A DNA stretch of 64,000 nucleotides, from contig NC_013741.1 of the NCBI RefSeq assembly GCF_000025285.1, positions 1,426,001 through 1,490,000 on the forward strand. Direction: 5' to 3'. The DNA is from Archaeoglobus profundus DSM 5631 (GTDB taxonomy: Archaea > Halobacteriota > Archaeoglobi > Archaeoglobales > Archaeoglobaceae). Under the pieces are notes generated by a model. It did no database searches, was not told where the DNA came from, and saw only the letters and a list, made by a program, of their open reading frames with translations. Both the position numbers and the translations under genes were made by a program. Shown one piece after another: positions 1-64,000 of the stretch (within the stretch, counting starts at the first letter, position 1; every line of letters begins with the position of its first letter).

Positions 1-152
1 TGTATCAATACTGCGAGGAAGGTGCTCAGTTAGCAGAATCTAAAGGAGATGCTCTAACAGCCTTCCTACTACGTTTAATCCCTGTTAGCATAGTTATAAG
101 CGAGTTAATGGCAATTTACTACTACGCAAAACCGATAATAGTGAGGGAGTAG
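1..152 (+). CDS. C-terminal fragment of a membrane-associated protein
   Basis: An open frame enters from the left edge and stops with TAG one base before the next start. About 50 residues are visible. They include a hydrophobic stretch (LIPVSIVISELMAIYYY) and a short charged tail, so this is probably the end of a membrane protein. The one-base gap to the next gene makes it the upstream member of the same operon as the LamG protein. The start lies outside the window and the family is not recognised. Confidence 0.6.
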   Translation, partial: YQYCEEGAQLAESKGDALTAFLLRLIPVSIVISELMAIYYYAKPIIVRE

Positions 153-153
153 T

Positions 154-2346
154 ATGAGGCTGAAATTATTTTCACTAATTATTTTTATTGTATTATTGTT
201 TGGGGTGGTAGGGGTAGCGAGTGCTGGAGTAATTACACCGCCGTTAGCGGATGATCCTTCTCTCGTTCTGAGATTGAGTTTTGACGACTACAAATTCTAC
301 CATTTTGGATTTGAGCAGACATTATATGACGACAACAACAGTGAAGATTTCAATTCGTACGGATCACTATCTTATTCAACAAATTGGAAAACGGATGGAG
401 AATACAGCTTGTATGGAGATATTAGTGGCGATGAGGCAGCCATATACGAGGCATTCGGTTACAGGATAGTAGTAACATATGATGTATTTGTTTCTGGTAA
501 GGTAAACAACGGAGAGTTAAGAGTGCTGGTAGGCGGTTCTGTCGTAAAGAGCTATACGGGAGGAAAATACCTAAACGAAAGTGTGACTGTTCCAGCTGGT
601 GAAGACATAAAGTTTCAATGGTATGCTCCCACTTCTAACGATCGCATACAAGCATACATAGATAACATCCGCATTCTCAAGGTTCAAGCCGACGATCAGA
701 GCGGGAACGGTAATAACGGTAATATCTACGGTGCAAACTGGACTGTCGGGCGTTACGGTTACGCTTTGAGCTTTGATGATGGAGAATATGTTGAAGTACC
801 TAACTCGTCAATTTGGTGGGATTGGAATGAAATAACAGTTTGTGCATGGGTCAAGTTTTTGGAGCCACGTAAAGAGAGTTGGGATAGACTTGTAGATTCA
901 AATAGATGGACTGGTAAAGGTGCGTGGTTACTTTTCGCAGATAAGTATAGCTCAAATACACTGTTGTGGGGTGTTACTGATAAAGACGATGCAGGCAATG
1001 TATACTTTTATCAAGTTGCTTATAAAAATATACAACCCAATGAATGGTATTTCGTAGTTGGAACTTACAACGGCTCTTATGTGAAACTGTATGTAAATGG
1101 AAAGCTTGTTTCGCAAAGAGATGCACCCACAATGAACATATCTGCCAATGGCGTAATTATAGGATTTAAAAACAGTCCAACTGATGATACCTTGAGAATT
1201 ATAGATGAAGTCCGCATATACAATCGTGCTCTCAGCGATGAGGAAATCAAGGCAATGTATGAAGCCCTTCGTGTCAAATTCTACGACGAGAGCACTGGTC
1301 AAAAGATAAAAGCCAACGCTACCATCTTCAACGCCAACCACAGCATTAACCTCCAAGTCGATTCAATTACGAAAGAGGCTGTCCTGTTCCATGCTGACGT
1401 GCCAGAATACGGCAAGTATCAAGTAAAAGTCGAAGCTGGAGGATATTCTCCAAGATATTACGGTGTAAATCTAACAGATGATAAAAGAATAGAATTAGAC
1501 ACTTATTTACCTCCAAGTGACAAATCTGTGCTGATAATCTTCCAACTCGAAGATAACGCCAATTTCTATAACAACAACACGATGCTAATCCTCAAAAAAG
1601 CCTTTACAGATGGATCCAAGACTGTCTATCAGAACTACTTCGACATCGAGAAGAAATGCAGTGTTTATTTGATCGCTGACGACATTTACCACGTTTACGT
1701 TGATAACGGAATCGAAACGAAATATCTTGGAATTTACTCGAGCTCAATATCAACAACCGCAACACTCAAAATCGGCGAAGAGATCAGTCAAATTATTCAA
1801 AAAGGCGTTACACTACCCCTGCACACTGTAACCCTAATCGTTATAAAAGCCCTAAAACCCTACGCTCACGTTCCAATAGCTATTAGAGACACAGTTCACG
1901 GCAACAGCTATGTAGTCTACACGGATGACGAAGGAAAAGCAGTCATTTGGGTCAATAGCACCATCCCCTACGAAATCGACGTTAACAACAGCGAGAAAGT
2001 ACTTACAACATTCCTACCTCTCAAAGAGAAGTATATCGTAGTCGTTCCTTATAATGTAACTCCACTGAATCAAACCTACAACGTCTTGTACAATGTAACA
2101 AATGGTAGCGTTCTTCAAATTGGCAAAAACATAAGCTCTCAGCTGTCTCCATCCGCGAGAGGTATTCTGACGGCTATAATCCTGTGGGCTGTGATGCAGA
2201 GTACTGTAAGAGTTGTCGGGAACGTCAGCGTGGTAGGCTTGGCAGTTTTGGTCATATTAACAATCATTGGCTTAGCAGATCCGATGTCCTGTGTGTTCGC
2301 CGGGACGTTCGTTGTTGGAATGTATGTGTTGAAGAGGTGGTTGTGA
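154..2346 (+). CDS. LamG-domain surface protein with signal peptide and C-terminal membrane segments
   Basis: This 730-residue protein has an N-terminal signal peptide (FSLIIFIVLLFGVVGVASA). A beta-rich region follows, then a laminin-G/concanavalin-like module at about residues 180-370; the ending ...IDEVRIYNRALSDEEI is the usual LamG_3 signature. Next come carboxypeptidase-regulatory-like repeats (about 375-640) and two hydrophobic helices near the C-terminus. It should be exported and held in the membrane by its tail, exposing a carbohydrate- or protein-binding module. It is translationally coupled to two small membrane proteins downstream (TGATG overlap). What is seen fits an element-encoded surface or particle protein, but the ligand and role are unknown. 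Confidence 0.75.
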   Translation: MRLKLFSLIIFIVLLFGVVGVASAGVITPPLADDPSLVLRLSFDDYKFYHFGFEQTLYDDNNSEDFNSYGSLSYSTNWKTDGEYSLYGDISGDEAAIYEAFGYRIVVTYDVFVSGKVNNGELRVLVGGSVVKSYTGGKYLNESVTVPAGEDIKFQWYAPTSNDRIQAYIDNIRILKVQADDQSGNGNNGNIYGANWTVGRYGYALSFDDGEYVEVPNSSIWWDWNEITVCAWVKFLEPRKESWDRLVDSNRWTGKGAWLLFADKYSSNTLLWGVTDKDDAGNVYFYQVAYKNIQPNEWYFVVGTYNGSYVKLYVNGKLVSQRDAPTMNISANGVIIGFKNSPTDDTLRIIDEVRIYNRALSDEEIKAMYEALRVKFYDESTGQKIKANATIFNANHSINLQVDSITKEAVLFHADVPEYGKYQVKVEAGGYSPRYYGVNLTDDKRIELDTYLPPSDKSVLIIFQLEDNANFYNNNTMLILKKAFTDGSKTVYQNYFDIEKKCSVYLIADDIYHVYVDNGIETKYLGIYSSSISTTATLKIGEEISQIIQKGVTLPLHTVTLIVIKALKPYAHVPIAIRDTVHGNSYVVYTDDEGKAVIWVNSTIPYEIDVNNSEKVLTTFLPLKEKYIVVVPYNVTPLNQTYNVLYNVTNGSVLQIGKNISSQLSPSARGILTAIILWAVMQSTVRVVGNVSVVGLAVLVILTIIGLADPMSCVFAGTFVVGMYVLKRWL

Positions 2347-2672
2347 TGTTGGGAACGGCAAGCAAAATCATAATTTTAGGAATAATAATTGGTGCTTGCT
2401 TTCAGTTAGCTGAACTTGGAACGCCTCCCGTTGCTACAGAACTTTATACAAATCTAACTACTGCTAAAAACCCAGTAGCAGTCGTTGATGCTCTTACAGG
2501 ATATCTTACTATGGCTGGAAGGTCTTTATTAGGACCAATAAGCCTATTGGCTCCTGTATTCGATTCTAACACACCACCAGAAGTTAAGGCAATCATGCTC
2601 ATTTTTGCCCTTCCATTAAGTGTAGCATATCTCTTGGCTTGGTTAAGCTGGTTGAGGGGGAAGGTGCTATGA
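2346..2672 (+). CDS. Small membrane protein of the LamG operon
   Basis: The ATG at 2346 shares bases with the upstream stop (TGATG), giving a 108-residue product. It has an N-terminal hydrophobic helix (KIIILGIIIGACFQLAEL), a polar middle, and two more hydrophobic stretches towards the C-terminus. A longer in-frame extension upstream lies inside the LamG gene and is rejected because of this coupling. No family is recognised. The tight spacing implies co-expression, and possibly a complex with the LamG protein and the next small membrane protein. Confidence 0.65.
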   Translation: MLGTASKIIILGIIIGACFQLAELGTPPVATELYTNLTTAKNPVAVVDALTGYLTMAGRSLLGPISLLAPVFDSNTPPEVKAIMLIFALPLSVAYLLAWLSWLRGKVL

Positions 2673-2950
2673 CTTGGTGGAACCTAACCCAAATCCAAGC
2701 GGATATATTTAGCATGTTTCTAACAGTATTCGGCAGTACAGAACTCGTTTTCGTGTTCGTGTTGGGATTCTTCGCGTTCCTTTGCGTAATTGGCAACTTA
2801 AAAGTAGAAGAGGCAAGCATAGTGTTCATCCCGCTCGTGTGGGGGATCGTTGCAGATGGTTGGCTGCCTGTGTGGGTTAAAGCAATGTTCGTGTTGGCTA
2901 TCGCAGTTGTATGGTTCATGGCATTCCTAAGAGTAGTTAGAGAAGGGTGA
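2669..2950 (+). CDS. Small three-helix membrane protein of the LamG operon
   Basis: The ATG at 2669 overlaps the preceding stop as ATGA and follows a GAGGGGGAAGGTG purine run, giving 93 residues. After a polar N-terminus (MTWWNLTQIQADIF) there are about three hydrophobic segments and a short basic tail. Nothing identifies the family. Together with the two upstream genes it forms a coupled set of secreted or membrane proteins, similar in organisation to the envelope gene blocks of archaeal viruses and vesicle-forming plasmids. That comparison rests on layout, not homology. Confidence 0.6.
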   Translation: MTWWNLTQIQADIFSMFLTVFGSTELVFVFVLGFFAFLCVIGNLKVEEASIVFIPLVWGIVADGWLPVWVKAMFVLAIAVVWFMAFLRVVREG

Positions 2951-2954
2951 TAGC

Positions 2955-3119
2955 ATGAGTAAGGGTAAGAAAAGTAGTGTAAACACAGGATTGATAGCAG
3001 ATTTAAAGCTTTGGGAGAAACAGAAACACTATCCATTGCTTAAAGGAAGATTCGAAGGACATACCATCGAAGATCTAATAAGGAAAATAGAAGAAGTATT
3101 AAAAAAGAAAATAGGTTAA
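2955..3119 (+). CDS. Small basic protein, 54 residues
   Basis: The ATG at 2955 lies four bases after the previous stop and follows AGAAGGGTGATAGC, a good ribosome-binding sequence. The product begins MSKGKKSSVNTG and ends IRKIEEVLKKKIG. It is highly charged and probably helical, with no membrane segment. It is the last gene of the 1-3119 operon. The function is unknown; the basic N-terminus would be compatible with nucleic-acid binding. Confidence 0.5.
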   Translation: MSKGKKSSVNTGLIADLKLWEKQKHYPLLKGRFEGHTIEDLIRKIEEVLKKKIG

Positions 3120-3442
3120 TAGGTGAAACTATTATTTTTATTATTGCGTTATGTAAAATTCCTCTCAGCTAAAATCTCGAAGTCGGATGAGTAATTGAAT
3201 TGTCCTTCAGTAACACCGCTTGAGAGGAGATAAATAAGAAGGTATCAGAACGGTTATTTCAGCTGGAAAAGACTTCTCAACCCTTCTTGTGTAACTACCT
3301 CTTAGAGAAAATATAAGAGCGAAGAATAGTAATACCGACTTGGAATCATGTCCATGTCTAACATTTGATATAGAATAAAAAGATTAATTTTTGTTTGTTT
3401 TGATGATTCTAAAGTTGCAACCCATTCGGAGGGACGACTTGC
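3120..3442 (+). other. Intergenic region without a supported gene
   Basis: About 320 AT-rich bases lie between two genes on the same strand. No open frame with a start site and no recognised RNA is seen. The last 80 bases contain AT-rich TATA-like runs (around 3375-3400) and a GGAGGGACGA ribosome-binding site for the gene at 3443. A separate promoter for that gene is therefore likely. Confidence 0.4.
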
Positions 3443-4342
3443 ATGAGAGTAGCCGTTAGTATGATGGTGCTCGCACTGCTATTTATGCTATTTGGCAGTA
3501 CAATCGTTCAAGCGAACAATCTCGAAATCAGCTACACCATACACGAAAATCACAACGCATGCGGTGGCAAATCAAAATATTTGGTTGAAATCAGAGTATA
3601 TAACCCAACAGATGAGTATATTACGGGCTTGATACATACTTACGTTTTCAAAGATAAAGAAATTTACACCCATTGCGAGCCAAAAGATTTGGTTAACGGT
3701 TTTTACGTCAAACCGCACGAGACGAGTGTCTATCGATATTATTACACCGACCTACCAAAGTCCGGAAGCTTGTTCGTATCTCTATCGATTGGAAGTAAGA
3801 AGGAAAAATATGTATTGCCATTTAGCCTGCCGTTAACTCCAGCAACTACACTTACAACTGTCACAACTGCTACGACTCTCCAACTGCAGAATGTTGAAAG
3901 AAGCACGAATATCTTTCAGAAGGTCAGTCAAGAACTCAACTACTACCTTCTGACAGTCTACAACTCTTTAGGATTGAGGAAATACATACAGTACGACCAT
4001 TTTCTGTACGCTTTAACTACTGTGCTGGTCCTTGCTGTCGGAAGCGTAGTTGTTGCTTATCAGAAGAGGAAGAAAGCTTACAGGTTCTACATTGATAGAT
4101 ACGAGGAAGCGTTCAGCGAGTACTCTCGACCTTACAAAATATCCTCCCTGAAACTATTTGCCAAGTGTGAGAAGTGCGAAAAGTGGGTGTACCTCCCATT
4201 CAGGTGCAACTACTGTGGCAACTACTTCTGCGGAGATCATATACTGCCTCCTAACCACAACTGCCCTAACATCGACGAGTGGAGGAGGAAGAGGCCTCCC
4301 GAAGGAGGCATATACCGGTACAGGTTCAAGAAAGGTTTGTAG
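3443..4342 (+). CDS. Membrane protein with exported domain and C-terminal AN1-type zinc finger
   Basis: This 299-residue protein has a signal peptide (VAVSMMVLALLFMLFGSTIVQA), an extracytoplasmic domain of about 110 residues with four cysteines, and a Thr-rich linker. A single membrane helix at about residues 189-205 follows, and then a cytoplasmic AN1-type zinc finger near the C-terminus. The finger is visible as CEKCEKW...CNYCGNYFCGDH...NHNC, the usual spacing of Cys and His ligands. The tail PPEGGIYRYR recurs in the AN1 protein at 9590-10645. It is convergent with a second AN1 protein, stop codon to stop codon. AN1 fingers bind proteins, often ubiquitin-related partners in eukaryotes; the partner here is unknown. 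Confidence 0.75.
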   Translation: MRVAVSMMVLALLFMLFGSTIVQANNLEISYTIHENHNACGGKSKYLVEIRVYNPTDEYITGLIHTYVFKDKEIYTHCEPKDLVNGFYVKPHETSVYRYYYTDLPKSGSLFVSLSIGSKKEKYVLPFSLPLTPATTLTTVTTATTLQLQNVERSTNIFQKVSQELNYYLLTVYNSLGLRKYIQYDHFLYALTTVLVLAVGSVVVAYQKRKKAYRFYIDRYEEAFSEYSRPYKISSLKLFAKCEKCEKWVYLPFRCNYCGNYFCGDHILPPNHNCPNIDEWRRKRPPEGGIYRYRFKKGL

Positions 4343-5770
4343 CTACCGCTTAGCAAGCATCAGTTTGATTACCAAATATTCGTCTTCAATGTATGCCTTA
4401 ATCCAGAATCTGTTGCACTTCAAAACATCCTCCATAATCTTTTCGTTCTTCTTAATTCTGTTCAATACGTAGTTTACAAAGCATTTTTGGAACTTTGGAT
4501 GATAAAATGACTCATGATAGCGTAATGTCCAAATTTTGCCATAACTGTAGCCACTTGGTAGATAATCTCTTTCGTCAAGATCGTATAAGGAGTAATCCCT
4601 CTTCAGGCGAAATCTTTCTTCAAACTCATTTATCAGATCCAACTGTAGCGCCCTCAGGTCAGATTGTTTAATTTTATAGGCATATTTCTTGAAATCATCA
4701 CTCGTAAGCTCCTCTACCTTTCTAACACTGGCAAATTCTTCTCCTTTGTACACCGCATAAACTGTGGCATTCTTAATTCGTTTACCTTCTTCTTCAAACC
4801 AATGATAGTAGTAATCGCTTAAATCCCAGACAGGAAGGTGCTGATCTAGCATGAAATACTGCCCATCTACTTTTATTGCCGTTGCGACATGCCCATCTTC
4901 GTAATTCTCGTAATTTATGTAGAAAATGTATACTGGTGAATAATCCATTGCTAGGAGAAGGGCAGCTGTCAGAATGGCATAATCACTACAGACTCCTTTT
5001 CCCTTCTTAACGGTTTCATACGGCGTTTGGTAGTAGTAGATCTCCGTACCTCCCACTACCTCCACATCCGTAATAACACCAGTATAAGGATCTTTTTCGT
5101 AGTATATTAAGGGAGCAGGCAGACTAGCTTTAGAGTAATCGTATTCAATATTTTCATCTTCCCACTCGAGAATATTCCAAGCACTTTCACAAATATCCTC
5201 ACCTTTGAGTTCATTGGCTAAATCTTGTATTTTTGAAAGTTCTGAGGAGGATAAAGCAACTTCAAGCGCATATTTTAGTTCGTATCGCCAGAGTTTTTCT
5301 CTCAGGTCTACCGGAGTTGGTGTCGGTGTTGGTGTGGGTGTTGGTTCTGGCAGTGTGGCAGGTGTTGAAGTAATTATAGGAGTTAGTTTTAGAATCTCAA
5401 TCGGTGGCGGTTGAGAAGGAATACTTGCAGGTGATTCTGACACATTCAGAAAGTTAGTTGCAAAAGCAAATGCTACTATTAAGAATATGATTGCTCCTAT
5501 CCATGCTTTGATGTTTCTTCTCTTCTTTCTCGGTGAAGATGAATAAGTGTGAGTAGTGACAGGAGGAGTAACGTGTGGGTAAGGTTTGAAAAGTACTCCC
5601 TCGCTATGCGATCTACGACTTAATGAGGGTGGTTCCCTCATCCTCCACAGGTCGATATTGATACAGTTATGATTGGGAGGTAAGCGGTGATCCTCGCAAA
5701 AGAGTCCACCACAATATCTGCATTTGTAAGGATACGCTACCTCCTTACCGCAGAAATCACATTTAGCCAT
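4343..5770 (-). CDS. AN1 zinc finger - membrane helix - transglutaminase-like cysteine protease protein
   Basis: The chosen start is ATG 5770, preceded by GGGTGGT; a TTG five codons earlier is less likely. Domain order: AN1 finger (residues about 3-45, CDFCGKE...CRYCGG..C.DH...NHNC), a basic segment, one membrane helix (about 86-108), a Pro/Thr linker, then a transglutaminase-like domain. The catalytic triad of that fold is visible as Cys in GKGVCSDYAILT, His in DGHVATAIKV and Asp in YFMLDQHL. With the finger inside, the enzyme domain faces outside the cell. The fold covers peptidases as well as cross-linking enzymes, so a protease role is plausible but not proven. A T-C-G-T-G motif shared with other genes here lies about 70 bases upstream. 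Confidence 0.8.
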   Translation of the reverse strand: MAKCDFCGKEVAYPYKCRYCGGLFCEDHRLPPNHNCINIDLWRMREPPSLSRRSHSEGVLFKPYPHVTPPVTTHTYSSSPRKKRRNIKAWIGAIIFLIVAFAFATNFLNVSESPASIPSQPPPIEILKLTPIITSTPATLPEPTPTPTPTPTPVDLREKLWRYELKYALEVALSSSELSKIQDLANELKGEDICESAWNILEWEDENIEYDYSKASLPAPLIYYEKDPYTGVITDVEVVGGTEIYYYQTPYETVKKGKGVCSDYAILTAALLLAMDYSPVYIFYINYENYEDGHVATAIKVDGQYFMLDQHLPVWDLSDYYYHWFEEEGKRIKNATVYAVYKGEEFASVRKVEELTSDDFKKYAYKIKQSDLRALQLDLINEFEERFRLKRDYSLYDLDERDYLPSGYSYGKIWTLRYHESFYHPKFQKCFVNYVLNRIKKNEKIMEDVLKCNRFWIKAYIEDEYLVIKLMLAKR

Positions 5771-5837
5771 TGCTACCACCCACAAGAGGTCATTATCCCC
5801 AAACCCAACCTGCTATGCTAAAACTTAACCATTTCGA

Positions 5838-5850
5838 TTTTTCGTGTTGA
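5838..5850 (-). repeat. Copy 1 of a TTTTTCGTGTTGA intergenic motif
   Basis: The sequence TTTTTCGTGTTGA lies upstream of the minus-strand gene starting at 5770. Other copies are at 6929-6942 (upstream of the Ntn hydrolase) and 10667-10680 (downstream of the M50-like gene). Read on the minus strand it is CAACACGAAAAA followed by AT-rich DNA, so it may be a shared upstream promoter element for the two minus-strand genes. Confidence 0.5.
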
Positions 5851-5900
5851 AGGTTGCAATAAATTATGGCAAAAAGCAGAGAAATTTAAAAAGCATTAAA

Positions 5901-6059
5901 TTATTTTTCTATAGCACGTAAATATTTTATGCTGTACGTAGGCTCTTGGAAATAATACTGTTGCCACTCCTTTGCAACAAATCCTCTTCCGTCCTTCCTT
6001 TCTCTGAGCTCCTTAAGCTTCTCAATTAACTTATCTCTATCGACAACAAGAGTTGTCAT
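5901..6059 (-). CDS. Small protein, 52 residues, downstream of the Ntn hydrolase
   Basis: The ATG at 6059 is six bases past the Ntn-hydrolase stop and follows GAGGTGAG. The product begins MTTLVVDRDKLIEKLKEL and ends SIKYLRAIEK. It is charged and probably mostly helical. Close spacing and a strong ribosome-binding site support a real gene co-transcribed with the hydrolase. No family is recognised; a regulator or cofactor of the hydrolase is only a guess from position. Confidence 0.5.
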   Translation of the reverse strand: MTTLVVDRDKLIEKLKELRERKDGRGFVAKEWQQYYFQEPTYSIKYLRAIEK

Positions 6060-6065
6060 TTTTAC

Positions 6066-6884
6066 TCACCTCTCGGGATTTAGTTCTCTGCTATAATAAT
6101 GTTTTCTTTTCACCCATTTAAATCCTTCGTGTTTCGTAATCGCCGCAATCTCTATTGGCCCTCCTATAGTTGGTGCACCAGGTCTAAATCTTGCAAATTT
6201 AATCGCTGTATCCACCAAGAAGTCTGCAAGATCTATGGCATCTTGAATTGGCATAGCAGGGTGAACTAATGTTATTTCCAACCTCTCACTCAAGTACCGA
6301 GATAGATCCTGTAACATATCTTCTTGAATCCCTAACTCACTTAAAACATCGAGCAACATTGGTGAGTAGCCTTTAACGATTCGGCTGATAACCTCGTATT
6401 CTCCATCCCAAGCGAGGGGAGAATCTACTTCACTTTTCTTAAAATCTCCAAACCCTATGTCTAATCTGTAAACCTCTGGATGAGTACCATTCGCAGAATA
6501 ACCAGCAATGTAGAAACCTATGTACGGCTTATCCTCATCGTCCAAATCGTTGTAGGCCTCTAAGTAGTTCTCAACATACATAAACTGCAAGAATTTGTCA
6601 ACAACTTCTTCGATCGTGTAGTTTTCTTTGTCTATCTGGTAATCCGGATCAGAGCTTGCCAACTTCTTCCTGAAATCCTTAACCAATGTTGAAATTGATA
6701 AATCACCAATGTTTCCACTACCCCAAGTTACAGCACCAATTGGAAGACCTTTATAGAGGTTGAAAATCTTGTTTGCATAGTTGTATACATTCCAAACCTC
6801 ACCACTGGCGTTTAATATAGTCCCAGCACTATCAGATGCCAGAACTACACCATCATACACTTTAACGCAAATGGCAATCGTCAT
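6066..6884 (-). CDS. Proteasome-like Ntn hydrolase
   Basis: The product is 272 residues from ATG 6884. Removing Met exposes an N-terminal Thr (TIAICVKVYDGVVLASDS). Numbered from that Thr, Asp falls at position 17 and a Lys (ANKIFNL) near 38, matching the Thr1/Asp17/Lys33 arrangement of proteasome beta subunits and HslV apart from a short insertion. A glycine-rich strand (GAVTWGSGNIGD) follows where expected. It is about 60 residues longer than a typical beta subunit and ends in a basic tail. It is distinct from housekeeping proteasome genes and sits in the accessory element between two AN1 membrane proteins. Assembly state and substrates are unknown. The copy of the CGTGTTGA motif and a hairpin lie in its upstream region. 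Confidence 0.75.
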   Translation of the reverse strand: MTIAICVKVYDGVVLASDSAGTILNASGEVWNVYNYANKIFNLYKGLPIGAVTWGSGNIGDLSISTLVKDFRKKLASSDPDYQIDKENYTIEEVVDKFLQFMYVENYLEAYNDLDDEDKPYIGFYIAGYSANGTHPEVYRLDIGFGDFKKSEVDSPLAWDGEYEVISRIVKGYSPMLLDVLSELGIQEDMLQDLSRYLSERLEITLVHPAMPIQDAIDLADFLVDTAIKFARFRPGAPTIGGPIEIAAITKHEGFKWVKRKHYYSRELNPER

Positions 6885-6928
6885 CCTAAGACCACCGCAC
6901 ACCACTTAGTTCAAGAACTTTTTAACTC

Positions 6929-6960
6929 TTTTTTCGTGTTGAGGAGTTAGGTTTGCCTAA
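6929..6960. repeat. Copy 2 of the TTTTTTCGTGTTGA motif with adjoining hairpin
   Basis: TTTTTTCGTGTTGA (6929-6942) is followed after four bases by TTAGG-TTTG-CCTAA (6947-6960), a perfect 5-bp inverted repeat. The same arrangement recurs at 10667-10699 with TTTAGG-ATTG-CCTAAA. It lies between the Ntn-hydrolase start and the MazF stop. It could be a terminator for one strand or a shared regulatory element. Confidence 0.5.
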
Positions 6961-6975
6961 GGCTGACGGCAACGG

Positions 6976-7335
6976 TTAACCAAGATTGAATATTGCTTTA
7001 ATTATGCTCTTAACCTCGCTTAATTTCCTATCCTTTACTCTTCCGACCTTTTTGAGAACTAAGTTCTTCTCAACTGTGAAGATAGAATGACAGTGAATGT
7101 AGCTGATCTTTTTGAGTTTGCCTTCTTCTAAGTCTTCAGGCTTTAGCTCTACCTCAAAGTCTTCCAATTGCTTAGAAGAGCTTATTTTAGCCACTATTAA
7201 ATCTCTTGAGATTTTGTTTAATTTTTCGGAACTTAAAACTAATACGGGTCTCAATTTCTTACCGATTAAATCGGTAAATGGTAGTTCCAAGACTACTACG
7301 TCCCCCTCTCTAAAATTCGAAGAGGTTTTCTGCAT
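6976..7335 (-). CDS. MazF/PemK-family endoribonuclease toxin
   Basis: This 119-residue protein has the MazF/PemK layout: an N-terminal REGDVVVLELPFTD segment with the conserved G-D, then KKLRPVLVLSS with the conserved R-P-x-L-V-L strand, and a DLIVAKISS segment. Such toxins are sequence-specific endoribonucleases. It overlaps the upstream AF2212-like antitoxin gene by 26 bases and starts at ATG 7335 behind GGGAGGGAGAAG. The pair forms a type II toxin-antitoxin module of the accessory element. Confidence 0.85.
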   Translation of the reverse strand: MQKTSSNFREGDVVVLELPFTDLIGKKLRPVLVLSSEKLNKISRDLIVAKISSSKQLEDFEVELKPEDLEEGKLKKISYIHCHSIFTVEKNLVLKKVGRVKDRKLSEVKSIIKAIFNLG

Positions 7336-7495
7336 CTTCTCCCTCCCTTAGAAGTCTAAGATATGAATACAGCTTTAAATCGTCAATAACTTCTACTTCC
7401 TCAATGCTTAAAATTACTTTAGACCTTTCTGGAATATTCAACTTTTCTAATGGAATGAGAACTCCCTTCTCGTAAATGCATTCAATCTTCTTCAT
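7310..7495 (-). CDS. AF2212-like (DUF104) antitoxin
   Basis: This 61-residue protein begins MKKIECIYEKGVLIPLEKL, the usual DUF104/AF2212 pattern (short strand, E-x-G-V-x-x-P-L). It continues with IPERSKVILSIEE. Members of this family are found in archaea next to PIN- or MazF-type toxins and act as antitoxins. The toxin gene follows with overlapping ends. Upstream lies part of a dispersed palindromic repeat (7536-7573), a likely operator or RNA hairpin near its promoter. Confidence 0.8.
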   Translation of the reverse strand: MKKIECIYEKGVLIPLEKLNIPERSKVILSIEEVEVIDDLKLYSYLRLLREGEDAENLFEF

Positions 7496-7535
7496 ATCTC
7501 TTGTTTCGCATCCACCATATTTTAACCTTCACAAG

Positions 7536-7573
7536 GTTAAAGAAGTTGCTAAAGACTGCTTTAACAACCATTT
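7536..7573. repeat. Dispersed repeat, left-part copy (palindromic core)
   Basis: GTTAAAGAAGTTGCTAAAGA and the following CTGCTTTAACAACC match the left part of the fuller copy at 9301. The core is an imperfect inverted repeat of form GTTnnAAG-AnTG-CTTnAAC. It lies just upstream of the antitoxin/MazF operon. Confidence 0.5.
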
Positions 7574-7577
7574 TAGG

Positions 7578-8264
7578 TTATAAATTGGGATATAACTCAG
7601 CTAAGTGTTTAATATCAAAATTGGGGTTTATCGAAGTACTGCAATATTCATCGACAAATTTAAATATTTTATGCTTATTATTTATAATATCTTTTTCATC
7701 TAAAGTTACAAAAACTATATTGCCTCGATAATGAGATATTATTATGCAATCTACGAGAATTTGCCCATCATTAACATTATTGATAATGTTTCCAAGAAGT
7801 TGTCCCCAACTTATTCTTTCATGAGGATATGGATGAATTTCATCAACATCTATTATCTCCTTAATCTTGTTTAGGGCATTTTTAACCCTTAAATCAAATA
7901 TCTTACTGATGTATCTTAGACTTGTTATCAAATGAATTTTATCATGCTTTGTTGATATTCGTATCGTGCTGAGTGACTTCAATATTTGTATTAAATGATC
8001 TCTTAGTTTGCTATCATCAATTTCCATGATAATTTGATCTATGTCCAAGTTGCTCTCTAAATACCTACAAACCTTTTCATAAAGTTTTAAACGCTTATAT
8101 CTAATACGATCAAGCTCTTTTTTCACACTCTTAGAACATATTCTTTCGTGATTCTCGCTGAAAAACTTTTCACAATGTGAACCATATCTCTCCACATCAG
8201 CTATTATCTTAATATATGCGGCATATCCTACAATCACACAAGTATCAACAAAATATTCTACCAA
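7578..8264 (-). CDS. PIN-domain-like nuclease
   Basis: The chosen start is TTG 8264, because GGAGGTG sits six bases upstream and the longer frame would intrude into the previous gene. The 228-residue product begins MVEYFVDTCVIVGYAAYI, with the Asp that opens PIN domains. It has a charged helical middle and a late segment ILVDCIIISHYRGNIVFVTLDEKDI containing the second and third acidic positions expected for PIN ribonucleases. It directly follows the 318-residue gene upstream (13 bases). PIN nucleases often act as toxins, so the upstream gene could be its control partner, but no known antitoxin family is seen there. Confidence 0.65.
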   Translation of the reverse strand: MVEYFVDTCVIVGYAAYIKIIADVERYGSHCEKFFSENHERICSKSVKKELDRIRYKRLKLYEKVCRYLESNLDIDQIIMEIDDSKLRDHLIQILKSLSTIRISTKHDKIHLITSLRYISKIFDLRVKNALNKIKEIIDVDEIHPYPHERISWGQLLGNIINNVNDGQILVDCIIISHYRGNIVFVTLDEKDIINNKHKIFKFVDEYCSTSINPNFDIKHLAELYPNL

Positions 8265-8277
8265 TTTTTCACCTCCT

Positions 8278-9234
8278 TTAAATATCTCGTAAAGCTTTGA
8301 GGAACTCTTTCGCTGGAAGGCTTGATTCAATCCTTTCAAGTAGAAAATCTTCAGATGGGTTTAATTCCAACTCGTCAATTCTTTTTTCGTAAATTTTTAG
8401 ATAAACTTTAACATTATTTAATGTTATGTTAAAATTTCTTTGCAAGTTTTGGAGAACGTTTCTACTGTTTTGTCCTTTAATAGTTCTTTTAGCTATCTCC
8501 GTTGCTGGTAGCTTCCAGACTTCGTTATCATAATAAACGTAAGCTTCCTTACAAAATTCTATCAACTTTTCAGTTACTTCATTATTTCGTGCTTTTTCCT
8601 CTATTCCAAGCGCAATAGTCTCGAGTAATGTCGTGTATTCTATAAAGACATTCACTATTCTATGATCTTCAATTGTTTTAGAGATTGCCATATGTAGCTC
8701 TGATAGTGACTCAGAAACTATTGTCGAATCCACATCTACGAAATATAATCGCTTATTAGGGTACAATTGTTCTATAAACGACTCAAAACTCTTTTTAAAC
8801 TTTAAATTTGTTATATACAAGTCTCTAAACTCGGAAGGGGCAAATCTCCTATATATTTCCTCAAGAAAATGATAGCCTTCACTCTTCAGCCTAAAGACAC
8901 CTAATTCTTCAATAACAGATTTTATAGTATTTACTATAGTTTTTGCAATATCTTTTGGAATAGATGATATAATAGTATTTATTGAATTTATATCTTTACC
9001 GCTTAGGAAAGCTTCAATCGGATCATTACACCAAATATAACATCCTCTCATGTACCACGATCTCGTTATATTATCCAGATTGAGTCGCTCAGCAACATTA
9101 TAAACGATTTTATGAACCTTAGTCTCATTGATATATTTTTTGTCAATTCTTTTTATTCTTAATACTTGATTTAAGCCTGATAAAATCAATTTAACAAGAA
9201 CATCCTCATCATAATTATTTAGTAAGCTGGTCAT
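8278..9234 (-). CDS. Uncharacterised 318-residue protein paired with a PIN-like gene
   Basis: The start is ATG 9234 behind a weak GGATGGG. The protein is AT-rich in coding, mostly helical and charged, with no signal peptide or membrane helix. A central beta/alpha stretch (KRLYFVDVDSTIVSESLSE) has a DxDST sequence resembling the first motif of HAD phosphatases, but further HAD motifs are not clear. It is co-transcribed with the PIN-like protein downstream. A fuller copy of the dispersed repeat lies upstream of its promoter. No family is recognised. Confidence 0.5.
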   Translation of the reverse strand: MTSLLNNYDEDVLVKLILSGLNQVLRIKRIDKKYINETKVHKIVYNVAERLNLDNITRSWYMRGCYIWCNDPIEAFLSGKDINSINTIISSIPKDIAKTIVNTIKSVIEELGVFRLKSEGYHFLEEIYRRFAPSEFRDLYITNLKFKKSFESFIEQLYPNKRLYFVDVDSTIVSESLSELHMAISKTIEDHRIVNVFIEYTTLLETIALGIEEKARNNEVTEKLIEFCKEAYVYYDNEVWKLPATEIAKRTIKGQNSRNVLQNLQRNFNITLNNVKVYLKIYEKRIDELELNPSEDFLLERIESSLPAKEFLKALRDI

Positions 9235-9300
9235 AGCCCATCCCTTGCATGGGGTTTTCTATTTAAGTCTTCTGATTTTGAACAACTTCTAACTTTCGAT

Positions 9301-9412
9301 TTTCGTTATTAATTAGTCGTTAAAGAAGTTGTTAAAGATTGCTTCAACGACCCTTGTCACCCAACTTGGTTAGTCGATTGTAGATGAAAAGATGTTGTTA
9401 GTTCGTTAGTTG
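9301..9412. repeat. Dispersed intergenic repeat, copy R1 (about 110 bp)
   Basis: This starts TTTCGTTATTAA, contains GTTAAAGATTGCTTCAAC (a near-palindrome), then CCCAACTTGG, TTAGTCGATTGTAGATGAAA and AGATGTTGTTAGTT. The same order of blocks is found at 12421-12523. Partial copies are at 7536, 10719, 10857 (inverted) and 12629. It lies upstream of the minus-strand gene at 9234. Confidence 0.7.
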
Positions 9413-9417
9413 TTTAA

Positions 9418-9445
9418 CAATTGTTATAATATGTTATAACAATTG
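9418..9445. repeat. Perfect 12-bp inverted repeat
   Basis: CAATTGTTATAA and TTATAACAATTG are exact reverse complements separated by TATG. The site lies in the 355-base gap between divergently transcribed genes (9234 minus, 9590 plus), next to repeat R1. It is a likely protein-binding site controlling one or both promoters. Apart from this and R1 the gap holds only AT-rich promoter-like DNA. Confidence 0.7.
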
Positions 9446-9589
9446 CTATAATAAAAGACTGGAAAGCAATAATAGTTCATGCTCTTGAAGAAGCCTTATA
9501 TTGCTTCTTTATTATTTTTTCGACATCAATAGTAGATTACTGTGATATAAAATGAAATATTTTAAATTTGTAATGAACAATGCTATGCT

Positions 9590-10645
9590 ATGTTCTTAAT
9601 TCCCGGATGGGTCATAGCTGTTTTGACCTTTCCCGGTGTAATTATACACGAATTTGCACATAAAATAGCTTGCGATTTGATAGGTGTCCATGTCTACAGA
9701 GTTTGCTACTTTAGAATAGGCAACCCGGCAGGTTATGTAGAACATGCCCCTCCAAAGACATACAAACAAGCGTTCGTAATATCTACAGCACCATTCATAG
9801 TAAACTCAGCGATAGCTGTAGCCATCTTCGCTATAGCCGTAAAAACTCCATCCACTATTAAAATTTTTGGCATTGAATTTAAATACATCCTATATTGGCT
9901 TGGGATATCGATAGCAATGCATGCTTTTCCAAGCAGTCATGATGCCAAGAATGTATGGGATTTCACATGGAAAGTTTGGAGACGAAATCCTCTGGTCATT
10001 CTCGGAATTCCAGTTGTAGTCTTGATTTACATAGCGAATGCTTTGAGTTACTTCTGGTTTGATGCAATCTATGCTTTAATCCTGCTTACATTAACGGTTA
10101 GTATCGTAAAAGCTCCCACAACCGATGCAGTCACGAGCTTTGCTAAAGATATCTCTGAAGGTGTCATCAGCCTCGCTAAGGATGTTACAAAAGGGCTTGA
10201 AACATCTCTTGGAATATCAAATGTTGAGATAAGCTCAGACTTTCTATACCACAACATCCCCTTAGCAACATTCGTAGTTGTAATAGCGATCATCTGCTTA
10301 TTCGCTATCAAAAGTAAAAGAAGAGGGATTCCAACAAGAAAGAGATACAGAATTAAGGAAATCTCCGAAGTAGGCGAATACTATCCACCTCCACCAGATG
10401 TTACAACCAATACCACAACATATTATTCGAACGAAACAACAGAAACCAAAGAACACGAATCGCTCTACGCTAAATGTGCCTTCTGCGGTAAAACAGTCTA
10501 TCTGCCGTATAAGTGCAACTATTGTGGGCAATACTACTGCGATGACCATCGTTTACCTTTCAACCACAATTGTCCGGGAATAGACTCCTACAAAGACTCT
10601 CCACCGCCTAAAGGGGGGATATGGAAATACAGAAGAAGAGATTGA
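9590..10645 (+). CDS. M50-like membrane metalloprotease with C-terminal AN1-type zinc finger
   Basis: This 351-residue protein carries HEFAH at residues 21-25, inside a hydrophobic helix (VLTFPGVIIHEFAHKIACDL). That is the zinc-binding HExxH of site-2-protease-like enzymes. Several more membrane helices follow (about 60-250), with NPAGYVEH near the region where the fold places its core loops. The cytoplasmic C-terminus has an AN1 finger (CAFCGKT...CNYCGQYYCDDH...NHNC) and the tail PPKGGIWKYR. The tail matches the AN1 protein at 3443-4342 (PPEGGIYRYR). A second conserved motif with the third metal ligand is not obvious, so M50 assignment rests mainly on HExxH and topology. A T-rich stretch and hairpin follow the stop. 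Confidence 0.7.
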   Translation: MFLIPGWVIAVLTFPGVIIHEFAHKIACDLIGVHVYRVCYFRIGNPAGYVEHAPPKTYKQAFVISTAPFIVNSAIAVAIFAIAVKTPSTIKIFGIEFKYILYWLGISIAMHAFPSSHDAKNVWDFTWKVWRRNPLVILGIPVVVLIYIANALSYFWFDAIYALILLTLTVSIVKAPTTDAVTSFAKDISEGVISLAKDVTKGLETSLGISNVEISSDFLYHNIPLATFVVVIAIICLFAIKSKRRGIPTRKRYRIKEISEVGEYYPPPPDVTTNTTTYYSNETTETKEHESLYAKCAFCGKTVYLPYKCNYCGQYYCDDHRLPFNHNCPGIDSYKDSPPPKGGIWKYRRRD

Positions 10646-10666
10646 TTTTTTCTCATTTCTATTTTA

Positions 10667-10699
10667 TTTTTTCGTGTTGAAAATTTAGGATTGCCTAAA
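10667..10699 (+). terminator. T-rich tract plus hairpin downstream of the M50-like gene (motif copy 3)
   Basis: TTTTTTCGTGTTGA is followed by TTTAGG-ATTG-CCTAAA, a perfect 6-bp inverted repeat. The preceding 20 bases after the stop are also T-rich, as in archaeal oligo-T terminators. The same motif and hairpin occur at 6929-6960. Between here and 10881 there are partial copies of the dispersed repeat (10719-10745 and, inverted, 10857-10883) and no supported gene. Confidence 0.5.
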
Positions 10700-10881
10700 T
10701 GGGTTTTCGTGTGAGTGAGTATAGAAGATGTTGTTGAGTTGATGACTTAACTAGTTGTTCTTATTCTATTAATTAATTTTAACAGAACCGCCTCTAAAAT
10801 ATAACAGAATTATTACACTAACAATCTATTTTAACACACAACCTATATTGAAGAATGGTCGTTAAAACAGTCTTCAACACC

Positions 10882-11028
10882 CTAAAGTTCTCTACTCACA
10901 ACTCGACCATCAACCTCAACAGCCTTGAACTCCTCCATAGCATGGTCAACAAACACCTTAGCATATTCAGGAGCGAGTCCGTAACAAATGGAAATCTCCT
11001 CGATTATCTTTTTCTTGGAATACTTCAT
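10882..11028 (-). CDS. Small acidic-helical protein, 48 residues, after the HicA-like gene
   Basis: Starting ATG 11028 behind GAAGGGAAG, 19 bases after the HicA-like stop, the product begins MKYSKKKIIEEISICYG and ends DGRVVSREL. It is probably two helices and a short strand. It is likely the third gene of the 12365-10882 operon. No family is recognised. Confidence 0.45.
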   Translation of the reverse strand: MKYSKKKIIEEISICYGLAPEYAKVFVDHAMEEFKAVEVDGRVVSREL

Positions 11029-11047
11029 AACTTCCCTTCGGTATTAA

Positions 11048-11332
11048 CTAAATGTATCCCTCTTTTTTCAGATAACGGATGTAATCGTCACGACTCATGG
11101 GACATTCTATAAAATCTTCGAAATCCTTTCGGCTCTTAAATTTTAATTGTTTCATAATCCTCTTTTGAATTTCTTTTGACAAATCCTTTGCTGAATGACT
11201 GATAATTGTAAAAATTGGCTGTTTCTTTTCGTCAATGTATAATATATATTTAATATGTTTTGATCCTACTTCCCTGAAACCTTTTTTATTTAGTGCCCGC
11301 CGAATATCTGAAGCTTTATATATTTTAGACAT
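11048..11332 (-). CDS. HicA-like mRNA interferase toxin
   Basis: This 94-residue protein has a KASDIRRALNKKGFREVGSK N-terminal region, followed by HIKYILYID and TIISHSAKDL. That is the HicA/YcfA double-stranded-RNA-binding-like fold, with helix, strand carrying the catalytic His region, then strands and helix. The proline-rich motif of textbook HicA is weak, so the call is by pattern. It starts one base after the stop of a protein that ends in a HicB-like domain, which is the usual HicAB pairing. Confidence 0.65.
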   Translation of the reverse strand: MSKIYKASDIRRALNKKGFREVGSKHIKYILYIDEKKQPIFTIISHSAKDLSKEIQKRIMKQLKFKSRKDFEDFIECPMSRDDYIRYLKKEGYI

Positions 11333-11333
11333 A

Positions 11334-12365
11334 TCACGACACCTCGACGTATTCTAATAGCTTTTTCTTCAGTTCTAGTGACTTCTCAGATAAAATGTCA
11401 TCAGATTCTTTAGCATATTCTTCGATCAATGCCTCAAAAACAACTTCAAGATCTTTCTTAGCTTCTTCAAGATTTTGCCCACATCCGAATAAATTCAACT
11501 CCTCATTACATAAGCACCAGACATTATCGAAGTTATCGTATTCAACATTCAGTTTTATTGGCTTCTTCAGCTTATACCCAGCAAAAATTCCTGTTAATTC
11601 TTCTTCAGTCCAAGATCTAATCTCAAGAACATCCTCCATAATCTTTTTTCTTCCTACCTTCTTTAGATGACCTACAACCTCTACAGGCATTCTTTTGATA
11701 TGTTCGTAAATTACATCTTCTAATTCCGGAAACTCCAGATGATTGTAGTAGCATCTAATTCTCTCACCGCCAGTAGTTATGATCTCAAAATGGCGCTTTT
11801 GACCGTAGAACTTCCATTCAACAATAGCACCTTTTACAGTTTGTGAAACTAGCTTGATATACTCTCTAATTAGCCCGTCAACCTTTTCTCTCTTTTTAGG
11901 ATCTAGGACAAATATTTCATCTGGACGATTGTGTCCAACTCCCAACTTTACAGTAATGCTGTCTTCCGACCAAATAGCCTTCAATCTCTTTAACTCTTTT
12001 ATGATCTCCTCAATATTAGCTTTAAACTCCGTTTCAAGATAAGTCTTGACTTCATCGATGTTATCAAGGCTTTCAGCTATGTTCTTTATTGCATTCAAAG
12101 CCTTTAAAGGGAAAGGCTCATGCAATACTCTCGGTGGTTCGAGTGCTATACGAATACTCCCCTTCTTTACTTCAGATAAATATAATTTCAAATATTCTAA
12201 TCGTTTAACCCCTTTAGCTCTTCCATAATCTGTTATGAACCTTTGAAGATTTGATAAAATGTCAGCTAGTTTGAGAACCTCAATTCTCCCAGATTCTACT
12301 TTTTTACCTTCTAATATAATCCAAATTTTTTTAATAATATCCCCTTTACTGTTAGAGAAGGACAT
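11334..12365 (-). CDS. Large protein with C-terminal HicB-like domain, partner of HicA-like toxin
   Basis: Start ATG 12365 is preferred over 12371 because GGGAGGATGGG precedes it at normal spacing. About 343 residues are predicted. The last 70-80 residues (KPIKLNVEYDNFDNVWCLCN, then NLFGCGQNLEEAKKDLEVVF) look like the HicB fold: a strand, a strand with x-G-x-G/C, and an amphipathic helix beginning EEAKKDL. The first 250 residues are a mixed alpha/beta region of no recognised family, whereas normal HicB antitoxins are 70-140 residues. A TATA-like GGTTATATAAG and repeat R2 lie upstream. It probably neutralises the HicA-like protein and may sense something through its N-terminal part. Confidence 0.6.
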   Translation of the reverse strand: MSFSNSKGDIIKKIWIILEGKKVESGRIEVLKLADILSNLQRFITDYGRAKGVKRLEYLKLYLSEVKKGSIRIALEPPRVLHEPFPLKALNAIKNIAESLDNIDEVKTYLETEFKANIEEIIKELKRLKAIWSEDSITVKLGVGHNRPDEIFVLDPKKREKVDGLIREYIKLVSQTVKGAIVEWKFYGQKRHFEIITTGGERIRCYYNHLEFPELEDVIYEHIKRMPVEVVGHLKKVGRKKIMEDVLEIRSWTEEELTGIFAGYKLKKPIKLNVEYDNFDNVWCLCNEELNLFGCGQNLEEAKKDLEVVFEALIEEYAKESDDILSEKSLELKKKLLEYVEVS

Positions 12366-12420
12366 TCCCATCCTCCCGCCAATATAATCTTATATAACCC
12401 TTTCGACTTGTTTCGAATTG

Positions 12421-12523
12421 TTTCGTTATTAACAGTTGTTGAAGACTGCCTTAACGTCCCTCCTCTCCCAAGTTGTTTAGTCGATTGTAGATGAAAAGAT
12501 GTTGTTGGTTAGTTGATTGTTGT
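12421..12523. repeat. Dispersed intergenic repeat, copy R2 (about 100 bp)
   Basis: The block order is the same as R1: TTTCGTTATTAA, GTTGAAGACTGCCTTAACG, CCCAAGTTG, TTAGTCGATTGTAGATGAAA, AGATGTTGTTGGTTAG. It sits upstream of the HicB-fusion gene, as R1 sits upstream of the gene at 9234. Confidence 0.7.
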
Positions 12524-12535
12524 ATTAGGTTGTTG

Positions 12536-12561
12536 GAGTTAATATGTATGTATATTAACTC
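12536..12561. repeat. Perfect 10-bp inverted repeat
   Basis: GAGTTAATAT and ATATTAACTC are reverse complements around a GTATGT spacer. A self-complementary TTAATATATTAA follows a few bases later. Both lie in the 407-base gene-free interval 12372-12778 between R2 and R3. The gap holds no supported gene, only repeats, palindromes and AT-rich DNA. Confidence 0.65.
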
Positions 12562-12628
12562 GCTCCAATTAATATATTAACAGTGGCAATTGTTGTTATT
12601 AACTCATGAATAATTACTCTATGATTTC

Positions 12629-12720
12629 AACCTTAACGCCTCTCCTTACCCAACTTGATTAGTTGATTGTAGAAGAAAAGATGTTGTTGGTTAGTTGATT
12701 GTTGTAGTTATATTGTTGTT
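12629..12720. repeat. Dispersed intergenic repeat, right-part copy R3
   Basis: This contains CAACCTTAACG, CCCAACTTG, TTAGTTGATTGTAGAAGAAA, AGATGTTGTTGGTTAGTTGA and TTGTTG. It matches the right two-thirds of R1 and R2 with scattered changes. It lies about 200 bases from R2, so the two are a tandem pair within one gene-free interval. Confidence 0.65.
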
Positions 12721-12778
12721 AGTTACAATTGTTACAAACGCACTCAATAATAGTTATAAACAAGTGTAAACAAAGTAC

Positions 12779-13501
12779 CTAAGTCGATATCTTTTCAACC
12801 TCTTTTTTATCCAAACATTCAGATATAATTTTCTGTAATTCGCCCCTAAACTTGTCTGTTTCCCTCTTTAGACTATCTACATACTTCCTTAACTCATTGT
12901 AGGTCTCTTTACTAAGATTTTTAGATAATTCCGGACTCTTAAGAAGTTCTTCAAAACGATTAAGCTCTTCTTCAAGTGCCCAATACTTCTTCAAAAGATT
13001 AAGTAAACCTTTTTTCAGTAAGAGGGACATTCTTCTCAATTCATCATCTGTAAGTTCCAAACAGCCTGTTTTAGAACGCTTCTTTTCAAGTCCCCACCCT
13101 ATACAAAATGTTACAGCTTTTAGGAAATCAACTGGTTCAAGTCCTTGCGCCTTAGCCAACCCTTCAAGAGCTTCTTTAGTAATCTCATCAACACTATATT
13201 TTACTTCAACGACATTTCCTTTTTTCACAAACTCTACATTGATATCTAATGGTACAGCATTCTTTAGTGCCTCTCTACCTTTATCAGTGATTATGTAGTA
13301 AACTGGAGGAGGATATTCTTTAGTTGACGTTTCAACGACTCTCTTAACATATCCTTTTTCAACTAAATGCTTTAGATTTCTTGAAAGTGTTGCTCGTGCC
13401 AAACCAAGTTCTTCAACAATCTCATTAAAGCGAGCTTTACCCTCATCTTTTTCTGCAAGGTAGCTGAGAATCTTGATTTGCGTTTTAGTTAGTTCACTCA
13501 T
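12779..13501 (-). CDS. Winged-helix transcriptional regulator with C-terminal coiled coil
   Basis: This 240-residue protein has an N-terminal MarR/ArsR-type winged helix (residues about 1-80: KTQIKILSYLAEKDEG, FNEIVEELGLARATLSRNLK as recognition helix, GYVKRVVETS as wing). A middle domain and a charged helical C-terminus (about 165-240) likely mediate dimerisation. It is divergent from the AbrB/RHH/MCM operon. The 90-base interval between them contains paired AAAAAC...TTAAG elements, so it probably represses itself and that operon. Confidence 0.75.
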   Translation of the reverse strand: MSELTKTQIKILSYLAEKDEGKARFNEIVEELGLARATLSRNLKHLVEKGYVKRVVETSTKEYPPPVYYIITDKGREALKNAVPLDINVEFVKKGNVVEVKYSVDEITKEALEGLAKAQGLEPVDFLKAVTFCIGWGLEKKRSKTGCLELTDDELRRMSLLLKKGLLNLLKKYWALEEELNRFEELLKSPELSKNLSKETYNELRKYVDSLKRETDKFRGELQKIISECLDKKEVEKIST

Positions 13502-13592
13502 GAACTAAAGTCTTGAAAAACAGTTCTTAAGCTTTAGGTATTTCTAATGAGTTTTCGAAAAACTTAAGTATTGATTGAACCTAAGTTTAATC

Positions 13593-13772
13593 ATGGGTTT
13601 GATGAAACCTACATGGCGTAGAAAAATAAGAAGAGTTGGAGACGAACTGGTAATCAGCATCCCTTCTGAGCTAAAGCACTGTTTTGAAGGAGTTAACAAC
13701 GTAATATTGACAATAGAAGGAGATAAAATTGTTATTTTTGCTGAAAGAGATGGAGGTGTGTCTAATGGCTAA
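13593..13772 (+). CDS. AbrB/SpoVT-like DNA-binding protein
   Basis: From ATG 13593 the product is 59 residues. It contains RKIRRVGDELVISIPSEL, the swapped-hairpin AbrB pattern (x-G-x-x-x-V-x-I-P), followed by ILTIEGDKIVIFAE. It is the first gene of the operon leading to the MCM helicase and overlaps the next gene by eight bases. Such proteins bind DNA as dimers, as antitoxins or replication/partition regulators. The start is supported by divergent promoter-like DNA just upstream; no strong ribosome-binding site is seen, so the transcript may be leaderless. Confidence 0.65.
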   Translation: MGLMKPTWRRKIRRVGDELVISIPSELKHCFEGVNNVILTIEGDKIVIFAERDGGVSNG

Positions 13773-14385
13773 AAAAACAATAAGTATAGGTTTTTCAGTA
13801 CATATAGAAGATGATAAAGACATTCTTGAAATTCTTGAAGCTCATAAAGACAATAAGAGTGAGTTTATCCGCAATGCAATTCGTTATTACGCTGGTCTCC
13901 TTTCAAAAGAAGACTCTAACAAAGTGGATAAATCACTTCTAAGAGTTATTCAATTAGAAAAGAAGCTTGCAGAGTTGGAAAAGAAGGAAGAGGAGAGGTA
14001 TCAGAGGATTCTTGAATTAATTCAAAAGGAGTTTGAAGAATCAAGGAAGGAGAGGGAAGAACTGAGGAAAGAGCTTGAGCTAATCAAGAAGGCACAAGAG
14101 AGCCTAAGAGCGAAGGAAGAGGAGGAGAAGAGGAAGGTAGACCTTGCAAAGAGGAAGAAGGAGGTTTTGAGGGATTTAAGGATACAGAAGTTGAATCCGG
14201 TGTTATTGGAATTCAAACGGAAGCCGACACCGCTGATATACGAGCAGGTTAAGAGTGTTATCAAGGAGGCAGTGGAGCAATATCCTGATCTTTTGACTGA
14301 AGAGGAGTTATGGGAGTACGCTATCGAAGTTGCGCCGAGGATTCGCCATTATAAGGAGATTGAGATGAGGAGGAGGTACGTATGA
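13765..14385 (+). CDS. Ribbon-helix-helix protein with long coiled coil
   Basis: ATG 13765 follows GGAGGTG and overlaps the AbrB stop; upstream in-frame codons are ignored. Of about 206 residues, the first 50 (TISIGFSVHIEDDK...NKSEFIRNAIRYYAGLL) form a CopG-like ribbon-helix-helix. Residues about 60-150 are an almost continuous charged coiled coil. The C-terminal 50 residues are a helical domain. It overlaps the MCM start as ATGA. Position and architecture suggest a partition- or replication-associated DNA-binding protein of the element. Confidence 0.65.
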   Translation: MAKKTISIGFSVHIEDDKDILEILEAHKDNKSEFIRNAIRYYAGLLSKEDSNKVDKSLLRVIQLEKKLAELEKKEEERYQRILELIQKEFEESRKEREELRKELELIKKAQESLRAKEEEEKRKVDLAKRKKEVLRDLRIQKLNPVLLEFKRKPTPLIYEQVKSVIKEAVEQYPDLLTEEELWEYAIEVAPRIRHYKEIEMRRRYV

Positions 14386-16349
14386 TAAGCAGTGAAGACC
14401 CTCTTGTCGATTTTGTATATTACATTGATGCTAAGCTTAAGAATGCTGTAGTTGGCGAGAACATCGTTATAGACTTCGAAAAAGACGGACTTACCACTTT
14501 CCTCATCTCAAGAGGATTCTGGGACAAGTTCAAGGAGAATCCAGTTGAACTCCTCAGGAGGCTGGAATCTCACATCCTTGAGAGACTCAAGATGTACGAT
14601 GTCAAGGAGGTCAAAGTAAAGTACACGAATTGGCCAAAGTTCCTCAAAAAGGAGATCACGGAGGTAAGAAGGGTTAACAATATTGGCAAACTGGTCGTTT
14701 TTGAGGGTGTCGTAAGGAAGATCACGTCTGCTTTTTCGAGGATTAGGAACATTCAGTACCATTGTACGGAGTGTGGTAGTCCTGTAGAGGTTGAACCTGT
14801 GGATGGCAGAATTCCTAAGGTTGCCTGTCCTAAGTGCGGTTCTAAGAAGTTTGAGCTTATTGCTGAGGAAAAGAAAGACTGTCAGGTTATAGAGGTTCAG
14901 GAATACCCGGAGGGGCTGAGGAGACAGCCAGAATCGATCAAGGTCTACCTCTATGATGACTTAGTTGGCTTAGTTTACCCGGGAGACAAGGTAGTGGTAG
15001 CGGGAATACTCAAGGAGGTAAGACCACCGAACAAGTCATACGGAGACTTTGTAGTTGAAGCGATAAGCATCGAGTTTGTCGAAGACGACTTGAGGAACAT
15101 CAACCTGACCTCTGAGGATGTTCAAAAGATCAAGGAACTTGCCAAGGATCCGCAAATCTACGAGAAGCTTGCAAAGAGTTTAGCACCAACGGTAAAAGGA
15201 CACGATGCGATCAAGCAGGCTATAGTCTTGCAACTCTTCGGTGGTGTGACGAAGGTTTATCCAAATGGCACGAAGAGGAGGGGCAACATCCACATTCTCC
15301 TCGTTGGAGATCCGTCCACAGCGAAGTCACAGCTTGCCGAGAGCGTTGCGAAGGTTGCTCCTCGTTCAGTTTTCGTGGATGGAACATTGATGACAAAGGT
15401 AGGGCTAACGGTAACGACTTCGAGAGACGAAGTGACGGGAAGGTGGACGATAGAGGCTGGTGCTCTCGTTTTGGCTGATAACGGTATTGCGATCATTGAT
15501 GAAATCGAGAAGGCTAAGAAAGACGATTTAGAAGGCTTGGAGAGACCGCTTGAGCAACAGGTCGTGAACGTCTCCAAAGCTGGCATAAATGCGACACTGA
15601 ATGCGAGGACATCCGTTTTAGCATGTGCAAACCCCAAGAGAGGCAGATTTGACAGACATGAACCGATAGTCGAACAGATTAAGCTTAGTCCTCCTCTACT
15701 TTCGAGATTTGATCTGATATTTGTTCTCTTGGACGAGCCGGATGAGGTTAGAGATGCTGAGATTGCTGATTTCATTTTAAGCGGAGGTTATGAAGAGCCA
15801 CCGATTGACCCGGAACTCTTCAAGAAATACATTCTCTACGCAAGAAACAACATCACAAACGTTGAACTGAGTGAAGGAGCGAAGAGGAAGCTCAAGGAGT
15901 TCTATACTGAGATGAGGATAAAGAGCAAGGAGACGGGTTCCATTGCCATTACAACGAGGCAGTTGGAGGCTTTGAAGAGGCTCACGGAAGCTTCTGCCAA
16001 GGTTAGGCTCAGCAACGTTGCAACGGAGGAGGATGCGGAGAGGGCGATAAGGATCTTCGAGGAGAGCATAAAGCAGGTTGCGATAGATCCTGAAACGGGC
16101 AACATCGACATCGATTACGCTATAAGCGGTGTTTCTGCCAAGCAGAGGGATGATATCAGAACGATTCTCGACATAATTGAGGAGTTCGAGGAGCAGACTC
16201 CTTGGGGTGCGAGCGAGGAGACGATTCTTGCAAAGGCTGAGGAGAAGGGAATTCCGCAGGGTAAGGCGTTGGAACTCCTTGATAAGCTGAAGAAGGAGGG
16301 GGACATCTTCTCTCCAAGATTTGGGTATTTTAAGAGGTATGGGAGGTGA
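14382..16349 (+). CDS. mcm: MCM-family replicative helicase encoded by the element
   Basis: This 655-residue protein has the full archaeal MCM layout: an N-terminal domain with a zinc-binding C-x2-C...C-x2-C (CTECGS, CPKCGS; about residues 127-165), then an AAA+ domain. The AAA+ domain has Walker A GDPSTAKSQ (about 307-315), Walker B with IIDEIEKAKKDD, sensor 1 ACANPKRGRF and the arginine-finger segment LLSRFDLIF. A C-terminal winged helix ends the protein. Walker B reads DEIEK where chromosomal MCMs have DEFDK, and the hairpin region after GTLMTKVGL also diverges, consistent with a mobile-element copy. It should unwind the element's DNA at replication. Translation is coupled to the RHH coiled-coil gene. 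Confidence 0.92.
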   Translation: MISSEDPLVDFVYYIDAKLKNAVVGENIVIDFEKDGLTTFLISRGFWDKFKENPVELLRRLESHILERLKMYDVKEVKVKYTNWPKFLKKEITEVRRVNNIGKLVVFEGVVRKITSAFSRIRNIQYHCTECGSPVEVEPVDGRIPKVACPKCGSKKFELIAEEKKDCQVIEVQEYPEGLRRQPESIKVYLYDDLVGLVYPGDKVVVAGILKEVRPPNKSYGDFVVEAISIEFVEDDLRNINLTSEDVQKIKELAKDPQIYEKLAKSLAPTVKGHDAIKQAIVLQLFGGVTKVYPNGTKRRGNIHILLVGDPSTAKSQLAESVAKVAPRSVFVDGTLMTKVGLTVTTSRDEVTGRWTIEAGALVLADNGIAIIDEIEKAKKDDLEGLERPLEQQVVNVSKAGINATLNARTSVLACANPKRGRFDRHEPIVEQIKLSPPLLSRFDLIFVLLDEPDEVRDAEIADFILSGGYEEPPIDPELFKKYILYARNNITNVELSEGAKRKLKEFYTEMRIKSKETGSIAITTRQLEALKRLTEASAKVRLSNVATEEDAERAIRIFEESIKQVAIDPETGNIDIDYAISGVSAKQRDDIRTILDIIEEFEEQTPWGASEETILAKAEEKGIPQGKALELLDKLKKEGDIFSPRFGYFKRYGR

Positions 16350-16355
16350 TTGTGG

Positions 16356-17012
16356 TTGATTGTGGATGTTTACGAGTTAGAGATGGGGAATAACTTGTTG
16401 GTAATAGATTTGGGAGTTATTGTTAGGGAGATTCCGAAGAGTCCTGAAGAAATAATGGATATCGTCACGAAATGGGCTAAAGAAATCAGTTGTTTGAGAT
16501 TCTGCAAGAGACACTATGTTGTTCGAATGCCGAATTGTGCACCGTGTAAACTTCAACGCATTTTTGAGGATTTAGCGAGAAGTAAGCATAAGATTGCTGA
16601 ACTTCCAGACGACACTCACTACTTTGAGGAATTTCTTGAAGGAAAATACGATCCTTCAGAGGTACACCATGTCTTTGTCGATGTAGGCTCTCCATTTAGA
16701 TATCTATATCTCTTGAGAATTGGGAATGTTGAAGAGGGGTATAAGCAAGCCAACATAGTTGGTTTGCCAGCGGTATTGTATGACAAAATTGAGTTGAGCA
16801 TTGAGTTTTTCACAGTAGATTGGGTACGGTTGAAATGCCAGTTGGACTGCCCTTCTGAAGAGGAGCTGAAGATTGCTGAAAAAGATGACTCAATTTTGAT
16901 AAGGATTCCAAGTTTGGCGAAGAGATCATTCTCTCTCTGGCTTCTTGATTGTGCTCTCTCAAGCTCCTCCCGTCATCGAAGGGAGGAAGGGGGTGGTGTG
17001 AAGTGTTTGTGA
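16356..17012 (+). CDS. Uncharacterised protein downstream of MCM
   Basis: The frame is open from 16350. TTG 16356 is preferred as start because GGGAGGTGA (16341-16349) is then six bases away. The product is about 218 residues, alpha/beta, with cysteine clusters (CLRFCKRH, NCAPCKL, KCQLDC) that could bind metal, and no membrane helix. It ends with a short Ser/His/Arg-rich tail. It lies seven bases after MCM in the same operon. No family is recognised. Confidence 0.6.
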   Translation: MIVDVYELEMGNNLLVIDLGVIVREIPKSPEEIMDIVTKWAKEISCLRFCKRHYVVRMPNCAPCKLQRIFEDLARSKHKIAELPDDTHYFEEFLEGKYDPSEVHHVFVDVGSPFRYLYLLRIGNVEEGYKQANIVGLPAVLYDKIELSIEFFTVDWVRLKCQLDCPSEEELKIAEKDDSILIRIPSLAKRSFSLWLLDCALSSSSRHRREEGGGVKCL

Positions 17013-17335
17013 AGGTAAGGGAAGGGACGTATGTGAATTTAGAGAGAGCGGTGTATATAAGGGTAGTGCCGTGTAAGACGGCGAGTGGAAGAATCAGCGA
17101 CTACAGTTTTGAGTTTGGGGTTGGGGAGCCGATAGGATACGTGGTTTCGAAGAGGTACAAGATTTCCAAGGAGGTAGCGGACAATGTTGTGAAGTACTTG
17201 CTTGAGCAAAACGGTAGACCGGACAGGAGGATAATGGACCTGGATGCTGTCGTGCAGGGTATTGTCAGGAGAATAGAGTCGTGCAAGGGATGCTCATTCG
17301 TCAGGGCGGATAAGTTGGTGGTCCACTCTTCTTAA
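17003..17335 (+). CDS. Small protein of the MCM operon
   Basis: GTG 17003 or GTG 17009 can serve as start; both follow GGGGGTGGTG, and the latter overlaps the previous stop. The product is about 110 residues beginning (V)FVKVREGTYVNLERAVYI. Two beta-rich halves flank a central helix, with a late cysteine pair (SCKGCSFV). No known family is recognised. Co-transcription with MCM is likely from the overlapping ends. Confidence 0.55.
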   Translation: MFVKVREGTYVNLERAVYIRVVPCKTASGRISDYSFEFGVGEPIGYVVSKRYKISKEVADNVVKYLLEQNGRPDRRIMDLDAVVQGIVRRIESCKGCSFVRADKLVVHSS

Positions 17336-17353
17336 TTTTTTGAGGTGATGGTT

Positions 17354-17638
17354 ATGGAGGGTTTAGACTGGAGCGAGGAGAGGGAGTTATTCGAGGGGTT
17401 GGGAGAGTTCTACTATTCTGAGGACGTCGACGACGTATGTGATTGTGATGGAAATAATGATATACTTAGGGAGAAAGCGGAATTCTTGGAGAAAACGATC
17501 TGGGCACCAGAGAGTGTAATAATTTTCCACATCTGTGCAACGAAGAGGTGTTATCCTGACGATTGTCCGAGCTTTGACGAGAGAGTTTGCTTCCTAAAAT
17601 ACGACGATCCTAAATGGCTTGAAGAGGTAAGAAGGTGA
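17354..17638 (+). CDS. Small acidic cysteine-containing protein
   Basis: ATG 17354 follows GAGGTGAT at good spacing; two earlier in-frame starts are less well placed. The 94-residue product is acidic (EDVDDVCDCDGNND) with six cysteines in two groups (CDC; CATKRCYPDDC...C), suggesting a metal site. A short beta-helix core (IWAPESVIIFHICATKR) is visible. It belongs to the small-gene array after MCM. Function unknown. Confidence 0.55.
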   Translation: MEGLDWSEERELFEGLGEFYYSEDVDDVCDCDGNNDILREKAEFLEKTIWAPESVIIFHICATKRCYPDDCPSFDERVCFLKYDDPKWLEEVRR

Positions 17639-17660
17639 TTTCTGAAGGAGGTCGATTCTG

Positions 17661-17915
17661 ATGGCTAATCCGATTTACATCATCGAAAAAGTCAATGACA
17701 CTCATTATTACATGTACAGAGTAGATCAAGTACAACTACCTGATTGGGTTGGTATCCTACTAGTAATCTTCGCCGCTTTCGTGGTGGTTTTACTGGCTTA
17801 TTCTATCAAAAAAGAGTACAATCTCAGAGAAAAGAGGGCTAATGAGCTTAAGAGACTGAACGACATTCTTGAGAGGCTTGAGAAAAAGCTTGAGGAGGGC
17901 GATTCTGATGCTTAG
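17661..17915 (+). CDS. Single-pass membrane protein with coiled-coil tail
   Basis: This 84-residue protein has a short N-terminal exported part, one membrane helix (about residues 29-48, VGILLVIFAAFVVVLLAYSI), and a basic then charged cytoplasmic coiled coil ending EEGDSDA. Its last codons are the start cassette of the next gene. Topology suggests it tethers something at the membrane; no family is recognised. Confidence 0.6.
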   Translation: MANPIYIIEKVNDTHYYMYRVDQVQLPDWVGILLVIFAAFVVVLLAYSIKKEYNLREKRANELKRLNDILERLEKKLEEGDSDA

Positions 17916-18090
17916 AAAGATAATAGGAATTATCGATAAGAGGATTAAAGATATAGAAGAGGATGAGTGGTGGCATATTGACAAAAACTACGATGCTCCA
18001 AGCGATGCTGTTCTTAGGGAGCTAAAGTGGTTAAAAGAGCGTATTATTGAAGAACTTGAGGAGGGCGATTCTGATGATAGTTTTGAGTGA
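17908..18090 (+). CDS. Small charged helical protein
   Basis: Start ATG 17908 lies in the repeated cassette and overlaps the previous stop by eight bases. The 60-residue product begins MLRKIIGIIDKRIKDIEEDE and ends EEGDSDDSFE. It is almost entirely charged helix, perhaps a coiled-coil partner of the preceding membrane protein's tail. No family is recognised. Confidence 0.5.
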   Translation: MLRKIIGIIDKRIKDIEEDEWWHIDKNYDAPSDAVLRELKWLKERIIEELEEGDSDDSFE

Positions 18091-18145
18091 AATAAGGTAT
18101 AATGAGGACAATTTTAACGGTTGGAAGGAAACGCAAGGAATCTAG
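18074..18145 (+). CDS. Possible 23-residue peptide
   Basis: ATG 18074 is placed in a full GAGGAGGGCGATTCTG cassette. The frame reads MIVLSEIRYNEDNF and nine further residues to a TAG at 18143. It overlaps the previous gene's end. It would be rejected on length alone, but the strong shared initiation cassette supports translation. It may instead be the remnant of a larger gene. Confidence 0.35.
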   Translation: MIVLSEIRYNEDNFNGWKETQGI

Positions 18146-18151
18146 TGGAGA

Positions 18152-18367
18152 ATGGTAAAGAGCGATACAAATCACATTTGGCGGATTCAAGTCATCTGTC
18201 CTCGCTGTGGAAGATTGGGTTACTTGTGGAAGTCAAGGAGCAAAAAGCACAACGGGTTCTACATTGTTCACAGTGGAAAATACGATAGGTGTTATTTTGG
18301 CTGGACTCAACCGGAATACGATGCTTTCGATGCGATTTATCGTAGGGTGAGAGGGAGGCAATTCTGA
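18152..18367 (+). CDS. Small zinc-ribbon-like protein
   Basis: ATG 18152 lies just after GTGGAGA. The 71-residue product has CPRCGRLGYLW near residue 16, half of a zinc ribbon, and a later HSGKYDRCYFGW that could complete a metal site or bind nucleic acid. Its stop is shared with the next gene's start (TGATG). Its last codons form the cassette for the next gene. Confidence 0.55.
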   Translation: MVKSDTNHIWRIQVICPRCGRLGYLWKSRSKKHNGFYIVHSGKYDRCYFGWTQPEYDAFDAIYRRVRGRQF

Positions 18368-18564
18368 TGGCGTGGGTAATAACGAAAGAGGGTGTTAAGA
18401 AAGGAGAACTGAAGTGCAAGATTTGCGGAAAAATACTGAAAGGTGCTGAAGGAATAGAAGATGCAGAGTTTCACATTTTTGAGTGTCATCCTGAGGTTGC
18501 TTGGGAAGGTGAAAATCCGAGAGACTATATCGAATTTATTGAGGAGGTCGATTCTGATGGCTAA
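18367..18564 (+). CDS. Small C2H2-like zinc-finger protein
   Basis: This 65-residue protein contains CKICGKILKGAEGIEDAEFH followed by IFECH. That gives C-x2-C and H-x4-H ligands separated by about 15 residues, typical of archaeal/viral C2H2 fingers. It ends EEVDSDG, encoded by the next start cassette. Such small fingers are common in archaeal mobile elements and usually bind DNA. Confidence 0.65.
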   Translation: MAWVITKEGVKKGELKCKICGKILKGAEGIEDAEFHIFECHPEVAWEGENPRDYIEFIEEVDSDG

Positions 18565-18901
18565 GGAATTGCTTTTATTGATTTGTGTGGTAGCAATAGC
18601 AATAACAATACCTTTAGCTTGGTGGAATACGCATACGAAACCGATATGCCAAGAGCCAATGAACACAATGGTTAAGAATACCATAATAGCTTGTAACTGG
18701 TGTGAACAATTTTTGGAGAATTACAATGGCAGTTTAGAGGAATTAGTGGAGAAATATGGTGTAGCACCAGCAATTTGCATGGGGCGTGGAACTTGTGAAG
18801 CATGTGTCAGATTTTACAGGGCTTATCACAATCTGACATTTGATGAGTTTCCAACTTATTGCTGGAGGAGTGATGAAGGTATGCCTTGCATACCAAGGTG
18901 A
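18557..18901 (+). CDS. Exported or membrane-anchored cysteine-rich protein
   Basis: The start is ATG 18557, set by the cassette; a longer in-frame extension overlaps the zinc-finger gene and is rejected. Of 114 residues, the first 20 are a signal peptide or membrane anchor (ELLLLICVVAIAITIPLAWW). The outside part has about eight cysteines (PICQEP, CNWCEQF, ICMGRGTCEACVRF, CWRSDEGMPC), likely disulfide-bonded. Small, secreted and Cys-rich, it could be an envelope or competition factor. No family is recognised. Confidence 0.6.
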   Translation: MAKELLLLICVVAIAITIPLAWWNTHTKPICQEPMNTMVKNTIIACNWCEQFLENYNGSLEELVEKYGVAPAICMGRGTCEACVRFYRAYHNLTFDEFPTYCWRSDEGMPCIPR

Positions 18902-18906
18902 TCACG

Positions 18907-18984
18907 ATGGACAGGCTTGACTTCTTGGCTATTTTTTATCTCGTTTTCGGAATAATAGTGTTGATTGTTGTGGAGGTGGTGTAA
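18907..18984 (+). CDS. 25-residue membrane peptide shared with block B
   Basis: The frame reads MDRLDFLAIFYLVFGIIVLI then a short VVEVV end. It is a single hydrophobic helix after a charged MDRLD start. A clear homologue (MDRLDYLAVFYLILGFVMLV...) is encoded at 44425-44351 in block B, also next to the genes bordering the tRNA. Conservation at this size in two separate elements argues for a genuine translated peptide. Its stop overlaps the next gene's ATG (TAATG). Confidence 0.65.
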   Translation: MDRLDFLAIFYLVFGIIVLIVVEVV

Positions 18985-19412
18985 TGCTATACAGGCAAGT
19001 TCCTGTTTGTAAGAATTGTCCGTATTTCACCGGGATTGATCTGAGATTCAAAACTCTGAATGGTGTAATGATGAACTTCATGGATATTGATCTTGTTGGA
19101 GAGATTGACAAGAGGATCGAGTTCATAGCGGAAATAAAGAGATACAACAATGCGGAATATTATAACAGCTTTTACATGCCTGCCCACGAATACGTCTTAC
19201 TTAAGAAGGTTGCAAAGTGCTTGAAGTGCGATTTCTATTTCATAGTTTTCAACGGTTCTAAATTCTTTGTTTCGGAGATAGACAGATTTGAAGATAGGAG
19301 GAAGACGGTAGTTCATAATGGTCAGAAGTGCGTTAAGTTTCCGAAGTCACGGTTCCGCATTTTCGACAACAATCATGAGCTTGATCTCTTCTTTTTTGAT
19401 CAATATTATTAA
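18984..19412 (+). CDS. PD-(D/E)XK-like nuclease
   Basis: In this 142-residue protein the centre shows D-I-D-L-V-G-E-I-D and then FIAEIKRYNN, the E-x-K half of a PD-(D/E)XK active site preceded by an acidic residue. Later comes a hydrophobic strand (CDFYFIVFNG), as in Holliday-junction-resolvase-like and restriction-like folds. An N-terminal C-x2-C (VCKNCPYF) adds a possible metal site. Coupled to the 25-residue peptide, it lies near the tRNA end of the element. Resolution or processing of element DNA is plausible; motif evidence is moderate. Confidence 0.55.
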   Translation: MLYRQVPVCKNCPYFTGIDLRFKTLNGVMMNFMDIDLVGEIDKRIEFIAEIKRYNNAEYYNSFYMPAHEYVLLKKVAKCLKCDFYFIVFNGSKFFVSEIDRFEDRRKTVVHNGQKCVKFPKSRFRIFDNNHELDLFFFDQYY

Positions 19413-19439
19413 TTTTGTTATGTTTACAGGGTGATTGAG

Positions 19440-19745
19440 ATGGTTGGGGGACGAAGTGGAGGGACAATTACGGAAGTTATACGTATGGTGGAAGGGTTAA
19501 GTCCCGACATGGCGAGAAAGGTGAAGACGTCTATTTCTATAAGACCTGAGTTAAAAAATCTTGCAGAGAAGTATGGTATTAATTTGAGTGCCTTGTTGGA
19601 GGATGCGTTGATTCAAAGGCTTAGGGATTTGGTTTTGATAGAACAGGGGAAGGGTAGTATGCTCCGGCCGGGATTTGAACCCGGGTCACGGGATCGAGAG
19701 TCCCGTATGATTGGCCGGGCTACACCACCGGAGCTTGACATATAG
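19440..19745 (+). CDS. Ribbon-helix-helix protein whose frame runs into antisense tRNA-Glu
   Basis: ATG 19440 follows GGTGATTGAG. Residues about 25-65 (KVKTSISIRPELKNLAEKYG, NLSALLEDALIQRL) are a CopG-like ribbon-helix-helix DNA-binding domain. From 19660 onwards the frame is the antisense of tRNA-Glu (LRPGFEPGSRDRES...), a tail created by the element-tRNA junction. In a free circular form the C-terminus would probably differ. Likely role: regulator next to the attachment site. Confidence 0.6.
   Translation: MVGGRSGGTITEVIRMVEGLSPDMARKVKTSISIRPELKNLAEKYGINLSALLEDALIQRLRDLVLIEQGKGSMLRPGFEPGSRDRESRMIGRATPPELDI
19660..19734 (-). tRNA. tRNA-Glu (anticodon CTC)
   Basis: On the minus strand GCTCCGG opens and CCGGAGC closes the acceptor stem. 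The anticodon arm CGGGA-CTCTCGA-TCCCG places CTC in the loop, and GGTTCAAATCC forms the T loop. A T-rich box A-like TTTTTTAAG lies about 30-40 bases upstream (19765 region). The discriminator is A, and no CCA is encoded. Block A abuts its 3' end, the classic integration position. Confidence 0.95.
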
Positions 19746-19774
19746 AGTTTCAAACGGCTTAAAAAACTTTTTGG

Positions 19775-20125
19775 TCATTTCAAAAGTGGTAAATTTCCCG
19801 TAACCTTGTCGATCTTCTTTGCTTCATCGGGTCCTATTACTACTGCCGTAATCGTTCCGGGTGGAATCTCTGTCAGTCCGGCATCTACAACAATACCTGT
19901 AGGCAACCCCATCTTCTCGGCTTTTTCCTTGATTTTCATGAGCTCTTCCAAGCTGTTGACCTTCAAAACTATCTTCTTTTGCCCTTGCATTTTCCAAGCC
20001 TCTACTATCCTTCTATCAGCCTTCTCGTATCCTATGATGGAGGCATGTGCAACCTGAACTGCCAACTTGCCTCTAGAGAGCTTCAAATCCTCTCTTACGA
20101 CTATTACTTGCTTTATCTCATTCAT
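19775..20125 (-). CDS. pth2: Peptidyl-tRNA hydrolase 2
   Basis: The 116-residue length and sequence match archaeal/eukaryotic Pth2: KQVIVVREDLKLSRGKLAVQ, VAHAS, LPTGIVVDAGLTEIPPGT and TAVVIGPDEAKKIDKVTGNL are family hallmarks. It frees tRNA from peptidyl-tRNA in the cytoplasm. It overlaps the preceding small gene by four bases. First core gene after the element. Confidence 0.95.
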   Translation of the reverse strand: MNEIKQVIVVREDLKLSRGKLAVQVAHASIIGYEKADRRIVEAWKMQGQKKIVLKVNSLEELMKIKEKAEKMGLPTGIVVDAGLTEIPPGTITAVVIGPDEAKKIDKVTGNLPLLK

Positions 20126-20379
20126 AGACCCATCTTTTCAAGCTCTTCCAAGCTTACAGGTTTGGACTTCTCCACCATCCACTTTTTTCCAACTTCTTTA
20201 GCTAAGGACTCATCAAAGTCCTTTACCGTTATCCTTTCCTTATCCACTTCAACTACGCTTTCAAGCGGGATTCCTATGAAATCACTCCCAGATTTTACTA
20301 TGAGATTGTTCTCAAAAACGTCTATACTTTCCCCTATAATCTTTCCATCCTTTACAACGAACTTGCATATCATCTCCAT
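20122..20379 (-). CDS. Small beta-barrel-like archaeal protein (DUF5749-like)
   Basis: This 85-residue protein begins with a run of strands (ICKFVVKDGKIIGESIDVFE, NNLIVKSGSDFIGIPLESVV) and a helical tail ending VSLEELEKMGL. It resembles the small archaeal family DUF5749, with a PRC-barrel-like core. It is cotranscribed with pth2 through an ATGA-type overlap, hinting at a link to translation. Function unknown. Confidence 0.6.
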   Translation of the reverse strand: MEMICKFVVKDGKIIGESIDVFENNLIVKSGSDFIGIPLESVVEVDKERITVKDFDESLAKEVGKKWMVEKSKPVSLEELEKMGL

Positions 20380-20444
20380 GCGGGCAATCTTTCACTCCAC
20401 TATTTAACCGATACGCTTAAGACAAATCTTTCAAAATCTCAAAT

Positions 20445-21443
20445 GTGAGATTTATCGATCTACCCCTCCACACCGGACACGCCCCGCCTTGGCTCTTCAA
20501 GAGGATGGTGAAACTTGCGGAGTGCATAGTCGGTATTGTAATCGAGGAATTCGGCGAATCTGAACTTCTAAACAGATTGTCAGATCCAATCTTCTTTCAG
20601 GCATTCTCAAACGTTTTAGGCTTTGATTGGAATTCTTCAGGCTCTACAACAGTACTAACAGCCGTTTTGAAGGAAGTTCTGAACTCGAAAGATTACGGAG
20701 TAAAGGTTGCGGGAGGAAAGGGTAGCAACGCCCTTAAAACACCCGAAGAAATAAGGAATTTAGCTGAAAAGGTTGATGCAGATGCAGAAGAGCTTGTTAG
20801 AATTAGCAGATTGGCTGCGAAACTTGACAATGTGGCTCTGCAAGATGGCTACGATCTTTATCACCATGCCATATTCTTCACAAAGAAAAGATGGTGTGTC
20901 GTTCAGCAGGGGATGAATACCCAGTTAAAGCTCGCGAGGAGGTATCATTTGAACAGCTTGGAAGATCAGAATATAATTTCTCAGAGGATTGAGAACGAGG
21001 TTTTGAACCTTGTTTCGGATAAGAGCGAAGGATGTAGAAAAGTCATATTGGATGTTGTTAGAGATGGAGATTTCAAGCGATTTAGGGCCTTCTTACCTAA
21101 GAGGGTTGATTGGAAGGCTTTGGAAGTTGCTTATAATCTCCAGCCCGAGAACTTTGAAGAACTCCTACTCGTTAGAGGTATTGGTAAAAGAACTGTCAGA
21201 GCTTTGGCCTTGATATCTGAGTTGATATACAACACACCATACGATAAGACCGATCCGGCTAAATTCTGCTTTGCCTTGGGTGGAAAGGATGGTGTTCCTT
21301 ATCCCGTTGATGTAAAAACCTACGATGAAGTCATAGAATTCCTGAAAAGTGTTTTGAGCCAGAGAAGGCTCGATGAGTTTAGGACGATTTATAAGAGACT
21401 TGCTCAGGTGCAAGCCTCGTTAAGATCTGGTAGTCCGTTATGA
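20445..21443 (+). CDS. DUF763 family protein
   Basis: This 332-residue protein from GTG 20445 opens with RFIDLPLHTGHAPPWLFKRM, the distinctive DUF763 start. It contains a helix-hairpin-helix-like LLLVRGIGKRTVRALALIS near residue 250, suggesting DNA binding. DUF763 proteins are widespread in thermophilic archaea and some bacteria, with no established activity. Its last 65 bases overlap the convergent CBS-domain gene. Confidence 0.85.
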   Translation: MRFIDLPLHTGHAPPWLFKRMVKLAECIVGIVIEEFGESELLNRLSDPIFFQAFSNVLGFDWNSSGSTTVLTAVLKEVLNSKDYGVKVAGGKGSNALKTPEEIRNLAEKVDADAEELVRISRLAAKLDNVALQDGYDLYHHAIFFTKKRWCVVQQGMNTQLKLARRYHLNSLEDQNIISQRIENEVLNLVSDKSEGCRKVILDVVRDGDFKRFRAFLPKRVDWKALEVAYNLQPENFEELLLVRGIGKRTVRALALISELIYNTPYDKTDPAKFCFALGGKDGVPYPVDVKTYDEVIEFLKSVLSQRRLDEFRTIYKRLAQVQASLRSGSPL

Positions 21444-22281
21444 CTCCGACAGGCTTACCCTCATCGGTAACTACAATCAATCTCACGTTATAGTCCCTCA
21501 TCAGCCTTAGAGCTTCGCTGAGCTTTGTATCTTTCTCAACCTTGACTATTGTCGGATCCATGTACTCTCTAACTTTTGCATCCTTTTTACCCTCTATAAA
21601 AGCCTGAACTGCATTTCTTAGGGAGAATATACCTATAAAGTCCTCTCCTTTCTTAGCTGGGGCCCTGTGTATCTGATGATTTAGAAGGACTTTGGAGGCC
21701 GAAACTATGTCATCGTCTGCATTTACCGTTATTATAGGCGTTGACATGTGCATTCCGACTGTATCCTTCGGAATTGCGTAGATCTTTTGAACTGACATTA
21801 TGACGATGTTCTCCGTGTCATCCCTGCCCGTCACCTTTCCAAAAACGAGCATCTCGTTTACGGGTGTAGGACCTATGATTATTTCGGCATCTGGAGGAAT
21901 CTTCCTGATATCTCCCACCATTCTAACTCTAGCTTCACAGACTTCGGGGTGTGGAAGTGATGGGAATGTTAGCTCTTCAGCGCTCAAATCTTCCATGAGC
22001 TTACCGTTCACAATTACCGGAACTTTGACAGCTTTACTCGGCTCTGTAATTGATAACAATTCGAAAGCTTTTGCCGTAGGCCTGTAACCTCCTTTTGGGC
22101 CGGGAGCACCCTCAACAAGTCCCAAAGCTCTTAAAGCCTGCATCTGGTTCCTTACTGTACCGGGATTCCTGTTGATAAGTTCTGATATCTCCTCTCCTTT
22201 AACGGGCAAACCCTTTTTTCTGTAGAGTGTAATCAGGGCATTCAGTATCTCTTTTTGAACTTGAGTCAATCCGAGTACCAT
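21379..22281 (-). CDS. Winged-helix regulator with C-terminal CBS domains
   Basis: The 300-residue protein has an N-terminal winged helix (VQKEILNALITLYRKKG, EEISELINRNPGTVRNQMQA). A middle domain follows (about 75-170), then two CBS motifs (MSTPIITVNADDDIVSASKV; YMDPTIVKVEKDTKLSEALR). This architecture is common in methanogens and Archaeoglobales. CBS pairs bind adenosyl ligands, so it is probably a ligand-responsive transcription factor. Targets are unknown. Confidence 0.85.
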   Translation of the reverse strand: MVLGLTQVQKEILNALITLYRKKGLPVKGEEISELINRNPGTVRNQMQALRALGLVEGAPGPKGGYRPTAKAFELLSITEPSKAVKVPVIVNGKLMEDLSAEELTFPSLPHPEVCEARVRMVGDIRKIPPDAEIIIGPTPVNEMLVFGKVTGRDDTENIVIMSVQKIYAIPKDTVGMHMSTPIITVNADDDIVSASKVLLNHQIHRAPAKKGEDFIGIFSLRNAVQAFIEGKKDAKVREYMDPTIVKVEKDTKLSEALRLMRDYNVRLIVVTDEGKPVGVITDYQILTRLAPEQVSYKSS

Positions 22282-22440
22282 GAGTATTCTTTCGTAGTGG
22301 CATATATTATATTTTCCTCACCAACATGTCTGTCAATCATTTTTGATCATTACAAAATTTAATTTAAAGCAATCTTTAGAAAAATTAATATATGATGTAG
22401 TCGAAGACGGTTTTGATCACGGTGTAAATGGTGATACAAA

Positions 22441-23253
22441 ATGTGGAAGGTCCTGTACGCAACGGACTTTTCGGATCACTCTCAAAAAGTTTTGAACGTA
22501 TTGGTAAGGTATCGCGATCTCGTGAAAGAGGTGGTAGTGGTTAGAGTAATAAATGTCCATAGATTTCAGAATCCGCTAGTGAATGTAGCGGACTTAATAA
22601 ATGAGGAAAGAAAGTATGCAGAAGAAAAGATTCTTGAAATTCTCGACTTTTTGGATGATCATTACGGCATAAAAGGTGAGGTGTTTTACATACCTGTGGG
22701 TGATCCTGCCGAAGAGATAATGAGAGTTGCCGAAAAAGAGAAAGCGGATGTTATAATGATGGGTCATAGGGGTAGAGGAGCTTTGAAGAAAATTCTTTTG
22801 GGAAGTGTTGCGGAAGGAGTTGCGAAGATATCGAGAATTCCTGTTCTCGTTGTGAAGGAGGGTATAGAACTATTTAAACGCGTTCTATACGTGCCCTACC
22901 CTTTAGACTCAAAAATTCCCAAAGTACTGCTGGATGTTGGGAAGGTAGCAGACATTGTTTATGTCGCGCATGTAGTTGAGCCGTTGCTACCTCCCGAATC
23001 GACTAAAAGGATTTTTGATGAGATGTTTGAAAAGGCTAAGGAAAAGCTTGAATCTATAAAGGAAGAGCTTGAAAAGAATAGGATAAAGGCGGAAAGCATT
23101 TTGGAAGTGGGCTGCCCTAACAAAGAAATACTGCGAATTGCAAACAAGTGTAGAGCTTCTTGCGTATTCCTAAAGACTACCGAATTTACCAAGGTCAGTG
23201 ATGGAGTCCTAAGGTACTCCAAGTCTTCTGTTATGGTTGTTAAGGAAGGATAG
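22441..23253 (+). CDS. Tandem-domain universal stress protein
   Basis: The 270-residue protein has two UspA-like halves. The first ends in the ATP-binding signature ADVIMMGHRGRGALKKILLG then SVAEGVAKISRIPVLVV. The second half (about 145-270) keeps the fold but has a degenerate loop (CRASCVFLKTTEF), so only the first probably binds nucleotide. It is cytoplasmic; such proteins respond to stress but the partner is unknown. Confidence 0.88.
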   Translation: MWKVLYATDFSDHSQKVLNVLVRYRDLVKEVVVVRVINVHRFQNPLVNVADLINEERKYAEEKILEILDFLDDHYGIKGEVFYIPVGDPAEEIMRVAEKEKADVIMMGHRGRGALKKILLGSVAEGVAKISRIPVLVVKEGIELFKRVLYVPYPLDSKIPKVLLDVGKVADIVYVAHVVEPLLPPESTKRIFDEMFEKAKEKLESIKEELEKNRIKAESILEVGCPNKEILRIANKCRASCVFLKTTEFTKVSDGVLRYSKSSVMVVKEG

Positions 23254-23269
23254 GTTAAAAATTATACAA

Positions 23270-23452
23270 ATGGCCATTTCGAGCGGAGTCTCGCTCGGTA
23301 TATTTGTAATAATTGTAATTATTTATTTATTAATAATGTTCTATTCTCAGTCAGCTGAAGAAGTCCAACAGAGTTTTTGGTCTCTTCTTCAAAACCTCGA
23401 CTGCTTTTTTCAAATCGCTCTCAAAGTAATCTGCGAGGGATTTGTTCCTTAA
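23270..23452 (+). CDS. Possible small membrane protein overlapping udg
   Basis: From ATG 23270 the frame gives 60 residues with one clear membrane helix (GIFVIIVIIYLLIMF) encoded in the intergenic part. The C-terminal half is the antisense of the UDG gene end. The helix portion is not explained by the other strand, so a small membrane protein is possible. The long overlap and weak start site keep confidence low. Confidence 0.3.
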   Translation: MAISSGVSLGIFVIIVIIYLLIMFYSQSAEEVQQSFWSLLQNLDCFFQIALKVICEGFVP

Positions 23453-23950
23453 AACAGCTGCTGGATGATATGTGGGAATTATCTTCACGACTTTACCCCA
23501 TTTTTCGACATCGAACACCTTACCTCTATCCCTGCTTATCCCTCTAAATCCAATTCCAAACTCGTTGAGTATCACATCGGATGAAAACCTACCCAAGCAG
23601 ACTATTACGTCTGGTTTTATTATCTCGAGTTGTCTCAGGAGGTGAGGTTTGCAAGCCTCTATCTCTTCGGGCTTGGGATCTCTGTTGTTAGGAGGTCTGC
23701 ACTTTAGAACGTTCGTTATGTAAACATCACTCCTCTCAACTCCGAGCTTTTTCAACACTTCTGTGAGGTATTTCCCAGCCTTCCCAACGAAAGGTCTTCC
23801 CTGTAAATCCTCTTCCTTCCCAGGAGCTTCACCGATAAAAACTATCTTTGCGTTTGGATTTCCCTCTCCAGGAACGTAGTTCGTCTTGTATTTCCAGAGC
23901 TTGCATTTCCTACACTTCCTAATCTCACCCTCAACATCTTCGAGCCTCAT
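23351..23950 (-). CDS. udg: Family 4 uracil-DNA glycosylase (4Fe-4S)
   Basis: The 199-residue protein matches thermophilic family-4 UDGs. Cluster-binding cysteines are in CRKCKLWK and later KCRPPNNRDPKPEEIEACKP; motif 1 is GEAPGKEEDLQGRPFVGKAG and motif 2 is TYHPAAVLRN. It removes uracil arising from cytosine deamination, which is important at high temperature. Its start overlaps the stop of the gene upstream. Confidence 0.95.
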   Translation of the reverse strand: MRLEDVEGEIRKCRKCKLWKYKTNYVPGEGNPNAKIVFIGEAPGKEEDLQGRPFVGKAGKYLTEVLKKLGVERSDVYITNVLKCRPPNNRDPKPEEIEACKPHLLRQLEIIKPDVIVCLGRFSSDVILNEFGIGFRGISRDRGKVFDVEKWGKVVKIIPTYHPAAVLRNKSLADYFESDLKKAVEVLKKRPKTLLDFFS

Positions 23951-24696
23951 GCAATCACCTTCGCAACGTACACCTCGATTTCATTAGGCTTTATAACATC
24001 CTCTCTGCTAAGACCCCTCTTTTTTAGCTCTCTACCGCTTAAATTGCTCAGCATAACTCTCTCCAGTATCTTATCGAAAGCTGAAGGGCAATCGACTACG
24101 AAAACTATTCTCTCGAATCTCCTCAAGTATTCCAAGGCTCTGCAGTCTCTCGCAATCACAGTTCTCCTTTCGAGATCTTTCAGAACAAACTTAACGAAGT
24201 CTTCGATTATGTCAACCATACTGAGTTCTTCCCTCATCTGATCTATTCTGTATTTGAAAGCCTCACTTACGACATCCAAATCGAAGAACTCGACAGCATT
24301 CTTAAAATTTAAAGCAACCTTTAAATGATCAGCTATACTCTCGCTCAGCTTTCTGATGAAATCGTAATCATTCCTAACATCTGCAACGACTCTAACGACA
24401 TTTGGTGCGGTGCTTATAGCCAAATAATCTGGATTCTCAACAATCTTGCACTTGACAAACACTCTAACCTTTTCGTCGAAATCTATCGTTGAATCCTTAA
24501 ATTTTAACCTGACTCTAACATCGAAATCGAACGAACCCTTATCGATGTTTTCCGCTATACGATCTGCGATCTCATCAACGATGGTTTCATCAACAATAGC
24601 GTTCTCCATACTCTTAAGAGCTTCAACTATCATTTCAACTCCTCTACATCTGTAGAACACCGTGAACTTACCCAGCTTAACACCGTTTACCTTCAT
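23947..24696 (-). CDS. Uncharacterised archaeal protein between ROK kinase and udg
   Basis: ATG 24696 overlaps the ROK gene's stop (ATGA) and follows GGTGATG, so it is preferred over an upstream in-frame start. The 249-residue product is mixed alpha/beta with many charged strands (VRVRLKFKDSTIDFDEKVRV) and a C-terminal LERRTVIARDCRALEYLRRF. No motif or family is recognised. It sits in a tightly overlapping operon. Confidence 0.6.
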   Translation of the reverse strand: MKVNGVKLGKFTVFYRCRGVEMIVEALKSMENAIVDETIVDEIADRIAENIDKGSFDFDVRVRLKFKDSTIDFDEKVRVFVKCKIVENPDYLAISTAPNVVRVVADVRNDYDFIRKLSESIADHLKVALNFKNAVEFFDLDVVSEAFKYRIDQMREELSMVDIIEDFVKFVLKDLERRTVIARDCRALEYLRRFERIVFVVDCPSAFDKILERVMLSNLSGRELKKRGLSREDVIKPNEIEVYVAKVIA

Positions 24697-25454
24697 TTCA
24701 TCACCATCAAACAAGCCCCCTTGGCAACTGCAAGGGGATCTTTCAAAGTTTTAATTTTCGGTCTGAATTCCGGCATGAGGTGGCGGTATAACCTTTCTCT
24801 CAATATTTTCTCATCTAAGCTCCCTCCTATCCTCCCCCCGAAGACAACAGCCTCTGGGTCCAGCAGTGTTATGGCATTCGCAACGCATATGCACAGCTTC
24901 TCAAAATCTTCAAGCTCGTAAACCTCACCACTCTCAACTAATTCAATGGCGTTCAAGCCCCTCTTTTTAAAGCTCCAGCCACCGAAGTAGCACTCCAAGT
25001 GACCTTTGCCGCCGCAAGTGCAAACATCATCTCCACCGACGAACCAGTGTCCAATCTCACCTGCAAGACCCATTCCTCTGTAAACCTTACCATCGACTAT
25101 TATTCCGCTCCCAATTCCAGTCCCTATCGTTATCCCTAAGACGTTGCTCAGCTTAAAGTGGTGAGATGCGTAGAGTGCAAAGCAGTTAGCATCGTTGTCA
25201 AGCTTGTAAGGAACGTTTAAATCAAAATCCGGCTTAAAATTAACGTTTGGAGCTTTCAAAATCTTATTTTCCCTTATCCAACCCGCAAATCCAATTCCCA
25301 CCGCATCAACTTTGTATTCATCAACAAGTTCTTTCAGGACATCGTTCAACCTCGTAATCGTGCTTTGCGTTGGATAAGTTGCGATGTGCACGAATTTACC
25401 GTCGTAGAGGACAACGTCTATGTTTGTCCCTCCTATATCTACACCTAAGATCAT
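24693..25454 (-). CDS. ROK-family sugar kinase
   Basis: From ATG 25454 (an upstream TTG is less likely) the 253-residue product begins MILGVDIGGTNIDVVLYDG, the phosphate-1 motif. It contains DNDANCFAL, ITIGTGIGSGIIVDG (phosphate-2) and the ROK zinc motif GHWFVGGDDVCTCGGKGHLEC. It should phosphorylate a hexose using ATP. Neighbouring glycosyltransferases suggest sugar supply for surface glycans, as inference. Confidence 0.9.
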   Translation of the reverse strand: MILGVDIGGTNIDVVLYDGKFVHIATYPTQSTITRLNDVLKELVDEYKVDAVGIGFAGWIRENKILKAPNVNFKPDFDLNVPYKLDNDANCFALYASHHFKLSNVLGITIGTGIGSGIIVDGKVYRGMGLAGEIGHWFVGGDDVCTCGGKGHLECYFGGWSFKKRGLNAIELVESGEVYELEDFEKLCICVANAITLLDPEAVVFGGRIGGSLDEKILRERLYRHLMPEFRPKIKTLKDPLAVAKGACLMVMK

Positions 25455-25484
25455 GACGACTTTATGCGGGTGATTCAAATAACT

Positions 25485-26537
25485 TTATACAACCCAGTCC
25501 TTCACCTTTAACTCCTTTCCAATCAAACGAAAGACCGAAGCTTTTGCGAGGGCAACTATGCATATCATCGTCCAGAGGGGGTTGTATAGAAAGTAATAGA
25601 GGGGTAGGAGCTTGAATTCGATTTCGTAATTAGTTTTCTTAGAAAGAGCTATCACAGTCAAAGCCCAGACGATAAAGGAAATCAGCATAGCGATTACATT
25701 CCTCATAACGTGAAGTTCAAAGACGGAGAGGAGAAGGAATGAAATTAGCTTAAAGTGGACGAAGAACATGAAGAGAATGATCAAGCTCAAAACCTTTAAA
25801 ATAATACTGTCGGGAAGTGCGAAACCCAATGCGAGTCCGACAATTGTAGGATAAAACTGGAACAGGTAGGGTATCCACAGCCTTGGCCTCTTCAAAATAC
25901 TTGGGAAGTTCTCTATAACGACTTCAGCCCCTCCCAAACTCCACCTCTCCCTCTGAGCGAGCCAGTCTTTAAGTCTCGACGGTGATTTTGTTATTGCTCT
26001 CCCGCACACACCGACTCTATACCCGTTAAGACCTAACCTCATTCCCAAGTCCGTATCCTCGTTTATGCGCCTTCTGAATCCTCCCAATTTTAGGAGAACA
26101 TCTCTCCTTATTCCGAAAGCAGAACCGTTCAAGCTTAGGCAGGAGCCAAGCTTAGATGCGATTTTTGAGGTCAGAAACATGTTGAAGAACTCTATTTTTG
26201 CAAGCCTTTCGATTAGGGATGAGGCGTTTACCTCCTTCACGATCTCCACTGCATCAAACTTCTCAAAATCTCCCAACTCCACTATTCTCGTATCGGAATC
26301 GATAAAGATTACGTAATCACCTTTCGCTAACTTGATCGCATCGTTCAAAGCCCTCCACTTTCCCCTCCTCCTCTCGCTTATCGTTGCTTTCAAACCGTAT
26401 TTTCTCACAATCCTCAGAATTTCTTCATTCGGCTCGTCCACAGCAACGATTACTTCAAATCCCTCTTTAATCAGCTTTTTCACGTTCTCCTCGATGAAAC
26501 CAGGTTTCCTGTAAGTTATCAGGACTGCAGATTTCAT
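25485..26537 (-). CDS. Membrane glycosyltransferase, family 2 (processive type)
   Basis: The 350-residue protein has the GT2 core: AVLITYRKPGFIEENVKKLI, the nucleotide/metal motif VIFIDSDTRIV (DxD), acceptor-side EDTDLGMRL, and QRERWS (QxxRW), as in cellulose/hyaluronan-type synthases. Four or so C-terminal membrane helices (about 220-330) form the transmembrane part. It probably builds a surface polysaccharide or glycolipid. Its start overlaps the regulator gene upstream. Confidence 0.88.
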   Translation of the reverse strand: MKSAVLITYRKPGFIEENVKKLIKEGFEVIVAVDEPNEEILRIVRKYGLKATISERRRGKWRALNDAIKLAKGDYVIFIDSDTRIVELGDFEKFDAVEIVKEVNASSLIERLAKIEFFNMFLTSKIASKLGSCLSLNGSAFGIRRDVLLKLGGFRRRINEDTDLGMRLGLNGYRVGVCGRAITKSPSRLKDWLAQRERWSLGGAEVVIENFPSILKRPRLWIPYLFQFYPTIVGLALGFALPDSIILKVLSLIILFMFFVHFKLISFLLLSVFELHVMRNVIAMLISFIVWALTVIALSKKTNYEIEFKLLPLYYFLYNPLWTMICIVALAKASVFRLIGKELKVKDWVV

Positions 26538-26851
26538 TCGAGTTTCTTCTCCAAATTTTCGATTTCTTCTATTATCTTTGCTTTCAGCTTCCTCAGCACA
26601 TTTATCGGGTTTTCAGCCTTGTAAACGTATCCTATCCAACCCTTCTTGACGATCTCTCTCTTTACAATCCCCTTTCGGCTCAAGTCCTTCAACCTTTCCC
26701 TGACGAACCTTGCAGACAATCCCAACTCTTTTGCGATCTCGCTAACCCTCATCTCCCCCTTTTCCAGTAATAGCGAGTAAATTTTTACATCAGACGGCTT
26801 GAACTTTAAATCCTCGATGATCCTCTCGATGTCAAGTATTACGTTCCTCAT
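26534..26851 (-). CDS. TrmB-like winged-helix regulator
   Basis: The product is about 105 residues, starting at M in MRNVILDIERII. The winged helix is clear: KPSDVKIYSLLLEKGEMRVS, EIAKELGLSARFVRERLKDL, then a KREIVKKGWIGYVYKA wing. A C-terminal helix is suited to dimerisation. This short TrmB form lacks the sugar-binding domain. It is embedded in the glycosyltransferase operon and likely regulates it. Confidence 0.8.
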   Translation of the reverse strand: MRNVILDIERIIEDLKFKPSDVKIYSLLLEKGEMRVSEIAKELGLSARFVRERLKDLSRKGIVKREIVKKGWIGYVYKAENPINVLRKLKAKIIEEIENLEKKLE

Positions 26852-27809
26852 CGAACTCACCATCCAAAACTTTAGAGTAAATACTTTCTATTCTTTTCGC
26901 CACAACATCCCAAGAGTATTCCTTCTCGACAAGTTTTCTTCCCTCCTTTCCGAGTTTTCGTGTCCTGTCGGGATTTGAAAGAAGATTCGCTACGACCTTC
27001 GGGAGCTCCCACAAGTTTGTGGTTATTCCACCGCTTTTAATTATTTCTGGTAACGCTCCAACCTTCGTCGCAACAACTGGGGTGGAGCAGGCGAGGGATT
27101 CGATAGCAGTTATACCGAACGACTCCATCGTTATGGATGGCATGAGGGTTAAGTCGGCGTAGTTGTAGAGTTTCGGGAGATTATCGTCGGGAACGAATCC
27201 AAGAATTTTGACATTCTTGCACAATGTTCTCTGAAGCTTCAATATCGGCAACGTGAACATCTCATCCTTCCCCGCTATTATCAATTCGGCATCAAATTCT
27301 TTCAGACATTTGAAGAGTAAGGGGATAAGGATGTGCACGCCTTTTCTTGCGGAAAGTCTGCCGATGTATAGCAGAGCTTTTCTCTGCTCGTTATCCTTCA
27401 TCGGTCTGAATTTCTTCACATCAACTCCGTTCGGGATTACCACGACCTTTTTTGACGTGAAATTCGAGATGAATTTTTTTGCAACATTACTCACGGCTAT
27501 TATCGCACTCGCATAATTCAGGTATCTGAATCCGAGTTTGAGCAACTTCCAGAAGTAGCTGTTGTGTAAAGGAGCTATCGAATGATTTGTAACGATCGCT
27601 GGAATCCCCTTTTTCTTAGCTATTTTCAACGCTCTGAACGTTAGGGGTGTGAATGCGTGATGGATGTGCACGATGTCTGGTCTCACGCTCATGCTTTCGA
27701 TACTGTTGCTCAGGATGACTTCGTGCCTCAAAAATCTGCTGAGTTCGGTCATATGGGTGTTTATTCCTCCCGTCTTCCCGTAAAATTCGCTTAGCATTAG
27801 GATTCTCAT
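26832..27809 (-). CDS. Glycosyltransferase, family 4
   Basis: This 325-residue GT-B enzyme has an N-terminal MLSEFYGKTGGINTHMTEL loop, a middle VVVIPNGVDVKKFRP, YIGRLSARKGVHILIPLL, and the donor-binding C-terminal motif MESFGITAIESLACSTPVVA with catalytic Glu. It transfers a sugar from a nucleotide donor, likely to a lipid or glycan at the membrane. It sits in an operon with UbiA and GT2, all overlapping by about four bases or more. Confidence 0.92.
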   Translation of the reverse strand: MRILMLSEFYGKTGGINTHMTELSRFLRHEVILSNSIESMSVRPDIVHIHHAFTPLTFRALKIAKKKGIPAIVTNHSIAPLHNSYFWKLLKLGFRYLNYASAIIAVSNVAKKFISNFTSKKVVVIPNGVDVKKFRPMKDNEQRKALLYIGRLSARKGVHILIPLLFKCLKEFDAELIIAGKDEMFTLPILKLQRTLCKNVKILGFVPDDNLPKLYNYADLTLMPSITMESFGITAIESLACSTPVVATKVGALPEIIKSGGITTNLWELPKVVANLLSNPDRTRKLGKEGRKLVEKEYSWDVVAKRIESIYSKVLDGEFDEERNT

Positions 27810-28585
27810 ACGATCACCTCGGCAAGCCTAAAAGCTACGGTTAGATATATCGCAACCGTGAGCATGTCGGCGATTCTCTCTTCAAGCAATCCGAACAGCG
27901 CTAAGAGCGTTAAAGGATAGTAGGGAATCAAGCTGGCTACGTGGAAGGCGTAGAAAATCCACTTAATTCTCTCTGCGGTCTCCTTTCCCAACCACACAGC
28001 GGATGTAGTCGTGTTCGATGCAAGATCGCTTTCGTAATCTTCAATGTGGTTTCTGAGTTCAAGAAAGCAGGAGTAAAAAAATATGGAGAGAGCTAAAGGA
28101 ACGAATTTACCGACATCACCGTTAGATGAGAACAGACCGAAGAGAAAGAGAAGAGAACCGAAAAAGAGTCCGTGGGTAATTAAATCAAACGGCGGTTTGG
28201 TTTTTGCTCTCGGCGGAGCGGAGTATATCAACGCAAGTAGTGTTGAAACGATGTAGGTAATAAATGCGTTTGTCGGCAAAAATTCCGCAACGAGAATTCC
28301 AGAGATCGCAAGCAAAGCGGAGAAAGCGACACCTTCTTTAAATGTGATCGATCCGTCTGCGACAGGATTACAGTATCTCTTTTCACCATTCATATCCGTT
28401 TCGACATCAAAGCAGTTGTTTATCGCAAATGCGAAGGAAACGTAAAGAAGTGTTGAAACCGTAAAAGGTAATATCGCTCCGTGATCTTTACCGAGCAAGA
28501 ATCCTAAGACCGCTATTGCTATATACGCTCTTCCGTGCCACAGTCTTGTCATTCTTAGTAAATCTATGAACTTATTTGTTCCCAT
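27806..28585 (-). CDS. UbiA-family prenyltransferase
   Basis: The start in MGTNKFIDLLRMTRLWHGRA is preferred; the upstream in-frame extension overlaps a divergent small gene. About 259 residues and eight or nine membrane helices are predicted. The first aspartate motif NNCFDVETD is present and the second appears as HIEDYESD. UbiA enzymes attach prenyl chains to acceptors; in archaea this includes DGGGP synthase of ether-lipid synthesis. Exact substrate cannot be read; the glycosyltransferase context suggests a lipid-linked pathway. Confidence 0.85.
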   Translation of the reverse strand: MGTNKFIDLLRMTRLWHGRAYIAIAVLGFLLGKDHGAILPFTVSTLLYVSFAFAINNCFDVETDMNGEKRYCNPVADGSITFKEGVAFSALLAISGILVAEFLPTNAFITYIVSTLLALIYSAPPRAKTKPPFDLITHGLFFGSLLFLFGLFSSNGDVGKFVPLALSIFFYSCFLELRNHIEDYESDLASNTTTSAVWLGKETAERIKWIFYAFHVASLIPYYPLTLLALFGLLEERIADMLTVAIYLTVAFRLAEVIV

Positions 28586-28639
28586 GTGTGAACCGAAAAG
28601 AGCATATATCTTATAATCCTTTCGTAATATGGTGGGAGC

Positions 28640-28813
28640 ATGAAGGAGATAATAATCAGAGTTCCGACTCCGAGCGATATTTTGAGGGGAGAATTCGGGA
28701 AGCACATGCTGAAAGCGCATAGGGAATTTCTGCTCGCATTGGCGAGCATTCCTTACAGATATGCAAAAAGGTTGGAGGAACTCGAAAAGAGGTTGGAAGA
28801 GGGAAAGAAATGA
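28640..28813 (+). CDS. Small helical protein leading the HEAT/radical-SAM operon
   Basis: Starting ATG 28640 behind GGTGGGAGC and ending in an ATGA overlap with the HEAT gene, the 57-residue frame begins MKEIIIRVPTPSDILRGEFG and ends KRLEELEKRLEEGKK. A strand followed by long charged helices is predicted. Good start signal and coupling support a real gene. It is divergent from the UbiA gene. Confidence 0.55.
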   Translation: MKEIIIRVPTPSDILRGEFGKHMLKAHREFLLALASIPYRYAKRLEELEKRLEEGKK

Positions 28814-29262
28814 TAGAGGAGATCATAGGTAGGATTTTCAAACCGAATGTAGAGAGATTGAAGGCGAAATGGGATGTAGAAGGCTTAATCAAAGCGTTAA
28901 GCCACAGGGATTACAAGGTTAGAGCGAAGGCGGCGGAGGCTCTCGGGGATTTGAAAGCCAAGGAGGCTGTTGATGCGTTAATAAGAGCTTTGAAAGACGA
29001 GAGTCCAGAAGTTAGGAAAGCCGCAGTTTACGCTCTCGGTAGGATAGGAGACGAGAGGGCGATAAAACCTCTCGTTGAGGCTTTGAAGGATGAGAGCTTG
29101 GATGTCAGATTCGAAGTTGCAAAGGCTCTCAAAGAACTCGGTTACAAGAAGGTGGCGGAACTTCCGAAGATTTTGTCGGAAGCTTTGAACGTTTCGAAGA
29201 ATGAAGCATTCAAGATTTTGGAGGATATCAGATCGGGAAAATTCGATTTTCTCAGGAGGTGA
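28810..29262 (+). CDS. HEAT-repeat protein
   Basis: The 150-residue protein is built of about four HEAT/PBS-lyase-type repeats, for example ALSHRDYKVRAKAAEALGDL, ALKDESPEVRKAAVYALGRI and ALKDESLDVRFEVAKALKEL. The repeats form an alpha solenoid used as a protein-binding scaffold. It is coupled to the upstream small gene and followed directly by a Cys-containing protein and a radical-SAM enzyme, so it may help assemble or deliver that enzyme's substrate. Confidence 0.88.
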   Translation: MIEEIIGRIFKPNVERLKAKWDVEGLIKALSHRDYKVRAKAAEALGDLKAKEAVDALIRALKDESPEVRKAAVYALGRIGDERAIKPLVEALKDESLDVRFEVAKALKELGYKKVAELPKILSEALNVSKNEAFKILEDIRSGKFDFLRR

Positions 29263-29266
29263 TTTC

Positions 29267-29572
29267 GTGGAGGAATCGATCGGAAGATTTTTGGGTGAGG
29301 TGATCGCACGTAGAATGGTCGAAAAGTTCGGTAACGATATCGAAGGCTTGAAGAATTCTTTGGATTACCTCTTCTCTTGGGAAAGGGATTTTAAGCTTGA
29401 AGTGGAGGGAAACACCGTAATCTCATCGGGATTGTGTCCGATCAAGCGGTTCTATCCGAGATACTGCGAGAAAGGTTGCTTGGCATTTGCGGAGAAGTTC
29501 GCGGAGCAATTCAAAGCCAAGGTTGAGAGGGTGTCGATTGATCCCTGCACGTTTAAATTCACCTTGGAGTGA
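29267..29572 (+). CDS. Small Cys-containing protein before radical-SAM enzyme
   Basis: GTG 29267 follows GGAGGTGATTTC; an upstream in-frame start lies inside the HEAT gene and is rejected. The 101-residue product has a cysteine-rich half (LCPIKRFYPRYCEKGCLAF, later PCTFKF) compatible with a metal or cofactor site. It resembles small V4R/methanogen-type domains only loosely. Co-translation with the radical-SAM gene suggests a partner role. Confidence 0.55.
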   Translation: MEESIGRFLGEVIARRMVEKFGNDIEGLKNSLDYLFSWERDFKLEVEGNTVISSGLCPIKRFYPRYCEKGCLAFAEKFAEQFKAKVERVSIDPCTFKFTLE

Positions 29573-29577
29573 GAACT

Positions 29578-31053
29578 ATGGCGGAGATTGTTTTGACCGC
29601 TCCAGCAACTGAAATGAGTAATCATCACGGCAAGGAATTCATGGGGTTCGGGACGTGCACACCACCAAGTATCGTCCCAAGCTGGCTCGTAAAGCTTCTC
29701 TTTTACCCAAAGGTTGAAAACAATGACGGAATCGTTAAATTCGCTCCATACGGTCTGAGGAAGGTCGAGGCAGTCTTAATCGAGAACGGCTTCGACGTTG
29801 TAACAGTCCACCCTTACGACATCGAAAAGTATTTGGACAAGGCGAAGGTTGTCGGGGTCTCTGTCATGGATCCCCTCGGCTTTGGACCCGTCAGCGTCAC
29901 GTTTTCATCGTTGCTTGGCGGGACTCCGTCAACGAGAATCGAATTCGTGAATCTGATGGAAAAGCTGAAACCTTTCAAAGACAGAATAAAAATCATCGTT
30001 GGTGGACCGGGCTCTTGGCAACTCGAATGGGACGAGTATTGGAAGAACTTCGTCGATTGCGTTGTAATTGGAGAGGCAGATGAGATCGCTCCCGATTTGT
30101 TCAAAAAGGCTTTGAAAGGGGATGAATTGCCTAAGATCGTTCACTGCAAGAGTCCCGAGGTCGAGAAGATCCCGACGATAAAGAGACCGTCTATAAACGG
30201 CTTAATCGAAATTTCGAGGGGTTGCGGGAGGGGTTGCCGTTTCTGTAGTGAAACTCTGAAAAGGAGGAGGGACATTCCGCTCCCTAAAATAATCGAAGAG
30301 GTTGAGCTGAATATAAGAGGAGGGACTAAAGGTGTGATTTTGCATGCGGAAGACGTTCTGCTTTACGGATGTAAAGACCCGAAGTTTGTTCCAAACGAAG
30401 AGAAGGTTTTAAGGCTATTCAAAGAAGTGAAAAAGGTTACTGATAACATTGGGATAAGCCACTGCTCCCTCGCAGCTGTCTGCTCTAAGCCGAAGATTGT
30501 TGAAGAAATCAGCCACATACTTGAGGTGGGCGATAGAATTCCGATGTTTGGAGTTCAGACTGGTGTTGAAACTGGAAGCACGAGGCTTATGGAGAAGTAT
30601 ATGCACGGTAAATGCTTGCCTTTCCATCCGAGCGAGTGGTGTGATGTTGTTGAGCAAGCTTTCGCCATCATGCACGACAATCTTTGGGTTCCCGCTGCAA
30701 CCCTCTTGATCGGTTTACCAGATGAGACGGACGACGATATAATCAAGACAATTGAACTCGTCGAAAGACTTAGAGATTACCGATCCCTAATTGTCCCACT
30801 AATCTTTATACCGATGGAGGTTTGTGCTCTGAGAAGGGAAAGGATGTTTGCAAAAGAAAATTTAAGGGAGACTCACTGGGAACTTTTAATAGCGTGCATG
30901 GATCATGCAATTCGTTGGGTGGACGATTTGAAGGGGATATACCTTGCTGGATTCAAAAACATACCTATAAGATTGGGTTACCTTGGTTTTGCTTGGTGGG
31001 TTAAGAGGGAGTGGAGGAGGAAGAGAAAGGAGCTTTTAAATTTGTACTCGTGA
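29578..31053 (+). CDS. B12-binding-type radical SAM enzyme
   Basis: The start is ATG 29578 behind GGAGTGAG. The 491-residue product has an N-terminal cobalamin-binding-like region (about 50-190; VGVSVMDPLGFGP, IIVGGPGSWQLEW), then the radical-SAM cluster motif SRGCGRGCRFCSE (C-x3-C-x2-C) near residue 215. A barrel follows with FGVQTGVETGSTRL and LIGLPDETDDDII. The C-terminal 90 residues are helical and basic. B12 radical-SAM enzymes methylate or rearrange unreactive carbons. Substrate unknown; nearby UbiA and glycosyltransferases allow a lipid-modifying role, which is only inference. Confidence 0.85.
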   Translation: MAEIVLTAPATEMSNHHGKEFMGFGTCTPPSIVPSWLVKLLFYPKVENNDGIVKFAPYGLRKVEAVLIENGFDVVTVHPYDIEKYLDKAKVVGVSVMDPLGFGPVSVTFSSLLGGTPSTRIEFVNLMEKLKPFKDRIKIIVGGPGSWQLEWDEYWKNFVDCVVIGEADEIAPDLFKKALKGDELPKIVHCKSPEVEKIPTIKRPSINGLIEISRGCGRGCRFCSETLKRRRDIPLPKIIEEVELNIRGGTKGVILHAEDVLLYGCKDPKFVPNEEKVLRLFKEVKKVTDNIGISHCSLAAVCSKPKIVEEISHILEVGDRIPMFGVQTGVETGSTRLMEKYMHGKCLPFHPSEWCDVVEQAFAIMHDNLWVPAATLLIGLPDETDDDIIKTIELVERLRDYRSLIVPLIFIPMEVCALRRERMFAKENLRETHWELLIACMDHAIRWVDDLKGIYLAGFKNIPIRLGYLGFAWWVKREWRRKRKELLNLYS

Positions 31054-31090
31054 ACCGAAAGTTTTTGTGTCATTGAGATGACAAATTTCG

Positions 31091-32458
31091 ATGGACATAC
31101 CGAGAATAACCATTGCGGGTATTAAGAGCAAGGTTGGAAAGACTACGATAGCCATAGGCTTGATGAAAGCTTTGACGGATAGGGGTTACGTAGTTCAGCC
31201 TTACAAGGTTGGACCAGACTTTATCGATCCGATATTTCATTACTTCGCTACGAAGAGACATTCGAGAAATTTGGACGACTTCATGTTTTCGAAATACGAC
31301 ATCCTTGAAGCCTTCGAAAGGTCTTTCAAAGGAGCGGATATAGCGGTAATAGAAGGTAAAACTGGACTTTACGATTCTCATAACGCTTTGGATGAGAAGG
31401 GAAGCACCGCAAGTATTGCAAAGATTTTGAAATCACCCGTTATACTCGTTGCAGATGCTGAAAGGATAAACAGAAGCATTTCCGCAATGCTGTTGGGCTA
31501 CAAACTTTTTGATAGAGATGTGGATATAGAAGGTGTGATTTTAAATAGGGTGGGAAATCCAAGACATGCTGAGAAGGTTCGAAAATCGGTAGAAAAATTA
31601 GCTAAGATGAGGGTTGTGGGTGTAATACCGAGAACTGCCGTTGACATGCCCTACAGACATCTCGGCTTGGTTCCAGCTCACGAGAGGGGAGAAATCGAGG
31701 AGGTAATAGAGAAGTTAGCTGAAATGGTGGAAACTTATGTAGATGTTGATAAAGTAGTAGAAATTGCTCATAAAGCTCCAAAGTTGGAAGAAGTCTCTTA
31801 CAATGCGGTATTTGAAAGGAGGAATAGCAGTGTAAGAATAGGTGTTGTTAGAGACAAACCTTTCTGCTTCTATTACCAGGACAACATCGATGCGCTCTCA
31901 GCTAAAGCTGAAGTCGTCGTTGTAGATTCCTTAAAGGATAGGAAGTTACCCGAAGTCGATGCACTCTACATTGGTGGCGGATTTCCCGAAGTTTTTGCTG
32001 AGGGACTTGAAAAAAACAAACCTTTCAGAAAATCAGTATACAAATTCTGCGATTCTGGAAAGCCAGTATATGCTGAATGCGGTGGGTTGATGTTCTTAGG
32101 TGAAAGCATAATAAACGATGAGGGAGAATTTGAGATGGTCGGATTTTTACCGATAAAAACACGGATGCACACTAAATTCAGAGCATTAGGATACTGCGTT
32201 TATAGAGCTGTAAAAGCTAATCCGATAAGCAGAGTTGGTGATACGATTGTAGGACACGAGTTCCACTACTCTGAAGTTATTCCGCTTGAAAAACTTGACT
32301 TTGCTTACAGAGTTAGGAGGGGTAAAGGAGTTGACGGCAAGCACGATGGAATAATCAGGAAGAACACATTAGCCAACTACATTCACTTACACGTGTTGAG
32401 TTATCCTAAGATGGTTGAAAAGTTTTTGAAAACTGCAGAAAAAATGAGGAGAAGTTAG
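31091..32458 (+). CDS. CbiA/DsrN-like a,c-diamide synthase
   Basis: This 455-residue glutamine-dependent amidase has an N-terminal P-loop (TIAGIKSKVGKTTIAIGLMK), KVGPDFIDPIFHY, and a C-terminal class I amidotransferase domain with YIGGGFPEVFAE and the nucleophile Cys in YAECGGLMFLGE. CbiA amidates cobyrinate and DsrN amidates sirohaem for dissimilatory sulfite reductase. Ending four bases into convergent dsrC, next to dsrOPMKJ, favours a DsrN-like role, but a cobalamin role cannot be excluded. The family motif G-V-M-G is replaced by EGKTGLYDS. Confidence 0.8.
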   Translation: MDIPRITIAGIKSKVGKTTIAIGLMKALTDRGYVVQPYKVGPDFIDPIFHYFATKRHSRNLDDFMFSKYDILEAFERSFKGADIAVIEGKTGLYDSHNALDEKGSTASIAKILKSPVILVADAERINRSISAMLLGYKLFDRDVDIEGVILNRVGNPRHAEKVRKSVEKLAKMRVVGVIPRTAVDMPYRHLGLVPAHERGEIEEVIEKLAEMVETYVDVDKVVEIAHKAPKLEEVSYNAVFERRNSSVRIGVVRDKPFCFYYQDNIDALSAKAEVVVVDSLKDRKLPEVDALYIGGGFPEVFAEGLEKNKPFRKSVYKFCDSGKPVYAECGGLMFLGESIINDEGEFEMVGFLPIKTRMHTKFRALGYCVYRAVKANPISRVGDTIVGHEFHYSEVIPLEKLDFAYRVRRGKGVDGKHDGIIRKNTLANYIHLHVLSYPKMVEKFLKTAEKMRRS

Positions 32459-32799
32459 ACACAACCTGTTGGTTTGGGCAAACCGGCAATTCTACAAGCA
32501 TCCTTAGCTGGACCCTGTGGGAAGAGCTTGTAAATGTACTTCAAGTCGCAGTCGGGTCTTACGTTCTGCTTGCACCACTTTACAAGCATTCTAATTGGTG
32601 GAGCAACACCGTACTTAATAAAGTATTCTCTCAAGAATTTAACTATCTTCCAGTGCTCCTCCGTCAATTCGATCGGTTGTCCAAATCTCGTGTCTTTAGC
32701 CAATGCCTCAGCAACTTCTTCGTCCCACTCTTCCCAATCCTGCAGAAATCCGTCCTCGTCAAGTCTTAGCTTCTTACCTTTTACCTCAATCTCTGGCAT
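32455..32799 (-). CDS. dsrC: DsrC sulfur carrier protein
   Basis: The 114-residue protein ends KDACRIAGLPKPTGCV: the penultimate Cys and the partner Cys ten residues earlier are exactly those that form the DsrC trisulfide. The TusE/DsrC fold motif GVAPPIRMLVKWCKQ is also present. It carries sulfite-derived sulfur from DsrAB to the membrane complex DsrMKJOP. It is transcribed divergently from that complex, whose genes start 214 bases away. Confidence 0.96.
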   Translation of the reverse strand: MPEIEVKGKKLRLDEDGFLQDWEEWDEEVAEALAKDTRFGQPIELTEEHWKIVKFLREYFIKYGVAPPIRMLVKWCKQNVRPDCDLKYIYKLFPQGPAKDACRIAGLPKPTGCV

Positions 32800-33012
32800 A
32801 TCGTCACCTCCTCTCTAATTGATTTAGCACGACACATAAATAATTTACGGTTTTGTTTTATATTTTTTGAAACTTTATCTTTGATAATTAACCAATCGCG
32901 AAACCCTTTCCTGAAAGAAAATCGGTTGATTAAAAATGAAAAAGTTAATAAATTCTACACTGAAATCCTCAAGGGATTGGTAGCTATAAGAGTTTTAAGA
33001 GGTGGTAACAGC

Positions 33013-33762
33013 ATGGTATCAAGACGTAAGTTCCTACTGTTAACGATGGCAGGAGCTACAGCGATCGCGACTGGTAAGGCTCTTGAGCTTGATGAAAAAA
33101 AGGAGAGTGAACTTTCAAAATACGAGTGGGCTATGGTCATCGATGTCGAGAAATGTACAGAGTGCATGAAATCGAGAGGTGGTTTTGGAGCCAGACCACC
33201 ATGTGTTGAAGAGTGTGCTAAAGCTAACAATGTCCCAAGAAGTGAAAAGTACGATTACGATCTCATAAGAATTTACGAGGTCAGAGTTACGGAGGATGCA
33301 GAACCGCTCTACTTCCCTGTAATGTGTCAGGAGTGCGAACATCCCGGCTGTGTCCAAGTCTGTTTGACTCAGGCAAGCTATAAGAGAGAGGATGGAATAG
33401 TTGTCGTAGACCTCCACAGATGCATAGGATGTAGGTACTGCATGATTGCATGTCCTTATAACGCCAGAAGATTCCTCTTTGAGCCACCAGAAGAACATCT
33501 AACGGTCGTAAATCCTGAAGCTCCTATGAGAAAGCACGGTGTAGTAATGAAATGCGAGTTCTGCCTGTGGAAGATAGATAGAGAGAGAGCTGAGGGTAAA
33601 GATCCTAAGCCAGTGTGCGTTGAGGCTTGTCCCTACAACGCTCTGATTTTCGGAAACCTCAAAGATCCAAACAGTGAGGTCTCCAAGATAATCAAGACAT
33701 CTAGGGTTATCACTCTAAGAGCAAACTTGGGAACAAATCCCAAGGTTAAATACAAGTTGTGA
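33013..33762 (+). CDS. dsrO: DsrO periplasmic-side iron-sulfur subunit
   Basis: Start ATG 33013, behind GAGGTGGTAACAGC, is set by a Tat signal peptide SRRKFLLLTMAGATAIA (twin Arg). The 249-residue product has four ferredoxin-like cysteine clusters (CTECMKS, CQECEHPGCVQVC, CIGCRYCMIACPYNA, CEFCLW...CVEACPYNA). It is exported and passes electrons between DsrP and DsrJ. It is first gene of the O-P-M-K-J order, the order described for the Hme complex of Archaeoglobus fulgidus. Confidence 0.95.
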   Translation: MVSRRKFLLLTMAGATAIATGKALELDEKKESELSKYEWAMVIDVEKCTECMKSRGGFGARPPCVEECAKANNVPRSEKYDYDLIRIYEVRVTEDAEPLYFPVMCQECEHPGCVQVCLTQASYKREDGIVVVDLHRCIGCRYCMIACPYNARRFLFEPPEEHLTVVNPEAPMRKHGVVMKCEFCLWKIDRERAEGKDPKPVCVEACPYNALIFGNLKDPNSEVSKIIKTSRVITLRANLGTNPKVKYKL

Positions 33763-33773
33763 GGTGGTGAATT

Positions 33774-34976
33774 ATGGGGGCTGAAGTACCAAAAATAGAT
33801 TTTACGAAGATTGAGGGTAAATCCTATGGCTATTATGCAATCTGTGCAATCTGGCTTTCTATCTGTATCATTGGTGCCTACGCTTACTATCTCCAATGGA
33901 TTCACGGTCATCAGGTTACCGGCTTAAACAACCAAGTTCCATGGGGCTTCGGAATCGCAGCCGTTTGTTACTTCATTGGTGCCAGTGCAGGTTCACTTAT
34001 CGTTTCAGCCTTATCCGGTGTTTTTGAAAAAGAGGAGTTCAAGATATTTTCAAGAAGTGCTGCCTTCTTCGCTGCCGCAATGATCGTTGCTGCAATGGGC
34101 GCAATCTTCACGGACGTAGGCAATCCTTCCAACAGCATAAACTTCCTGATGTACTTCAACCCGACATCGATCTTCTCTTGGAACGCATTCCTCTATTCAA
34201 GCTACTTCGTCGTCTGTGTAATATATTTGATAGCTCAATTTGAGGAGAAGAAGTTCCTAACGAGGTGCATTGCTGTCTTTGCCGTAGGATGGGCAGTTCT
34301 CGTGCACAGCGGTACTGGTGCAATCTTGGGATTCATCTACTCGAACGACTTTTACCACTCAGCTTTAACACCGCCGATGTTCATAATCTCGGCAATTGCA
34401 AGCGGTTTAGGATTGCTCATTCCGACGTACATACTGACTTTCAAGTGGACTAAGAGGGAATACGACCCCAGCCTTTTCTGGACACTGACAAAGATCATGG
34501 GTGCGATGGTAATCGTTCTGCTTTACTTCTTCATCGTTGAAGGATTTGAGAAGGGTTACATGCCCGCAAGCCACGAGGCATTCCTAAGGATGATTACGAG
34601 CCCAGAGACTCCAGCGGTTTGGGTTTACTGGTTTGGTCAAATTGGATTGATGCTTTTGGCGCTTGCTATAATGCTTAGTCCTTACAGGAAGACAGAAAAG
34701 GCCATGTTTGTCGCAGGATTGCTCGTAGCTGTTGCCGTATTCTGCGAGAGATACATACTCGTCGTTCCGGGACTCTCATATCCATACGAGATATTCGCTG
34801 GCTACGAGGCAGTTAAGCCGTTCCAAATAGTGCCTTACTATCCAACTTGGGCTGAGTGGGCAATAGAACTCGCATTGCTAGCGGGAGTTTACTTGGCGTA
34901 CTGCATAGGTATTAAGATATTCGCCCTATTGCCTGAAAAAGCCGTTAAAGTAGAGGAGGTGAATAAGAATGAGTGA
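33774..34976 (+). CDS. dsrP: DsrP, NrfD-like quinone-reactive membrane subunit
   Basis: The 400-residue protein has about ten membrane helices and the NrfD/PsrC pattern, starting with YYAICAIWLSICIIGAYAYY and QVPWGFGIAAVCYFIGASAG. It interacts with menaquinone and partners with DsrO. It starts 12 bases after dsrO and overlaps dsrM by eight bases, showing one operon. Confidence 0.94.
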   Translation: MGAEVPKIDFTKIEGKSYGYYAICAIWLSICIIGAYAYYLQWIHGHQVTGLNNQVPWGFGIAAVCYFIGASAGSLIVSALSGVFEKEEFKIFSRSAAFFAAAMIVAAMGAIFTDVGNPSNSINFLMYFNPTSIFSWNAFLYSSYFVVCVIYLIAQFEEKKFLTRCIAVFAVGWAVLVHSGTGAILGFIYSNDFYHSALTPPMFIISAIASGLGLLIPTYILTFKWTKREYDPSLFWTLTKIMGAMVIVLLYFFIVEGFEKGYMPASHEAFLRMITSPETPAVWVYWFGQIGLMLLALAIMLSPYRKTEKAMFVAGLLVAVAVFCERYILVVPGLSYPYEIFAGYEAVKPFQIVPYYPTWAEWAIELALLAGVYLAYCIGIKIFALLPEKAVKVEEVNKNE

Positions 34977-35979
34977 AGCCCTGTACATTTTTTATGCCTT
35001 ACCTTACATCTGCTTTGCCATATTCGTCATAGGGACAATATACAGGGTTGTAGATTGGGCAAGAAGTGCGGTACCCCTCAAAATACCCACAACTTCCGCT
35101 CAGCAACCGAGCTTTAAGTTCGTCAGGAGGACATGGATAGACAAGATAGATTCTCCCTCAAGCAAGTTCTGGGCTTTCGTAAGGGTTCTGTTTGTAGTGT
35201 TCCTCTTCAGAGATCTCTTCAGAAACACAAGGTATTACATCGAGATGGGAGGTAAAAATGTAGACACAAGATGGCTCTGGCTGTTCGCAATACTATTCCA
35301 CTACTCCCTGCTCGTAATAGTCATAAGACATCTGAGGTTCTTCACAAACCCAGTTCCAGATTTCGTGAAAACTCTGGAATACCTCGATGGAGTTTTGGGT
35401 GTTGCGATAGTTCCGCCCTTGCTGATGACTGGAGTCATAGCGTTAGTTGCATTGGCTTTCCTCTGGGGTAGGAGGATACTACTGGCTAAGGAGAGGAGCA
35501 TCTCAATACCATCAGACCACTTGATACTGTTCTTCATGGCTGTCATACTTGTCAGCGGATTACTCATGAGATACATCATAAAGGCAGATCTGAGCTATGT
35601 GAAGATGTTTGCTCTAAGTGTAGTAACATTCCAGCCACCCTCACCAGAGGTTTTAGCAAACCTTCACTGGTTGTTCCTAATACACTTCACGTTCGTCTGC
35701 ATAACAATCGCATACATACCGTTCAGTAAGGTAATGCACTTTGCTGGAGTCTGGTTCAGTCCTACAAGAAACATGCCCAACGACAACAGGAGAAAGAGGC
35801 ATGTCAATCCATGGGATCCAAACCCAGAATTGCCAATACTTGTAAGAGAGGGCATAACTGTTGCTGGAGTAACCTACAAGTGCAAGAAGCTCGATTGGGA
35901 TACTTATTACGAGATGTATAAGGATCAGCTTGATGAAATTGCCGAGAAGAATTACACACTCAAAGCTGAGGAGTTTTGA
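34969..35979 (+). CDS. dsrM: DsrM, NarI-like cytochrome b subunit
   Basis: The 336-residue membrane protein has five or six helices with the NarI-type layout. His residues near the helix ends (FHYSLLVIVIRHLRFF, NLHWLFLIHFTFV) can ligate two b-type haems. It oxidises menaquinol and passes electrons to cytoplasmic DsrK. It starts inside the dsrP end and is 10 bases before dsrK. Confidence 0.94.
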   Translation: MSEALYIFYALPYICFAIFVIGTIYRVVDWARSAVPLKIPTTSAQQPSFKFVRRTWIDKIDSPSSKFWAFVRVLFVVFLFRDLFRNTRYYIEMGGKNVDTRWLWLFAILFHYSLLVIVIRHLRFFTNPVPDFVKTLEYLDGVLGVAIVPPLLMTGVIALVALAFLWGRRILLAKERSISIPSDHLILFFMAVILVSGLLMRYIIKADLSYVKMFALSVVTFQPPSPEVLANLHWLFLIHFTFVCITIAYIPFSKVMHFAGVWFSPTRNMPNDNRRKRHVNPWDPNPELPILVREGITVAGVTYKCKKLDWDTYYEMYKDQLDEIAEKNYTLKAEEF

Positions 35980-35989
35980 GGTGATGTAG

Positions 35990-37663
35990 ATGAGTGAGGT
36001 GCCTGAGGAGCTTAAGATCAAGCAGAAGTTTCCGAATTGGTATGATTGGTTGAAACCGATAACGCAGAAGGACATAAAGCATGGTTTCGCAAGCTACATA
36101 GCGCTACCAAAGCAGGTTAATTCAGAGTTCTTCAAAATGCCTTTCGGAGATGTTGAAAGAGATGTGTTCAGCGAGGACTGGAAGTTGCCAGAAAACTGGA
36201 AAGAAATAATCCTTGACTCTTTCAAGGAGACTTTGGAAAAGAACAGAGCGTTCAAAGTCTTCATGGATATATGTGTTAGATGTGGTGCTTGTGCAGATAA
36301 ATGCCACTACTACATAGGTACCGGTGATCCAAAGAACATGCCAGTAATGAGAGCCGAAACCGTTAGAAGCGTTTACAGGTATTACTTCACGATCGGAGGT
36401 AAGCTGTTCGGTAAGTGGGCAGGTGCAAGGCCTTTAGATGAAAACGTCATAAAGGAGTGGTACTACTACCTCTTGCAGTGCTCACTCTGCAGGAGATGCT
36501 CACTCTTCTGCCCATATGGCATAGACACGGCTGAAGTTGTATGGTGGGCAAGGAGGATGCTCAGTAGAGTAGGATTGAACCAGAGGTTCATGTGTATATC
36601 CATTGAAGCTTCAGCGAGAACAGGAAACCACTTGGGATTGTACGCTGGAGGTATGGCTGGATCGATCGAGCAAGGTTTAAGCGAACTTAAGGACATAACT
36701 GGCTTTGACCTGCATACCTACATAAACAAGCCCGGTGCTGACGTACTATTCGTAGCTCCATCAGCAGATTACTTCGCAACGCCACACTGGTACGCTATGC
36801 TTGGATACCTACTGCTCTTCAACGAGCTTGAAGAGAGATACGGCTTAACTGTTACATGGTCAACTTATGCAAGTGAAGGAGGTAACTTCGGTACGTTCCA
36901 CAGCTACGAGGCAGCACAACTCTTGAACTCCAAGATCTACAAGGAAGCTGAGAGATTGGGTGTGAAGTTCATAATCGGTGGTGAGTGTGGACACATGTGG
37001 AGAGACAAGCACCAGTTCATAAACACGATGAACAACCCGCCGAAGCATGCAGAATGGAAGAAGTTCTGGGATGACCCAGATTTAGGTCAGATAAGCGAGA
37101 AGCTCAAGGGAATAAACTTGGGTGAGTTCATATCTGGTGAACACGGTTGGATACACGTTCTCGAATTTGTTGCAGCTTTGATCAAGCACAAGAAGATCGA
37201 CATCGATCCAAGCAGAAACGACCACTGGAGAGCAACATACCACGATCCGTGCAATGTTGCAAGAGGTATGGGAATGCTTGAAGAACCAAGATACGTGCTG
37301 AGAAACGTTATGAACAACTTCTACGACATGCCAGAGCACACTATAAGGGAAAAGACATACTGCTGTGCTGCCGGTGGTGGAATGCTTGCTGAAGAGCTGA
37401 TGGAGCTCAGGATGAGAGGAGTCATGCCGAGGATGATGGCATTGAGGTATGTGGTCAAGAAGTACGGTGTGAACATAATGCTAACGCCTTGTGCTATAGA
37501 CAAGGCTCAGTTCCCGATTGCAGTAGACTACTGGAAGATTCCGGTTGAGATAGGAGGTCCAATGGAGATGGTCGGTAACGCTCTGGTCTTAACTGCGTTC
37601 GGTGAAAAGCCTGAGGATAGGAAGTACGATTTGAGAGGAACGCCTATAAGGGAGGAGGAGTGA
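35990..37663 (+). CDS. dsrK: DsrK, HdrD-like catalytic iron-sulfur subunit
   Basis: The 557-residue protein has two 4Fe-4S motifs (CVRCGACADKC; CSLCRRCSLFCPYG) and HdrB/D-type CCG-like regions (YHDPCNVARGMGM, then KTYCCAAGGGM). These residues build the unusual cubane site of heterodisulfide reductases. It is cytoplasmic and reduces the DsrC disulfide/trisulfide using electrons from DsrM. The start ATG 35990 follows GAGGTGATGTAG. Confidence 0.95.
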   Translation: MSEVPEELKIKQKFPNWYDWLKPITQKDIKHGFASYIALPKQVNSEFFKMPFGDVERDVFSEDWKLPENWKEIILDSFKETLEKNRAFKVFMDICVRCGACADKCHYYIGTGDPKNMPVMRAETVRSVYRYYFTIGGKLFGKWAGARPLDENVIKEWYYYLLQCSLCRRCSLFCPYGIDTAEVVWWARRMLSRVGLNQRFMCISIEASARTGNHLGLYAGGMAGSIEQGLSELKDITGFDLHTYINKPGADVLFVAPSADYFATPHWYAMLGYLLLFNELEERYGLTVTWSTYASEGGNFGTFHSYEAAQLLNSKIYKEAERLGVKFIIGGECGHMWRDKHQFINTMNNPPKHAEWKKFWDDPDLGQISEKLKGINLGEFISGEHGWIHVLEFVAALIKHKKIDIDPSRNDHWRATYHDPCNVARGMGMLEEPRYVLRNVMNNFYDMPEHTIREKTYCCAAGGGMLAEELMELRMRGVMPRMMALRYVVKKYGVNIMLTPCAIDKAQFPIAVDYWKIPVEIGGPMEMVGNALVLTAFGEKPEDRKYDLRGTPIREEE

Positions 37664-37664
37664 T

Positions 37665-38060
37665 ATGTACCATAAGGGATATGTTGTCTTGGGAATAATA
37701 CTATTTTTAGCCTTACTCGCCACGCCGTACTGGGTAAGCGCTGGAGCTATCAAGTACGAAGATGTACGAGAGGAACTTTCTCCTTCGAAGGGAACAGCTT
37801 GCATCTACAGTAAGGAGTGGATGGCGCAGTATCACATGGAGCTACTAAACGAGTGGAGAGAACTTGCCGTTAGAGATGGAGTCAGAACGTACACAACACC
37901 AAACGGAGTCTTCAATGTCAGCTTAACAGAATGCTGGCAGTGCCACGACTATGAAGGATTCTGTGCAAAGTGCCACGACTTCATGGAAGTCAGACCGGTT
38001 TGCTGGGACTGCCATTACAATCCTTCAATGGAGCTACCAACGGTCAATTATCTGAAGTGA
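37665..38060 (+). CDS. dsrJ: DsrJ triheme cytochrome c
   Basis: The 131-residue protein is anchored by an uncleaved N-terminal helix (GYVVLGIILFLALLATPYW) and carries three CxxCH sites (CWQCH, CAKCH, CWDCH) in its last 45 residues. It lies outside the membrane in the DsrMKJOP complex. Its end overlaps the convergent thg1 gene by 13 bases. Confidence 0.94.
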   Translation: MYHKGYVVLGIILFLALLATPYWVSAGAIKYEDVREELSPSKGTACIYSKEWMAQYHMELLNEWRELAVRDGVRTYTTPNGVFNVSLTECWQCHDYEGFCAKCHDFMEVRPVCWDCHYNPSMELPTVNYLK

Positions 38061-38788
38061 CTCAATACTTTTTCAATCAATTTTTTGCCATCCTCGGAAT
38101 CGAATAGAGGTAAATTCCATTCTTCAACAATTCTTCTTCTCTTGAATCTTACCTTTCTTCCTTCAAACTCTTTCTCAAATTCAACTTCTTCCCAGTAAAG
38201 CATTATTCCCCTCCTCTGCCATGCTGGTGTCTTTGAAATGTTTATACCCCTCTCAAATAGTAAATCGTGTATCTCGCTCGATTTTTTACCAGACAAGAAT
38301 TCCTGAGTTTTTCTTCTATCTTTAATCTCCTTAAGAAGTGTGTAAAAGGCGTAGCTGTTGATGTGATTTCTCCAGCACTCATCCTGCCTAGACTTTAGGT
38401 AATCCGATATCTCGTCGAAGCTTGCGTAAATTATCCTCGAATCGAAGCTCACAGGGAAACCCAATTTCAGCGACAAACGGGATGAAAACTCTGAAGCTAT
38501 TATCGAATCGATTTTCTCAACCCTGCAACCAAATAAGTCTCTGAAAAGAAAACTGACCTCGTCGCTGAATGTGTACGCGAAGGCAGGGTTAAATTCTCTC
38601 ATAATTTCTCTACAAGTCTCAACCATAGCTCTTGCGAACCTTATATCGTAGGGCTTTTCAAAATCTTTCAAAACGTTCGTGAAGTTTCTACCATCTATTC
38701 TTAGAATGAAAACGTTTGGGGCTAGTAGGTGTGCGTACAGTTCTCTGTCTTTCCAATTAATCCTCTTCCTTTTTTGCCTTGAAGACAT
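38048..38788 (-). CDS. thg1: tRNA-His guanylyltransferase family (Thg1-like)
   Basis: The 246-residue protein contains the Thg1 signatures FILRIDGRNFTNVLKDFEKP (first metal Asp) and AYTFSDEVSFLF (second metal acidic pair), and RQDECWRNHINSYAFY. Thg1 adds G to the 5' end of tRNA-His; archaeal relatives can also repair tRNA 5' ends by reverse polymerisation. It overlaps the PRC-barrel gene upstream by 32 bases. Confidence 0.92.
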   Translation of the reverse strand: MSSRQKRKRINWKDRELYAHLLAPNVFILRIDGRNFTNVLKDFEKPYDIRFARAMVETCREIMREFNPAFAYTFSDEVSFLFRDLFGCRVEKIDSIIASEFSSRLSLKLGFPVSFDSRIIYASFDEISDYLKSRQDECWRNHINSYAFYTLLKEIKDRRKTQEFLSGKKSSEIHDLLFERGINISKTPAWQRRGIMLYWEEVEFEKEFEGRKVRFKRRRIVEEWNLPLFDSEDGKKLIEKVLSHFR

Positions 38789-39008
38789 CTTTGACTATGA
38801 CAATATCACCTACAGCCTTAACTAGCCTGTAAGGGATCAGAACGCCTTTAGCCTTGGAGTTTATTAAAGTTTTGTTATAATCGGAGATAGCTAGGCTCTT
38901 TATCCTCCTGTTTTCCACGTCCAAAACTAGGTCCTTTACTACACCTACATATCTACCTTCATCTGTGTAAACCTTTAATCCTAACAGTGTTGAAATTTCA
39001 CCGATCAT
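38757..39008 (-). CDS. PRC-barrel domain protein
   Basis: The 83-residue protein is a single PRC barrel: ISTLLGLKVYTDEGRYVGVV, KDLVLDVENRRIKSLAI and GVLIPYRLVKAVGDIVIV. Such stand-alone archaeal PRC-barrel proteins are linked to RNA metabolism or cell division in different lineages. Overlap with thg1 indicates co-expression; no specific role can be read. Confidence 0.88.
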   Translation of the reverse strand: MIGEISTLLGLKVYTDEGRYVGVVKDLVLDVENRRIKSLAISDYNKTLINSKAKGVLIPYRLVKAVGDIVIVKDVFKAKKEED

Positions 39009-39086
39009 CGTCAGGAGTTTGCGGTCACTTATATTAGCTTAACTGTTTCATCGATAACTTAAAATACCCTTGCGAAATTTCGCTTT

Positions 39087-39130
39087 AGTCCCGTAGGAGG
39101 CGTAAAGCCGTTGGGACTACGGGGTGATGG
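39087..39130 (+). promoter_or_regulatory. Leader hairpins before ribosomal protein L1
   Basis: Two mutually exclusive pairings are visible: AGTCCC (39087-39092) with GGGACT (39113-39118), and CCCGTAG (39090-39096) with CTACGGG (39117-39123). The second covers the first bases of the GGGGTGATGG ribosome-binding region. Archaeal L1 is known to repress its own mRNA by binding a structure that mimics its rRNA site, so this leader is a candidate. Confidence 0.45.
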
Positions 39131-39131
39131 T

Positions 39132-39779
39132 ATGATCGTGAGTAAAGAGCAGCTTGAGGAAGCGATAAGCAAGGCTATAGAGCAGGCTAAGCCGAGGAAA
39201 TTCGTAGAGACGGTAGAAATGGCAGTAAACCTGAGAAATGTGGACATGAGAAGACCAGAGAACAGAATAGACGTAATTGTAACGCTACCTCACGGATTAG
39301 GAAAGCCTAGAAAGGTGGGTGTATTCGCGAGGGGTGAAACAGCTCTCAAGGCTCAGGAAGCTGGGGCAGATGTCGTATTAGGTCCTGAAGACATCGACGA
39401 ATTGGCCAAGAACAAGAGAGAGGCCAAAAAGCTTGCTAAGAGAATTGACTTCTTTATAGCTGAAGCTCCCCTAATGCCTGAGATAGGTAGAAAGCTCGGT
39501 CCTATCTTGGGTCCGAGAGGAAAGATGCCTCAACCAATACCGCCACTAGCAGATCCAAAGCCAATGATAGAGAAGCTAAGGAAGTCTGTGAAGATAAGGA
39601 CGAGAGATAAGCCAGTATTCCACGCACCGATAGGTAAGAGAGATATGGAAGTCGAAAAGTTGGCTGAAAATGCCTTAGAAATAATAAAGGTTGTTGAGAA
39701 CAAGTATGATAATCCATCGCAAGTGGTAAAATCAATATATGTCAAGACGACTATGGGTCCAGCTGTGAGGGTGATCTGA
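39132..39779 (+). CDS. rpl1: 50S ribosomal protein L1
   Basis: From ATG 39132 (behind GGGGTGATGG) the 215-residue product carries L1 hallmarks: RNVDMRRPENRIDVIVTLPH, LMPEIGRKLGPILGPRGKMP and YVKTTMGPAVRV. It forms the L1 stalk at the E site and can repress its own operon. Directly followed by L10 and L12. Confidence 0.97.
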   Translation: MIVSKEQLEEAISKAIEQAKPRKFVETVEMAVNLRNVDMRRPENRIDVIVTLPHGLGKPRKVGVFARGETALKAQEAGADVVLGPEDIDELAKNKREAKKLAKRIDFFIAEAPLMPEIGRKLGPILGPRGKMPQPIPPLADPKPMIEKLRKSVKIRTRDKPVFHAPIGKRDMEVEKLAENALEIIKVVENKYDNPSQVVKSIYVKTTMGPAVRVI

Positions 39780-39780
39780 G

Positions 39781-40791
39781 ATGGCAGCAGTAAGAGGTTC
39801 ACCTCCAAAGTGGAAGGTTCAAACCGTTGAGGAGCTTAGAAAGATGTTTAAATCGCATCCAGTGGTAGCTATAGTCAGCTTCAGAGGAGTTCCTTCAAAT
39901 CAAATGCAGAGAATAAGGAGGGAGCTTAGAGGCAAAGCGTTAATTAAAGTTGTGAAGAATACGTTGGTAGAAAAGGCTTTGGAGGAACTTGAAGATAACT
40001 ACAAGAAGCTTGAAGAATTCCTTTACGATCAGACAGCTTTAGTTTTCACTGACATGAATCCCTTTAAGCTCTACAAGCTCCTCGAGGAAACGAAAGAACC
40101 CTCACCACTTAAGCCCAATCAGATTTCACCTGTTGATGTCGTTGTTGAGAAGGGACCAACACCAATTCCACCGGGCCCAATGATGGCAGAGCTACAGAAT
40201 GCTGGTATTCCAGTGGCCATTGAGAGAGGTAAGGTAGTTGTAAGGGAGACTGTTACGGTTGTAAAGGCTGGTGAAGTAGTTAAGCCTGAGGTTGCAAGAG
40301 CTTTGAGCGTTCTGGGAATAAAGCCCATAAAGATAGGACTCGATACAAGAGTTATATACGACAACGGAATCCTGCTAACACCGGACATATTAGCAATTGA
40401 CGTCGAGAAGATTAAGAGTGAGTTTGCAGAGGCTTATCAGAAGGCTTTGAACTTGGCTGTTAACTGTGCATACGTAACTGAGGAGACTGCCGAGATACTC
40501 ATCATGAAAGCTGTTATGGATGCAAGAAACTTGGCTATAAATGCTGGACTGCCAGTGAAGGAAGTTATGCCAGAAATCTTAGCGAAGGCTCACATGGAGG
40601 CTTTGGCTTTGGCTTCACTCTTACCAGAATCAGCTTTGGATGATGAACTCAAGAGCTTACTCTCCTCAAGAGTTGTTGAGAAGAAAGAGGAGGTTGTAGA
40701 GGAGAAGAAGGAAGAGGAAAAGAAGGAGGAAGAAAAAGAAGAGGAAGAGGAGGAATCTGCTTTAGAAGGTTTAGGTGCGTTATTCGGCTAA
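39781..40791 (+). CDS. rplP0: 50S ribosomal protein L10 (P0)
   Basis: The 336-residue archaeal L10/P0 starts one base after L1. The rRNA-binding N-terminal domain contains VVAIVSFRGVPSNQMQRIRR; the archaeal insert follows. The C-terminal half has the helices that bind L12 dimers and ends in a Glu/Lys-rich hinge and EGLGALFG, the tail shared with L12. Confidence 0.96.
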   Translation: MAAVRGSPPKWKVQTVEELRKMFKSHPVVAIVSFRGVPSNQMQRIRRELRGKALIKVVKNTLVEKALEELEDNYKKLEEFLYDQTALVFTDMNPFKLYKLLEETKEPSPLKPNQISPVDVVVEKGPTPIPPGPMMAELQNAGIPVAIERGKVVVRETVTVVKAGEVVKPEVARALSVLGIKPIKIGLDTRVIYDNGILLTPDILAIDVEKIKSEFAEAYQKALNLAVNCAYVTEETAEILIMKAVMDARNLAINAGLPVKEVMPEILAKAHMEALALASLLPESALDDELKSLLSSRVVEKKEEVVEEKKEEEKKEEEKEEEEEESALEGLGALFG

Positions 40792-40806
40792 AGGAGGTGA
40801 TGTGTT

Positions 40807-41127
40807 ATGGAGTATATATATGCGGCTTTGTTGTTGCACTCCGCTAAGAAAGAGATAAACGAAGAGAACTTGAAAGCTGTGCTTGAAGCAGCTGGCGTCG
40901 AAGTGGATGAAGCGAGAGTTAAGGCTCTGGTCTCGGCTTTGGAGGGAATTGACATAGACGAGGCTATATCGAAGGCAGCTTTCGCACCGGTCGCAGCAGC
41001 ACCACAGCCCGCTGCAGCTACTGCTGAGGCCGCTGCAGAAGAGAAGAAGGAGGAAGAAAAGAAGGAAGAGGAAGAAGAAAAGGCGGAAGAAGAGGCTCTG
41101 GAGGGACTTGGAGCACTGTTCGGCTAA
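40807..41127 (+). CDS. rpl12: 50S ribosomal protein L12 (P1)
   Basis: The 106-residue protein has an N-terminal dimerisation domain ([20 protein letters not shown]), an Ala/Pro hinge, an acidic Glu/Lys stretch and the factor-binding tail [11 protein letters not shown]. It forms stalk dimers on L10 and recruits translation GTPases. GGAGGTGATGTGTT precedes its start. Confidence 0.96.
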
Positions 41128-41540
41128 ATGTCCACTACAACATAGGCGTACCATCCACCATTTTTTTTCTCAACAACGAAGTTGTGAAGTGTTATCGCTT
41201 TAGGTTCTACCTTCACTATTTCCGGTCTGAGTGTTCCACCTCTTATCTTTCCCGTAGCCTTCAAAATTTCTCCTTCCTCAACCTTTACAAACTCCACAGT
41301 TTTTCCACCGAAGAATTCTGTATCGAAAGCAATGAGAAGTTTGCTCAACCAGTTGTATAGAAGGTAATCCGGCGAATCCGCCTCAACATTGACATTCAAC
41401 ACCCTATTTTCATCAAGCTTTTCAGTATAAACAAAAGCCTCGTAAAATGCGTAGGTTGCGTTCTCTATTAGCTCCTCCAAACTGTTGCCAAAGACTTCAA
41501 AGGCGACATCGGCAGTGTGGTCTATAAACCTGTACCTCAT
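41124..41540 (-). CDS. Archease
   Basis: The 138-residue protein starts [18 protein letters not shown], the archease signature, and contains [18 protein letters not shown] and ITLHNFVV. Archease activates the tRNA ligase RtcB. It is convergent with L12 (four-base overlap). Confidence 0.95.
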
Positions 41541-41589
41541 GCACGAGATTTTATTGCAAAGTTTTTAACCTTTATATCCGACAAGTTGC

Positions 41590-42048
41590 GTGAAAGTTGC
41601 GCTCGGTGGAACATTCGATCCCCTTCATGAGGGACACAAGAGGCTGATCAGAAAGGCTTTCAGCATAAGCAAGGACGTAGTTTTTGGAGTTACGAGCGAT
41701 GAGATGGCTCGGAAGAGGCTGAGAAACGTTCTACCTTACAACGTTAGAGTTAGAAATCTGAAGGAGTATGTTAAGAGATCCTACGGAGTTGAGCCAAGAA
41801 TAGAGATTATTAAGGACTGTTACGGTAAGACGCTTGAAGAGGACTACGATTACCTCATAGTTTCTCCAGAAACTTACGAGAACGCCAAGAGAATAAACAA
41901 GAAAAGAATTGAGATCGGTAAGAGGCCGATAACGATCGTGGTTGTTGACTTTGTTCTTGCCTACGATAAAAAGCCGATTTCTGCAACGAGAATAAAGAAT
42001 GGAGAGATAGATAGGTTCGGATTTAACCTAAAACCTCGACGATCTTAG
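41590..42048 (+). CDS. coaD: Phosphopantetheine adenylyltransferase, archaeal type
   Basis: From GTG 41590 the 152-residue product begins [20 protein letters not shown], the nucleotidyltransferase motif with the HxGH-type site, and later has [12 protein letters not shown]. It makes dephospho-CoA from phosphopantetheine and ATP. Its end overlaps the convergent S27e gene. Confidence 0.93.
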
Positions 42049-42199
42049 CCTTTATGTTTCCTTTCCCTCCCGTAGGCTCTGCCAAAGTTCTTCCACACAC
42101 TAAGCACTTGACAACGGTGGAAGGATGGTCGAATATTACCTGAACGTTTTCGCAGTCTGGACAGACTACCTTGATAAATTTGCTCTTCTTTATGCCCAT
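42023..42199 (-). CDS. rps27e: 30S ribosomal protein S27e
   Basis: The start in [16 protein letters not shown] is preferred over a longer form. The 58-residue product has a C4 zinc ribbon (CPDC...CLVC) and [20 protein letters not shown], the S27e signature. It lies in an operon directly after L44e. Confidence 0.95.
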
Positions 42200-42213
42200 G
42201 GCTATCACCCCCT

Positions 42214-42495
42214 TCACTTCTCGATCAGTTCAAACCTCTTAACCCTCCAAGTTGGTCTGCAGTGAGCTTTCTTGCACTCGGTGCATCTGAATCTTATGTT
42301 TACTCTCTTTGTCGGCTTATCTCCACCGGGAACCTTACTGAACTTACCCAAGTTACCTACCTTACCCCTTCTCTTCTTCTGCCTGTTGATCCACTTCAGA
42401 GCACTCTGTTTACCCCTACCTACCTTTTCAACTTCGTGGATCGTGTGCTTCCCGCAGAACGGACAGAATGTCCTAACCTTTTTTGGGTACTTCAT
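42214..42495 (-). CDS. rpl44e: 50S ribosomal protein L44e
   Basis: The 93-residue product from [20 protein letters not shown] has the C-x2-C...C-x2-C zinc site (CPFC, CTEC) and the basic [16 protein letters not shown] loop of L44e. It precedes S27e in the usual archaeal pair. Confidence 0.96.
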
Positions 42496-42500
42496 GATCG

Positions 42501-43832
42501 TCACCCTTCAGATTGCCCATGATTGGGGTTAAATACGTTACGCTCCAAAGCTTTCTGGGCAAGTTTTATCGCACACAAATCTCCGCACATCGAACATGCA
42601 AACTGTGATTTCCTTCTCTCCCAGATTTTTTTAGCTTTTTCAGGATCTATGGCCAACTCGAACTGTCTATCCCAATCAAAATTCTTTCTTGCCAAAGACA
42701 TCTCATAATCGACCTTCATAGCCCTTTCCCTAACACCCTCCTTTACCAAGTCGATTGCATGTGCGGCAATCTTTGTAACTATGACACCTTCTTTTACATC
42801 TTCAACAGTCGGCAACGCCAAATGCTCGGCTGGAGTTAAATAGCAGATAAAATCCGCACCGGCTAAGCCAGCAACCAAAGCACCCATTGCTCCAGCGATA
42901 TGATCGTAACCCAGAGCTATATCCGTTACGAGAGGCCCTAAGAGGTAGAGTGGCGCGTTCCTTGTTATAACCTTCATAGCCTTTACAGCGGGTATTATCT
43001 GATCTGCAGGCATGTGTCCCGGGCCTTCTACCATGCATTGAACACCTTTTTCTCTGCACTTTTCAACGAGTTCACCTAAAACTATCCACTCAGCGTATTT
43101 CGCTCTGTCTGAATCGTGAAGACATCCCGGCCTGAATGCATCACCCAAACTTATCGTGACGTCGTACTCCTTCAAAATTTCGAGTAGGTAGTCGAAATCT
43201 TTATAATATGGATTCTCTTTCTCATTGTGGACCATCCAGCCCACTATTATCGCTCCTCCCCTACTAACAATACCCAAAAGCCTACCACTCTTCTTTAAAA
43301 CTTCAAGTGTGAATCTGTTAACTCCCGCATGAATTGTCATGAAGTCTACTCCGTCCTTAGCCTGCTTCTCAACGGATTTGAAGAAGTCGTCTTCATCCAT
43401 ATCCACAACTACTTTCTTCATCCTAGCGGACTGATATATAGGGACAGTTCCGAAGGGGACTTCCGTAACCTCCATTATCTTTCTCCTGATAAAGTCCAAA
43501 TCTCCTGCGGTGGACAGATCCATTATGGCATCTGCACCATACTTCTGAGCTACTATCGCCTTTTCAACCTCCTCCTCAACATTGACGTAGTCTATTGAAG
43601 TTCCAACGTTTGCATTGATTTTTGTGCTAACAAACCTACCTATAGCCCTAGGCTTCTTCAACTCTCTATTGACGTTCTTGGGAACTACAACTTCTCCCCT
43701 AGCAATGAGCCTGAGAAGTTTATCAACTTCAATTCCTTCCGATTTTGCAACATCCTTCAACCATTCTGGACAATCACCTTTCTTCGCCATCTCCATGAGC
43801 GTTTCCATTGAATCAAGGGTTTCAGAACTCAT
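42501..43832 (-). CDS. thiC: Phosphomethylpyrimidine synthase ThiC
   Basis: From ATG 43832 the protein is 443 residues. It contains IGRFVSTKINANVGTS, YGADAIMDLSTAGDL, GDAFRPGCLHDSD, VEGPGHMPADQI and the C-terminal cluster-binding CSMCGDLCAIK (C-x2-C-x4-C). ThiC uses a radical-SAM mechanism to make HMP-P for thiamine. No riboswitch is evident upstream; the 70 bases to the tRNA hold only promoter-like DNA. Confidence 0.96.
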   Translation of the reverse strand: MSSETLDSMETLMEMAKKGDCPEWLKDVAKSEGIEVDKLLRLIARGEVVVPKNVNRELKKPRAIGRFVSTKINANVGTSIDYVNVEEEVEKAIVAQKYGADAIMDLSTAGDLDFIRRKIMEVTEVPFGTVPIYQSARMKKVVVDMDEDDFFKSVEKQAKDGVDFMTIHAGVNRFTLEVLKKSGRLLGIVSRGGAIIVGWMVHNEKENPYYKDFDYLLEILKEYDVTISLGDAFRPGCLHDSDRAKYAEWIVLGELVEKCREKGVQCMVEGPGHMPADQIIPAVKAMKVITRNAPLYLLGPLVTDIALGYDHIAGAMGALVAGLAGADFICYLTPAEHLALPTVEDVKEGVIVTKIAAHAIDLVKEGVRERAMKVDYEMSLARKNFDWDRQFELAIDPEKAKKIWERRKSQFACSMCGDLCAIKLAQKALERNVFNPNHGQSEG

Positions 43833-43918
43833 TAAATAAATTTGCAAAAAATTTCAATTTATCTGTAAATGTTATCGAATCAAAAGAGTCTTATACAACA
43901 ATTACGACCTTACAGTGA

Positions 43919-44005
43919 GCGGGGGTTGCCGAGTCAGGAAAAGGCGCCGGCTTGAGGGGCCGGTCCCGTAGGGGTTCGAGGGTTCAAATCCCTCCCCCCG
44001 CACCA
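43919..44005 (+). tRNA. tRNA-Leu (anticodon GAG), CCA encoded
   Basis: GCGGGGG pairs with CCCCCGC in the acceptor stem. The anticodon arm CCGGC-TTGAGGG-GCCGG places GAG, with a long variable arm (TCCCGTAGGGGTTCGA region) as expected for leucine. A TATA-like CTTATACA lies about 30 bases upstream. Bases 44003-44005 are CCA after discriminator A. Block B begins immediately after. Confidence 0.95.
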
Positions 44006-44329
44006 TGATAATCTCTCATCACTCAAATCACTCACACGTCCCTGTAACAGCTTCTCTATCATCTTCTCAAGCCTCTCCAACCTCCTTTCAATGTCGGAAT
44101 TTTGGCTAATTCGACCCATCCGTTGGCTAATTCGTTCACGGCCCCCATCAAAATTGGCTAATTCCCTCTGACTAAGCAAAATTACAACCTCTCCATCAAT
44201 CACAGCCTTATATACAAAGATTTTCTTGTCGATCCACTCCCTGACATGCTCTGCCGGAATCCTAACCCTTGCGTACTGATGTTCCCTTACCCTTTCCCTA
44301 CCAACAAGCACCTTTCCTACCAACTCCAT
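43934..44329 (-). CDS. AbrB-like protein with coiled coil, running into antisense tRNA-Leu
   Basis: ATG 44329 follows GGAGGTAGGGTGT. Residues about 15-55 (YARVRIPAEHVREWIDKKIF, then VVILLSQREL) look like an AbrB-type DNA-binding hairpin. A coiled coil (ERRLERLEKMIEKLL) follows. The last about 22 residues (GGRDLNPRTPTG...) are the antisense of tRNA-Leu, and are an artefact of the element-tRNA junction or a genuine attachment-site-encoded tail. Last gene of the operon that points at the tRNA. Confidence 0.55.
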   Translation of the reverse strand: MELVGKVLVGRERVREHQYARVRIPAEHVREWIDKKIFVYKAVIDGEVVILLSQRELANFDGGRERISQRMGRISQNSDIERRLERLEKMIEKLLQGRVSDLSDERLSWCGGRDLNPRTPTGPAPQAGAFS

Positions 44330-44350
44330 ACACCCTACCTCCACATTCCA

Positions 44351-44425
44351 TCACAACCCTACCATTACCAACATTACGAATCCCAATATTAAATAGAATA
44401 CGGCCAAGTAATCAAGCCTGTCCAT
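44351..44425 (-). CDS. 24-residue membrane peptide shared with block A
   Basis: The frame reads MDRLDYLAVFYLILGFVMLV then MVGL. It matches the peptide at 18907-18984 in block A residue for residue in the MDRLD-(F/Y)-LA-(I/V)-FYL part. Its start overlaps the end of the preceding gene, showing translational coupling. It is very short, but conservation across the two elements supports it. Confidence 0.65.
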   Translation of the reverse strand: MDRLDYLAVFYLILGFVMLVMVGL

Positions 44426-44636
44426 TCTTAACCCTCCTCAGAATCCCCAGCGGACAGCAGAATTTTCTACCCTCCCACTCGAAAAATCCCAAACGCTTAC
44501 CGTTTTCGAAGTAAACTCTAGCGTAGAGCCTAACTTTGGCTTTGAACGGTATCTGCCCGTGCCTACAGTAGTATATCCGCACCTCGTTGCACTTTATTAT
44601 CTTGGCAAATTCGGTCATCGAAATTATCCTCTTCAT
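44412..44636 (-). CDS. Small uncharacterised protein of the block B operon
   Basis: The 74-residue protein starts ATG 44636 in an ATGA overlap. It contains SMTEFAKIIKCNEVRIYYCR, resembling a short helix-turn-helix (a MerR-like 'M-T-E-x-A-K' start), then strands RLYARVYFENGKRLGFFEW. Two cysteines occur together (FCCPLG). Possibly a small DNA-binding protein; evidence is weak. Confidence 0.5.
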   Translation of the reverse strand: MKRIISMTEFAKIIKCNEVRIYYCRHGQIPFKAKVRLYARVYFENGKRLGFFEWEGRKFCCPLGILRRVKNGQA

Positions 44637-45058
44637 TCCTTCTTACTCTCCATAAACTCGTTGAAGACTTCGACTATAGCATTTGAGAAGGGCTTTTTCT
44701 CGACGTACATTTTGTAAAAGAGCCTGTATGTTTTGGAAAGTTCCTTTTCAATGTCTTTGTCATCCTTAGCCAGTTGCATCACGAACTCACAGAATTTACG
44801 ATGCAACATTGTAAGAGGATCCAGTGGTATGTACTTCTCAAGCTCGTTTCTGAGGTTGTTGAGATTGGTTCCGAGAATATCGCATAATTCCATACATATC
44901 TCGTAGCAACGCTCGTATATCTCCAGAACCTCGTAGAAGTTTTGAAGACCGTGCCTCTTCGCGACTTTCTCCGCGAACTTACGGTGTTTGATTTCGTTGT
45001 TCTTGTCAACTCTCTGCAGAGGACTCTTAAACATAATTAAACCGTTGTTAGAAGACAT
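44633..45058 (-). CDS. Helical protein of the block B operon
   Basis: ATG 45058 follows GGAGGTGTGTG. The 141-residue product is predicted nearly all helical (KHRKFAEKVAKRHGLQNFYE, LDPLTMLHRKFCEFVMQLAK), cytoplasmic, with no membrane segment. No family is recognised. It overlaps the previous gene by 11 bases. Confidence 0.5.
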   Translation of the reverse strand: MSSNNGLIMFKSPLQRVDKNNEIKHRKFAEKVAKRHGLQNFYEVLEIYERCYEICMELCDILGTNLNNLRNELEKYIPLDPLTMLHRKFCEFVMQLAKDDKDIEKELSKTYRLFYKMYVEKKPFSNAIVEVFNEFMESKKE

Positions 45059-45242
45059 CTTCACACACCTCCTTCAGTAACACCGGACCGTAACAGAACC
45101 TCGTCTCAGTAACACCTGTTAACAGCCTGTTAACAGAACTGTTAACAGAGACTTCTTTCAACAACTTGTTAACTGACTTGTTAACAGAGACTTTGTCTAA
45201 TTTCTTCATCTCCTTCTCCTTCTCTAAACTACCTTCAACCAT
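45048..45242 (-). CDS. Small protein encoded by GTTAAC-repeat DNA
   Basis: The 64-residue protein from ATG 45242 behind GGAGGTTGAAGG has a middle KVSVNKSVNKLLKEVSVNSS (and VNRLL), where each V-N is a GTTAAC palindrome. The frame is maintained and coupled to the next gene, so translation is plausible. The protein's repeat may simply be a consequence of DNA-level constraint. No family is recognised. Confidence 0.5.
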   Translation of the reverse strand: MVEGSLEKEKEMKKLDKVSVNKSVNKLLKEVSVNSSVNRLLTGVTETRFCYGPVLLKEVCEDVF

Positions 45243-45458
45243 ATTCCTTCAACCTCCTTCTTTATCTTCCTCTAACCTAAATTTTCTTTAATTTAATTAA
45301 TTGGAAGAAAATCTCTTTCATCACCTCCGAAAAATAAAAATTTTTGATGTTTTGTGATTGCTGTTCTCTCGGAGGTTATGCGGTTGGTGTTACAAAATCT
45401 TGTTAACAAGTTTGTTAACAACTTGTTAACCGTTAACAGCTTGTTAACAGACATGCTT
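45117..45458. repeat. Cluster of ten GTTAAC palindromes (iteron-like)
   Basis: Five GTTAAC sites (mostly CTGTTAACAG or CTTGTTAACAG) fall within the small gene at 45048-45242 and five more in the upstream non-coding DNA at about 45399-45455, including CTTGTTAACAAG, TTGTTAACAAC and GTTAACCGTTAAC. Hits this dense are far above chance. They are typical of iterons at a replication origin or an operator array. The interval 45243-45474 holds no other feature. Confidence 0.75.
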
Positions 45459-45474
45459 TTCTACACCTCCACTT

Positions 45475-46035
45475 TTATAAAATTGTCAGAATGTCGTGGA
45501 GCTCCTGAACGACCTCGTCTCTCGATTTGATCAAGTGTTTACGGGTGTCGATGATTGCGAATCTGTCGCTCAAATGTTTGACCGGCGAATCGATGTATTT
45601 GGCCACGAAATCTTCGTTTTCGAAGTCGCCTACTTCGAACAGCTGATACCTGTTGCCTGGTAAGAAAATAAGGTAGTAAACCGGCACTCCGAGAGCGTTT
45701 GTTAAGTATCTGTAAGTTTGCAGCTGTGCGAAGTTGATCTTAATGTACCTGTCGTTCTTTCTTCTCACCTTCAACTCGAAGATTCCCTTAAATTCGCTTC
45801 CAATTCTAACGATCTTGTCGACATCGTTGACTACGACGTGCTTAACTCCCGTATCGAATAGCAACCTCGAGAACTTCATCTGACATTTTATCTCCGTCAG
45901 CCTGTTAATCACGTAGTTCAGGCAGTCTCTTTCAAATCCATTCGCATGCTTCTTCATCTCGGCGATGGTTCCCTGAACTCTCGAAACAATCTGAGAAAAC
46001 CTGCTGGCGTTGTAGTAGAGGAGTTCCATCCTCAT
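45475..46035 (-). CDS. PD-(D/E)XK-like nuclease of block B
   Basis: The 186-residue protein starts in an ATGA overlap. A helical N-terminal half is followed by NDVDKIVRIGSEFKGIFELK, which gives an Asp, a Glu and the E-x-K needed for the fold's active site. A strand VPVYYLIFLPGNRYQLFEVG follows. The layout matches resolvase/exonuclease-like PD-(D/E)XK enzymes. It is the functional counterpart of the nuclease at 18984-19412 in block A. Confidence 0.55.
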   Translation of the reverse strand: MRMELLYYNASRFSQIVSRVQGTIAEMKKHANGFERDCLNYVINRLTEIKCQMKFSRLLFDTGVKHVVVNDVDKIVRIGSEFKGIFELKVRRKNDRYIKINFAQLQTYRYLTNALGVPVYYLIFLPGNRYQLFEVGDFENEDFVAKYIDSPVKHLSDRFAIIDTRKHLIKSRDEVVQELHDILTIL

Positions 46036-46220
46036 AGCTCCTCAACTCCGAAGAAATCATCTATTTTCTTTAAGCAACCCTTGAGAATCGTTCGTATTGT
46101 GATCAAATTTTGTTTGACCGTGATCGGCGGCTCTCTTCCGTCGTAAACGTCTGAAAGAATGTTAAGAGCATCCCTGAGCTTTATTGCGTATTCTAACGCT
46201 CTCTCGCTTAGCACACTCAT
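46032..46220 (-). CDS. Small helical protein
   Basis: The 62-residue protein is coupled by ATGA overlaps at both ends. It starts MSVLSERALEYAIKLRDALN and is mostly helical. No family is recognised. The invariant four-base overlaps across 46854-45475 show a single translational unit. Confidence 0.5.
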   Translation of the reverse strand: MSVLSERALEYAIKLRDALNILSDVYDGREPPITVKQNLITIRTILKGCLKKIDDFFGVEEL

Positions 46221-46624
46221 GCAATCCCCTCTACAACTACAAACTCGAACTTCCCGGGAGTAGAGCCGAGCTTTTCTACGACCTCTCTCTTCATCTTCTC
46301 GTGAACTTCCTTTATCCAGTATCTGTATTCATCGTTGAGATTGTTTATTCCGTATTTCCTTGCAATTTCTTCGAGCTTCGGAGAATCCCAGCTTACTACT
46401 TCGGACAAATCGCATACGACTATATGTCCCTCCTTCGCAATCCCGTAGAGCTTTACCCCTGCTCTCAATGTGTGAATCATTCCGTGTATGGCTCTCTCAG
46501 CCTTCCAGTAGAATTGGTGGTGTATCCTGCCGTCCTCTGCCACCACTTCTAAAAACTCATCCAGATCGTATACCTCCTCCACTAATAACGAAATCTTTTT
46601 TACCTCTCTTCCTAACCCATTCAA
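46217..46624 (-). CDS. Uncharacterised protein of the block B operon
   Basis: The 135-residue protein has a helical centre (HHQFYWKAERAIHGMIHTLR) with three close histidines, then a strand IAKEGHIVVCDLSE. It could bind metal but no catalytic pattern is recognised. Coupled by ATGA overlaps to both neighbours. Confidence 0.5.
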   Translation of the reverse strand: MNGLGREVKKISLLVEEVYDLDEFLEVVAEDGRIHHQFYWKAERAIHGMIHTLRAGVKLYGIAKEGHIVVCDLSEVVSWDSPKLEEIARKYGINNLNDEYRYWIKEVHEKMKREVVEKLGSTPGKFEFVVVEGIA

Positions 46625-46854
46625 CAGCCCTCACCCCCTGCCTTTTCCTCCTCCCCAACCTCCTTCTTGGAGGAATGAAGGGAGGAGCTTGAGCTGTTTA
46701 GAAAAGAGGATTGAAAGCCAAGTAAACCCTTGGAAACGAGGTCTTTCTTGATAAGCTCTCTAACGTAGGCTGAGACAGTCTCCCAGCCCTCAATCTTCAT
46801 GGCTTTTTCAATGAGTGGTTTCCAACCTTCTGGAACATCTGAACAGACCTTCAT
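46621..46854 (-). CDS. CopG-like ribbon-helix-helix regulator
   Basis: The 77-residue protein has MKVCSDVPEGWKPLIEKAMK then WETVSAYVRELIKKDL, the strand-helix-helix of a CopG-type DNA-binding protein, with a Ser/Glu-rich tail. It is the first gene of the operon running to the tRNA. Upstream, GTAACTAATCTGAAAC and its inverted partner (GTTTCTAATTCGTTAC) flank a TATATAA, a likely autoregulatory operator. Confidence 0.7.
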   Translation of the reverse strand: MKVCSDVPEGWKPLIEKAMKIEGWETVSAYVRELIKKDLVSKGLLGFQSSFLNSSSSSLHSSKKEVGEEEKAGGEGC

Positions 46855-46993
46855 GTTTTAACCTCCAAACTTTGTAACTAATCTGAAACAAAAGTATATA
46901 AATGTTTCTAATTCGTTACTAATTTTCAAATTTATGACAAACTTTCTAATCTCAACCAAAAACAAAAGTATCAATCCTGTAACTAAGTTTCTG

Positions 46994-47284
46994 ATGGTAT
47001 CAGTTGATGAAATTCTGACTTCACTTGCAAAAGCTAAAGGATACACCATACTTCGTGCCCTCAAAGAGCCTAAGACTTGGATTGAACTCGAAAAGATTGC
47101 CAAAGGTGACAAAAGTTCTGTAAGCCGACGAATTGATGAATTCATTAAACTTGGACTTGCGAAACCAATTCTTCTCGAAAATTCTCCAAAAGGATCTAAA
47201 GCATATGTTTTAACAGAATTTGGCATGTTTATATTAAAGAAGCTTGAAGAGATTGAGAGATATTTAGAGCGCTTAGAGAAGTAA
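46994..47284 (+). CDS. Winged-helix regulator (ArsR/TrmB-like)
   Basis: From ATG 46994 the 96-residue product has DEILTSLAKAKGYTILRALK, WIELEKIAKGDKSSVSRRID (recognition helix) and a wing, ending in a helical dimerisation tail. An earlier ATG at 46934 is possible. No ribosome-binding site is seen, so the mRNA may be leaderless. It is divergent from the CopG operon and likely shares its operator region. Confidence 0.65.
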   Translation: MVSVDEILTSLAKAKGYTILRALKEPKTWIELEKIAKGDKSSVSRRIDEFIKLGLAKPILLENSPKGSKAYVLTEFGMFILKKLEEIERYLERLEK

Positions 47285-47293
47285 CATTTATTA

Positions 47294-47524
47294 ATTTCCT
47301 TTACCAAATTATCAACTACGCAGGAAACAGTTTCTCTCGCCGACATCTTAAATGAGTTAAGGGAGATCAAGAAGAGGATTGAGCGTATTGAAGAATCCAT
47401 AGAGGAACTGATAGATTCGACTCTTACTCCTGAAGAAGAGGAACTAATTAGAAAACACAAGGAAATGGTTAAGAAAGGTAATTTCTCTGAGTTCATCGAT
47501 GCTGAAGATCTATGTATCGAGTAA
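47294..47524 (+). CDS. RelB-like antitoxin without a standard start codon
   Basis: A clear coding frame (TVSLADILNELREIKKRIER, then IEESIEELIDSTLTPEEEEL and a tail ...IDAEDLCIE) runs to a stop at 47522-47524 and overlaps the RelE-like toxin start. The layout matches antitoxins paired with archaeal RelE. Yet no ATG, GTG or TTG occurs in frame between the previous stop (47284) and the conserved region. ATT at 47294 is the earliest possible atypical start. A rare start, or a sequence error, must be assumed. Confidence 0.5.
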   Translation: MSFTKLSTTQETVSLADILNELREIKKRIERIEESIEELIDSTLTPEEEELIRKHKEMVKKGNFSEFIDAEDLCIE

Positions 47525-47769
47525 AGGTTCACAGAGATGTAGAGAAATTCCTTCGTAAAATTCCCAAGCACGATGCGGAGAGAATCCGTGAGATGATCCT
47601 GAGTCTCAAAGATCCTTTCTCCAGCAAGCCTGTTAAAGTTAAAGGTGAAGAGAACACTTTTCGTTTGAGAGTTGGAAAGTATCGAATCCTTTTCTTCATC
47701 GACGAGGATCAAAAGATCGTTATCGTTTCTAAGGTGGATAAACGAGAAAGAGTTTACGATCGTCTTTAG
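47512..47769 (+). CDS. RelE/ParE-family toxin
   Basis: The 85-residue protein follows the RelE pattern: MYRVKVHRDVEKFLRKIPKH, NTFRLRVGKYRILFFID and a final KIVIVSKVDKRERVY. The R-x-R-V-G-x-Y-R-I core is the family signature. It cleaves mRNA on the ribosome. It is co-translated with the antitoxin-like gene by a 13-base overlap. Confidence 0.88.
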   Translation: MYRVKVHRDVEKFLRKIPKHDAERIREMILSLKDPFSSKPVKVKGEENTFRLRVGKYRILFFIDEDQKIVIVSKVDKRERVYDRL

Positions 47770-48008
47770 CATTTATATCTCACCTCTTTTCCTCCCTCCT
47801 CTGCATTTTCCTCCTCCCTGACAGAAGGATGACGGGAGGAGCCTGACGGAAGAACTATCAAATCGTTCTTTTCAAGGAAAATTAGCAATCTAATGGCTTC
47901 ACGAACAGCATCACTGACACTCAGATATTTTCCCTCGTTTACGAACTTCTGGAGTTCGCTATGATCTCTCAAAGCGATTTTAACATTAATTGGTTTACAC
48001 CAAGTCAT
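47766..48008 (-). CDS. CopG-like ribbon-helix-helix protein
   Basis: Start ATG 48008 is the second Met of the frame. The 80-residue product has INVKIALRDHSELQKFVNEG then LSVSDAVREAIRLLIFLE, the typical strand-helix-helix, plus a Ser/Glu-rich tail. It overlaps the RelE stop by four bases. It is divergent from another RHH gene at 48130 across an iterated operator-like region. Confidence 0.7.
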   Translation of the reverse strand: MTWCKPINVKIALRDHSELQKFVNEGKYLSVSDAVREAIRLLIFLEKNDLIVLPSGSSRHPSVREEENAEEGGKEVRYKC

Positions 48009-48117
48009 CACTTTACTATTGCTTTACAATCTATATAAACTTTACTATCACTTTAGTATTGATTTATTATTGCTTTGATAAATTAAAAATAGTCAAAAGT
48101 AAAGACATTGTAAAGAT
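48009..48117. promoter_or_regulatory. Divergent promoter with repeated TTTA(C/G)TATYR operators
   Basis: Between two divergent RHH genes, CTTTACTATTGC, CTTTACAATC, CTTTACTATCA, CTTTAGTATTGA and TTTATTATTGC follow one another at 10-20 base intervals. TATATAA is embedded at about 48033. Such phased copies suit cooperative binding of RHH dimers. Both flanking RHH proteins are candidate binders. Confidence 0.6.
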
Positions 48118-48129
48118 TTGGTGATCGAA

Positions 48130-48393
48130 ATGACCAGATCTGATACTAAGTCGGAACGAAAGTCTGTACAGCTGAATATTACGGTGTCTCCATTAATATA
48201 TGAGAGATTAAAGGAGCTCGTAGAGTTGGGCTACTTTTCAAGCGTTTCCGATGCTGTGAGATATGCTATTCACAAAATGATTGCTGAGCTTGAAATTCAA
48301 GGTAAATTACCAAAGAAAGGAGAAACCAGCTTTTTTGAAGAATACATGAGAAAGCGAGGCTGGATTAAGGTCGATGAAGGTGAAATAGATTGA
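48130..48393 (+). CDS. Ribbon-helix-helix protein
   Basis: ATG 48130 follows GGTGATCGAA. The 87-residue product has VQLNITVSPLIYERLKELVE, SSVSDAVRYAIHKMIAELEI, the RHH fold (strand, helix A, helix B). The C-terminal 25 residues are polar and charged. It likely regulates its own divergent promoter and begins an operon leading to the cysteine-peptidase pair. Confidence 0.75.
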   Translation: MTRSDTKSERKSVQLNITVSPLIYERLKELVELGYFSSVSDAVRYAIHKMIAELEIQGKLPKKGETSFFEEYMRKRGWIKVDEGEID

Positions 48394-48399
48394 TTTGGA

Positions 48400-48420
48400 G
48401 GGATGAGTTGTGCTCATCCC
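48400..48420 (+). promoter_or_regulatory. Hairpin holding the start codon of the zinc-ribbon gene
   Basis: GGGATGAG (48400-48407) and CTCATCCC (48413-48420) form a perfect 8-bp stem with loop TTGTG that contains the GTG start at 48410. The GGAGGG ribosome-binding site sits on the 5' edge of the stem. Folding would limit initiation unless the ribosome or a factor opens it. Confidence 0.6.
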
Positions 48421-48736
48421 TTTTAAATGTCCAGAATGCGGGAAGAAATATTGGATAGAGCTTTCGATTAGATACGAGCTCTACAATTATGTAGGAGCTA
48501 TGAGTGAGCTAGCGAGAATTCACATTAAAGATGCTATTGTTAGAGATATTTGGACTGATGAAGAAGTAGCGTTTGAGGTTCAGAGGACTATCGCATCTCT
48601 TCTCAAAGAAGGAATTCCACGAAAGCAAGTGGTAGAGGAAGTTTCCCAGTTGTATGGGATCCCTGCTATTCATGTGGATGAGTTAATCGAGAATTTGTTG
48701 AGCAAGGTTCCTGAATTAAACACACCTGTAGGATAG
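48410..48736 (+). CDS. Zinc-ribbon protein upstream of cysteine peptidase
   Basis: From GTG 48410 the 108-residue product starts VLIPFKCPECGKKYWIELSI, half a zinc ribbon with one C-x2-C. A helical remainder (AYEVQ-like VAFEVQRTIASLLKEGIPRK, VSQLYGIPAIHVDELIENLL) resembles a winged helix. It lies 11 bases before the cysteine peptidase. It may regulate or tether it. Its start codon is within a hairpin. Confidence 0.55.
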   Translation: MLIPFKCPECGKKYWIELSIRYELYNYVGAMSELARIHIKDAIVRDIWTDEEVAFEVQRTIASLLKEGIPRKQVVEEVSQLYGIPAIHVDELIENLLSKVPELNTPVG

Positions 48737-48747
48737 GTGGGAAATTT

Positions 48748-49449
48748 ATGATTAAGTCAAAAAAAGCTCTCAAGGACATAATCGTCGTTGGCAAACGAGT
48801 TGGAGATCAAGTTTATTACCGACTGGATCCTCCCTTCAAGGAAGAAGCACGTCCACTTGATTGCTATCCAAATTGTTTAACTGCATTAATATCAATCTAT
48901 GATGTGCTCTATGAATCCGGTTTAGGCGCATTCAGCACTTATAAAGAGTTTTACGAAGCAGCATGTGACTGGTTCAATAGAAAAATCAAGGAAGGTTACA
49001 CCGAGAAGTATGTAGACTACACAAATAGATTCCTCCGAATGAATGGTATAGATTTTAAAGCAAAAATAATTCTAGCAAGGAAATCCATGGCCGATGATCT
49101 TGATCTGTTACTCATAAAGAATGAGCTTCTGAATTTTAGCCAAAAAAAGTTAGTTCCTCCGATAGCAGTTATCGATGAGCATTACTTACGGCATGGACAA
49201 CCATTAGCAGGTGCTCATAGTCTGTTATTACTTGGATACACGATAGAGAACTTCTTCGTATATGATCCAGACTATGGAGTCCGAATTCGGGAAGTTTCAA
49301 TAGACGAAATCAAGAAAGGTTTAAGTGTATACGATTACAACCTTATAGTCCTCATACCTGTTGAAGAAAGTTTAAAGGTTGAAAGGGTTGCGCTGAGAGA
49401 TACAAGACTCACGGAATTTCCGGAGTTTGGGGATATTGGAGGGGAGTAA
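48748..49449 (+). CDS. Papain/C39-like cysteine peptidase (pair 1)
   Basis: The 233-residue product has an N-terminal region, then PLDCYPNCLTALISIYDV, where a Cys begins a helix as in papain/C39 folds. Later comes GAHSLLLLGYTIENFFVYDP with the catalytic His and Asp/Asn. The same order of motifs is in the protein at 54348-54968. It is cytoplasmic by prediction (no signal). Such folds in archaea include peptidases and inactive relatives; the triad looks intact. It overlaps nothing but is two bases before its partner. Confidence 0.6.
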   Translation: MIKSKKALKDIIVVGKRVGDQVYYRLDPPFKEEARPLDCYPNCLTALISIYDVLYESGLGAFSTYKEFYEAACDWFNRKIKEGYTEKYVDYTNRFLRMNGIDFKAKIILARKSMADDLDLLLIKNELLNFSQKKLVPPIAVIDEHYLRHGQPLAGAHSLLLLGYTIENFFVYDPDYGVRIREVSIDEIKKGLSVYDYNLIVLIPVEESLKVERVALRDTRLTEFPEFGDIGGE

Positions 49450-49450
49450 C

Positions 49451-50512
49451 ATGTCGGGAGGTTTAAAATTCCCTACAATTAGAATAGGCCCAAAGCATGT
49501 GTCACCAATAAGTGAAGCAATTAGTCAAGTTATTGAAAAGTATGGGTTTAATTTTTTGGTTGATAAGAAAAATGTTGAAGAAAAAATAATTGACAATGTA
49601 AAATACTACATAATCCCTGTTTCTGGTACTATACGATTTCTTATTGAAAATGATAAGTCTAACGAAAGATTTCTCGTTTCAATCTCGCTTAAGAAGCTAT
49701 TTAACGTTAAGGTATGGTTTGATCGCGCCAAAGAGAGATATTTATTCGATGGACCATCCCTTTTAGAAGTAAGAGAAAGAATAGCGAATAAGCTAGCAGA
49801 AATAATCGATAGAAGGTACAGTTTCTATTTATTCCAAATAGAGCAAGTTAGAGACGGAATTGCGGAATCATTATTCGTAAAAGCTCAGTTTAACCCTATA
49901 AGGCGTATATGCGAAGATTTGTTTGTTTTTAATGAGGTTGATGTGAATAAATATAAAAAGAGACCAAAACAATTGCAGTTGTTAATTCAAGCTAATTATT
50001 TGAGGAGAATTAACGGTAAATGCATTCCAACCGAGAAGTTCTACTACATAATGGACAAATATAGATTTAAAACCTATGAAGATTTCGCGAGCTACGTCAT
50101 CTCAGACTTAATTCTCAACTACTGGACCCTTCTTGATCAGATGAAGATGTACGCCTATAAGCCGTATCTTCGATTAACTGTACTTTATTACAAGGAGGCT
50201 GATCTATTTAGGAAAATAGCAGAGGAGACTGGTTATGAGGAATATTCAGAAATTCTTTACAAGTTAAAGGACAAATTTATAGCCGAATATATCAAGCAGT
50301 ATGGATATAGAGACAAATATAAAATTAGCAACATTAGAGGTTTCCTCGATGACTTGATAAGGAATGATGTCTTTTTGGAAGATGTAGAAGATCGGTTAGT
50401 GTTCATATACGGTGATAAAGACGTCTTAGAAAAGCTCGGAGATGCTCATATTGCGGAGGAGTTTATCAAAAGACAGCAGGAGGAATTTTATGTCAACGTT
50501 AGACCTATCTAA
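49451..50512 (+). CDS. Partner of cysteine peptidase (pair 1), predicted winged-helix-containing
   Basis: ATG 49451 follows GGAGGGGAGTAAC. The 353-residue product has a beta-rich N-terminal third (VKYYIIPVSGTIRFLIEN), a winged-helix-like centre (KRPKQLQLLIQANYLRRING), and a C-terminal helical part. The middle and later segments (YVISDLILNYWTLLDQMKMY, KPYLRLTVLYYKEADL) align by eye with the pair 2 partner (RALAHFFEVGYEYIDTIRMV, GPYLIITRGIYEISLE). So the two pairs seem duplicated, though diverged. Function unknown. Confidence 0.55.
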   Translation: MSGGLKFPTIRIGPKHVSPISEAISQVIEKYGFNFLVDKKNVEEKIIDNVKYYIIPVSGTIRFLIENDKSNERFLVSISLKKLFNVKVWFDRAKERYLFDGPSLLEVRERIANKLAEIIDRRYSFYLFQIEQVRDGIAESLFVKAQFNPIRRICEDLFVFNEVDVNKYKKRPKQLQLLIQANYLRRINGKCIPTEKFYYIMDKYRFKTYEDFASYVISDLILNYWTLLDQMKMYAYKPYLRLTVLYYKEADLFRKIAEETGYEEYSEILYKLKDKFIAEYIKQYGYRDKYKISNIRGFLDDLIRNDVFLEDVEDRLVFIYGDKDVLEKLGDAHIAEEFIKRQQEEFYVNVRPI

Positions 50513-51038
50513 AATAAGACAACTTGCTCATGAAAGAGGAATTACCGACGAATACTATGAGTACCTTAGATTTTCAGATTTCAAAGATGGTTTTGATGGG
50601 TTTATATCCAGAATAATTCAGGATCTTGAAGAGGTCGGTATAACAATCTCGGAAAATGATATTATCGATAAAATATTACCAACTTCGAAGCTTGTAGTAA
50701 AGACTCTTTATGAAGGCGGATTTATCAACGAAATTACGAAGAATGCAAAGGAAAAAGTTAGAGGAGATTTCATTGCAATTATTGTAGAGAAAATTTCGAT
50801 CGTTCTTATTGTATATTACTTATTTTCCTTAACGGGCTTAATAAAACAGTATGCAGAACACAAGTTGAACATGATAAAATTAAAAGACTATAAAGAATTC
50901 TTCAAAGAGGAACTAAACATGGATGAAAAGCAAATCAAAGAATTACTCATTAAAATCGTCGAAAGTATTGAAAAGAAAGGCAGTTCTGGTCCTAATTTGT
51001 CAGATTTTTCGAGTTTTATCAAGTACTTGATGAAATAA
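50490..51038 (+). CDS. Third gene of pair 1: helical protein with one membrane-like segment
   Basis: ATG 50490 follows GGAGGAATTTT and overlaps the partner gene's end. The 182-residue product is mostly helical, with a hydrophobic segment of about 20 residues (VEKISIVLIVYYLFSLTGLI) near residue 110 and charged ends. If membrane-bound, the upstream peptidase could cleave or activate it. No counterpart follows pair 2. Confidence 0.5.
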   Translation: MSTLDLSKIRQLAHERGITDEYYEYLRFSDFKDGFDGFISRIIQDLEEVGITISENDIIDKILPTSKLVVKTLYEGGFINEITKNAKEKVRGDFIAIIVEKISIVLIVYYLFSLTGLIKQYAEHKLNMIKLKDYKEFFKEELNMDEKQIKELLIKIVESIEKKGSSGPNLSDFSSFIKYLMK

Positions 51039-51241
51039 TCCAAAACAAAAAGGTTTTGATTGTCAATTCGTGGAGTATACTGTGAACATTCTCCCTATCA
51101 AAAACAGATTTATTTGCTACATCACCACAGATATCATAGAGCCACTAACGAACTGAGCAAAGTTTCCGAATTGAATGGTGTAGAGGCCAGTGAAAGAGCT
51201 GCAGGGAGATATTAAATAATTTGGAGATAGTACCGATATCC

Positions 51242-51781
51242 ATGACAGTATCGTTCACCTTGATCGAGGGCTCGACTGCGTTAGGAGCTTTTGGTGTGAT
51301 AATTATAGCTAATAATAGTTTATATGAATTTATTAGACGTAATTTTATTAAGTTTGACAAAGAAAAGGGAAACATTGATACTACTGACATCATCGGTTTT
51401 GTACTTCTCCTTTGTGCCATATTGGGTATTCTATTCATTACTGGCTTTATAGGATATGTAATTGTCCATTCGAAAATTATATTTCTCAAAGATGTAGAAA
51501 TTGTAGAATTCTTTGTTACTTTCTGCTTTATTGCTACGATCCTTATACCACATGCTTACATATTCCTATCATTAAATTCTTATTTCATTAGAAATTATAA
51601 AATTAGATGTTGTCTTAGTGCTTTGCTGGGTGGATATTTGGGTGGAACAATCGTTCGTTTTATGTATGCTCCAGATTTGATGACAGCGGTAGCAATGGCA
51701 CTCATTTTACTGTACCCTCTGATTTTGAAACTCGCAAACTCGTTATCGAATCTTCTTAGAAAGAAGAAATCATCAGATTAA
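51242..51781 (+). CDS. Membrane protein with about four helices
   Basis: ATG 51242 or TTG 51221 can start. The product is about 179 residues with hydrophobic segments near GFVLLLCAILGILFITGFIG, VTFCFIATILIPHAYIFLS and a pair of later helices. A basic C-terminus (NLLRKKKSSD) suits a cytoplasmic end. No family is recognised. It precedes the gene at 51827 but is probably not in the same operon, since that gene has its own promoter. Confidence 0.55.
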   Translation: MTVSFTLIEGSTALGAFGVIIIANNSLYEFIRRNFIKFDKEKGNIDTTDIIGFVLLLCAILGILFITGFIGYVIVHSKIIFLKDVEIVEFFVTFCFIATILIPHAYIFLSLNSYFIRNYKIRCCLSALLGGYLGGTIVRFMYAPDLMTAVAMALILLYPLILKLANSLSNLLRKKKSSD

Positions 51782-51792
51782 AAGAAAAAAGT

Positions 51793-51815
51793 ATATATAG
51801 TACCCCTATATAGTA
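51793..51815 (+). promoter_or_regulatory. Tandem direct repeat promoter, likely leaderless transcript
   Basis: TATATAGTAC occurs twice, separated by CCC. The first copy lies about 27-34 bases before ATG 51827, the correct place for an archaeal TATA box of a leaderless gene. The second overlaps the predicted start-site region, so a bound repressor at the repeat would block transcription. Confidence 0.55.
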
Positions 51816-51826
51816 CAATAAATTTG

Positions 51827-52552
51827 ATGCCACAGAGAGAATTATATATAACAACAGATCCATACACATTTACCTCAGCTGAAGGGTTGGAGTCTCTAAA
51901 GAGAGCTCTAAGAGCAATTAGCGAAATTTGTAATTGTAAGGTAAGAGTTGTAATCCCAACCTTACTGTATAGGGAGCTAGAAGTTCTTAAAGAAGGAGAA
52001 ATTGAAAAATCAATACTACTCAGGCCATTCTTAATTCCGCGACGAATAGGAATAGTGAGGATGATTCAACTAATTCCTGTTCTTAGGCAGTTCTTTTATG
52101 AATTTAAACCTGAAAGTGCCCATAAATATATCGAAGAAGTAAAAGAAGTAGGTCCAGTGACTAGAAGATACATTGAGGTAGAATTGCTAAGGGTGCGAAG
52201 AGAGTTATTGGGGTATCCAGAAATGAGATTGCCAATAGGTTGGTTGAGTTCATTAATATTTGACTATCTTGCTCTGACTCATAGATTGGGAGCTTTGATT
52301 GTCAGTTTTAGGCGCAGATTTGTGGATATACTTCAAAAACTAAAGATTGCAGTTTTAGTTGCGCATTCTAGGTTCAAGACTGCTGTCAAAGAACGTGCTA
52401 GGATAGTAAGGAGAGATTTAATCATAATTGGAACAGCGTTAACACGGGATGCTTTAGAGCGTTTAATAAACCAATTCAACTTTGATAACCTACCCATAAC
52501 CATAGCTGAATATTTAGCGGGTAAAGTCCTGATAATCGTTGCTGATGGATGA
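51827..52552 (+). CDS. Uncharacterised protein, possibly PIN-like
   Basis: The 241-residue product starts MPQRELYITTDPYTFTSAEG. It has a first strand ending in Asp, then a helix and RVVIPTLLYRELEVLK, which resembles the opening of a PIN domain. Later acidic positions are not clear and the C-terminal third is basic (RRRFVDILQKLKI). No ribosome-binding site, matching a leaderless promoter with a tandem repeat. Family not certain. Confidence 0.4.
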   Translation: MPQRELYITTDPYTFTSAEGLESLKRALRAISEICNCKVRVVIPTLLYRELEVLKEGEIEKSILLRPFLIPRRIGIVRMIQLIPVLRQFFYEFKPESAHKYIEEVKEVGPVTRRYIEVELLRVRRELLGYPEMRLPIGWLSSLIFDYLALTHRLGALIVSFRRRFVDILQKLKIAVLVAHSRFKTAVKERARIVRRDLIIIGTALTRDALERLINQFNFDNLPITIAEYLAGKVLIIVADG

Positions 52553-52725
52553 AGTGTTTTTCTCTATATTCCTTGGCTTAGCCATTAGGCAAGGAAGTAA
52601 GTATGGTTTTTCAAGATACTTACCAAATCATCAACAGATTTAAATTTATAACCTTGAAAGAAAACTTTAAATACAGCGCATACATACTCTCACATATAAA
52701 TAGACAAACACAAGGAGGTGGTAAT

Positions 52726-53019
52726 ATGGAGGTTGAAAATAATATTAAGCAAAAAATAATTGACCTCGTCAGAGAGAGGCCTCAATACGGACGGATATTG
52801 AAAAGGGCAGTAGAGATAGAAGAGAACCCACCTAATGACTTTGTCGCGAAATACGGCTGGGAATGGCACGAAGTTCAGGCAATGCCGGCACACCTGACAA
52901 AGTTGGTGGGTGAAGGAATACTGAAGATTGGCTACAAGTCGAGGAGATACACGCACTACAAGCTTGTAGATAAGGAGCAAACTAAAGAGGCTTTGAAAGA
53001 GCTCGGACTCCTCGAATGA
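52726..53019 (+). CDS. Small winged-helix protein
   Basis: ATG 52726 follows GGAGGTGGTAAT; a longer frame upstream is ignored. The 97-residue product has IKQKIIDLVRERPQYGRILK, WHEVQAMPAHLTKLVGEGIL (recognition helix and wing-like end) and SRRYTHYKLVDKEQ. It looks like a compact winged helix that may bind DNA. It is coupled to the next gene. Confidence 0.65.
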   Translation: MEVENNIKQKIIDLVRERPQYGRILKRAVEIEENPPNDFVAKYGWEWHEVQAMPAHLTKLVGEGILKIGYKSRRYTHYKLVDKEQTKEALKELGLLE

Positions 53020-53045
53020 GGGAATTTGAAAGAGGTGACTCAATC

Positions 53046-53261
53046 ATGCCTCCTAAAGGCTGTCCAATCAACTTTAAGAGTAAATGCAGATGGTGTCCAT
53101 TGAATCCGTGGAAGAGGGTAGAGATATGCAAATTTTACAGAAGACAAGTTATTTCAGGAGTTCCTTGGCATTGGGGAGCGGATAGTAGATATATACTCAC
53201 TGAGGAAGAATGGCAAAGGCTTAGATCCAAAGCCCTAGAAATCGATTCAAGATCTCGGTAA
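53046..53261 (+). CDS. Small Cys-containing protein
   Basis: ATG 53046 follows AGAGGTGACTC, better than the ATG at 53016 that overlaps the previous stop. The 71-residue product has PPKGCPINFKSKCRWCPLNP and ICKFYRR, giving four cysteines spaced like a small metal site. It ends with a helix. No family is recognised; the neighbouring winged-helix protein is probably co-expressed. Confidence 0.5.
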   Translation: MPPKGCPINFKSKCRWCPLNPWKRVEICKFYRRQVISGVPWHWGADSRYILTEEEWQRLRSKALEIDSRSR

Positions 53262-53418
53262 ATTCACTAATTCTTAGTAATTGAGCAGTTCTCTTAACAC
53301 GAATATCCACAAAGTCCTGTATCTTCATTCTACTTCATGTTCCAACAACTAACCAAGCTAAGGTGCTAGAGTGAAAAAGAGTTAAAAGTTCCCGAGTTGA
53401 ATGGTGTGAGGTGAGAAT

Positions 53419-53772
53419 ATGGCGGAAGTTGAGGAGTTTATTTATGATGTGCAATTTGAATTAATAGGCACAGACGGAATAGTGTTTGGGGAGGAAGTTA
53501 AAATCGGTGACTTTAAGCTGAAAAGTGAAAAATTTGGTGTAGGGTTTAAGATCGTCGGAACTACGACAATTAAACTTGACAGATATGATCATAGGCTAGC
53601 AAGAGAATTGGCTATAAAGAAAATACAGCAAGAACTGCTACCGCTTTTAGTGCTCGCATCTAACGAGGGATATGTCATTGATAAACTAACCATGAATTTA
53701 AGGCCTATCGTTAGAAGAGATGGAAAAAAATGTGAGTATTACGTTGGTAAATACGATATATCCCAAAGTTGA
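53419..53772 (+). CDS. N-terminal part of a split Apea-like HEPN protein
   Basis: The 117-residue frame starts ATG 53419 behind GAGGTGAGAAT and is beta-rich (EFIYDVQFELIGTDGIVF, VGFKIVGTTTIKLDRY) with one amphipathic helix. It ends after an A7 run (53724-53730) whose slippage would join it to the next frame. In Apea-like HEPN proteins a similar N-terminal domain precedes the HEPN domain, so this is probably one protein in two frames. Whether the break is natural is open. Confidence 0.55.
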   Translation: MAEVEEFIYDVQFELIGTDGIVFGEEVKIGDFKLKSEKFGVGFKIVGTTTIKLDRYDHRLARELAIKKIQQELLPLLVLASNEGYVIDKLTMNLRPIVRRDGKKCEYYVGKYDISQS

Positions 53773-54208
53773 AAAGCATTCTTTCAAGATAATCACCAAG
53801 GATAATATTGAATCATACATTGAGGAATTAAATTCCTACAGGGACAAGATTGAGAAGCTTAGTGAAGAAGATAAGGAAAATTTATTGAGAGCTATTAGAT
53901 ACTGGAACAGAGGTAAAGTCGACGATGACAAAATCGATAGGTTCATAGATTTCTATATAGCATTCGAGATTATCGGTAAGAATCTAGCTAAGAATGAAAA
54001 GCAATGGGTTAAAGAAATTTGTGAAAAATACGGCTTAAGAAGAGAATACGAAGGTGCAAAAATAAACGATATTAGAGATGCTCTAGTTCACGCTAAGCAT
54101 AAGAAATTATCAAAGGAGATGGCTGAAGAGCTTGCAATTAGATACGCTGATAAGTTTGGTGAGGATGTATTTAAGTTAATCATAGATTTTCTTAATGAGA
54201 GGCGATGA
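53720..54208 (+). CDS. Apea-like HEPN-domain protein (C-terminal part)
   Basis: The 162-residue frame from ATG 53720 has KLSEEDKENLLRAIRYWNRG, DRFIDFYIAFEIIGKNLAKN, and RDALVHAKHKKL, the R-x4-6-H ribonuclease motif of HEPN domains in an Apea-like setting. It overlaps the 53419 frame by 53 bases. HEPN proteins often act as RNases in toxin-antitoxin and phage-defence systems. On its own the segment would be unusual, so a fused form is likely. Confidence 0.65.
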   Translation: MEKNVSITLVNTIYPKVEKHSFKIITKDNIESYIEELNSYRDKIEKLSEEDKENLLRAIRYWNRGKVDDDKIDRFIDFYIAFEIIGKNLAKNEKQWVKEICEKYGLRREYEGAKINDIRDALVHAKHKKLSKEMAEELAIRYADKFGEDVFKLIIDFLNERR

Positions 54209-54347
54209 ACAAAAATGAAGGGAGAAATACAAGCCCTGGTAGGGAATTGTAAGCAGTCTAGATAATTAAAATGACTTTTGAAACTTTAACAGAACATTTA
54301 TATGAGTTAAGTAGAGATAAACTAAAGGCTTAAAGAAGAGGCTGGAT

Positions 54348-54968
54348 GTGATAGGGGTGGAGCTGAGCTCCATACCTGTACCAAAACTGGCTCAAGTGGA
54401 GATTGGTGGGGTAGTTGTTGATGTTTTGAATGTTCCCTTTATCCAACAGCCACCCCAAATGTTATGCTTTCCTTACTCTGTTAGCATGGTCATTGAATTT
54501 TTTAGACAGACAGAAACTGGTGTGAATATCCCAAGTTTAACATTGGGTGATTTAATAAGAGCTTTAAATACGGATCCCGAAAGAGGTACTGTACTTTCAA
54601 AAACGACAATAAAAAAGCTTAACGAGGTCACGTATCCCATAGAATTTGCGATATATCATGGCAATTTAGGGAAATTAGACGAATGCTTTGAGAAAAGAAT
54701 ACCACCTATTTTAATCTTTAATTCGATGTACTACATATACTCTATGGAAGGTCCTGCACATGCTACAGTATATGTCGGCAGAACTGAAACAAAAATTATA
54801 ACTAATAACCCCTGGATGGGCAAAAGTTACCCGTACGATTTGGAGAGATTTTTAGAAGCATGGGAGGTTGAAGGAAATAAGATGGTAATCGCCCGATTAA
54901 GAAAGGAAAAAAGGATTGAAGACGCAAGATTAAATAAGTATGTAGACTTATTTGGAGGAGAGGAGTAG
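54348..54968 (+). CDS. Papain/C39-like cysteine peptidase (pair 2)
   Basis: From GTG 54348 the 206-residue product has VPFIQQPPQMLCFPYSVSMV, with Cys at a helix start, and GPAHATVYVGRTETKIITNN with catalytic His and a following Asn/Asp-like residue. The order matches pair 1. It stops two bases before the partner. An intracellular peptidase or peptide-modifying enzyme is inferred from fold; no target is known. Confidence 0.6.
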   Translation: MIGVELSSIPVPKLAQVEIGGVVVDVLNVPFIQQPPQMLCFPYSVSMVIEFFRQTETGVNIPSLTLGDLIRALNTDPERGTVLSKTTIKKLNEVTYPIEFAIYHGNLGKLDECFEKRIPPILIFNSMYYIYSMEGPAHATVYVGRTETKIITNNPWMGKSYPYDLERFLEAWEVEGNKMVIARLRKEKRIEDARLNKYVDLFGGEE

Positions 54969-54970
54969 GT

Positions 54971-55972
54971 ATGAATAGGACTTTATCTCCACCCCTGCCT
55001 CCGGAGGCTATAAAGAAGAGAGCAAGGGACGTCATACGGAAAGAAATAGGGACTATTCCATCACCTGGAGAGCCAAGATTAGTGAAAATCGAAATCGATG
55101 GTATTAGTAGGTGGGTATACGAAGTTCCAATCGTGGTCTATCATCCTGTGTTGATAGTTGATCCAGTAACACATGCGACGAGAAAAGTTCGCTTTAAGAA
55201 TCTAGGTGTAGTTGGTAAGATTGTAATTGACGCCTATGATGGAACTGTACTAGAAAGAACAACTGTTAGTGACATAAGAAGGAAAATAAAGCAAAGATTA
55301 AATGAAATTTCAACGTTAGTTGACAAACTTCTTGTAAAGGTTGAAGCGAAGAAGTTTGCGAGCCTACCACTGTCTGAACATATACACACACCCGTAGAAG
55401 ACATAATATCATCACTTATAATATTAGACAAAATAAATATCAATGAACAGATTGACGTTCTCCCAGAAGATGAGAGGAGAAAATATGTGGAAATTCTTAG
55501 AGTTTTGTCTGAGGTTGGGTTAGTAGAAATAGAAGGCAACTTCGTTCTCCCGGGAAACATTTTAATCGAATTGGAGAGTAGGTTTGATAGGCATGAAGAG
55601 ATACTAGAACGAGCATTAGCACACTTCTTTGAGGTTGGATATGAATATATAGACACTATTAGGATGGTATTAGGACCCTACTTGATCATTACTCGTGGAA
55701 TATATGAGATATCACTAGAGTCTGGAGAATTAGTCCCACTTGAATATAATACTATAAAAAGTTTATTTGAAGGAGAATACGTCCCTAGCCAAGCTAGAAT
55801 CAAATTATTGAAGTTACCACGTTATTTACTCCAGTTAGAAAGGGTCAAATTAGTGAAGTATGTACGTAAGGATGGAAAAGATTGCTGGATAGGAACAGAA
55901 GACACTTTCAAGAAATTACTTCAAAATGAAGACATATCAAAGTTCATGGAGACTATAATTGCTGAATTCTGA
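54971..55972 (+). CDS. Partner of cysteine peptidase (pair 2)
   Basis: The start ATG 54971 follows GGAGGAGAGGAGTAGGT. The 333-residue product has a beta-rich N-terminal third (RWVYEVPIVVYHPVLIVDPV), then a helical/winged-helix-like region (RKYVEILRVLSEVGLVEIEG), and a C-terminal region YEYIDTIRMVLGPYLIITRG. The layout resembles the pair 1 partner. The partner's winged-helix portion could bind DNA or act as a hinge; function unknown. Confidence 0.55.
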   Translation: MNRTLSPPLPPEAIKKRARDVIRKEIGTIPSPGEPRLVKIEIDGISRWVYEVPIVVYHPVLIVDPVTHATRKVRFKNLGVVGKIVIDAYDGTVLERTTVSDIRRKIKQRLNEISTLVDKLLVKVEAKKFASLPLSEHIHTPVEDIISSLIILDKININEQIDVLPEDERRKYVEILRVLSEVGLVEIEGNFVLPGNILIELESRFDRHEEILERALAHFFEVGYEYIDTIRMVLGPYLIITRGIYEISLESGELVPLEYNTIKSLFEGEYVPSQARIKLLKLPRYLLQLERVKLVKYVRKDGKDCWIGTEDTFKKLLQNEDISKFMETIIAEF

Positions 55973-56068
55973 AAGCACTATCAAAAATTGAGTATCTATG
56001 ACGGTATTGTTCACATAATGGATATATAAAGCCAAAGAAGGGTTCGATCTGAGCGTAGATAATGAAAC

Positions 56069-56512
56069 TCAGTAGTGGTATAACTTAGAATGAATGTGCT
56101 TTAAGAAGTGGAAGATTGCGTATTTGAGAGATTCACACACCCCCTTCTCATAAAGAATCTTTTCATGATCATCTTTTTCAAGGACAAAAGACTCCCATTT
56201 GTAGGGATAAGGATCTGAAATTTTAGGATGCTCGAAACATATGATTAAAGATTGCGTTAAATGATCAACATCATGGGGAACACTAGAACGACCAGAAGGA
56301 TGTATTAGAATAGTACAGCCAACAATGCTCCCTCCAGTATCCTGGAAGCGAAAGTTAAGTTTATTGCTTTCAAAGTATAATGGAGGAACTAACTTAAAAT
56401 ACAATCCGCCGCCAATGTCAGTACCATTAATCTTAAATAGGCAGTTTCTAATCTCTTGAGCGATGTAGTCAATCCTTTTCTGTCTGGGATCGTTCATGGT
56501 GAACACGATCAT
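56069..56512 (-). CDS. Uncharacterised protein, second of an overlapping pair
   Basis: ATG 56512 or 56497 can start; neither has a ribosome-binding site, so translation may depend on the upstream gene it overlaps by up to 44 bases. The product is 142-147 residues, alpha/beta, with several His (VPHDVDHLTQSLIICFEHPK; KHIHSKLYHY). It could bind metal but no enzyme motif is clear. Confidence 0.5.
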   Translation of the reverse strand: MIVFTMNDPRQKRIDYIAQEIRNCLFKINGTDIGGGLYFKLVPPLYFESNKLNFRFQDTGGSIVGCTILIHPSGRSSVPHDVDHLTQSLIICFEHPKISDPYPYKWESFVLEKDDHEKILYEKGVCESLKYAIFHFLKHIHSKLYHY

Positions 56513-57197
56513 ACAGGTAGGATATTAGCCACTTAAATCGTGTACTATCTCTAATCTCCTGCGACCAGAACAGTTTTTTGTACTTGGTAAATATGTCGTG
56601 AGTGGAAATTGGTAAGAAGATACGCAAATTTAAAGCTTCTCTTAAGAACTTTTGAGCACTTGTCTTAAGCTCATTAAAAAGCTCTTTATCTAAAGATTTG
56701 CGCTCATATAAGCCAATTAGGAGGTAATCTAATTTAAACATCCAATCAAATAGCTTGGAAGGTATGTTTAGTATTTCAATCCTTAAAGAGGGATCATTAG
56801 TACCATGGGGTTGATAAGTAGACACGAATAAGAGTTGATGTACAGAGTCATATAGATAGTTGAGGTACATAAGATCTGTAGCTACGTCGGGTGAAATTAT
56901 CTTACGCTTGACATAATCATCAAACACTTCAAAGTGTTTTCTGAAATGAGAGATTGGATTCTGTAAAGCTGGTTTGTGATCTATGATGAAGTAAGATAAG
57001 TTCTCGTCAAGATAACGTGAAAGTTTGTCAACAGATTCGAGAGCATCTCTTATAGACTTTCGAGATAAGGAGAATAGATTACACTCTTCAATTAGCCTTT
57101 TCCACTCATCAATTAAGTCTGGCTTGGTACCAAGCGCAGTTTTGGAAGGTTCATGCAATGTGTGGGACACATACGTTACATATGTTGTGGATATCAT
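56469..57197 (-). CDS. Uncharacterised helical protein, first of an overlapping pair
   Basis: ATG 57197 follows GGGGTGAATCTAGTA. The 242-residue product is mostly helical (KRLIEECNLFSLSRKSIRDA, KLSRYLDENLSYFIID), with no membrane helix and no recognised motif. It overlaps the second gene, implying one functional unit. The block B context near a TIR/membrane pair suggests conflict-related functions, which is only inference. Confidence 0.5.
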   Translation of the reverse strand: MISTTYVTYVSHTLHEPSKTALGTKPDLIDEWKRLIEECNLFSLSRKSIRDALESVDKLSRYLDENLSYFIIDHKPALQNPISHFRKHFEVFDDYVKRKIISPDVATDLMYLNYLYDSVHQLLFVSTYQPHGTNDPSLRIEILNIPSKLFDWMFKLDYLLIGLYERKSLDKELFNELKTSAQKFLREALNLRIFLPISTHDIFTKYKKLFWSQEIRDSTRFKWLISYLYDRVHHERSQTEKD

Positions 57198-57274
57198 TAC
57201 TAGATTCACCCCTTAGTAAGTCATCAAGCTGTTTAACTTATAAAACTTGCCAACATCTCAAGTATCTCTAACCA

Positions 57275-57934
57275 TCACCTATATCTACTCACGTACCACA
57301 TGAATTCATCTACGACTCTTAACTTAGGTTTGCCATATTTCCTACTGAGCTCTGACAGTATTTTCTCGTATCTCTCTAGAAAGTCTTTAACTTCTTTCAT
57401 GAATCTGTAGTAACCTTCTGCTCGGTCGTCTATACTACCCTTACCAAGTTCTTTGCACTCTTGGCTTACTAACTTTCTAATATTTGCATCCCAAAGTGGG
57501 AAGAAGTTAGGACATATCAAGTGTAGAACTTTACTAGCTGATGTGGGGCCTACGATATCTCTAACTTCCTGATAGCAATCAGTAATTTCCTTCTTTAGCT
57601 CATCTATGTTTGCGTTTTCTAAATTCAGATTTCTAAATCTTTCAAGCTTGTCACAGAACTTCTCTTCCCTTAGCACCTGTAACAGTTTTCTTTCCCAATT
57701 CTTTCTATCTTTCCTATTTAGCACTATCCCCATCATCCCCCAGTTTATCAAAAATACGCGAATCGGGCCCTTAATGTCCTTCTCCTGAATATCACGTAAC
57801 TTTACATTCTTCATAGCCTCTATACATCCAATATAAAGCAGTTTGTCTCCAAATCCCCACTCTTCCTCTACAATTTCAACACATTTCTTAATTTCGTCTT
57901 CCTTGGGATTTAATAAACTCACAGCTTTTCCCAT
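57275..57934 (-). CDS. Uncharacterised protein with HhH-like segment
   Basis: The 219-residue product starts MGKAVSLLNPKEDEIKKCVE. It contains REVRDIVGPTSASKVLHLIC followed by PNFFPLWDANIRKL, a pattern resembling the helix-hairpin-helix region of base-excision-like folds. A catalytic Asp is not evident. No confident family. It is separated from the next gene by a 250-base gap (57935-58186) that holds promoter-like AT-rich DNA and no gene. Confidence 0.5.
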   Translation of the reverse strand: MGKAVSLLNPKEDEIKKCVEIVEEEWGFGDKLLYIGCIEAMKNVKLRDIQEKDIKGPIRVFLINWGMMGIVLNRKDRKNWERKLLQVLREEKFCDKLERFRNLNLENANIDELKKEITDCYQEVRDIVGPTSASKVLHLICPNFFPLWDANIRKLVSQECKELGKGSIDDRAEGYYRFMKEVKDFLERYEKILSELSRKYGKPKLRVVDEFMWYVSRYR

Positions 57935-58186
57935 CGGACAACACCTCTCTTAAATAGTTGGGCAGACCCATTGGATTAGGATTATCCTCCGAAGGTTTAT
58001 ATCCTTACAGTTCTATATCATTCATCAAGCATCAAGTATTAAATAAAAGTAAGTGAAGCAGAGATTATTAAGATACGAACGTAATTCGAATTCCAAACGT
58101 TTTTTCAAGTTTCAGCTACTGAACTGCCTTTCACAGATAACTATATTGACGCTTTTTCACTGATCCAATATATTACGGCAATTGTT

Positions 58187-58660
58187 CTATCTGGAGATAA
58201 CTAAATAAAATAAATAATATAAAAGACGCAGTAAAGGAATGGAGAATATAATTGCAAAGATAATTGTTATCCCTTGCTCTATTTTACTTAATAATACATA
58301 TCTGCTTTTCTCTAATACCTCCCACTCTTTGTAATAACAAGGGTACGGCAAATACTTCTCAATTTCGTGAATGACAGTAAATTTCGCTGAGTTCAATTTT
58401 CTATAAGATTCTATATGTACATACCATAGAATGCATACAATTATGCCTAACCCAGATATCGAAAGAATTATAACAGAATTAAATGATCCAACCTCCCTTA
58501 ACACAGAAGTCACCGCAATTAGTGCAGACACTAAAGATATGTAGAACATGTTCGTATGCATCCTCCTATTACTAACTCTGTCTGCCATTTCGACGAATAG
58601 TTTATATTGTTCTAAAAGATGCTCTTTAAACTTTTCACCGTAATTTTCTTCGTCTATCAT
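58187..58660 (-). CDS. Membrane protein paired with TIR gene (putative effector)
   Basis: The 157-residue protein has an N-terminal cytoplasmic helix (LLEQYKLFVEMADRVSNRRM) and about three hydrophobic segments (FYISLVSALIAVTSVL, IILSISGLGIIVCILWYV, IIFAIIFSIPLLRLLYYL). The EQYKLxVEMADRxSxRR start is a recurrent feature of small membrane proteins encoded beside TIR-domain genes in prokaryotes. It starts one base after the TIR gene stops. A membrane-disrupting effector triggered by a TIR-made signal is a hypothesis. Confidence 0.6.
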   Translation of the reverse strand: MIDEENYGEKFKEHLLEQYKLFVEMADRVSNRRMHTNMFYISLVSALIAVTSVLREVGSFNSVIILSISGLGIIVCILWYVHIESYRKLNSAKFTVIHEIEKYLPYPCYYKEWEVLEKSRYVLLSKIEQGITIIFAIIFSIPLLRLLYYLFYLVISR

Positions 58661-58661
58661 A

Positions 58662-59084
58662 CTAAAGTGAGTGTCTCCTTATAGCACTTATTATCGAGTC
58701 CGTTCTCCAACCTACTATCTCTCTTGCAACTTCTTGAATCATTCTGGGTACTCTCTCACTACCTAACGGTTTCACTCCAATAATTGGCTTGCCAAAACTA
58801 AGTGCAATATCTATTTCTTTCTGAATCCAGTAACTATATGCAACATACAAACCAGACAGAACAATAACACAATGTACAGGGCGAATTTGATTCATAAGTT
58901 CTCTAGTTAATGTTCTTCTACCAACTTCACTATCAGGATCGACTGCAGGGTCATGTTGTGGACAACTATAATTCCTCCACCAAAAGTACGGAGCGTTATT
59001 CAATAAGTTCACTAGACGGTTGTACTCACCACTATATCTCCATGAGTGACTTATGAAAAGATTATAAATTCTTAATTTTGGCAT
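58662..59084 (-). CDS. TIR-like (MTH538/ThsB-type) domain protein
   Basis: The 140-residue protein has NLFISHSWRYSGEYNRLVNL (box 1: strand then S-H-S-W), VIVLSGLYVAYSYWIQKEI with W-x2-x-E-I, where the Glu is in the position of TIR catalytic Glu, and FGKPIIGVKPLG. This is the DUF1863/MTH538 group that includes ThsB of Thoeris defence, where it makes a cyclic ADP-ribose signal on infection. The next gene is a membrane protein in tight coupling. No SIR2-SLOG ThsA is seen. Confidence 0.75.
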   Translation of the reverse strand: MPKLRIYNLFISHSWRYSGEYNRLVNLLNNAPYFWWRNYSCPQHDPAVDPDSEVGRRTLTRELMNQIRPVHCVIVLSGLYVAYSYWIQKEIDIALSFGKPIIGVKPLGSERVPRMIQEVAREIVGWRTDSIISAIRRHSL

Positions 59085-59231
59085 TATGAAACACCTTTCT
59101 TAAGCTTTATTTAAAACGCACTTTCTTTATTCATTAAAAGTTTTTCGACATTGGAGACTAACAATATTTAAGAACGGTTACAAGCCTCTGATCAAACTTA
59201 AATGATTATATAGTTGCACGAACTAGTCTTC

Positions 59232-60584
59232 TCACGATTTAATCTTCTTTGCTCTTCTCTTGGCCACTCTAACTTCACCCGTATCCTTTGAGACCAATTC
59301 GTAAAGAACTGCTAAGTCTTTACCCTCTGCAGGTCTGAGAATCCTACCCAACCTCTGAATAAACTCCCTAGAAGAACCCGTTCCGCTAACGATGATACCG
59401 ACATTCGCATCCGGAACGTCAATACCCTCATCCAGAACCTGACTCGTAACGATTGCCTTGAATTTTCCTCGCCTAAACCCGTCAAGAATTAACTTCCTCT
59501 CCTTATCGCTGGTTTTGTGAGTGATCGCAGGAATCAGGAAAACTCTCGAAATCGTGTAAACTAGATCGTTATACCTCGTAAAAATGATGATTTTGTCCCC
59601 TTTATGCTTCTCCAGAAGATCTCTCAAGACTTTCAGTTTATTTTTAGAGTTAAAAGCAATCTTTCTCGCCACTTCCCACGATCTGAGAGCTTCGTAAGCT
59701 TCCTCATCAATCCCGGTAAGCATGACAACCTGTCTGAAGTCTTCAACGTCCTTTAATCTAATCCTTCTCGAAGCAACGTAATCCCTAAACTTTCTGGCCT
59801 TCCTTTTATACTCCTCGAGTTCCTTCTCGGTTAAGGGAACTCTTATCCTCTCCACGACGTAGTTAGCTAAATGCTTCCCGGCCAAGTCTTTCGGTTTCAG
59901 TTCGTAAACGACTCCACCTACCAAATCGGGTAAGAGAGCATGCAACCCATCCTCTCTCTCGTAAACGGCAGTTAATCCCAAACGGTAAGGAGCAATCGAC
60001 ATCTCCGCGATCTGTCTGTAGCATTCCGCCGGTAGGTGGTGAACCTCGTCGAAAACTAAGAGGAGGAACTTATCTCCCAGAGTTTCGGCATTAACGTAGG
60101 CCGAATCGTAAGTGGTGACCGTAATTGGTCTTAGCTCCTTCCTCCTTCCCGTAAACTCACCAACGTAGTGACTATCGAAGAGCGCTGACAGCTTGTCCTT
60201 CCACTGATCGACCAGCGCGAGCGTTGGGACCACGATCAAAGTTGAAACGCTTAACCTTCCTATGATCTCCAAAGCGATGTAAGTTTTCCCGGCTCCCGTA
60301 GGTAATACAATCACACCTTTTTTACCGTTCATCCACCTCTCAACAGCTTCAGCCTGATAATCTCTAAGCTCTATCTCAACGTCAAAGTAGGGACAAGGTA
60401 TCACGTTGTCCTGAACGTGATCTTCGAACTCTATCCCAGAATTTCTAAGGTAATCGACTATATCTCGATACTTGTAGGCTAAAGCTCGATAGCATCGACT
60501 CCTCTCATCCCATTTGGCTAACGGGACGTGAACTCCACCTTCTATCCTTATCGTTCCCCTCTCGTACCTCAGTGTGGCTATCAT
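59232..60584 (-). CDS. XPB/Rad25-like superfamily II DNA helicase
   Basis: The 450-residue protein has the XPB layout: an N-terminal damage-recognition-like region, [17 protein letters not shown], Walker [20 protein letters not shown], the RED-like motif (YEREDGL) and motif [14 protein letters not shown]. It unwinds DNA with its partner nuclease Bax1, which is the gene just upstream. This is a conserved archaeal pair, marking the return to core-like genes. Confidence 0.95.
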
Positions 60585-60627
60585 GTTTCTACACTTCTTT
60601 ACGGTAGCTATACAAAACTTTAGCTCG

Positions 60628-61770
60628 CTATAATTCCTTTAGAGCTCTTAGAACATCACCGTAAGGAATCTTGTTCTTACGAATAACGATGATATCTCTA
60701 ATGTTTTTAGGCTTATCCAACGCGAGTTCCTCTTTAACGATTAAAATTAGTGGGATGCCCGCCGACCTTATCTTTTCGAGCTTTTTCTTTAAGTATTCCG
60801 CGGTCCAGAAACCGGCAATCTCGACGTAAACTTCCTTACCGTCCTTTCTAACGAGGAAATCGGGAATGTAAGCGTGGTTGCCAGCTTTCACTACTCCGGG
60901 CTCCCTAACAACTTCGAAACCGAAGTTACGCATTCGCCTGTAAAATTCTTCCTCCAACGAGGAATCGAATTCTACCCTTTCATCGTAATCCAGAGGGAAT
61001 AGTTTACGATTTTTATCGGTCAGTTCAAAGAAGTAGACTCTTTTCTCGTAATCGTCTACGATTTCAGCTCTGATCCACCACTCTTTAGCCCTTAGAATTT
61101 CGGGGATCAGTTTAGCCATCGCACTTCCGTACTTTCTCGTCATTTTCAAGATTGAGGCCGTTCCCGTAACGTCCGTAATCAGCTTACCGCTTTCCTCGTA
61201 AAGCTCGTACATCAATCCCAACCACTTCAACTTGCGAAATACGTTTTTGTGATTCGTGGAAATCCAAAAGCTCAGACGGAGACAGTTGAAAATTAGCGTT
61301 TGAAGCAGAGACAAGTTGTACCTCTTAACGAGTTCTGAGGGGGTAATCTCTGGAACTTTCGTCAGTACTCTTTCCTCCTCTCTATCTGCAAACATAGCCT
61401 TCTCTATCTCCTCGACCGGAACTCCAAAATGCTTAGATGCTTCTTCAACGATCTTCTTTCTTTCTCCTAATCTAGTAACGTAACCCCTTTCAAACAGGAA
61501 CAACCTGACGGCGAGCGGATCTAAATCAGTTTTAGAAGAAAATTCGCACTCCCTCTCTATTATCTTGGCGAGTCCCCTAACCTTTTTGTAATTTCTCGCG
61601 TTTTCGAGCCTTTTAAGAATTTCCACAACTTTTCCGTACTCCTTTCCGACGTTGCGCTGGTAAGTCAGTATGACTTTCTCCGCTAACCTCAAATCGGAAT
61701 CGCTCCAAGCGAATTTCGGATATATTTTCCCCTTAATTCTTCTAACTTCCAGCAACTCTTTAGGTAGCAC
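60628..61770 (-). CDS. Bax1 (DUF790) nuclease, partner of XPB
   Basis: The 380-residue DUF790 protein has a helical N-terminal half and a C-terminal PD-(D/E)XK domain: [20 protein letters not shown] and [17 protein letters not shown] give the acidic and E-x-x-G catalytic region. Bax1 cleaves DNA near junctions and stimulates XPB. It is 43 bases upstream of the XPB gene. Confidence 0.92.
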
Positions 61771-61897
61771 CGTAGTATGTACACCAAAAGCATTTTCTCT
61801 GTTTCGCTGGACCGACCTAACTGGTGCACTACGCTCCAGACCGTAGAAACATAGCTGTAGAAGAATTGTAAGAGGATGAGTAAGAGCAACTTATCCA

Positions 61898-62026
61898 TTA
61901 CAACCTTGTTACGGTTATATCATTTATAAGCTCGTCAATCATCTCCGTAACAACCATCGGACTCGTTCCCAGCGCGGATACGAGTGTTACTTCATTCAGT
62001 TCTTCTCTTTCTGATGCGTTTTGCAA
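61898..62026 (-). pseudogene. Possible relic of a CARF-domain (Csx1/Card1-like) gene
   Basis: From a TTG at 62026 the frame reads NEVTLVSALGTSPMVVTEMI then DELINDITVTRL and stops at 61898. The LGTSPxVVTE segment is the hallmark opening strand-loop-helix of CARF domains in CRISPR-associated proteins. Only the first 40 or so residues remain, with no matching continuation in any frame downstream. It overlaps the end of the small membrane-protein gene at 61992. A decayed gene is likely; the match is by eye. Confidence 0.4.
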
Positions 62027-62186
62027 CGTGGATTATCCCCTCTGCTAATTTTAAAATTCCCAATATTATTGCTGAAAAGATTATTGCTGAAATTGCAATA
62101 AGGAGTAGGAATAACATTCCCATCGCGTAGGTTCCAGCCATTATCGCTATTCCAGCCTTTATTATATCCCAAGTCACATCTACCAT
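61992..62186 (-). CDS. Small two-helix membrane protein
   Basis: The 64-residue protein has two hydrophobic segments (GIAIMAGTYAMGMLFLLLIA, ISAIIFSAIILGILKL) and a strongly basic tail (KRIRKRRTE) likely in the cytoplasm. No family is recognised. It overlaps the CARF-like relic. ATG 62186 has no obvious ribosome-binding site. Confidence 0.5.
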   Translation of the reverse strand: MVDVTWDIIKAGIAIMAGTYAMGMLFLLLIAISAIIFSAIILGILKLAEGIIHVAKRIRKRRTE

Positions 62187-62633
62187 GTCAGTACACCTTT
62201 GTACTCATTTGAGAGGCTTCTACCTTATCATTTGGAGAAAAGCATGGTAAAATATTTTCTTGATTTTTAAACTCCTATCCAGTACATTCCATTGTCCCAG
62301 TTTGACTGTATCTTATTGCCCTAAGAATCAAAAAGCTCATTGTTTGCGAGAACTTTGTGAGCTACTCCTTCAAACTCTTCAGAAAGTACTTCTATTATGC
62401 CGTCTAAGCTCACATTCTCTCCACTTCTATTCTTTTCATGAGATTCCTGTGACAATCTTATAAGAACAGAAGCCGAGTTAAGTTGTGCTCATAGCAGGAA
62501 GTTGTTTCTCTATCAGATAAAGGAGAATGAAAATTGACGTTACCTCACCATGCAAATTAAATAGAAAGGACAAGAACCAGTAGTACTCGACTACCGCACC
62601 AATGGATTTTTAACTACTTGAGAAAGATTCTAT
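62187..62633. other. Gene-poor interval of about 450 bases
   Basis: No firm gene is seen. A 30-codon minus-strand frame (62413-62321, reading VSLDGIIEVLSEEFEGVAHK then VLANNELFDS) is coding-like and preceded by GTGGAGAG, but is too short to claim. It may be a fragment of a lost gene. The last 60 bases include the TATA-like ATTTTTAACT for the amidotransferase at 62634. Confidence 0.4.
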
Positions 62634-63683
62634 ATGTGCGAGCTTTTTGGGCTATGCTCCAATAAAGACGTTAGCATTAGCTTCAGTTGGCATGGATTCG
62701 TCAAGAGGGGGCGTAAGCATCGGGACGGTTGGGGAGTTGCTTGGTATGTCCCGAAATTTTATCGTGGGAAATATATCGGTATGGGAGTTGCATTGGTTAA
62801 GGAGCCCAGACCATCGGTTAGTAGCCCTATTGCCAAGCTACTTGAGCACGGTATTAGGAGCAACATTGTCATAAGTCATGTTAGGCTTGCTACATCGGGT
62901 GAGCCTAGCTACGTCAATACGCATCCGTTCGTCAGACTGCTCAACGGCGTTGAATGGGTTTTTGCTCATAACGGTAGCGTTGAAGGAGTTAAATCAATCA
63001 AGCTAACGTATTATCACCCTGCTGGCGAAACCGACTCTGAACACGCATTCTGCTACATCATGGATAACTTAATTGGGATCGGAGAAGCTGAGCTGTTCGA
63101 AAATATTCTGAATATTGTCAATGATGTGAGCGATTACGGATCATTTAACTTTCTCATGAGCAACGGCACGTACCTATTCGCTCACACGAATGATGGAAGG
63201 CTGTATTATCTGCTCAGACATCCTCCGCATAGGGGCTATGCTAGGCTAATTGACGATGAGGACTTTGGAATTCATTTAGGAGAAATGAAGAGCGATGATG
63301 AATTCGCGACGCTAATCGCAACGAAGCCACTTACAGACGAAAATTGGATCCAAATGGATCTTGAGAAGCTGTACGTGTTCAGAGATGGAGATTTGGTATT
63401 GAAGGTTGGATATGAAGGAATGGAAGTCATGCTTAGTGATCTCGATGTGGATGTCCTTAAGATTGTGAGAAGCAGTCCACACGCCGTTAAATTGTCGGAG
63501 ATTGCTGACAGCCTTGGGGTAGATGTTGAGGAGGTTAGCAACATTGTTCAAAGCCTTGTAGCTAGAAATTACCTAAAGAAGCATTCGAGAGATAAAGTCC
63601 CGTCAGATCACCCAGATGCGAGGTATTTTACAAAAGAGGATAAGAGGGAGCTCATAGATCTGATGATAAAGGTCGAAAATTGA
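62634..63683 (+). CDS. Class II glutamine amidotransferase with C-terminal winged helix
   Basis: The 349-residue protein begins MCELFGLCSN; after Met removal Cys is the N-terminal nucleophile of Ntn-type amidotransferases (YafJ/EgtC-like). Motifs HRDGWGVAWYV, SHVRLATSGEPSYVNTHPF and WVFAHNGSVEG match. Residues about 275-349 add a winged helix (ILKIVRSSPHAVKLSEIADS, VEEVSNIVQSLVARNYLKK), a fusion that suggests a regulatory amidase or sensor. No ribosome-binding site; likely leaderless. Confidence 0.88.
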   Translation: MCELFGLCSNKDVSISFSWHGFVKRGRKHRDGWGVAWYVPKFYRGKYIGMGVALVKEPRPSVSSPIAKLLEHGIRSNIVISHVRLATSGEPSYVNTHPFVRLLNGVEWVFAHNGSVEGVKSIKLTYYHPAGETDSEHAFCYIMDNLIGIGEAELFENILNIVNDVSDYGSFNFLMSNGTYLFAHTNDGRLYYLLRHPPHRGYARLIDDEDFGIHLGEMKSDDEFATLIATKPLTDENWIQMDLEKLYVFRDGDLVLKVGYEGMEVMLSDLDVDVLKIVRSSPHAVKLSEIADSLGVDVEEVSNIVQSLVARNYLKKHSRDKVPSDHPDARYFTKEDKRELIDLMIKVEN

Positions 63684-63754
63684 TCCTATACCCTTCTTTG
63701 GAGACTTTATCCTAAATGTAAAGGACATTCATCATGAACGCGATATGAGCGTTA

Positions 63755-64000
63755 TTATAGTCCAAGTCCTTTTAGGATTATCGCTATCTCCTTTGCAATT
63801 TCCTCGTCAAATTCTCTCAACGCCTCTGCTACGGATTTGTTTCCAGGGATTCTCTCAAAGTAGTCGTCGAGCCTTCTTACGAAGACTTGCCCTCTAAGTC
63901 TAGAGAGCTGCCTCTCCGCCCTTGCCACTCTTGCTTTCTCTACGCGAAGCGGACAAACGACGAAGATTGCAGCGACGTTTTTCAATAGTCTCGTAGCTTC
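63755..64000 (-). CDS. C-terminal part of an uncharacterised protein, cut by window end
   Basis: The frame stays open to the window edge; a TTG at 63985 is possible but the sequence upstream (EATRLLKN) is also coding-like, so the gene probably extends beyond. The visible 80 residues include a strand NVAAIFVVCPLRVEKARVAR and charged helices (VAEALREFDEEIAKEIAIIL). No family is recognised. Confidence 0.5.
   Translation of the reverse strand, partial: EATRLLKNVAAIFVVCPLRVEKARVARAERQLSRLRGQVFVRRLDDYFERIPGNKSVAEALREFDEEIAKEIAIILKGLGL

Follow-up and report, generated by a model that had tools for sequence, protein, structure and literature searches.

Three AN1-finger membrane proteins on an integrated element of Archaeoglobus profundus share what looks like a swappable docking cassette

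The contacts described for eukaryotic AN1 zinc fingers are with ATPases and proteasome subunits: the AN1 finger of ZFAND5 binds the ATPase Rpt5, and for Cuz1 and AIRAPL the partners are the proteasome and p97/Cdc48 (PMC11799193, PMC5035049). For archaea, no paper on the role of these fingers was found in the openly accessible literature; PMC5035049 cites Burroughs et al. 2011 on prokaryotic treble clefs, and some AN1–membrane fusions may have been described earlier. AN1 is present in 245 of 394 sampled genomes of the phylum, and most relatives within the Archaeoglobaceae encode a single AN1 protein, an AN1-rhomboid. Haloarchaeal relatives of the latter presumably include Haloferax RhoII.

Here we describe three AN1-finger membrane proteins (A, B and C) of A. 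profundus DSM 5631. The window analyzed is a 64,000-nucleotide stretch of contig NC_013741.1 (positions 1,426,001 to 1,490,000). The genes of A, B and C, and one for an Ntn hydrolase, belong to the variable arm of an integrated element, 28.6 kb long, whose target is tRNA-Glu (Table 1). HicA is also found in this arm, along with MazF, the Ntn hydrolase and orphan genes. The 43-bp exact direct repeat, one copy of which lies in tRNA-Glu, and the archaeal integrase (PF16795, E 6.4e-32) establish an integrated, tRNA-targeted archaeal element, so that the genes are on a mobile element, as a sequence-only reading of the locus had supposed. The C-terminal half of the LamG-domain protein is matched at 53–58% in genome G029. 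Searches of viral contigs with B, C, the LamG protein and the ATPase returned no relatives. Identity with the published pleomorphic provirus of the host (PMC10919331) was considered and appears improbable: the match to the Geoglobus element sits elsewhere, in an AN1-free element at tRNA-Gly (about 714–737 kb) that has 10 genes in common with the Geoglobus element (47–79%). The 28.6-kb element therefore appears to be distinct from that provirus.

Table 1 Features of the AN1 element, in window coordinates unless stated otherwise
Feature	Position	Strand	Remarks
Left attachment repeat	L122 11067-11109, 8.9 kb before the window		at integrase gene
Secreted LamG-domain protein	154..2346	+	element core; PF13385 E 8.7e-23; kept in sister elements
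Protein A	3443..4342	+	signal peptide, exported ectodomain, one TM, predicted cytoplasmic AN1, PPxGGIxxYR tail
Juxtamembrane-TM-AN1-tail cassette of A	3962..4324	+	homologous to C-terminal part of C
AN1 finger of A	4166..4273	+	PF01428 E 2.1e-11; whole-genome match
Protein B	4343..5770	-	N-terminal AN1, TM, predicted extracytoplasmic DUF553 transglutaminase-like domain
AN1-linker-TM cassette of B	5354..5770	-	recurs in G033, G007, G025; finger + linker in G024, G003
AN1 finger of B	5657..5761	-	PF01428 E 2.2e-10; whole-genome match
Phage-type Ntn hydrolase, outside the AN1 set	6066..6884	-	Thr1/Asp17/Lys38, proteasome-beta fold (model)
PemK/MazF-type toxin	6976..7335	-	PF02452 E 1.2e-18
Two overlapping ORFs	7578-8339 (253 aa), 8278-9234 (318 aa)	-	no family match
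Protein C	9590..10645	+	M50/S2P-like multi-TM body (aa 1-200) fused to TM-AN1-tail cassette
TM-AN1-tail cassette of C	10202..10633	+	homologous to cassette of A
AN1 finger of C	10475..10582	+	PF01428 E 5.7e-11; whole-genome match
Element-borne MCM helicase	14382..16349	+	PF00493 E 1.2e-87
Right attachment repeat, 43 bp	19660..19702	-	inside tRNA-Glu(CTC) gene 19660-19734

The presence of three AN1-finger membrane proteins within 7 kb was confirmed with the Pfam zf-AN1 profile, which scored above the gathering cut-off in each (40.9–44.1 bits versus 27.9), with the C6H2 ligands in order. A six-frame search of the 1.56-Mb genome found exactly these three, and we estimate the chance of three randomly placed genes sharing 7.2 kb at ~6e-5. 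The fingers can be aligned past the zinc ligands: with all eight left out, 12/25 positions agree between A and B, 14/25 between A and C and 15/25 between B and C. A tree of the AN1 domain, which offers too few columns, weakly grouped B with a G007 protein (92/57) and failed to group A with C, so the kinship of A and C rests on the longer cassette alignment. From hydropathy and the charge balance on the finger side (+5, +6 and +8 for A, B and C), the finger is predicted to be cytoplasmic in all three.

The bodies joined to these fingers were then compared with known families. In A, a predicted beta-sandwich ectodomain (about aa 25–130) precedes the TM segment (aa 187–205). Its AlphaFold model is beta-rich and of low confidence (pLDDT 59, 3 sequences) and retrieved weak generic beta-sandwich matches alone (E 3e-3 or worse), and the ectodomain is therefore assigned no function. 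B spans the membrane at aa 95–113, and its DUF553 domain (aa 185–343; PF04473, E 4.9e-49) carries Cys (GVCSDY), His (GHVATA) and Asp (LDQHLP) in transglutaminase-like order, as read from the sequence; the Transglut_core profile fell just under its cut-off (22.0 versus 23). Its ORF opens at TTG 5785, with translation probably starting at ATG 5770. The attachment of the finger to an exported domain in A and to a transglutaminase-like domain in B, both proposed earlier, thus stands. The further proposal of an M50-like HExxH protease in C holds for the motif, as H20, E21 and H24 of HEFAH and D118 are invariant in four aligned homologues, and we infer that D118 is the metal-ligand Asp downstream of HExxH. 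It does not extend to the curated profile: Pfam M50 scored C at 21.2 bits against a cut-off of 27.2 (an AN1-less homologue reached 26.1), so C is named only 'M50-like'. The sole PDB match of the C family profile was 3B4R (E 0.0059).

The cassettes of A and C are 36% identical (E 5e-25) across the juxtamembrane segment, TM, linker, finger and tail, and the two proteins end in the common tail already noticed by eye, PPEGGIYRYR in A and PPKGGIWKYR in C. For the body of C, a sister element of G035 encodes an AN1-free counterpart of 206 aa with 64% identity. By these alignments, C is a chimera of a putative metalloprotease, seen without the finger in the sister element, and an A-type TM-AN1-tail segment. 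A comparable exchange is found around B, whose first ~140 aa match proteins of G033 (E 4e-23), G007 (E 8e-30) and G025. The cassette is 33–44% identical over about 140–176 aa in these three genomes and is represented by about 80 aa in G024 and G003. The ectodomains of the matched G033, G007 and G025 proteins are unlike that of B and include a CAP domain (PF00188, E 1.6e-5). The AN1 finger thus seems to be an exchangeable cassette for cytoplasmic docking that moves together with its TM anchor, and such transfer onto different enzymes fits the expectation for a common cytoplasmic docking site.

The sequence-only reading as a whole was partly borne out. The four-gene set of A, B, C and Ntn hydrolase was seen in no other sampled genome; two AN1-anchored proteins adjoin in G007, about 22 bp apart, and an unlinked A-like and B-like pair is present in G033. 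The fingers could instead share no function, each serving its own protein as a stable cap in the cytoplasm or for zinc/redox regulation, with the genes merely co-collected as cargo and C having taken up the neighboring tail by local recombination. Such recombination can swap anchors without selection for a partner, the gene set is unconserved elsewhere and the arm, with MazF, HicA, the Ntn hydrolase and orphan genes, has no common theme; we nevertheless regard this explanation as unlikely, as cassette transfer recurs in several genera with the finger staying with the TM, and as a fusion protein ties A-type to transglutaminase-type bodies.

That fusion, in the MAG G143, was the only match when genome contigs were searched with the A-family alignment. 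It comprises an A-type ectodomain (28%, E 5e-9), a TM-RRKK-TM hairpin and a transglutaminase-like domain that is 58.7% identical over 276 aa (E 1e-107) to that of the AN1 protein of G033, and it has no AN1 itself. The A-type and B-type bodies therefore belong together. This bears on a second alternative, in which the fingers pair directly (homo- or heterotypically), A and B are halves of one receptor-enzyme, no host hub is involved and C joined them by gaining the tail of A. With the finger at the C-terminal end of A and the N-terminal end of B, end-to-end joining would give an ecto-TM-[AN1.AN1]-TM-transglutaminase arrangement; the G143 protein has the same order with a short loop in place of the fingers, and A and B are convergent, with abutting stop codons (4342/4343). 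The AN1-less fusion indicates that an A-type ectodomain joined to a transglutaminase does not need the finger, and it fits pairing better than it fits proteasome recruitment. The lone AN1-rhomboid of most relatives, however, lacks an AN1 partner in the same genome, and we know of no AN1–AN1 dimer among eukaryotic members. Direct pairing is in our judgment a doubtful explanation.

The Ntn hydrolase was also assessed for membership. Correcting its start to ATG 6884 places Thr directly after Met. Asp17 is invariant in ten close homologues; over twelve, Thr1 is at least 90% conserved and Lys38 invariant. The Thr1/Asp17/Lys arrangement read earlier is thus retained, with the lysine at 38 and not at 33 as in proteasome beta subunits. 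Its AlphaFold model (pLDDT 87) matched 20S beta (Foldseek E 3e-9) and Anbu (6.6e-8), while the proteasome beta profile PF00227 remained below cut-off (E 0.18, 11.8 versus 22.4 bits). By residues and modeled alpha-beta-beta-alpha fold, it is a predicted proteasome-type Ntn hydrolase and not a proteasome beta subunit proper. Homologues at 42–53% identity are located on phage and prophage (tailed-phage) contigs, several beside endolysin-like genes, and more remote ones in 26 phage records. No PADLOC defense model matched the Ntn hydrolase, B, C or the two orphan ORFs. The position of the gene between B and C, on the strand of B, and its intact nucleophile arrangement and proteasome-like fold would suit the proposal that it forms one proteolysis or signaling set with the AN1 proteins. 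That proposal is nonetheless highly improbable: no AN1 was found near 14 Ntn loci examined, no Ntn homologue in the other Archaeoglobaceae genomes sampled and no Ntn relative near A-like, AN1-transglutaminase or AN1-CAP loci. Judged by its homologues, the hydrolase is a widespread phage gene and no member of the AN1 set.

Our preferred reading, to which we give a probability of roughly 45%, is that the AN1 fingers act as docking tags through which A, B and C attach to a single common hub in the cytoplasm; this figure covers the shared-docking step alone and not the identity of the hub. The hub would gather the finger-bearing proteins at one membrane site, where A may retain or display a surface protein for B to cut or crosslink outside the cell, and C would cleave the remaining membrane stub. 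The hub, speculatively the proteasomal AAA ATPase hexamer PAN or Cdc48, could then pull in the released cytoplasmic piece, and the element would thereby gain control over host envelope proteins. We would guess first at an AAA ATPase of the proteasome, given the parallel with eukaryotic ZFAND5; a PAN gene is present in this genome. In most relatives, with their single AN1-rhomboid, gathering of several proteins would be needless. The host-genus genomes G001 and G002 are AN1-free and the A. profundus rhomboid keeps the linker without the finger; it seems that the genus once had AN1 and lost it, so the hub would have to persist without host AN1 proteins. A broader version, in which AN1 is an interchangeable archaeal tag that docks membrane or outward-facing proteases onto PAN or Cdc48 in an ERAD-like system, here captured by an element, seems a long shot. 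Coupling of membrane proteolysis to the proteasome is known from eukaryotic ERAD. The cassette swaps and the AN1-less fusion yield the testable prediction that the finger brings membrane enzymes together; were the partner PAN or Cdc48, archaeal membrane proteases would be tied to the proteasome.

Among known systems, the Thalassapleoviridae provirus of the same species is likewise an integrated element with MCM and a LamG protein, and a figure legend in its description names ORFs of the transglutaminase and zinc-finger kinds in viruses of this group (PMC10919331); the provirus-matching element differs in its tRNA-Gly site and in being AN1-free. Members of the Thalassapleoviridae are recognized by a VP4-like fusogen and by a core block in common with AvPV1-like viruses. 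C resembles the M50/S2P protease MJ0392 (PDB 3B4R) in its multi-TM body with HExxH in the first TM segment and departs from it in its sub-threshold Pfam M50 score and added TM-AN1 tail. The catalytic domain of B belongs with the DUF553 (PF04473) archaeal proteins, widespread in Archaeoglobaceae, of which the close relatives examined have a signal or anchor sequence in place of AN1. Eukaryotic ZFAND, Cuz1 and AIRAPL have the same C6H2 finger, which serves proteasome and p97/Cdc48 degradation (PMC11799193, PMC5035049), but are mostly soluble, carry no protease in the same chain and have ubiquitin-binding partner domains that are missing in A, B and C. The archaeal AN1-rhomboids share the Pfam finger on a membrane protease-type protein, with 11–16/25 non-ligand positions in agreement. 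Theirs is an N-terminal finger on a rhomboid encoded by a stand-alone gene, one per genome in most Archaeoglobaceae, whereas A, B and C have Ig-like, DUF553 and M50-like bodies, respectively, are encoded on an element and, in the case of A and C, carry the finger at the C-terminal end.

The three AN1-finger membrane proteins proposed in the sequence-only reading were confirmed by zf-AN1 scores above the Pfam cut-off in A (exported ectodomain), B (DUF553 transglutaminase-like) and C (M50-like metalloprotease). A whole-genome search (1,560,622 bp and a small contig) returned AN1 fingers in these three proteins only, and all three fingers were predicted from charge patterns to be cytoplasmic. Because about half to 60% of the non-ligand positions are identical between the fingers of A, B and C, the fingers are homologous past the zinc ligands, and the prospect that they might not be alignable beyond these ligands falls away.

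Coordinates of the features discussed. Positions are those of the window unless a genome position or a locus (L, outside the window or in another genome) is named.
Feature	Position	Strand	Description
A	3443-4342	+	Exported ectodomain, TM, AN1 finger, tail
B	4343-5770	-	AN1 finger, TM, DUF553 transglutaminase-like domain
Ntn gene	6066-6884	-	Proteasome-like Ntn hydrolase, phage type
C	9590-10645	+	M50-like metalloprotease, TM, AN1 finger
Variable arm	From 3443 on		Part of the integrated element
43-bp repeat, one copy	19660-19702		tRNA-Glu 3' end
43-bp repeat, other copy	8.9 kb before the window		Within archaeal integrase gene
C39-like ORFs	48748-49449; 54348-54968		Second AT-rich region
TIR-like gene and 8xMP neighbour	58187-59084	-	ThsB type beside an octameric membrane protein
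tRNA-Gly element	L151-L152, genome 714-737 kb		Another integrated element
DUF553 remnant	L123 9431-9658 (genome 854,439-854,651)		Second DUF553 gene
Host rhomboid	L133 1462-2160 (genome about 1,298,300)		No AN1 finger
Three-finger protein	L042 8926-9708		Encoded in another archaeal genome, G032

The fingers are carried on anchors that recur on different bodies. Residues 1-200 of C are 64% identical to a 206-aa AN1-less protein of an element in another archaeal genome (G035), and the last ~147 residues of C, comprising the juxtamembrane segment, TM, linker, finger and tail, align with the last ~121 of A (36% identity, E 5e-25). Because its body matches the AN1-less protein and its C-terminal part matches A, C is a metalloprotease that acquired an A-type anchor. 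The first ~140 residues of B (finger, linker and TM) match proteins from three other genomes at 33-44%, with ectodomains consisting of another transglutaminase-like domain (G033), a CAP domain (G025) or a domain that displays a C-H-D motif without Pfam support (G007). Two AN1-anchored proteins adjoin each other in G007, and G033 encodes a homologue of A (38%, full length) ~255 kb from its AN1-transglutaminase protein. These alignments demonstrate modularity of the A, B and C anchors at the sequence level; the topology is predicted, and links between bodies come from protein fusion. Outside the window, a second DUF553 gene survives as a remnant that shares 86% identity with the C-terminal 71 residues of B. 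Separately, a protein of 260 aa in G032, encoded next to a lipoprotein-like gene, contains three AN1 fingers and has no obvious TM.

The AN1 finger may act as a docking tag that collects different membrane enzymes on a common cytoplasmic hub. ZFAND5-Rpt5 and Cuz1/AIRAPL (PMC11799193, PMC5035049) offer an analogy by which PAN/Cdc48 is a speculative candidate for this hub; PAN is encoded in the A. profundus genome. A metagenome-assembled genome (G143) encodes a single protein composed of an A-type ectodomain, TM, RRKK loop, TM and a transglutaminase domain 58.7% identical to that of G033, without AN1. Holding both bodies together without any finger, this fusion is a difficulty for docking, and mutual pairing of the AN1 fingers fits it at least as well. 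Docking on a hub meets another difficulty in the host genus, which appears to have lost the finger of its own AN1-rhomboid, a rhomboid with an N-terminal AN1 finger present once per genome in most Archaeoglobaceae. The host rhomboid, devoid of AN1, still has the AN1-rhomboid linker EEYIPVKVKRR, and AN1 was absent from two sampled relatives in the genus.

The mobile setting suspected from the sequence was borne out, as the 28.6-kb stretch flanked by exact 43-bp repeats, with its integrase (PF16795, E 6.4e-32), is an integrated element at tRNA-Glu. G029 contains an element collinear with its core of ~11 genes, which runs from the integrase to a LamG protein; related elements were located in G017 and G035, and a second one in G029. 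AN1 was not seen in these sister loci, and the sole AN1 gene in each of the three genomes is the AN1-rhomboid. In addition to the AN1 genes, the variable arm carries genes for MazF, HicA, a winged-helix protein and MCM. The element at tRNA-Gly, in which AN1 is absent, encodes an MCM 59% identical to that of the window and shares 10 genes (47-79%) with a Geoglobus element. It is most likely the pleomorphic provirus published for this species (PMC10919331).

Two further observations concern the rest of the window. Directly beside the TIR-like protein (PF08937, E 2.4e-15; PADLOC ThsB, 7e-14) lies an octameric membrane protein of the 8xMP type (PF24838, E 3e-38). In joining a TIR protein to a membrane protein, the two resemble a Thoeris-like defence unit. 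The two ORFs judged by eye to be C39-type peptidase-like gave no Pfam match.

The Ntn hydrolase located between B and C is genuine: the Thr1/Asp17/Lys38 pattern is mostly invariant, and a confident structure model (pLDDT 87) matches proteasome-beta and Anbu folds in a fold search. Its proposed membership in the AN1 set had to be abandoned. The nearest relatives (42-53% identity) are on phage and prophage contigs, several adjoining endolysin-like genes, and none of the 14 Ntn loci examined had AN1 nearby. The protein matches PHROG 5990 (E 1.6e-26). Of the 26 phage records that contain more distant relatives, one bears the annotation 'proteasome subunit beta'. Matches were found in 10 of the 197 genomes of the phylum, among which A. 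profundus was the only one from its family. The Ntn gene is independent cargo. This phage-type hydrolase, with its C-terminal GGPIEIAAITKHEGFKW signature, forms a family of its own on bacterial phages and prophages that merits separate study.

Searches of the open literature, with Burroughs et al. 2011 on prokaryotic treble clefs outside their coverage, found no description of AN1 on M50-like, DUF553, CAP or Ig-like bodies, nor of swapping of the AN1 anchor. The fusion of AN1 to a rhomboid is already common in these archaea.
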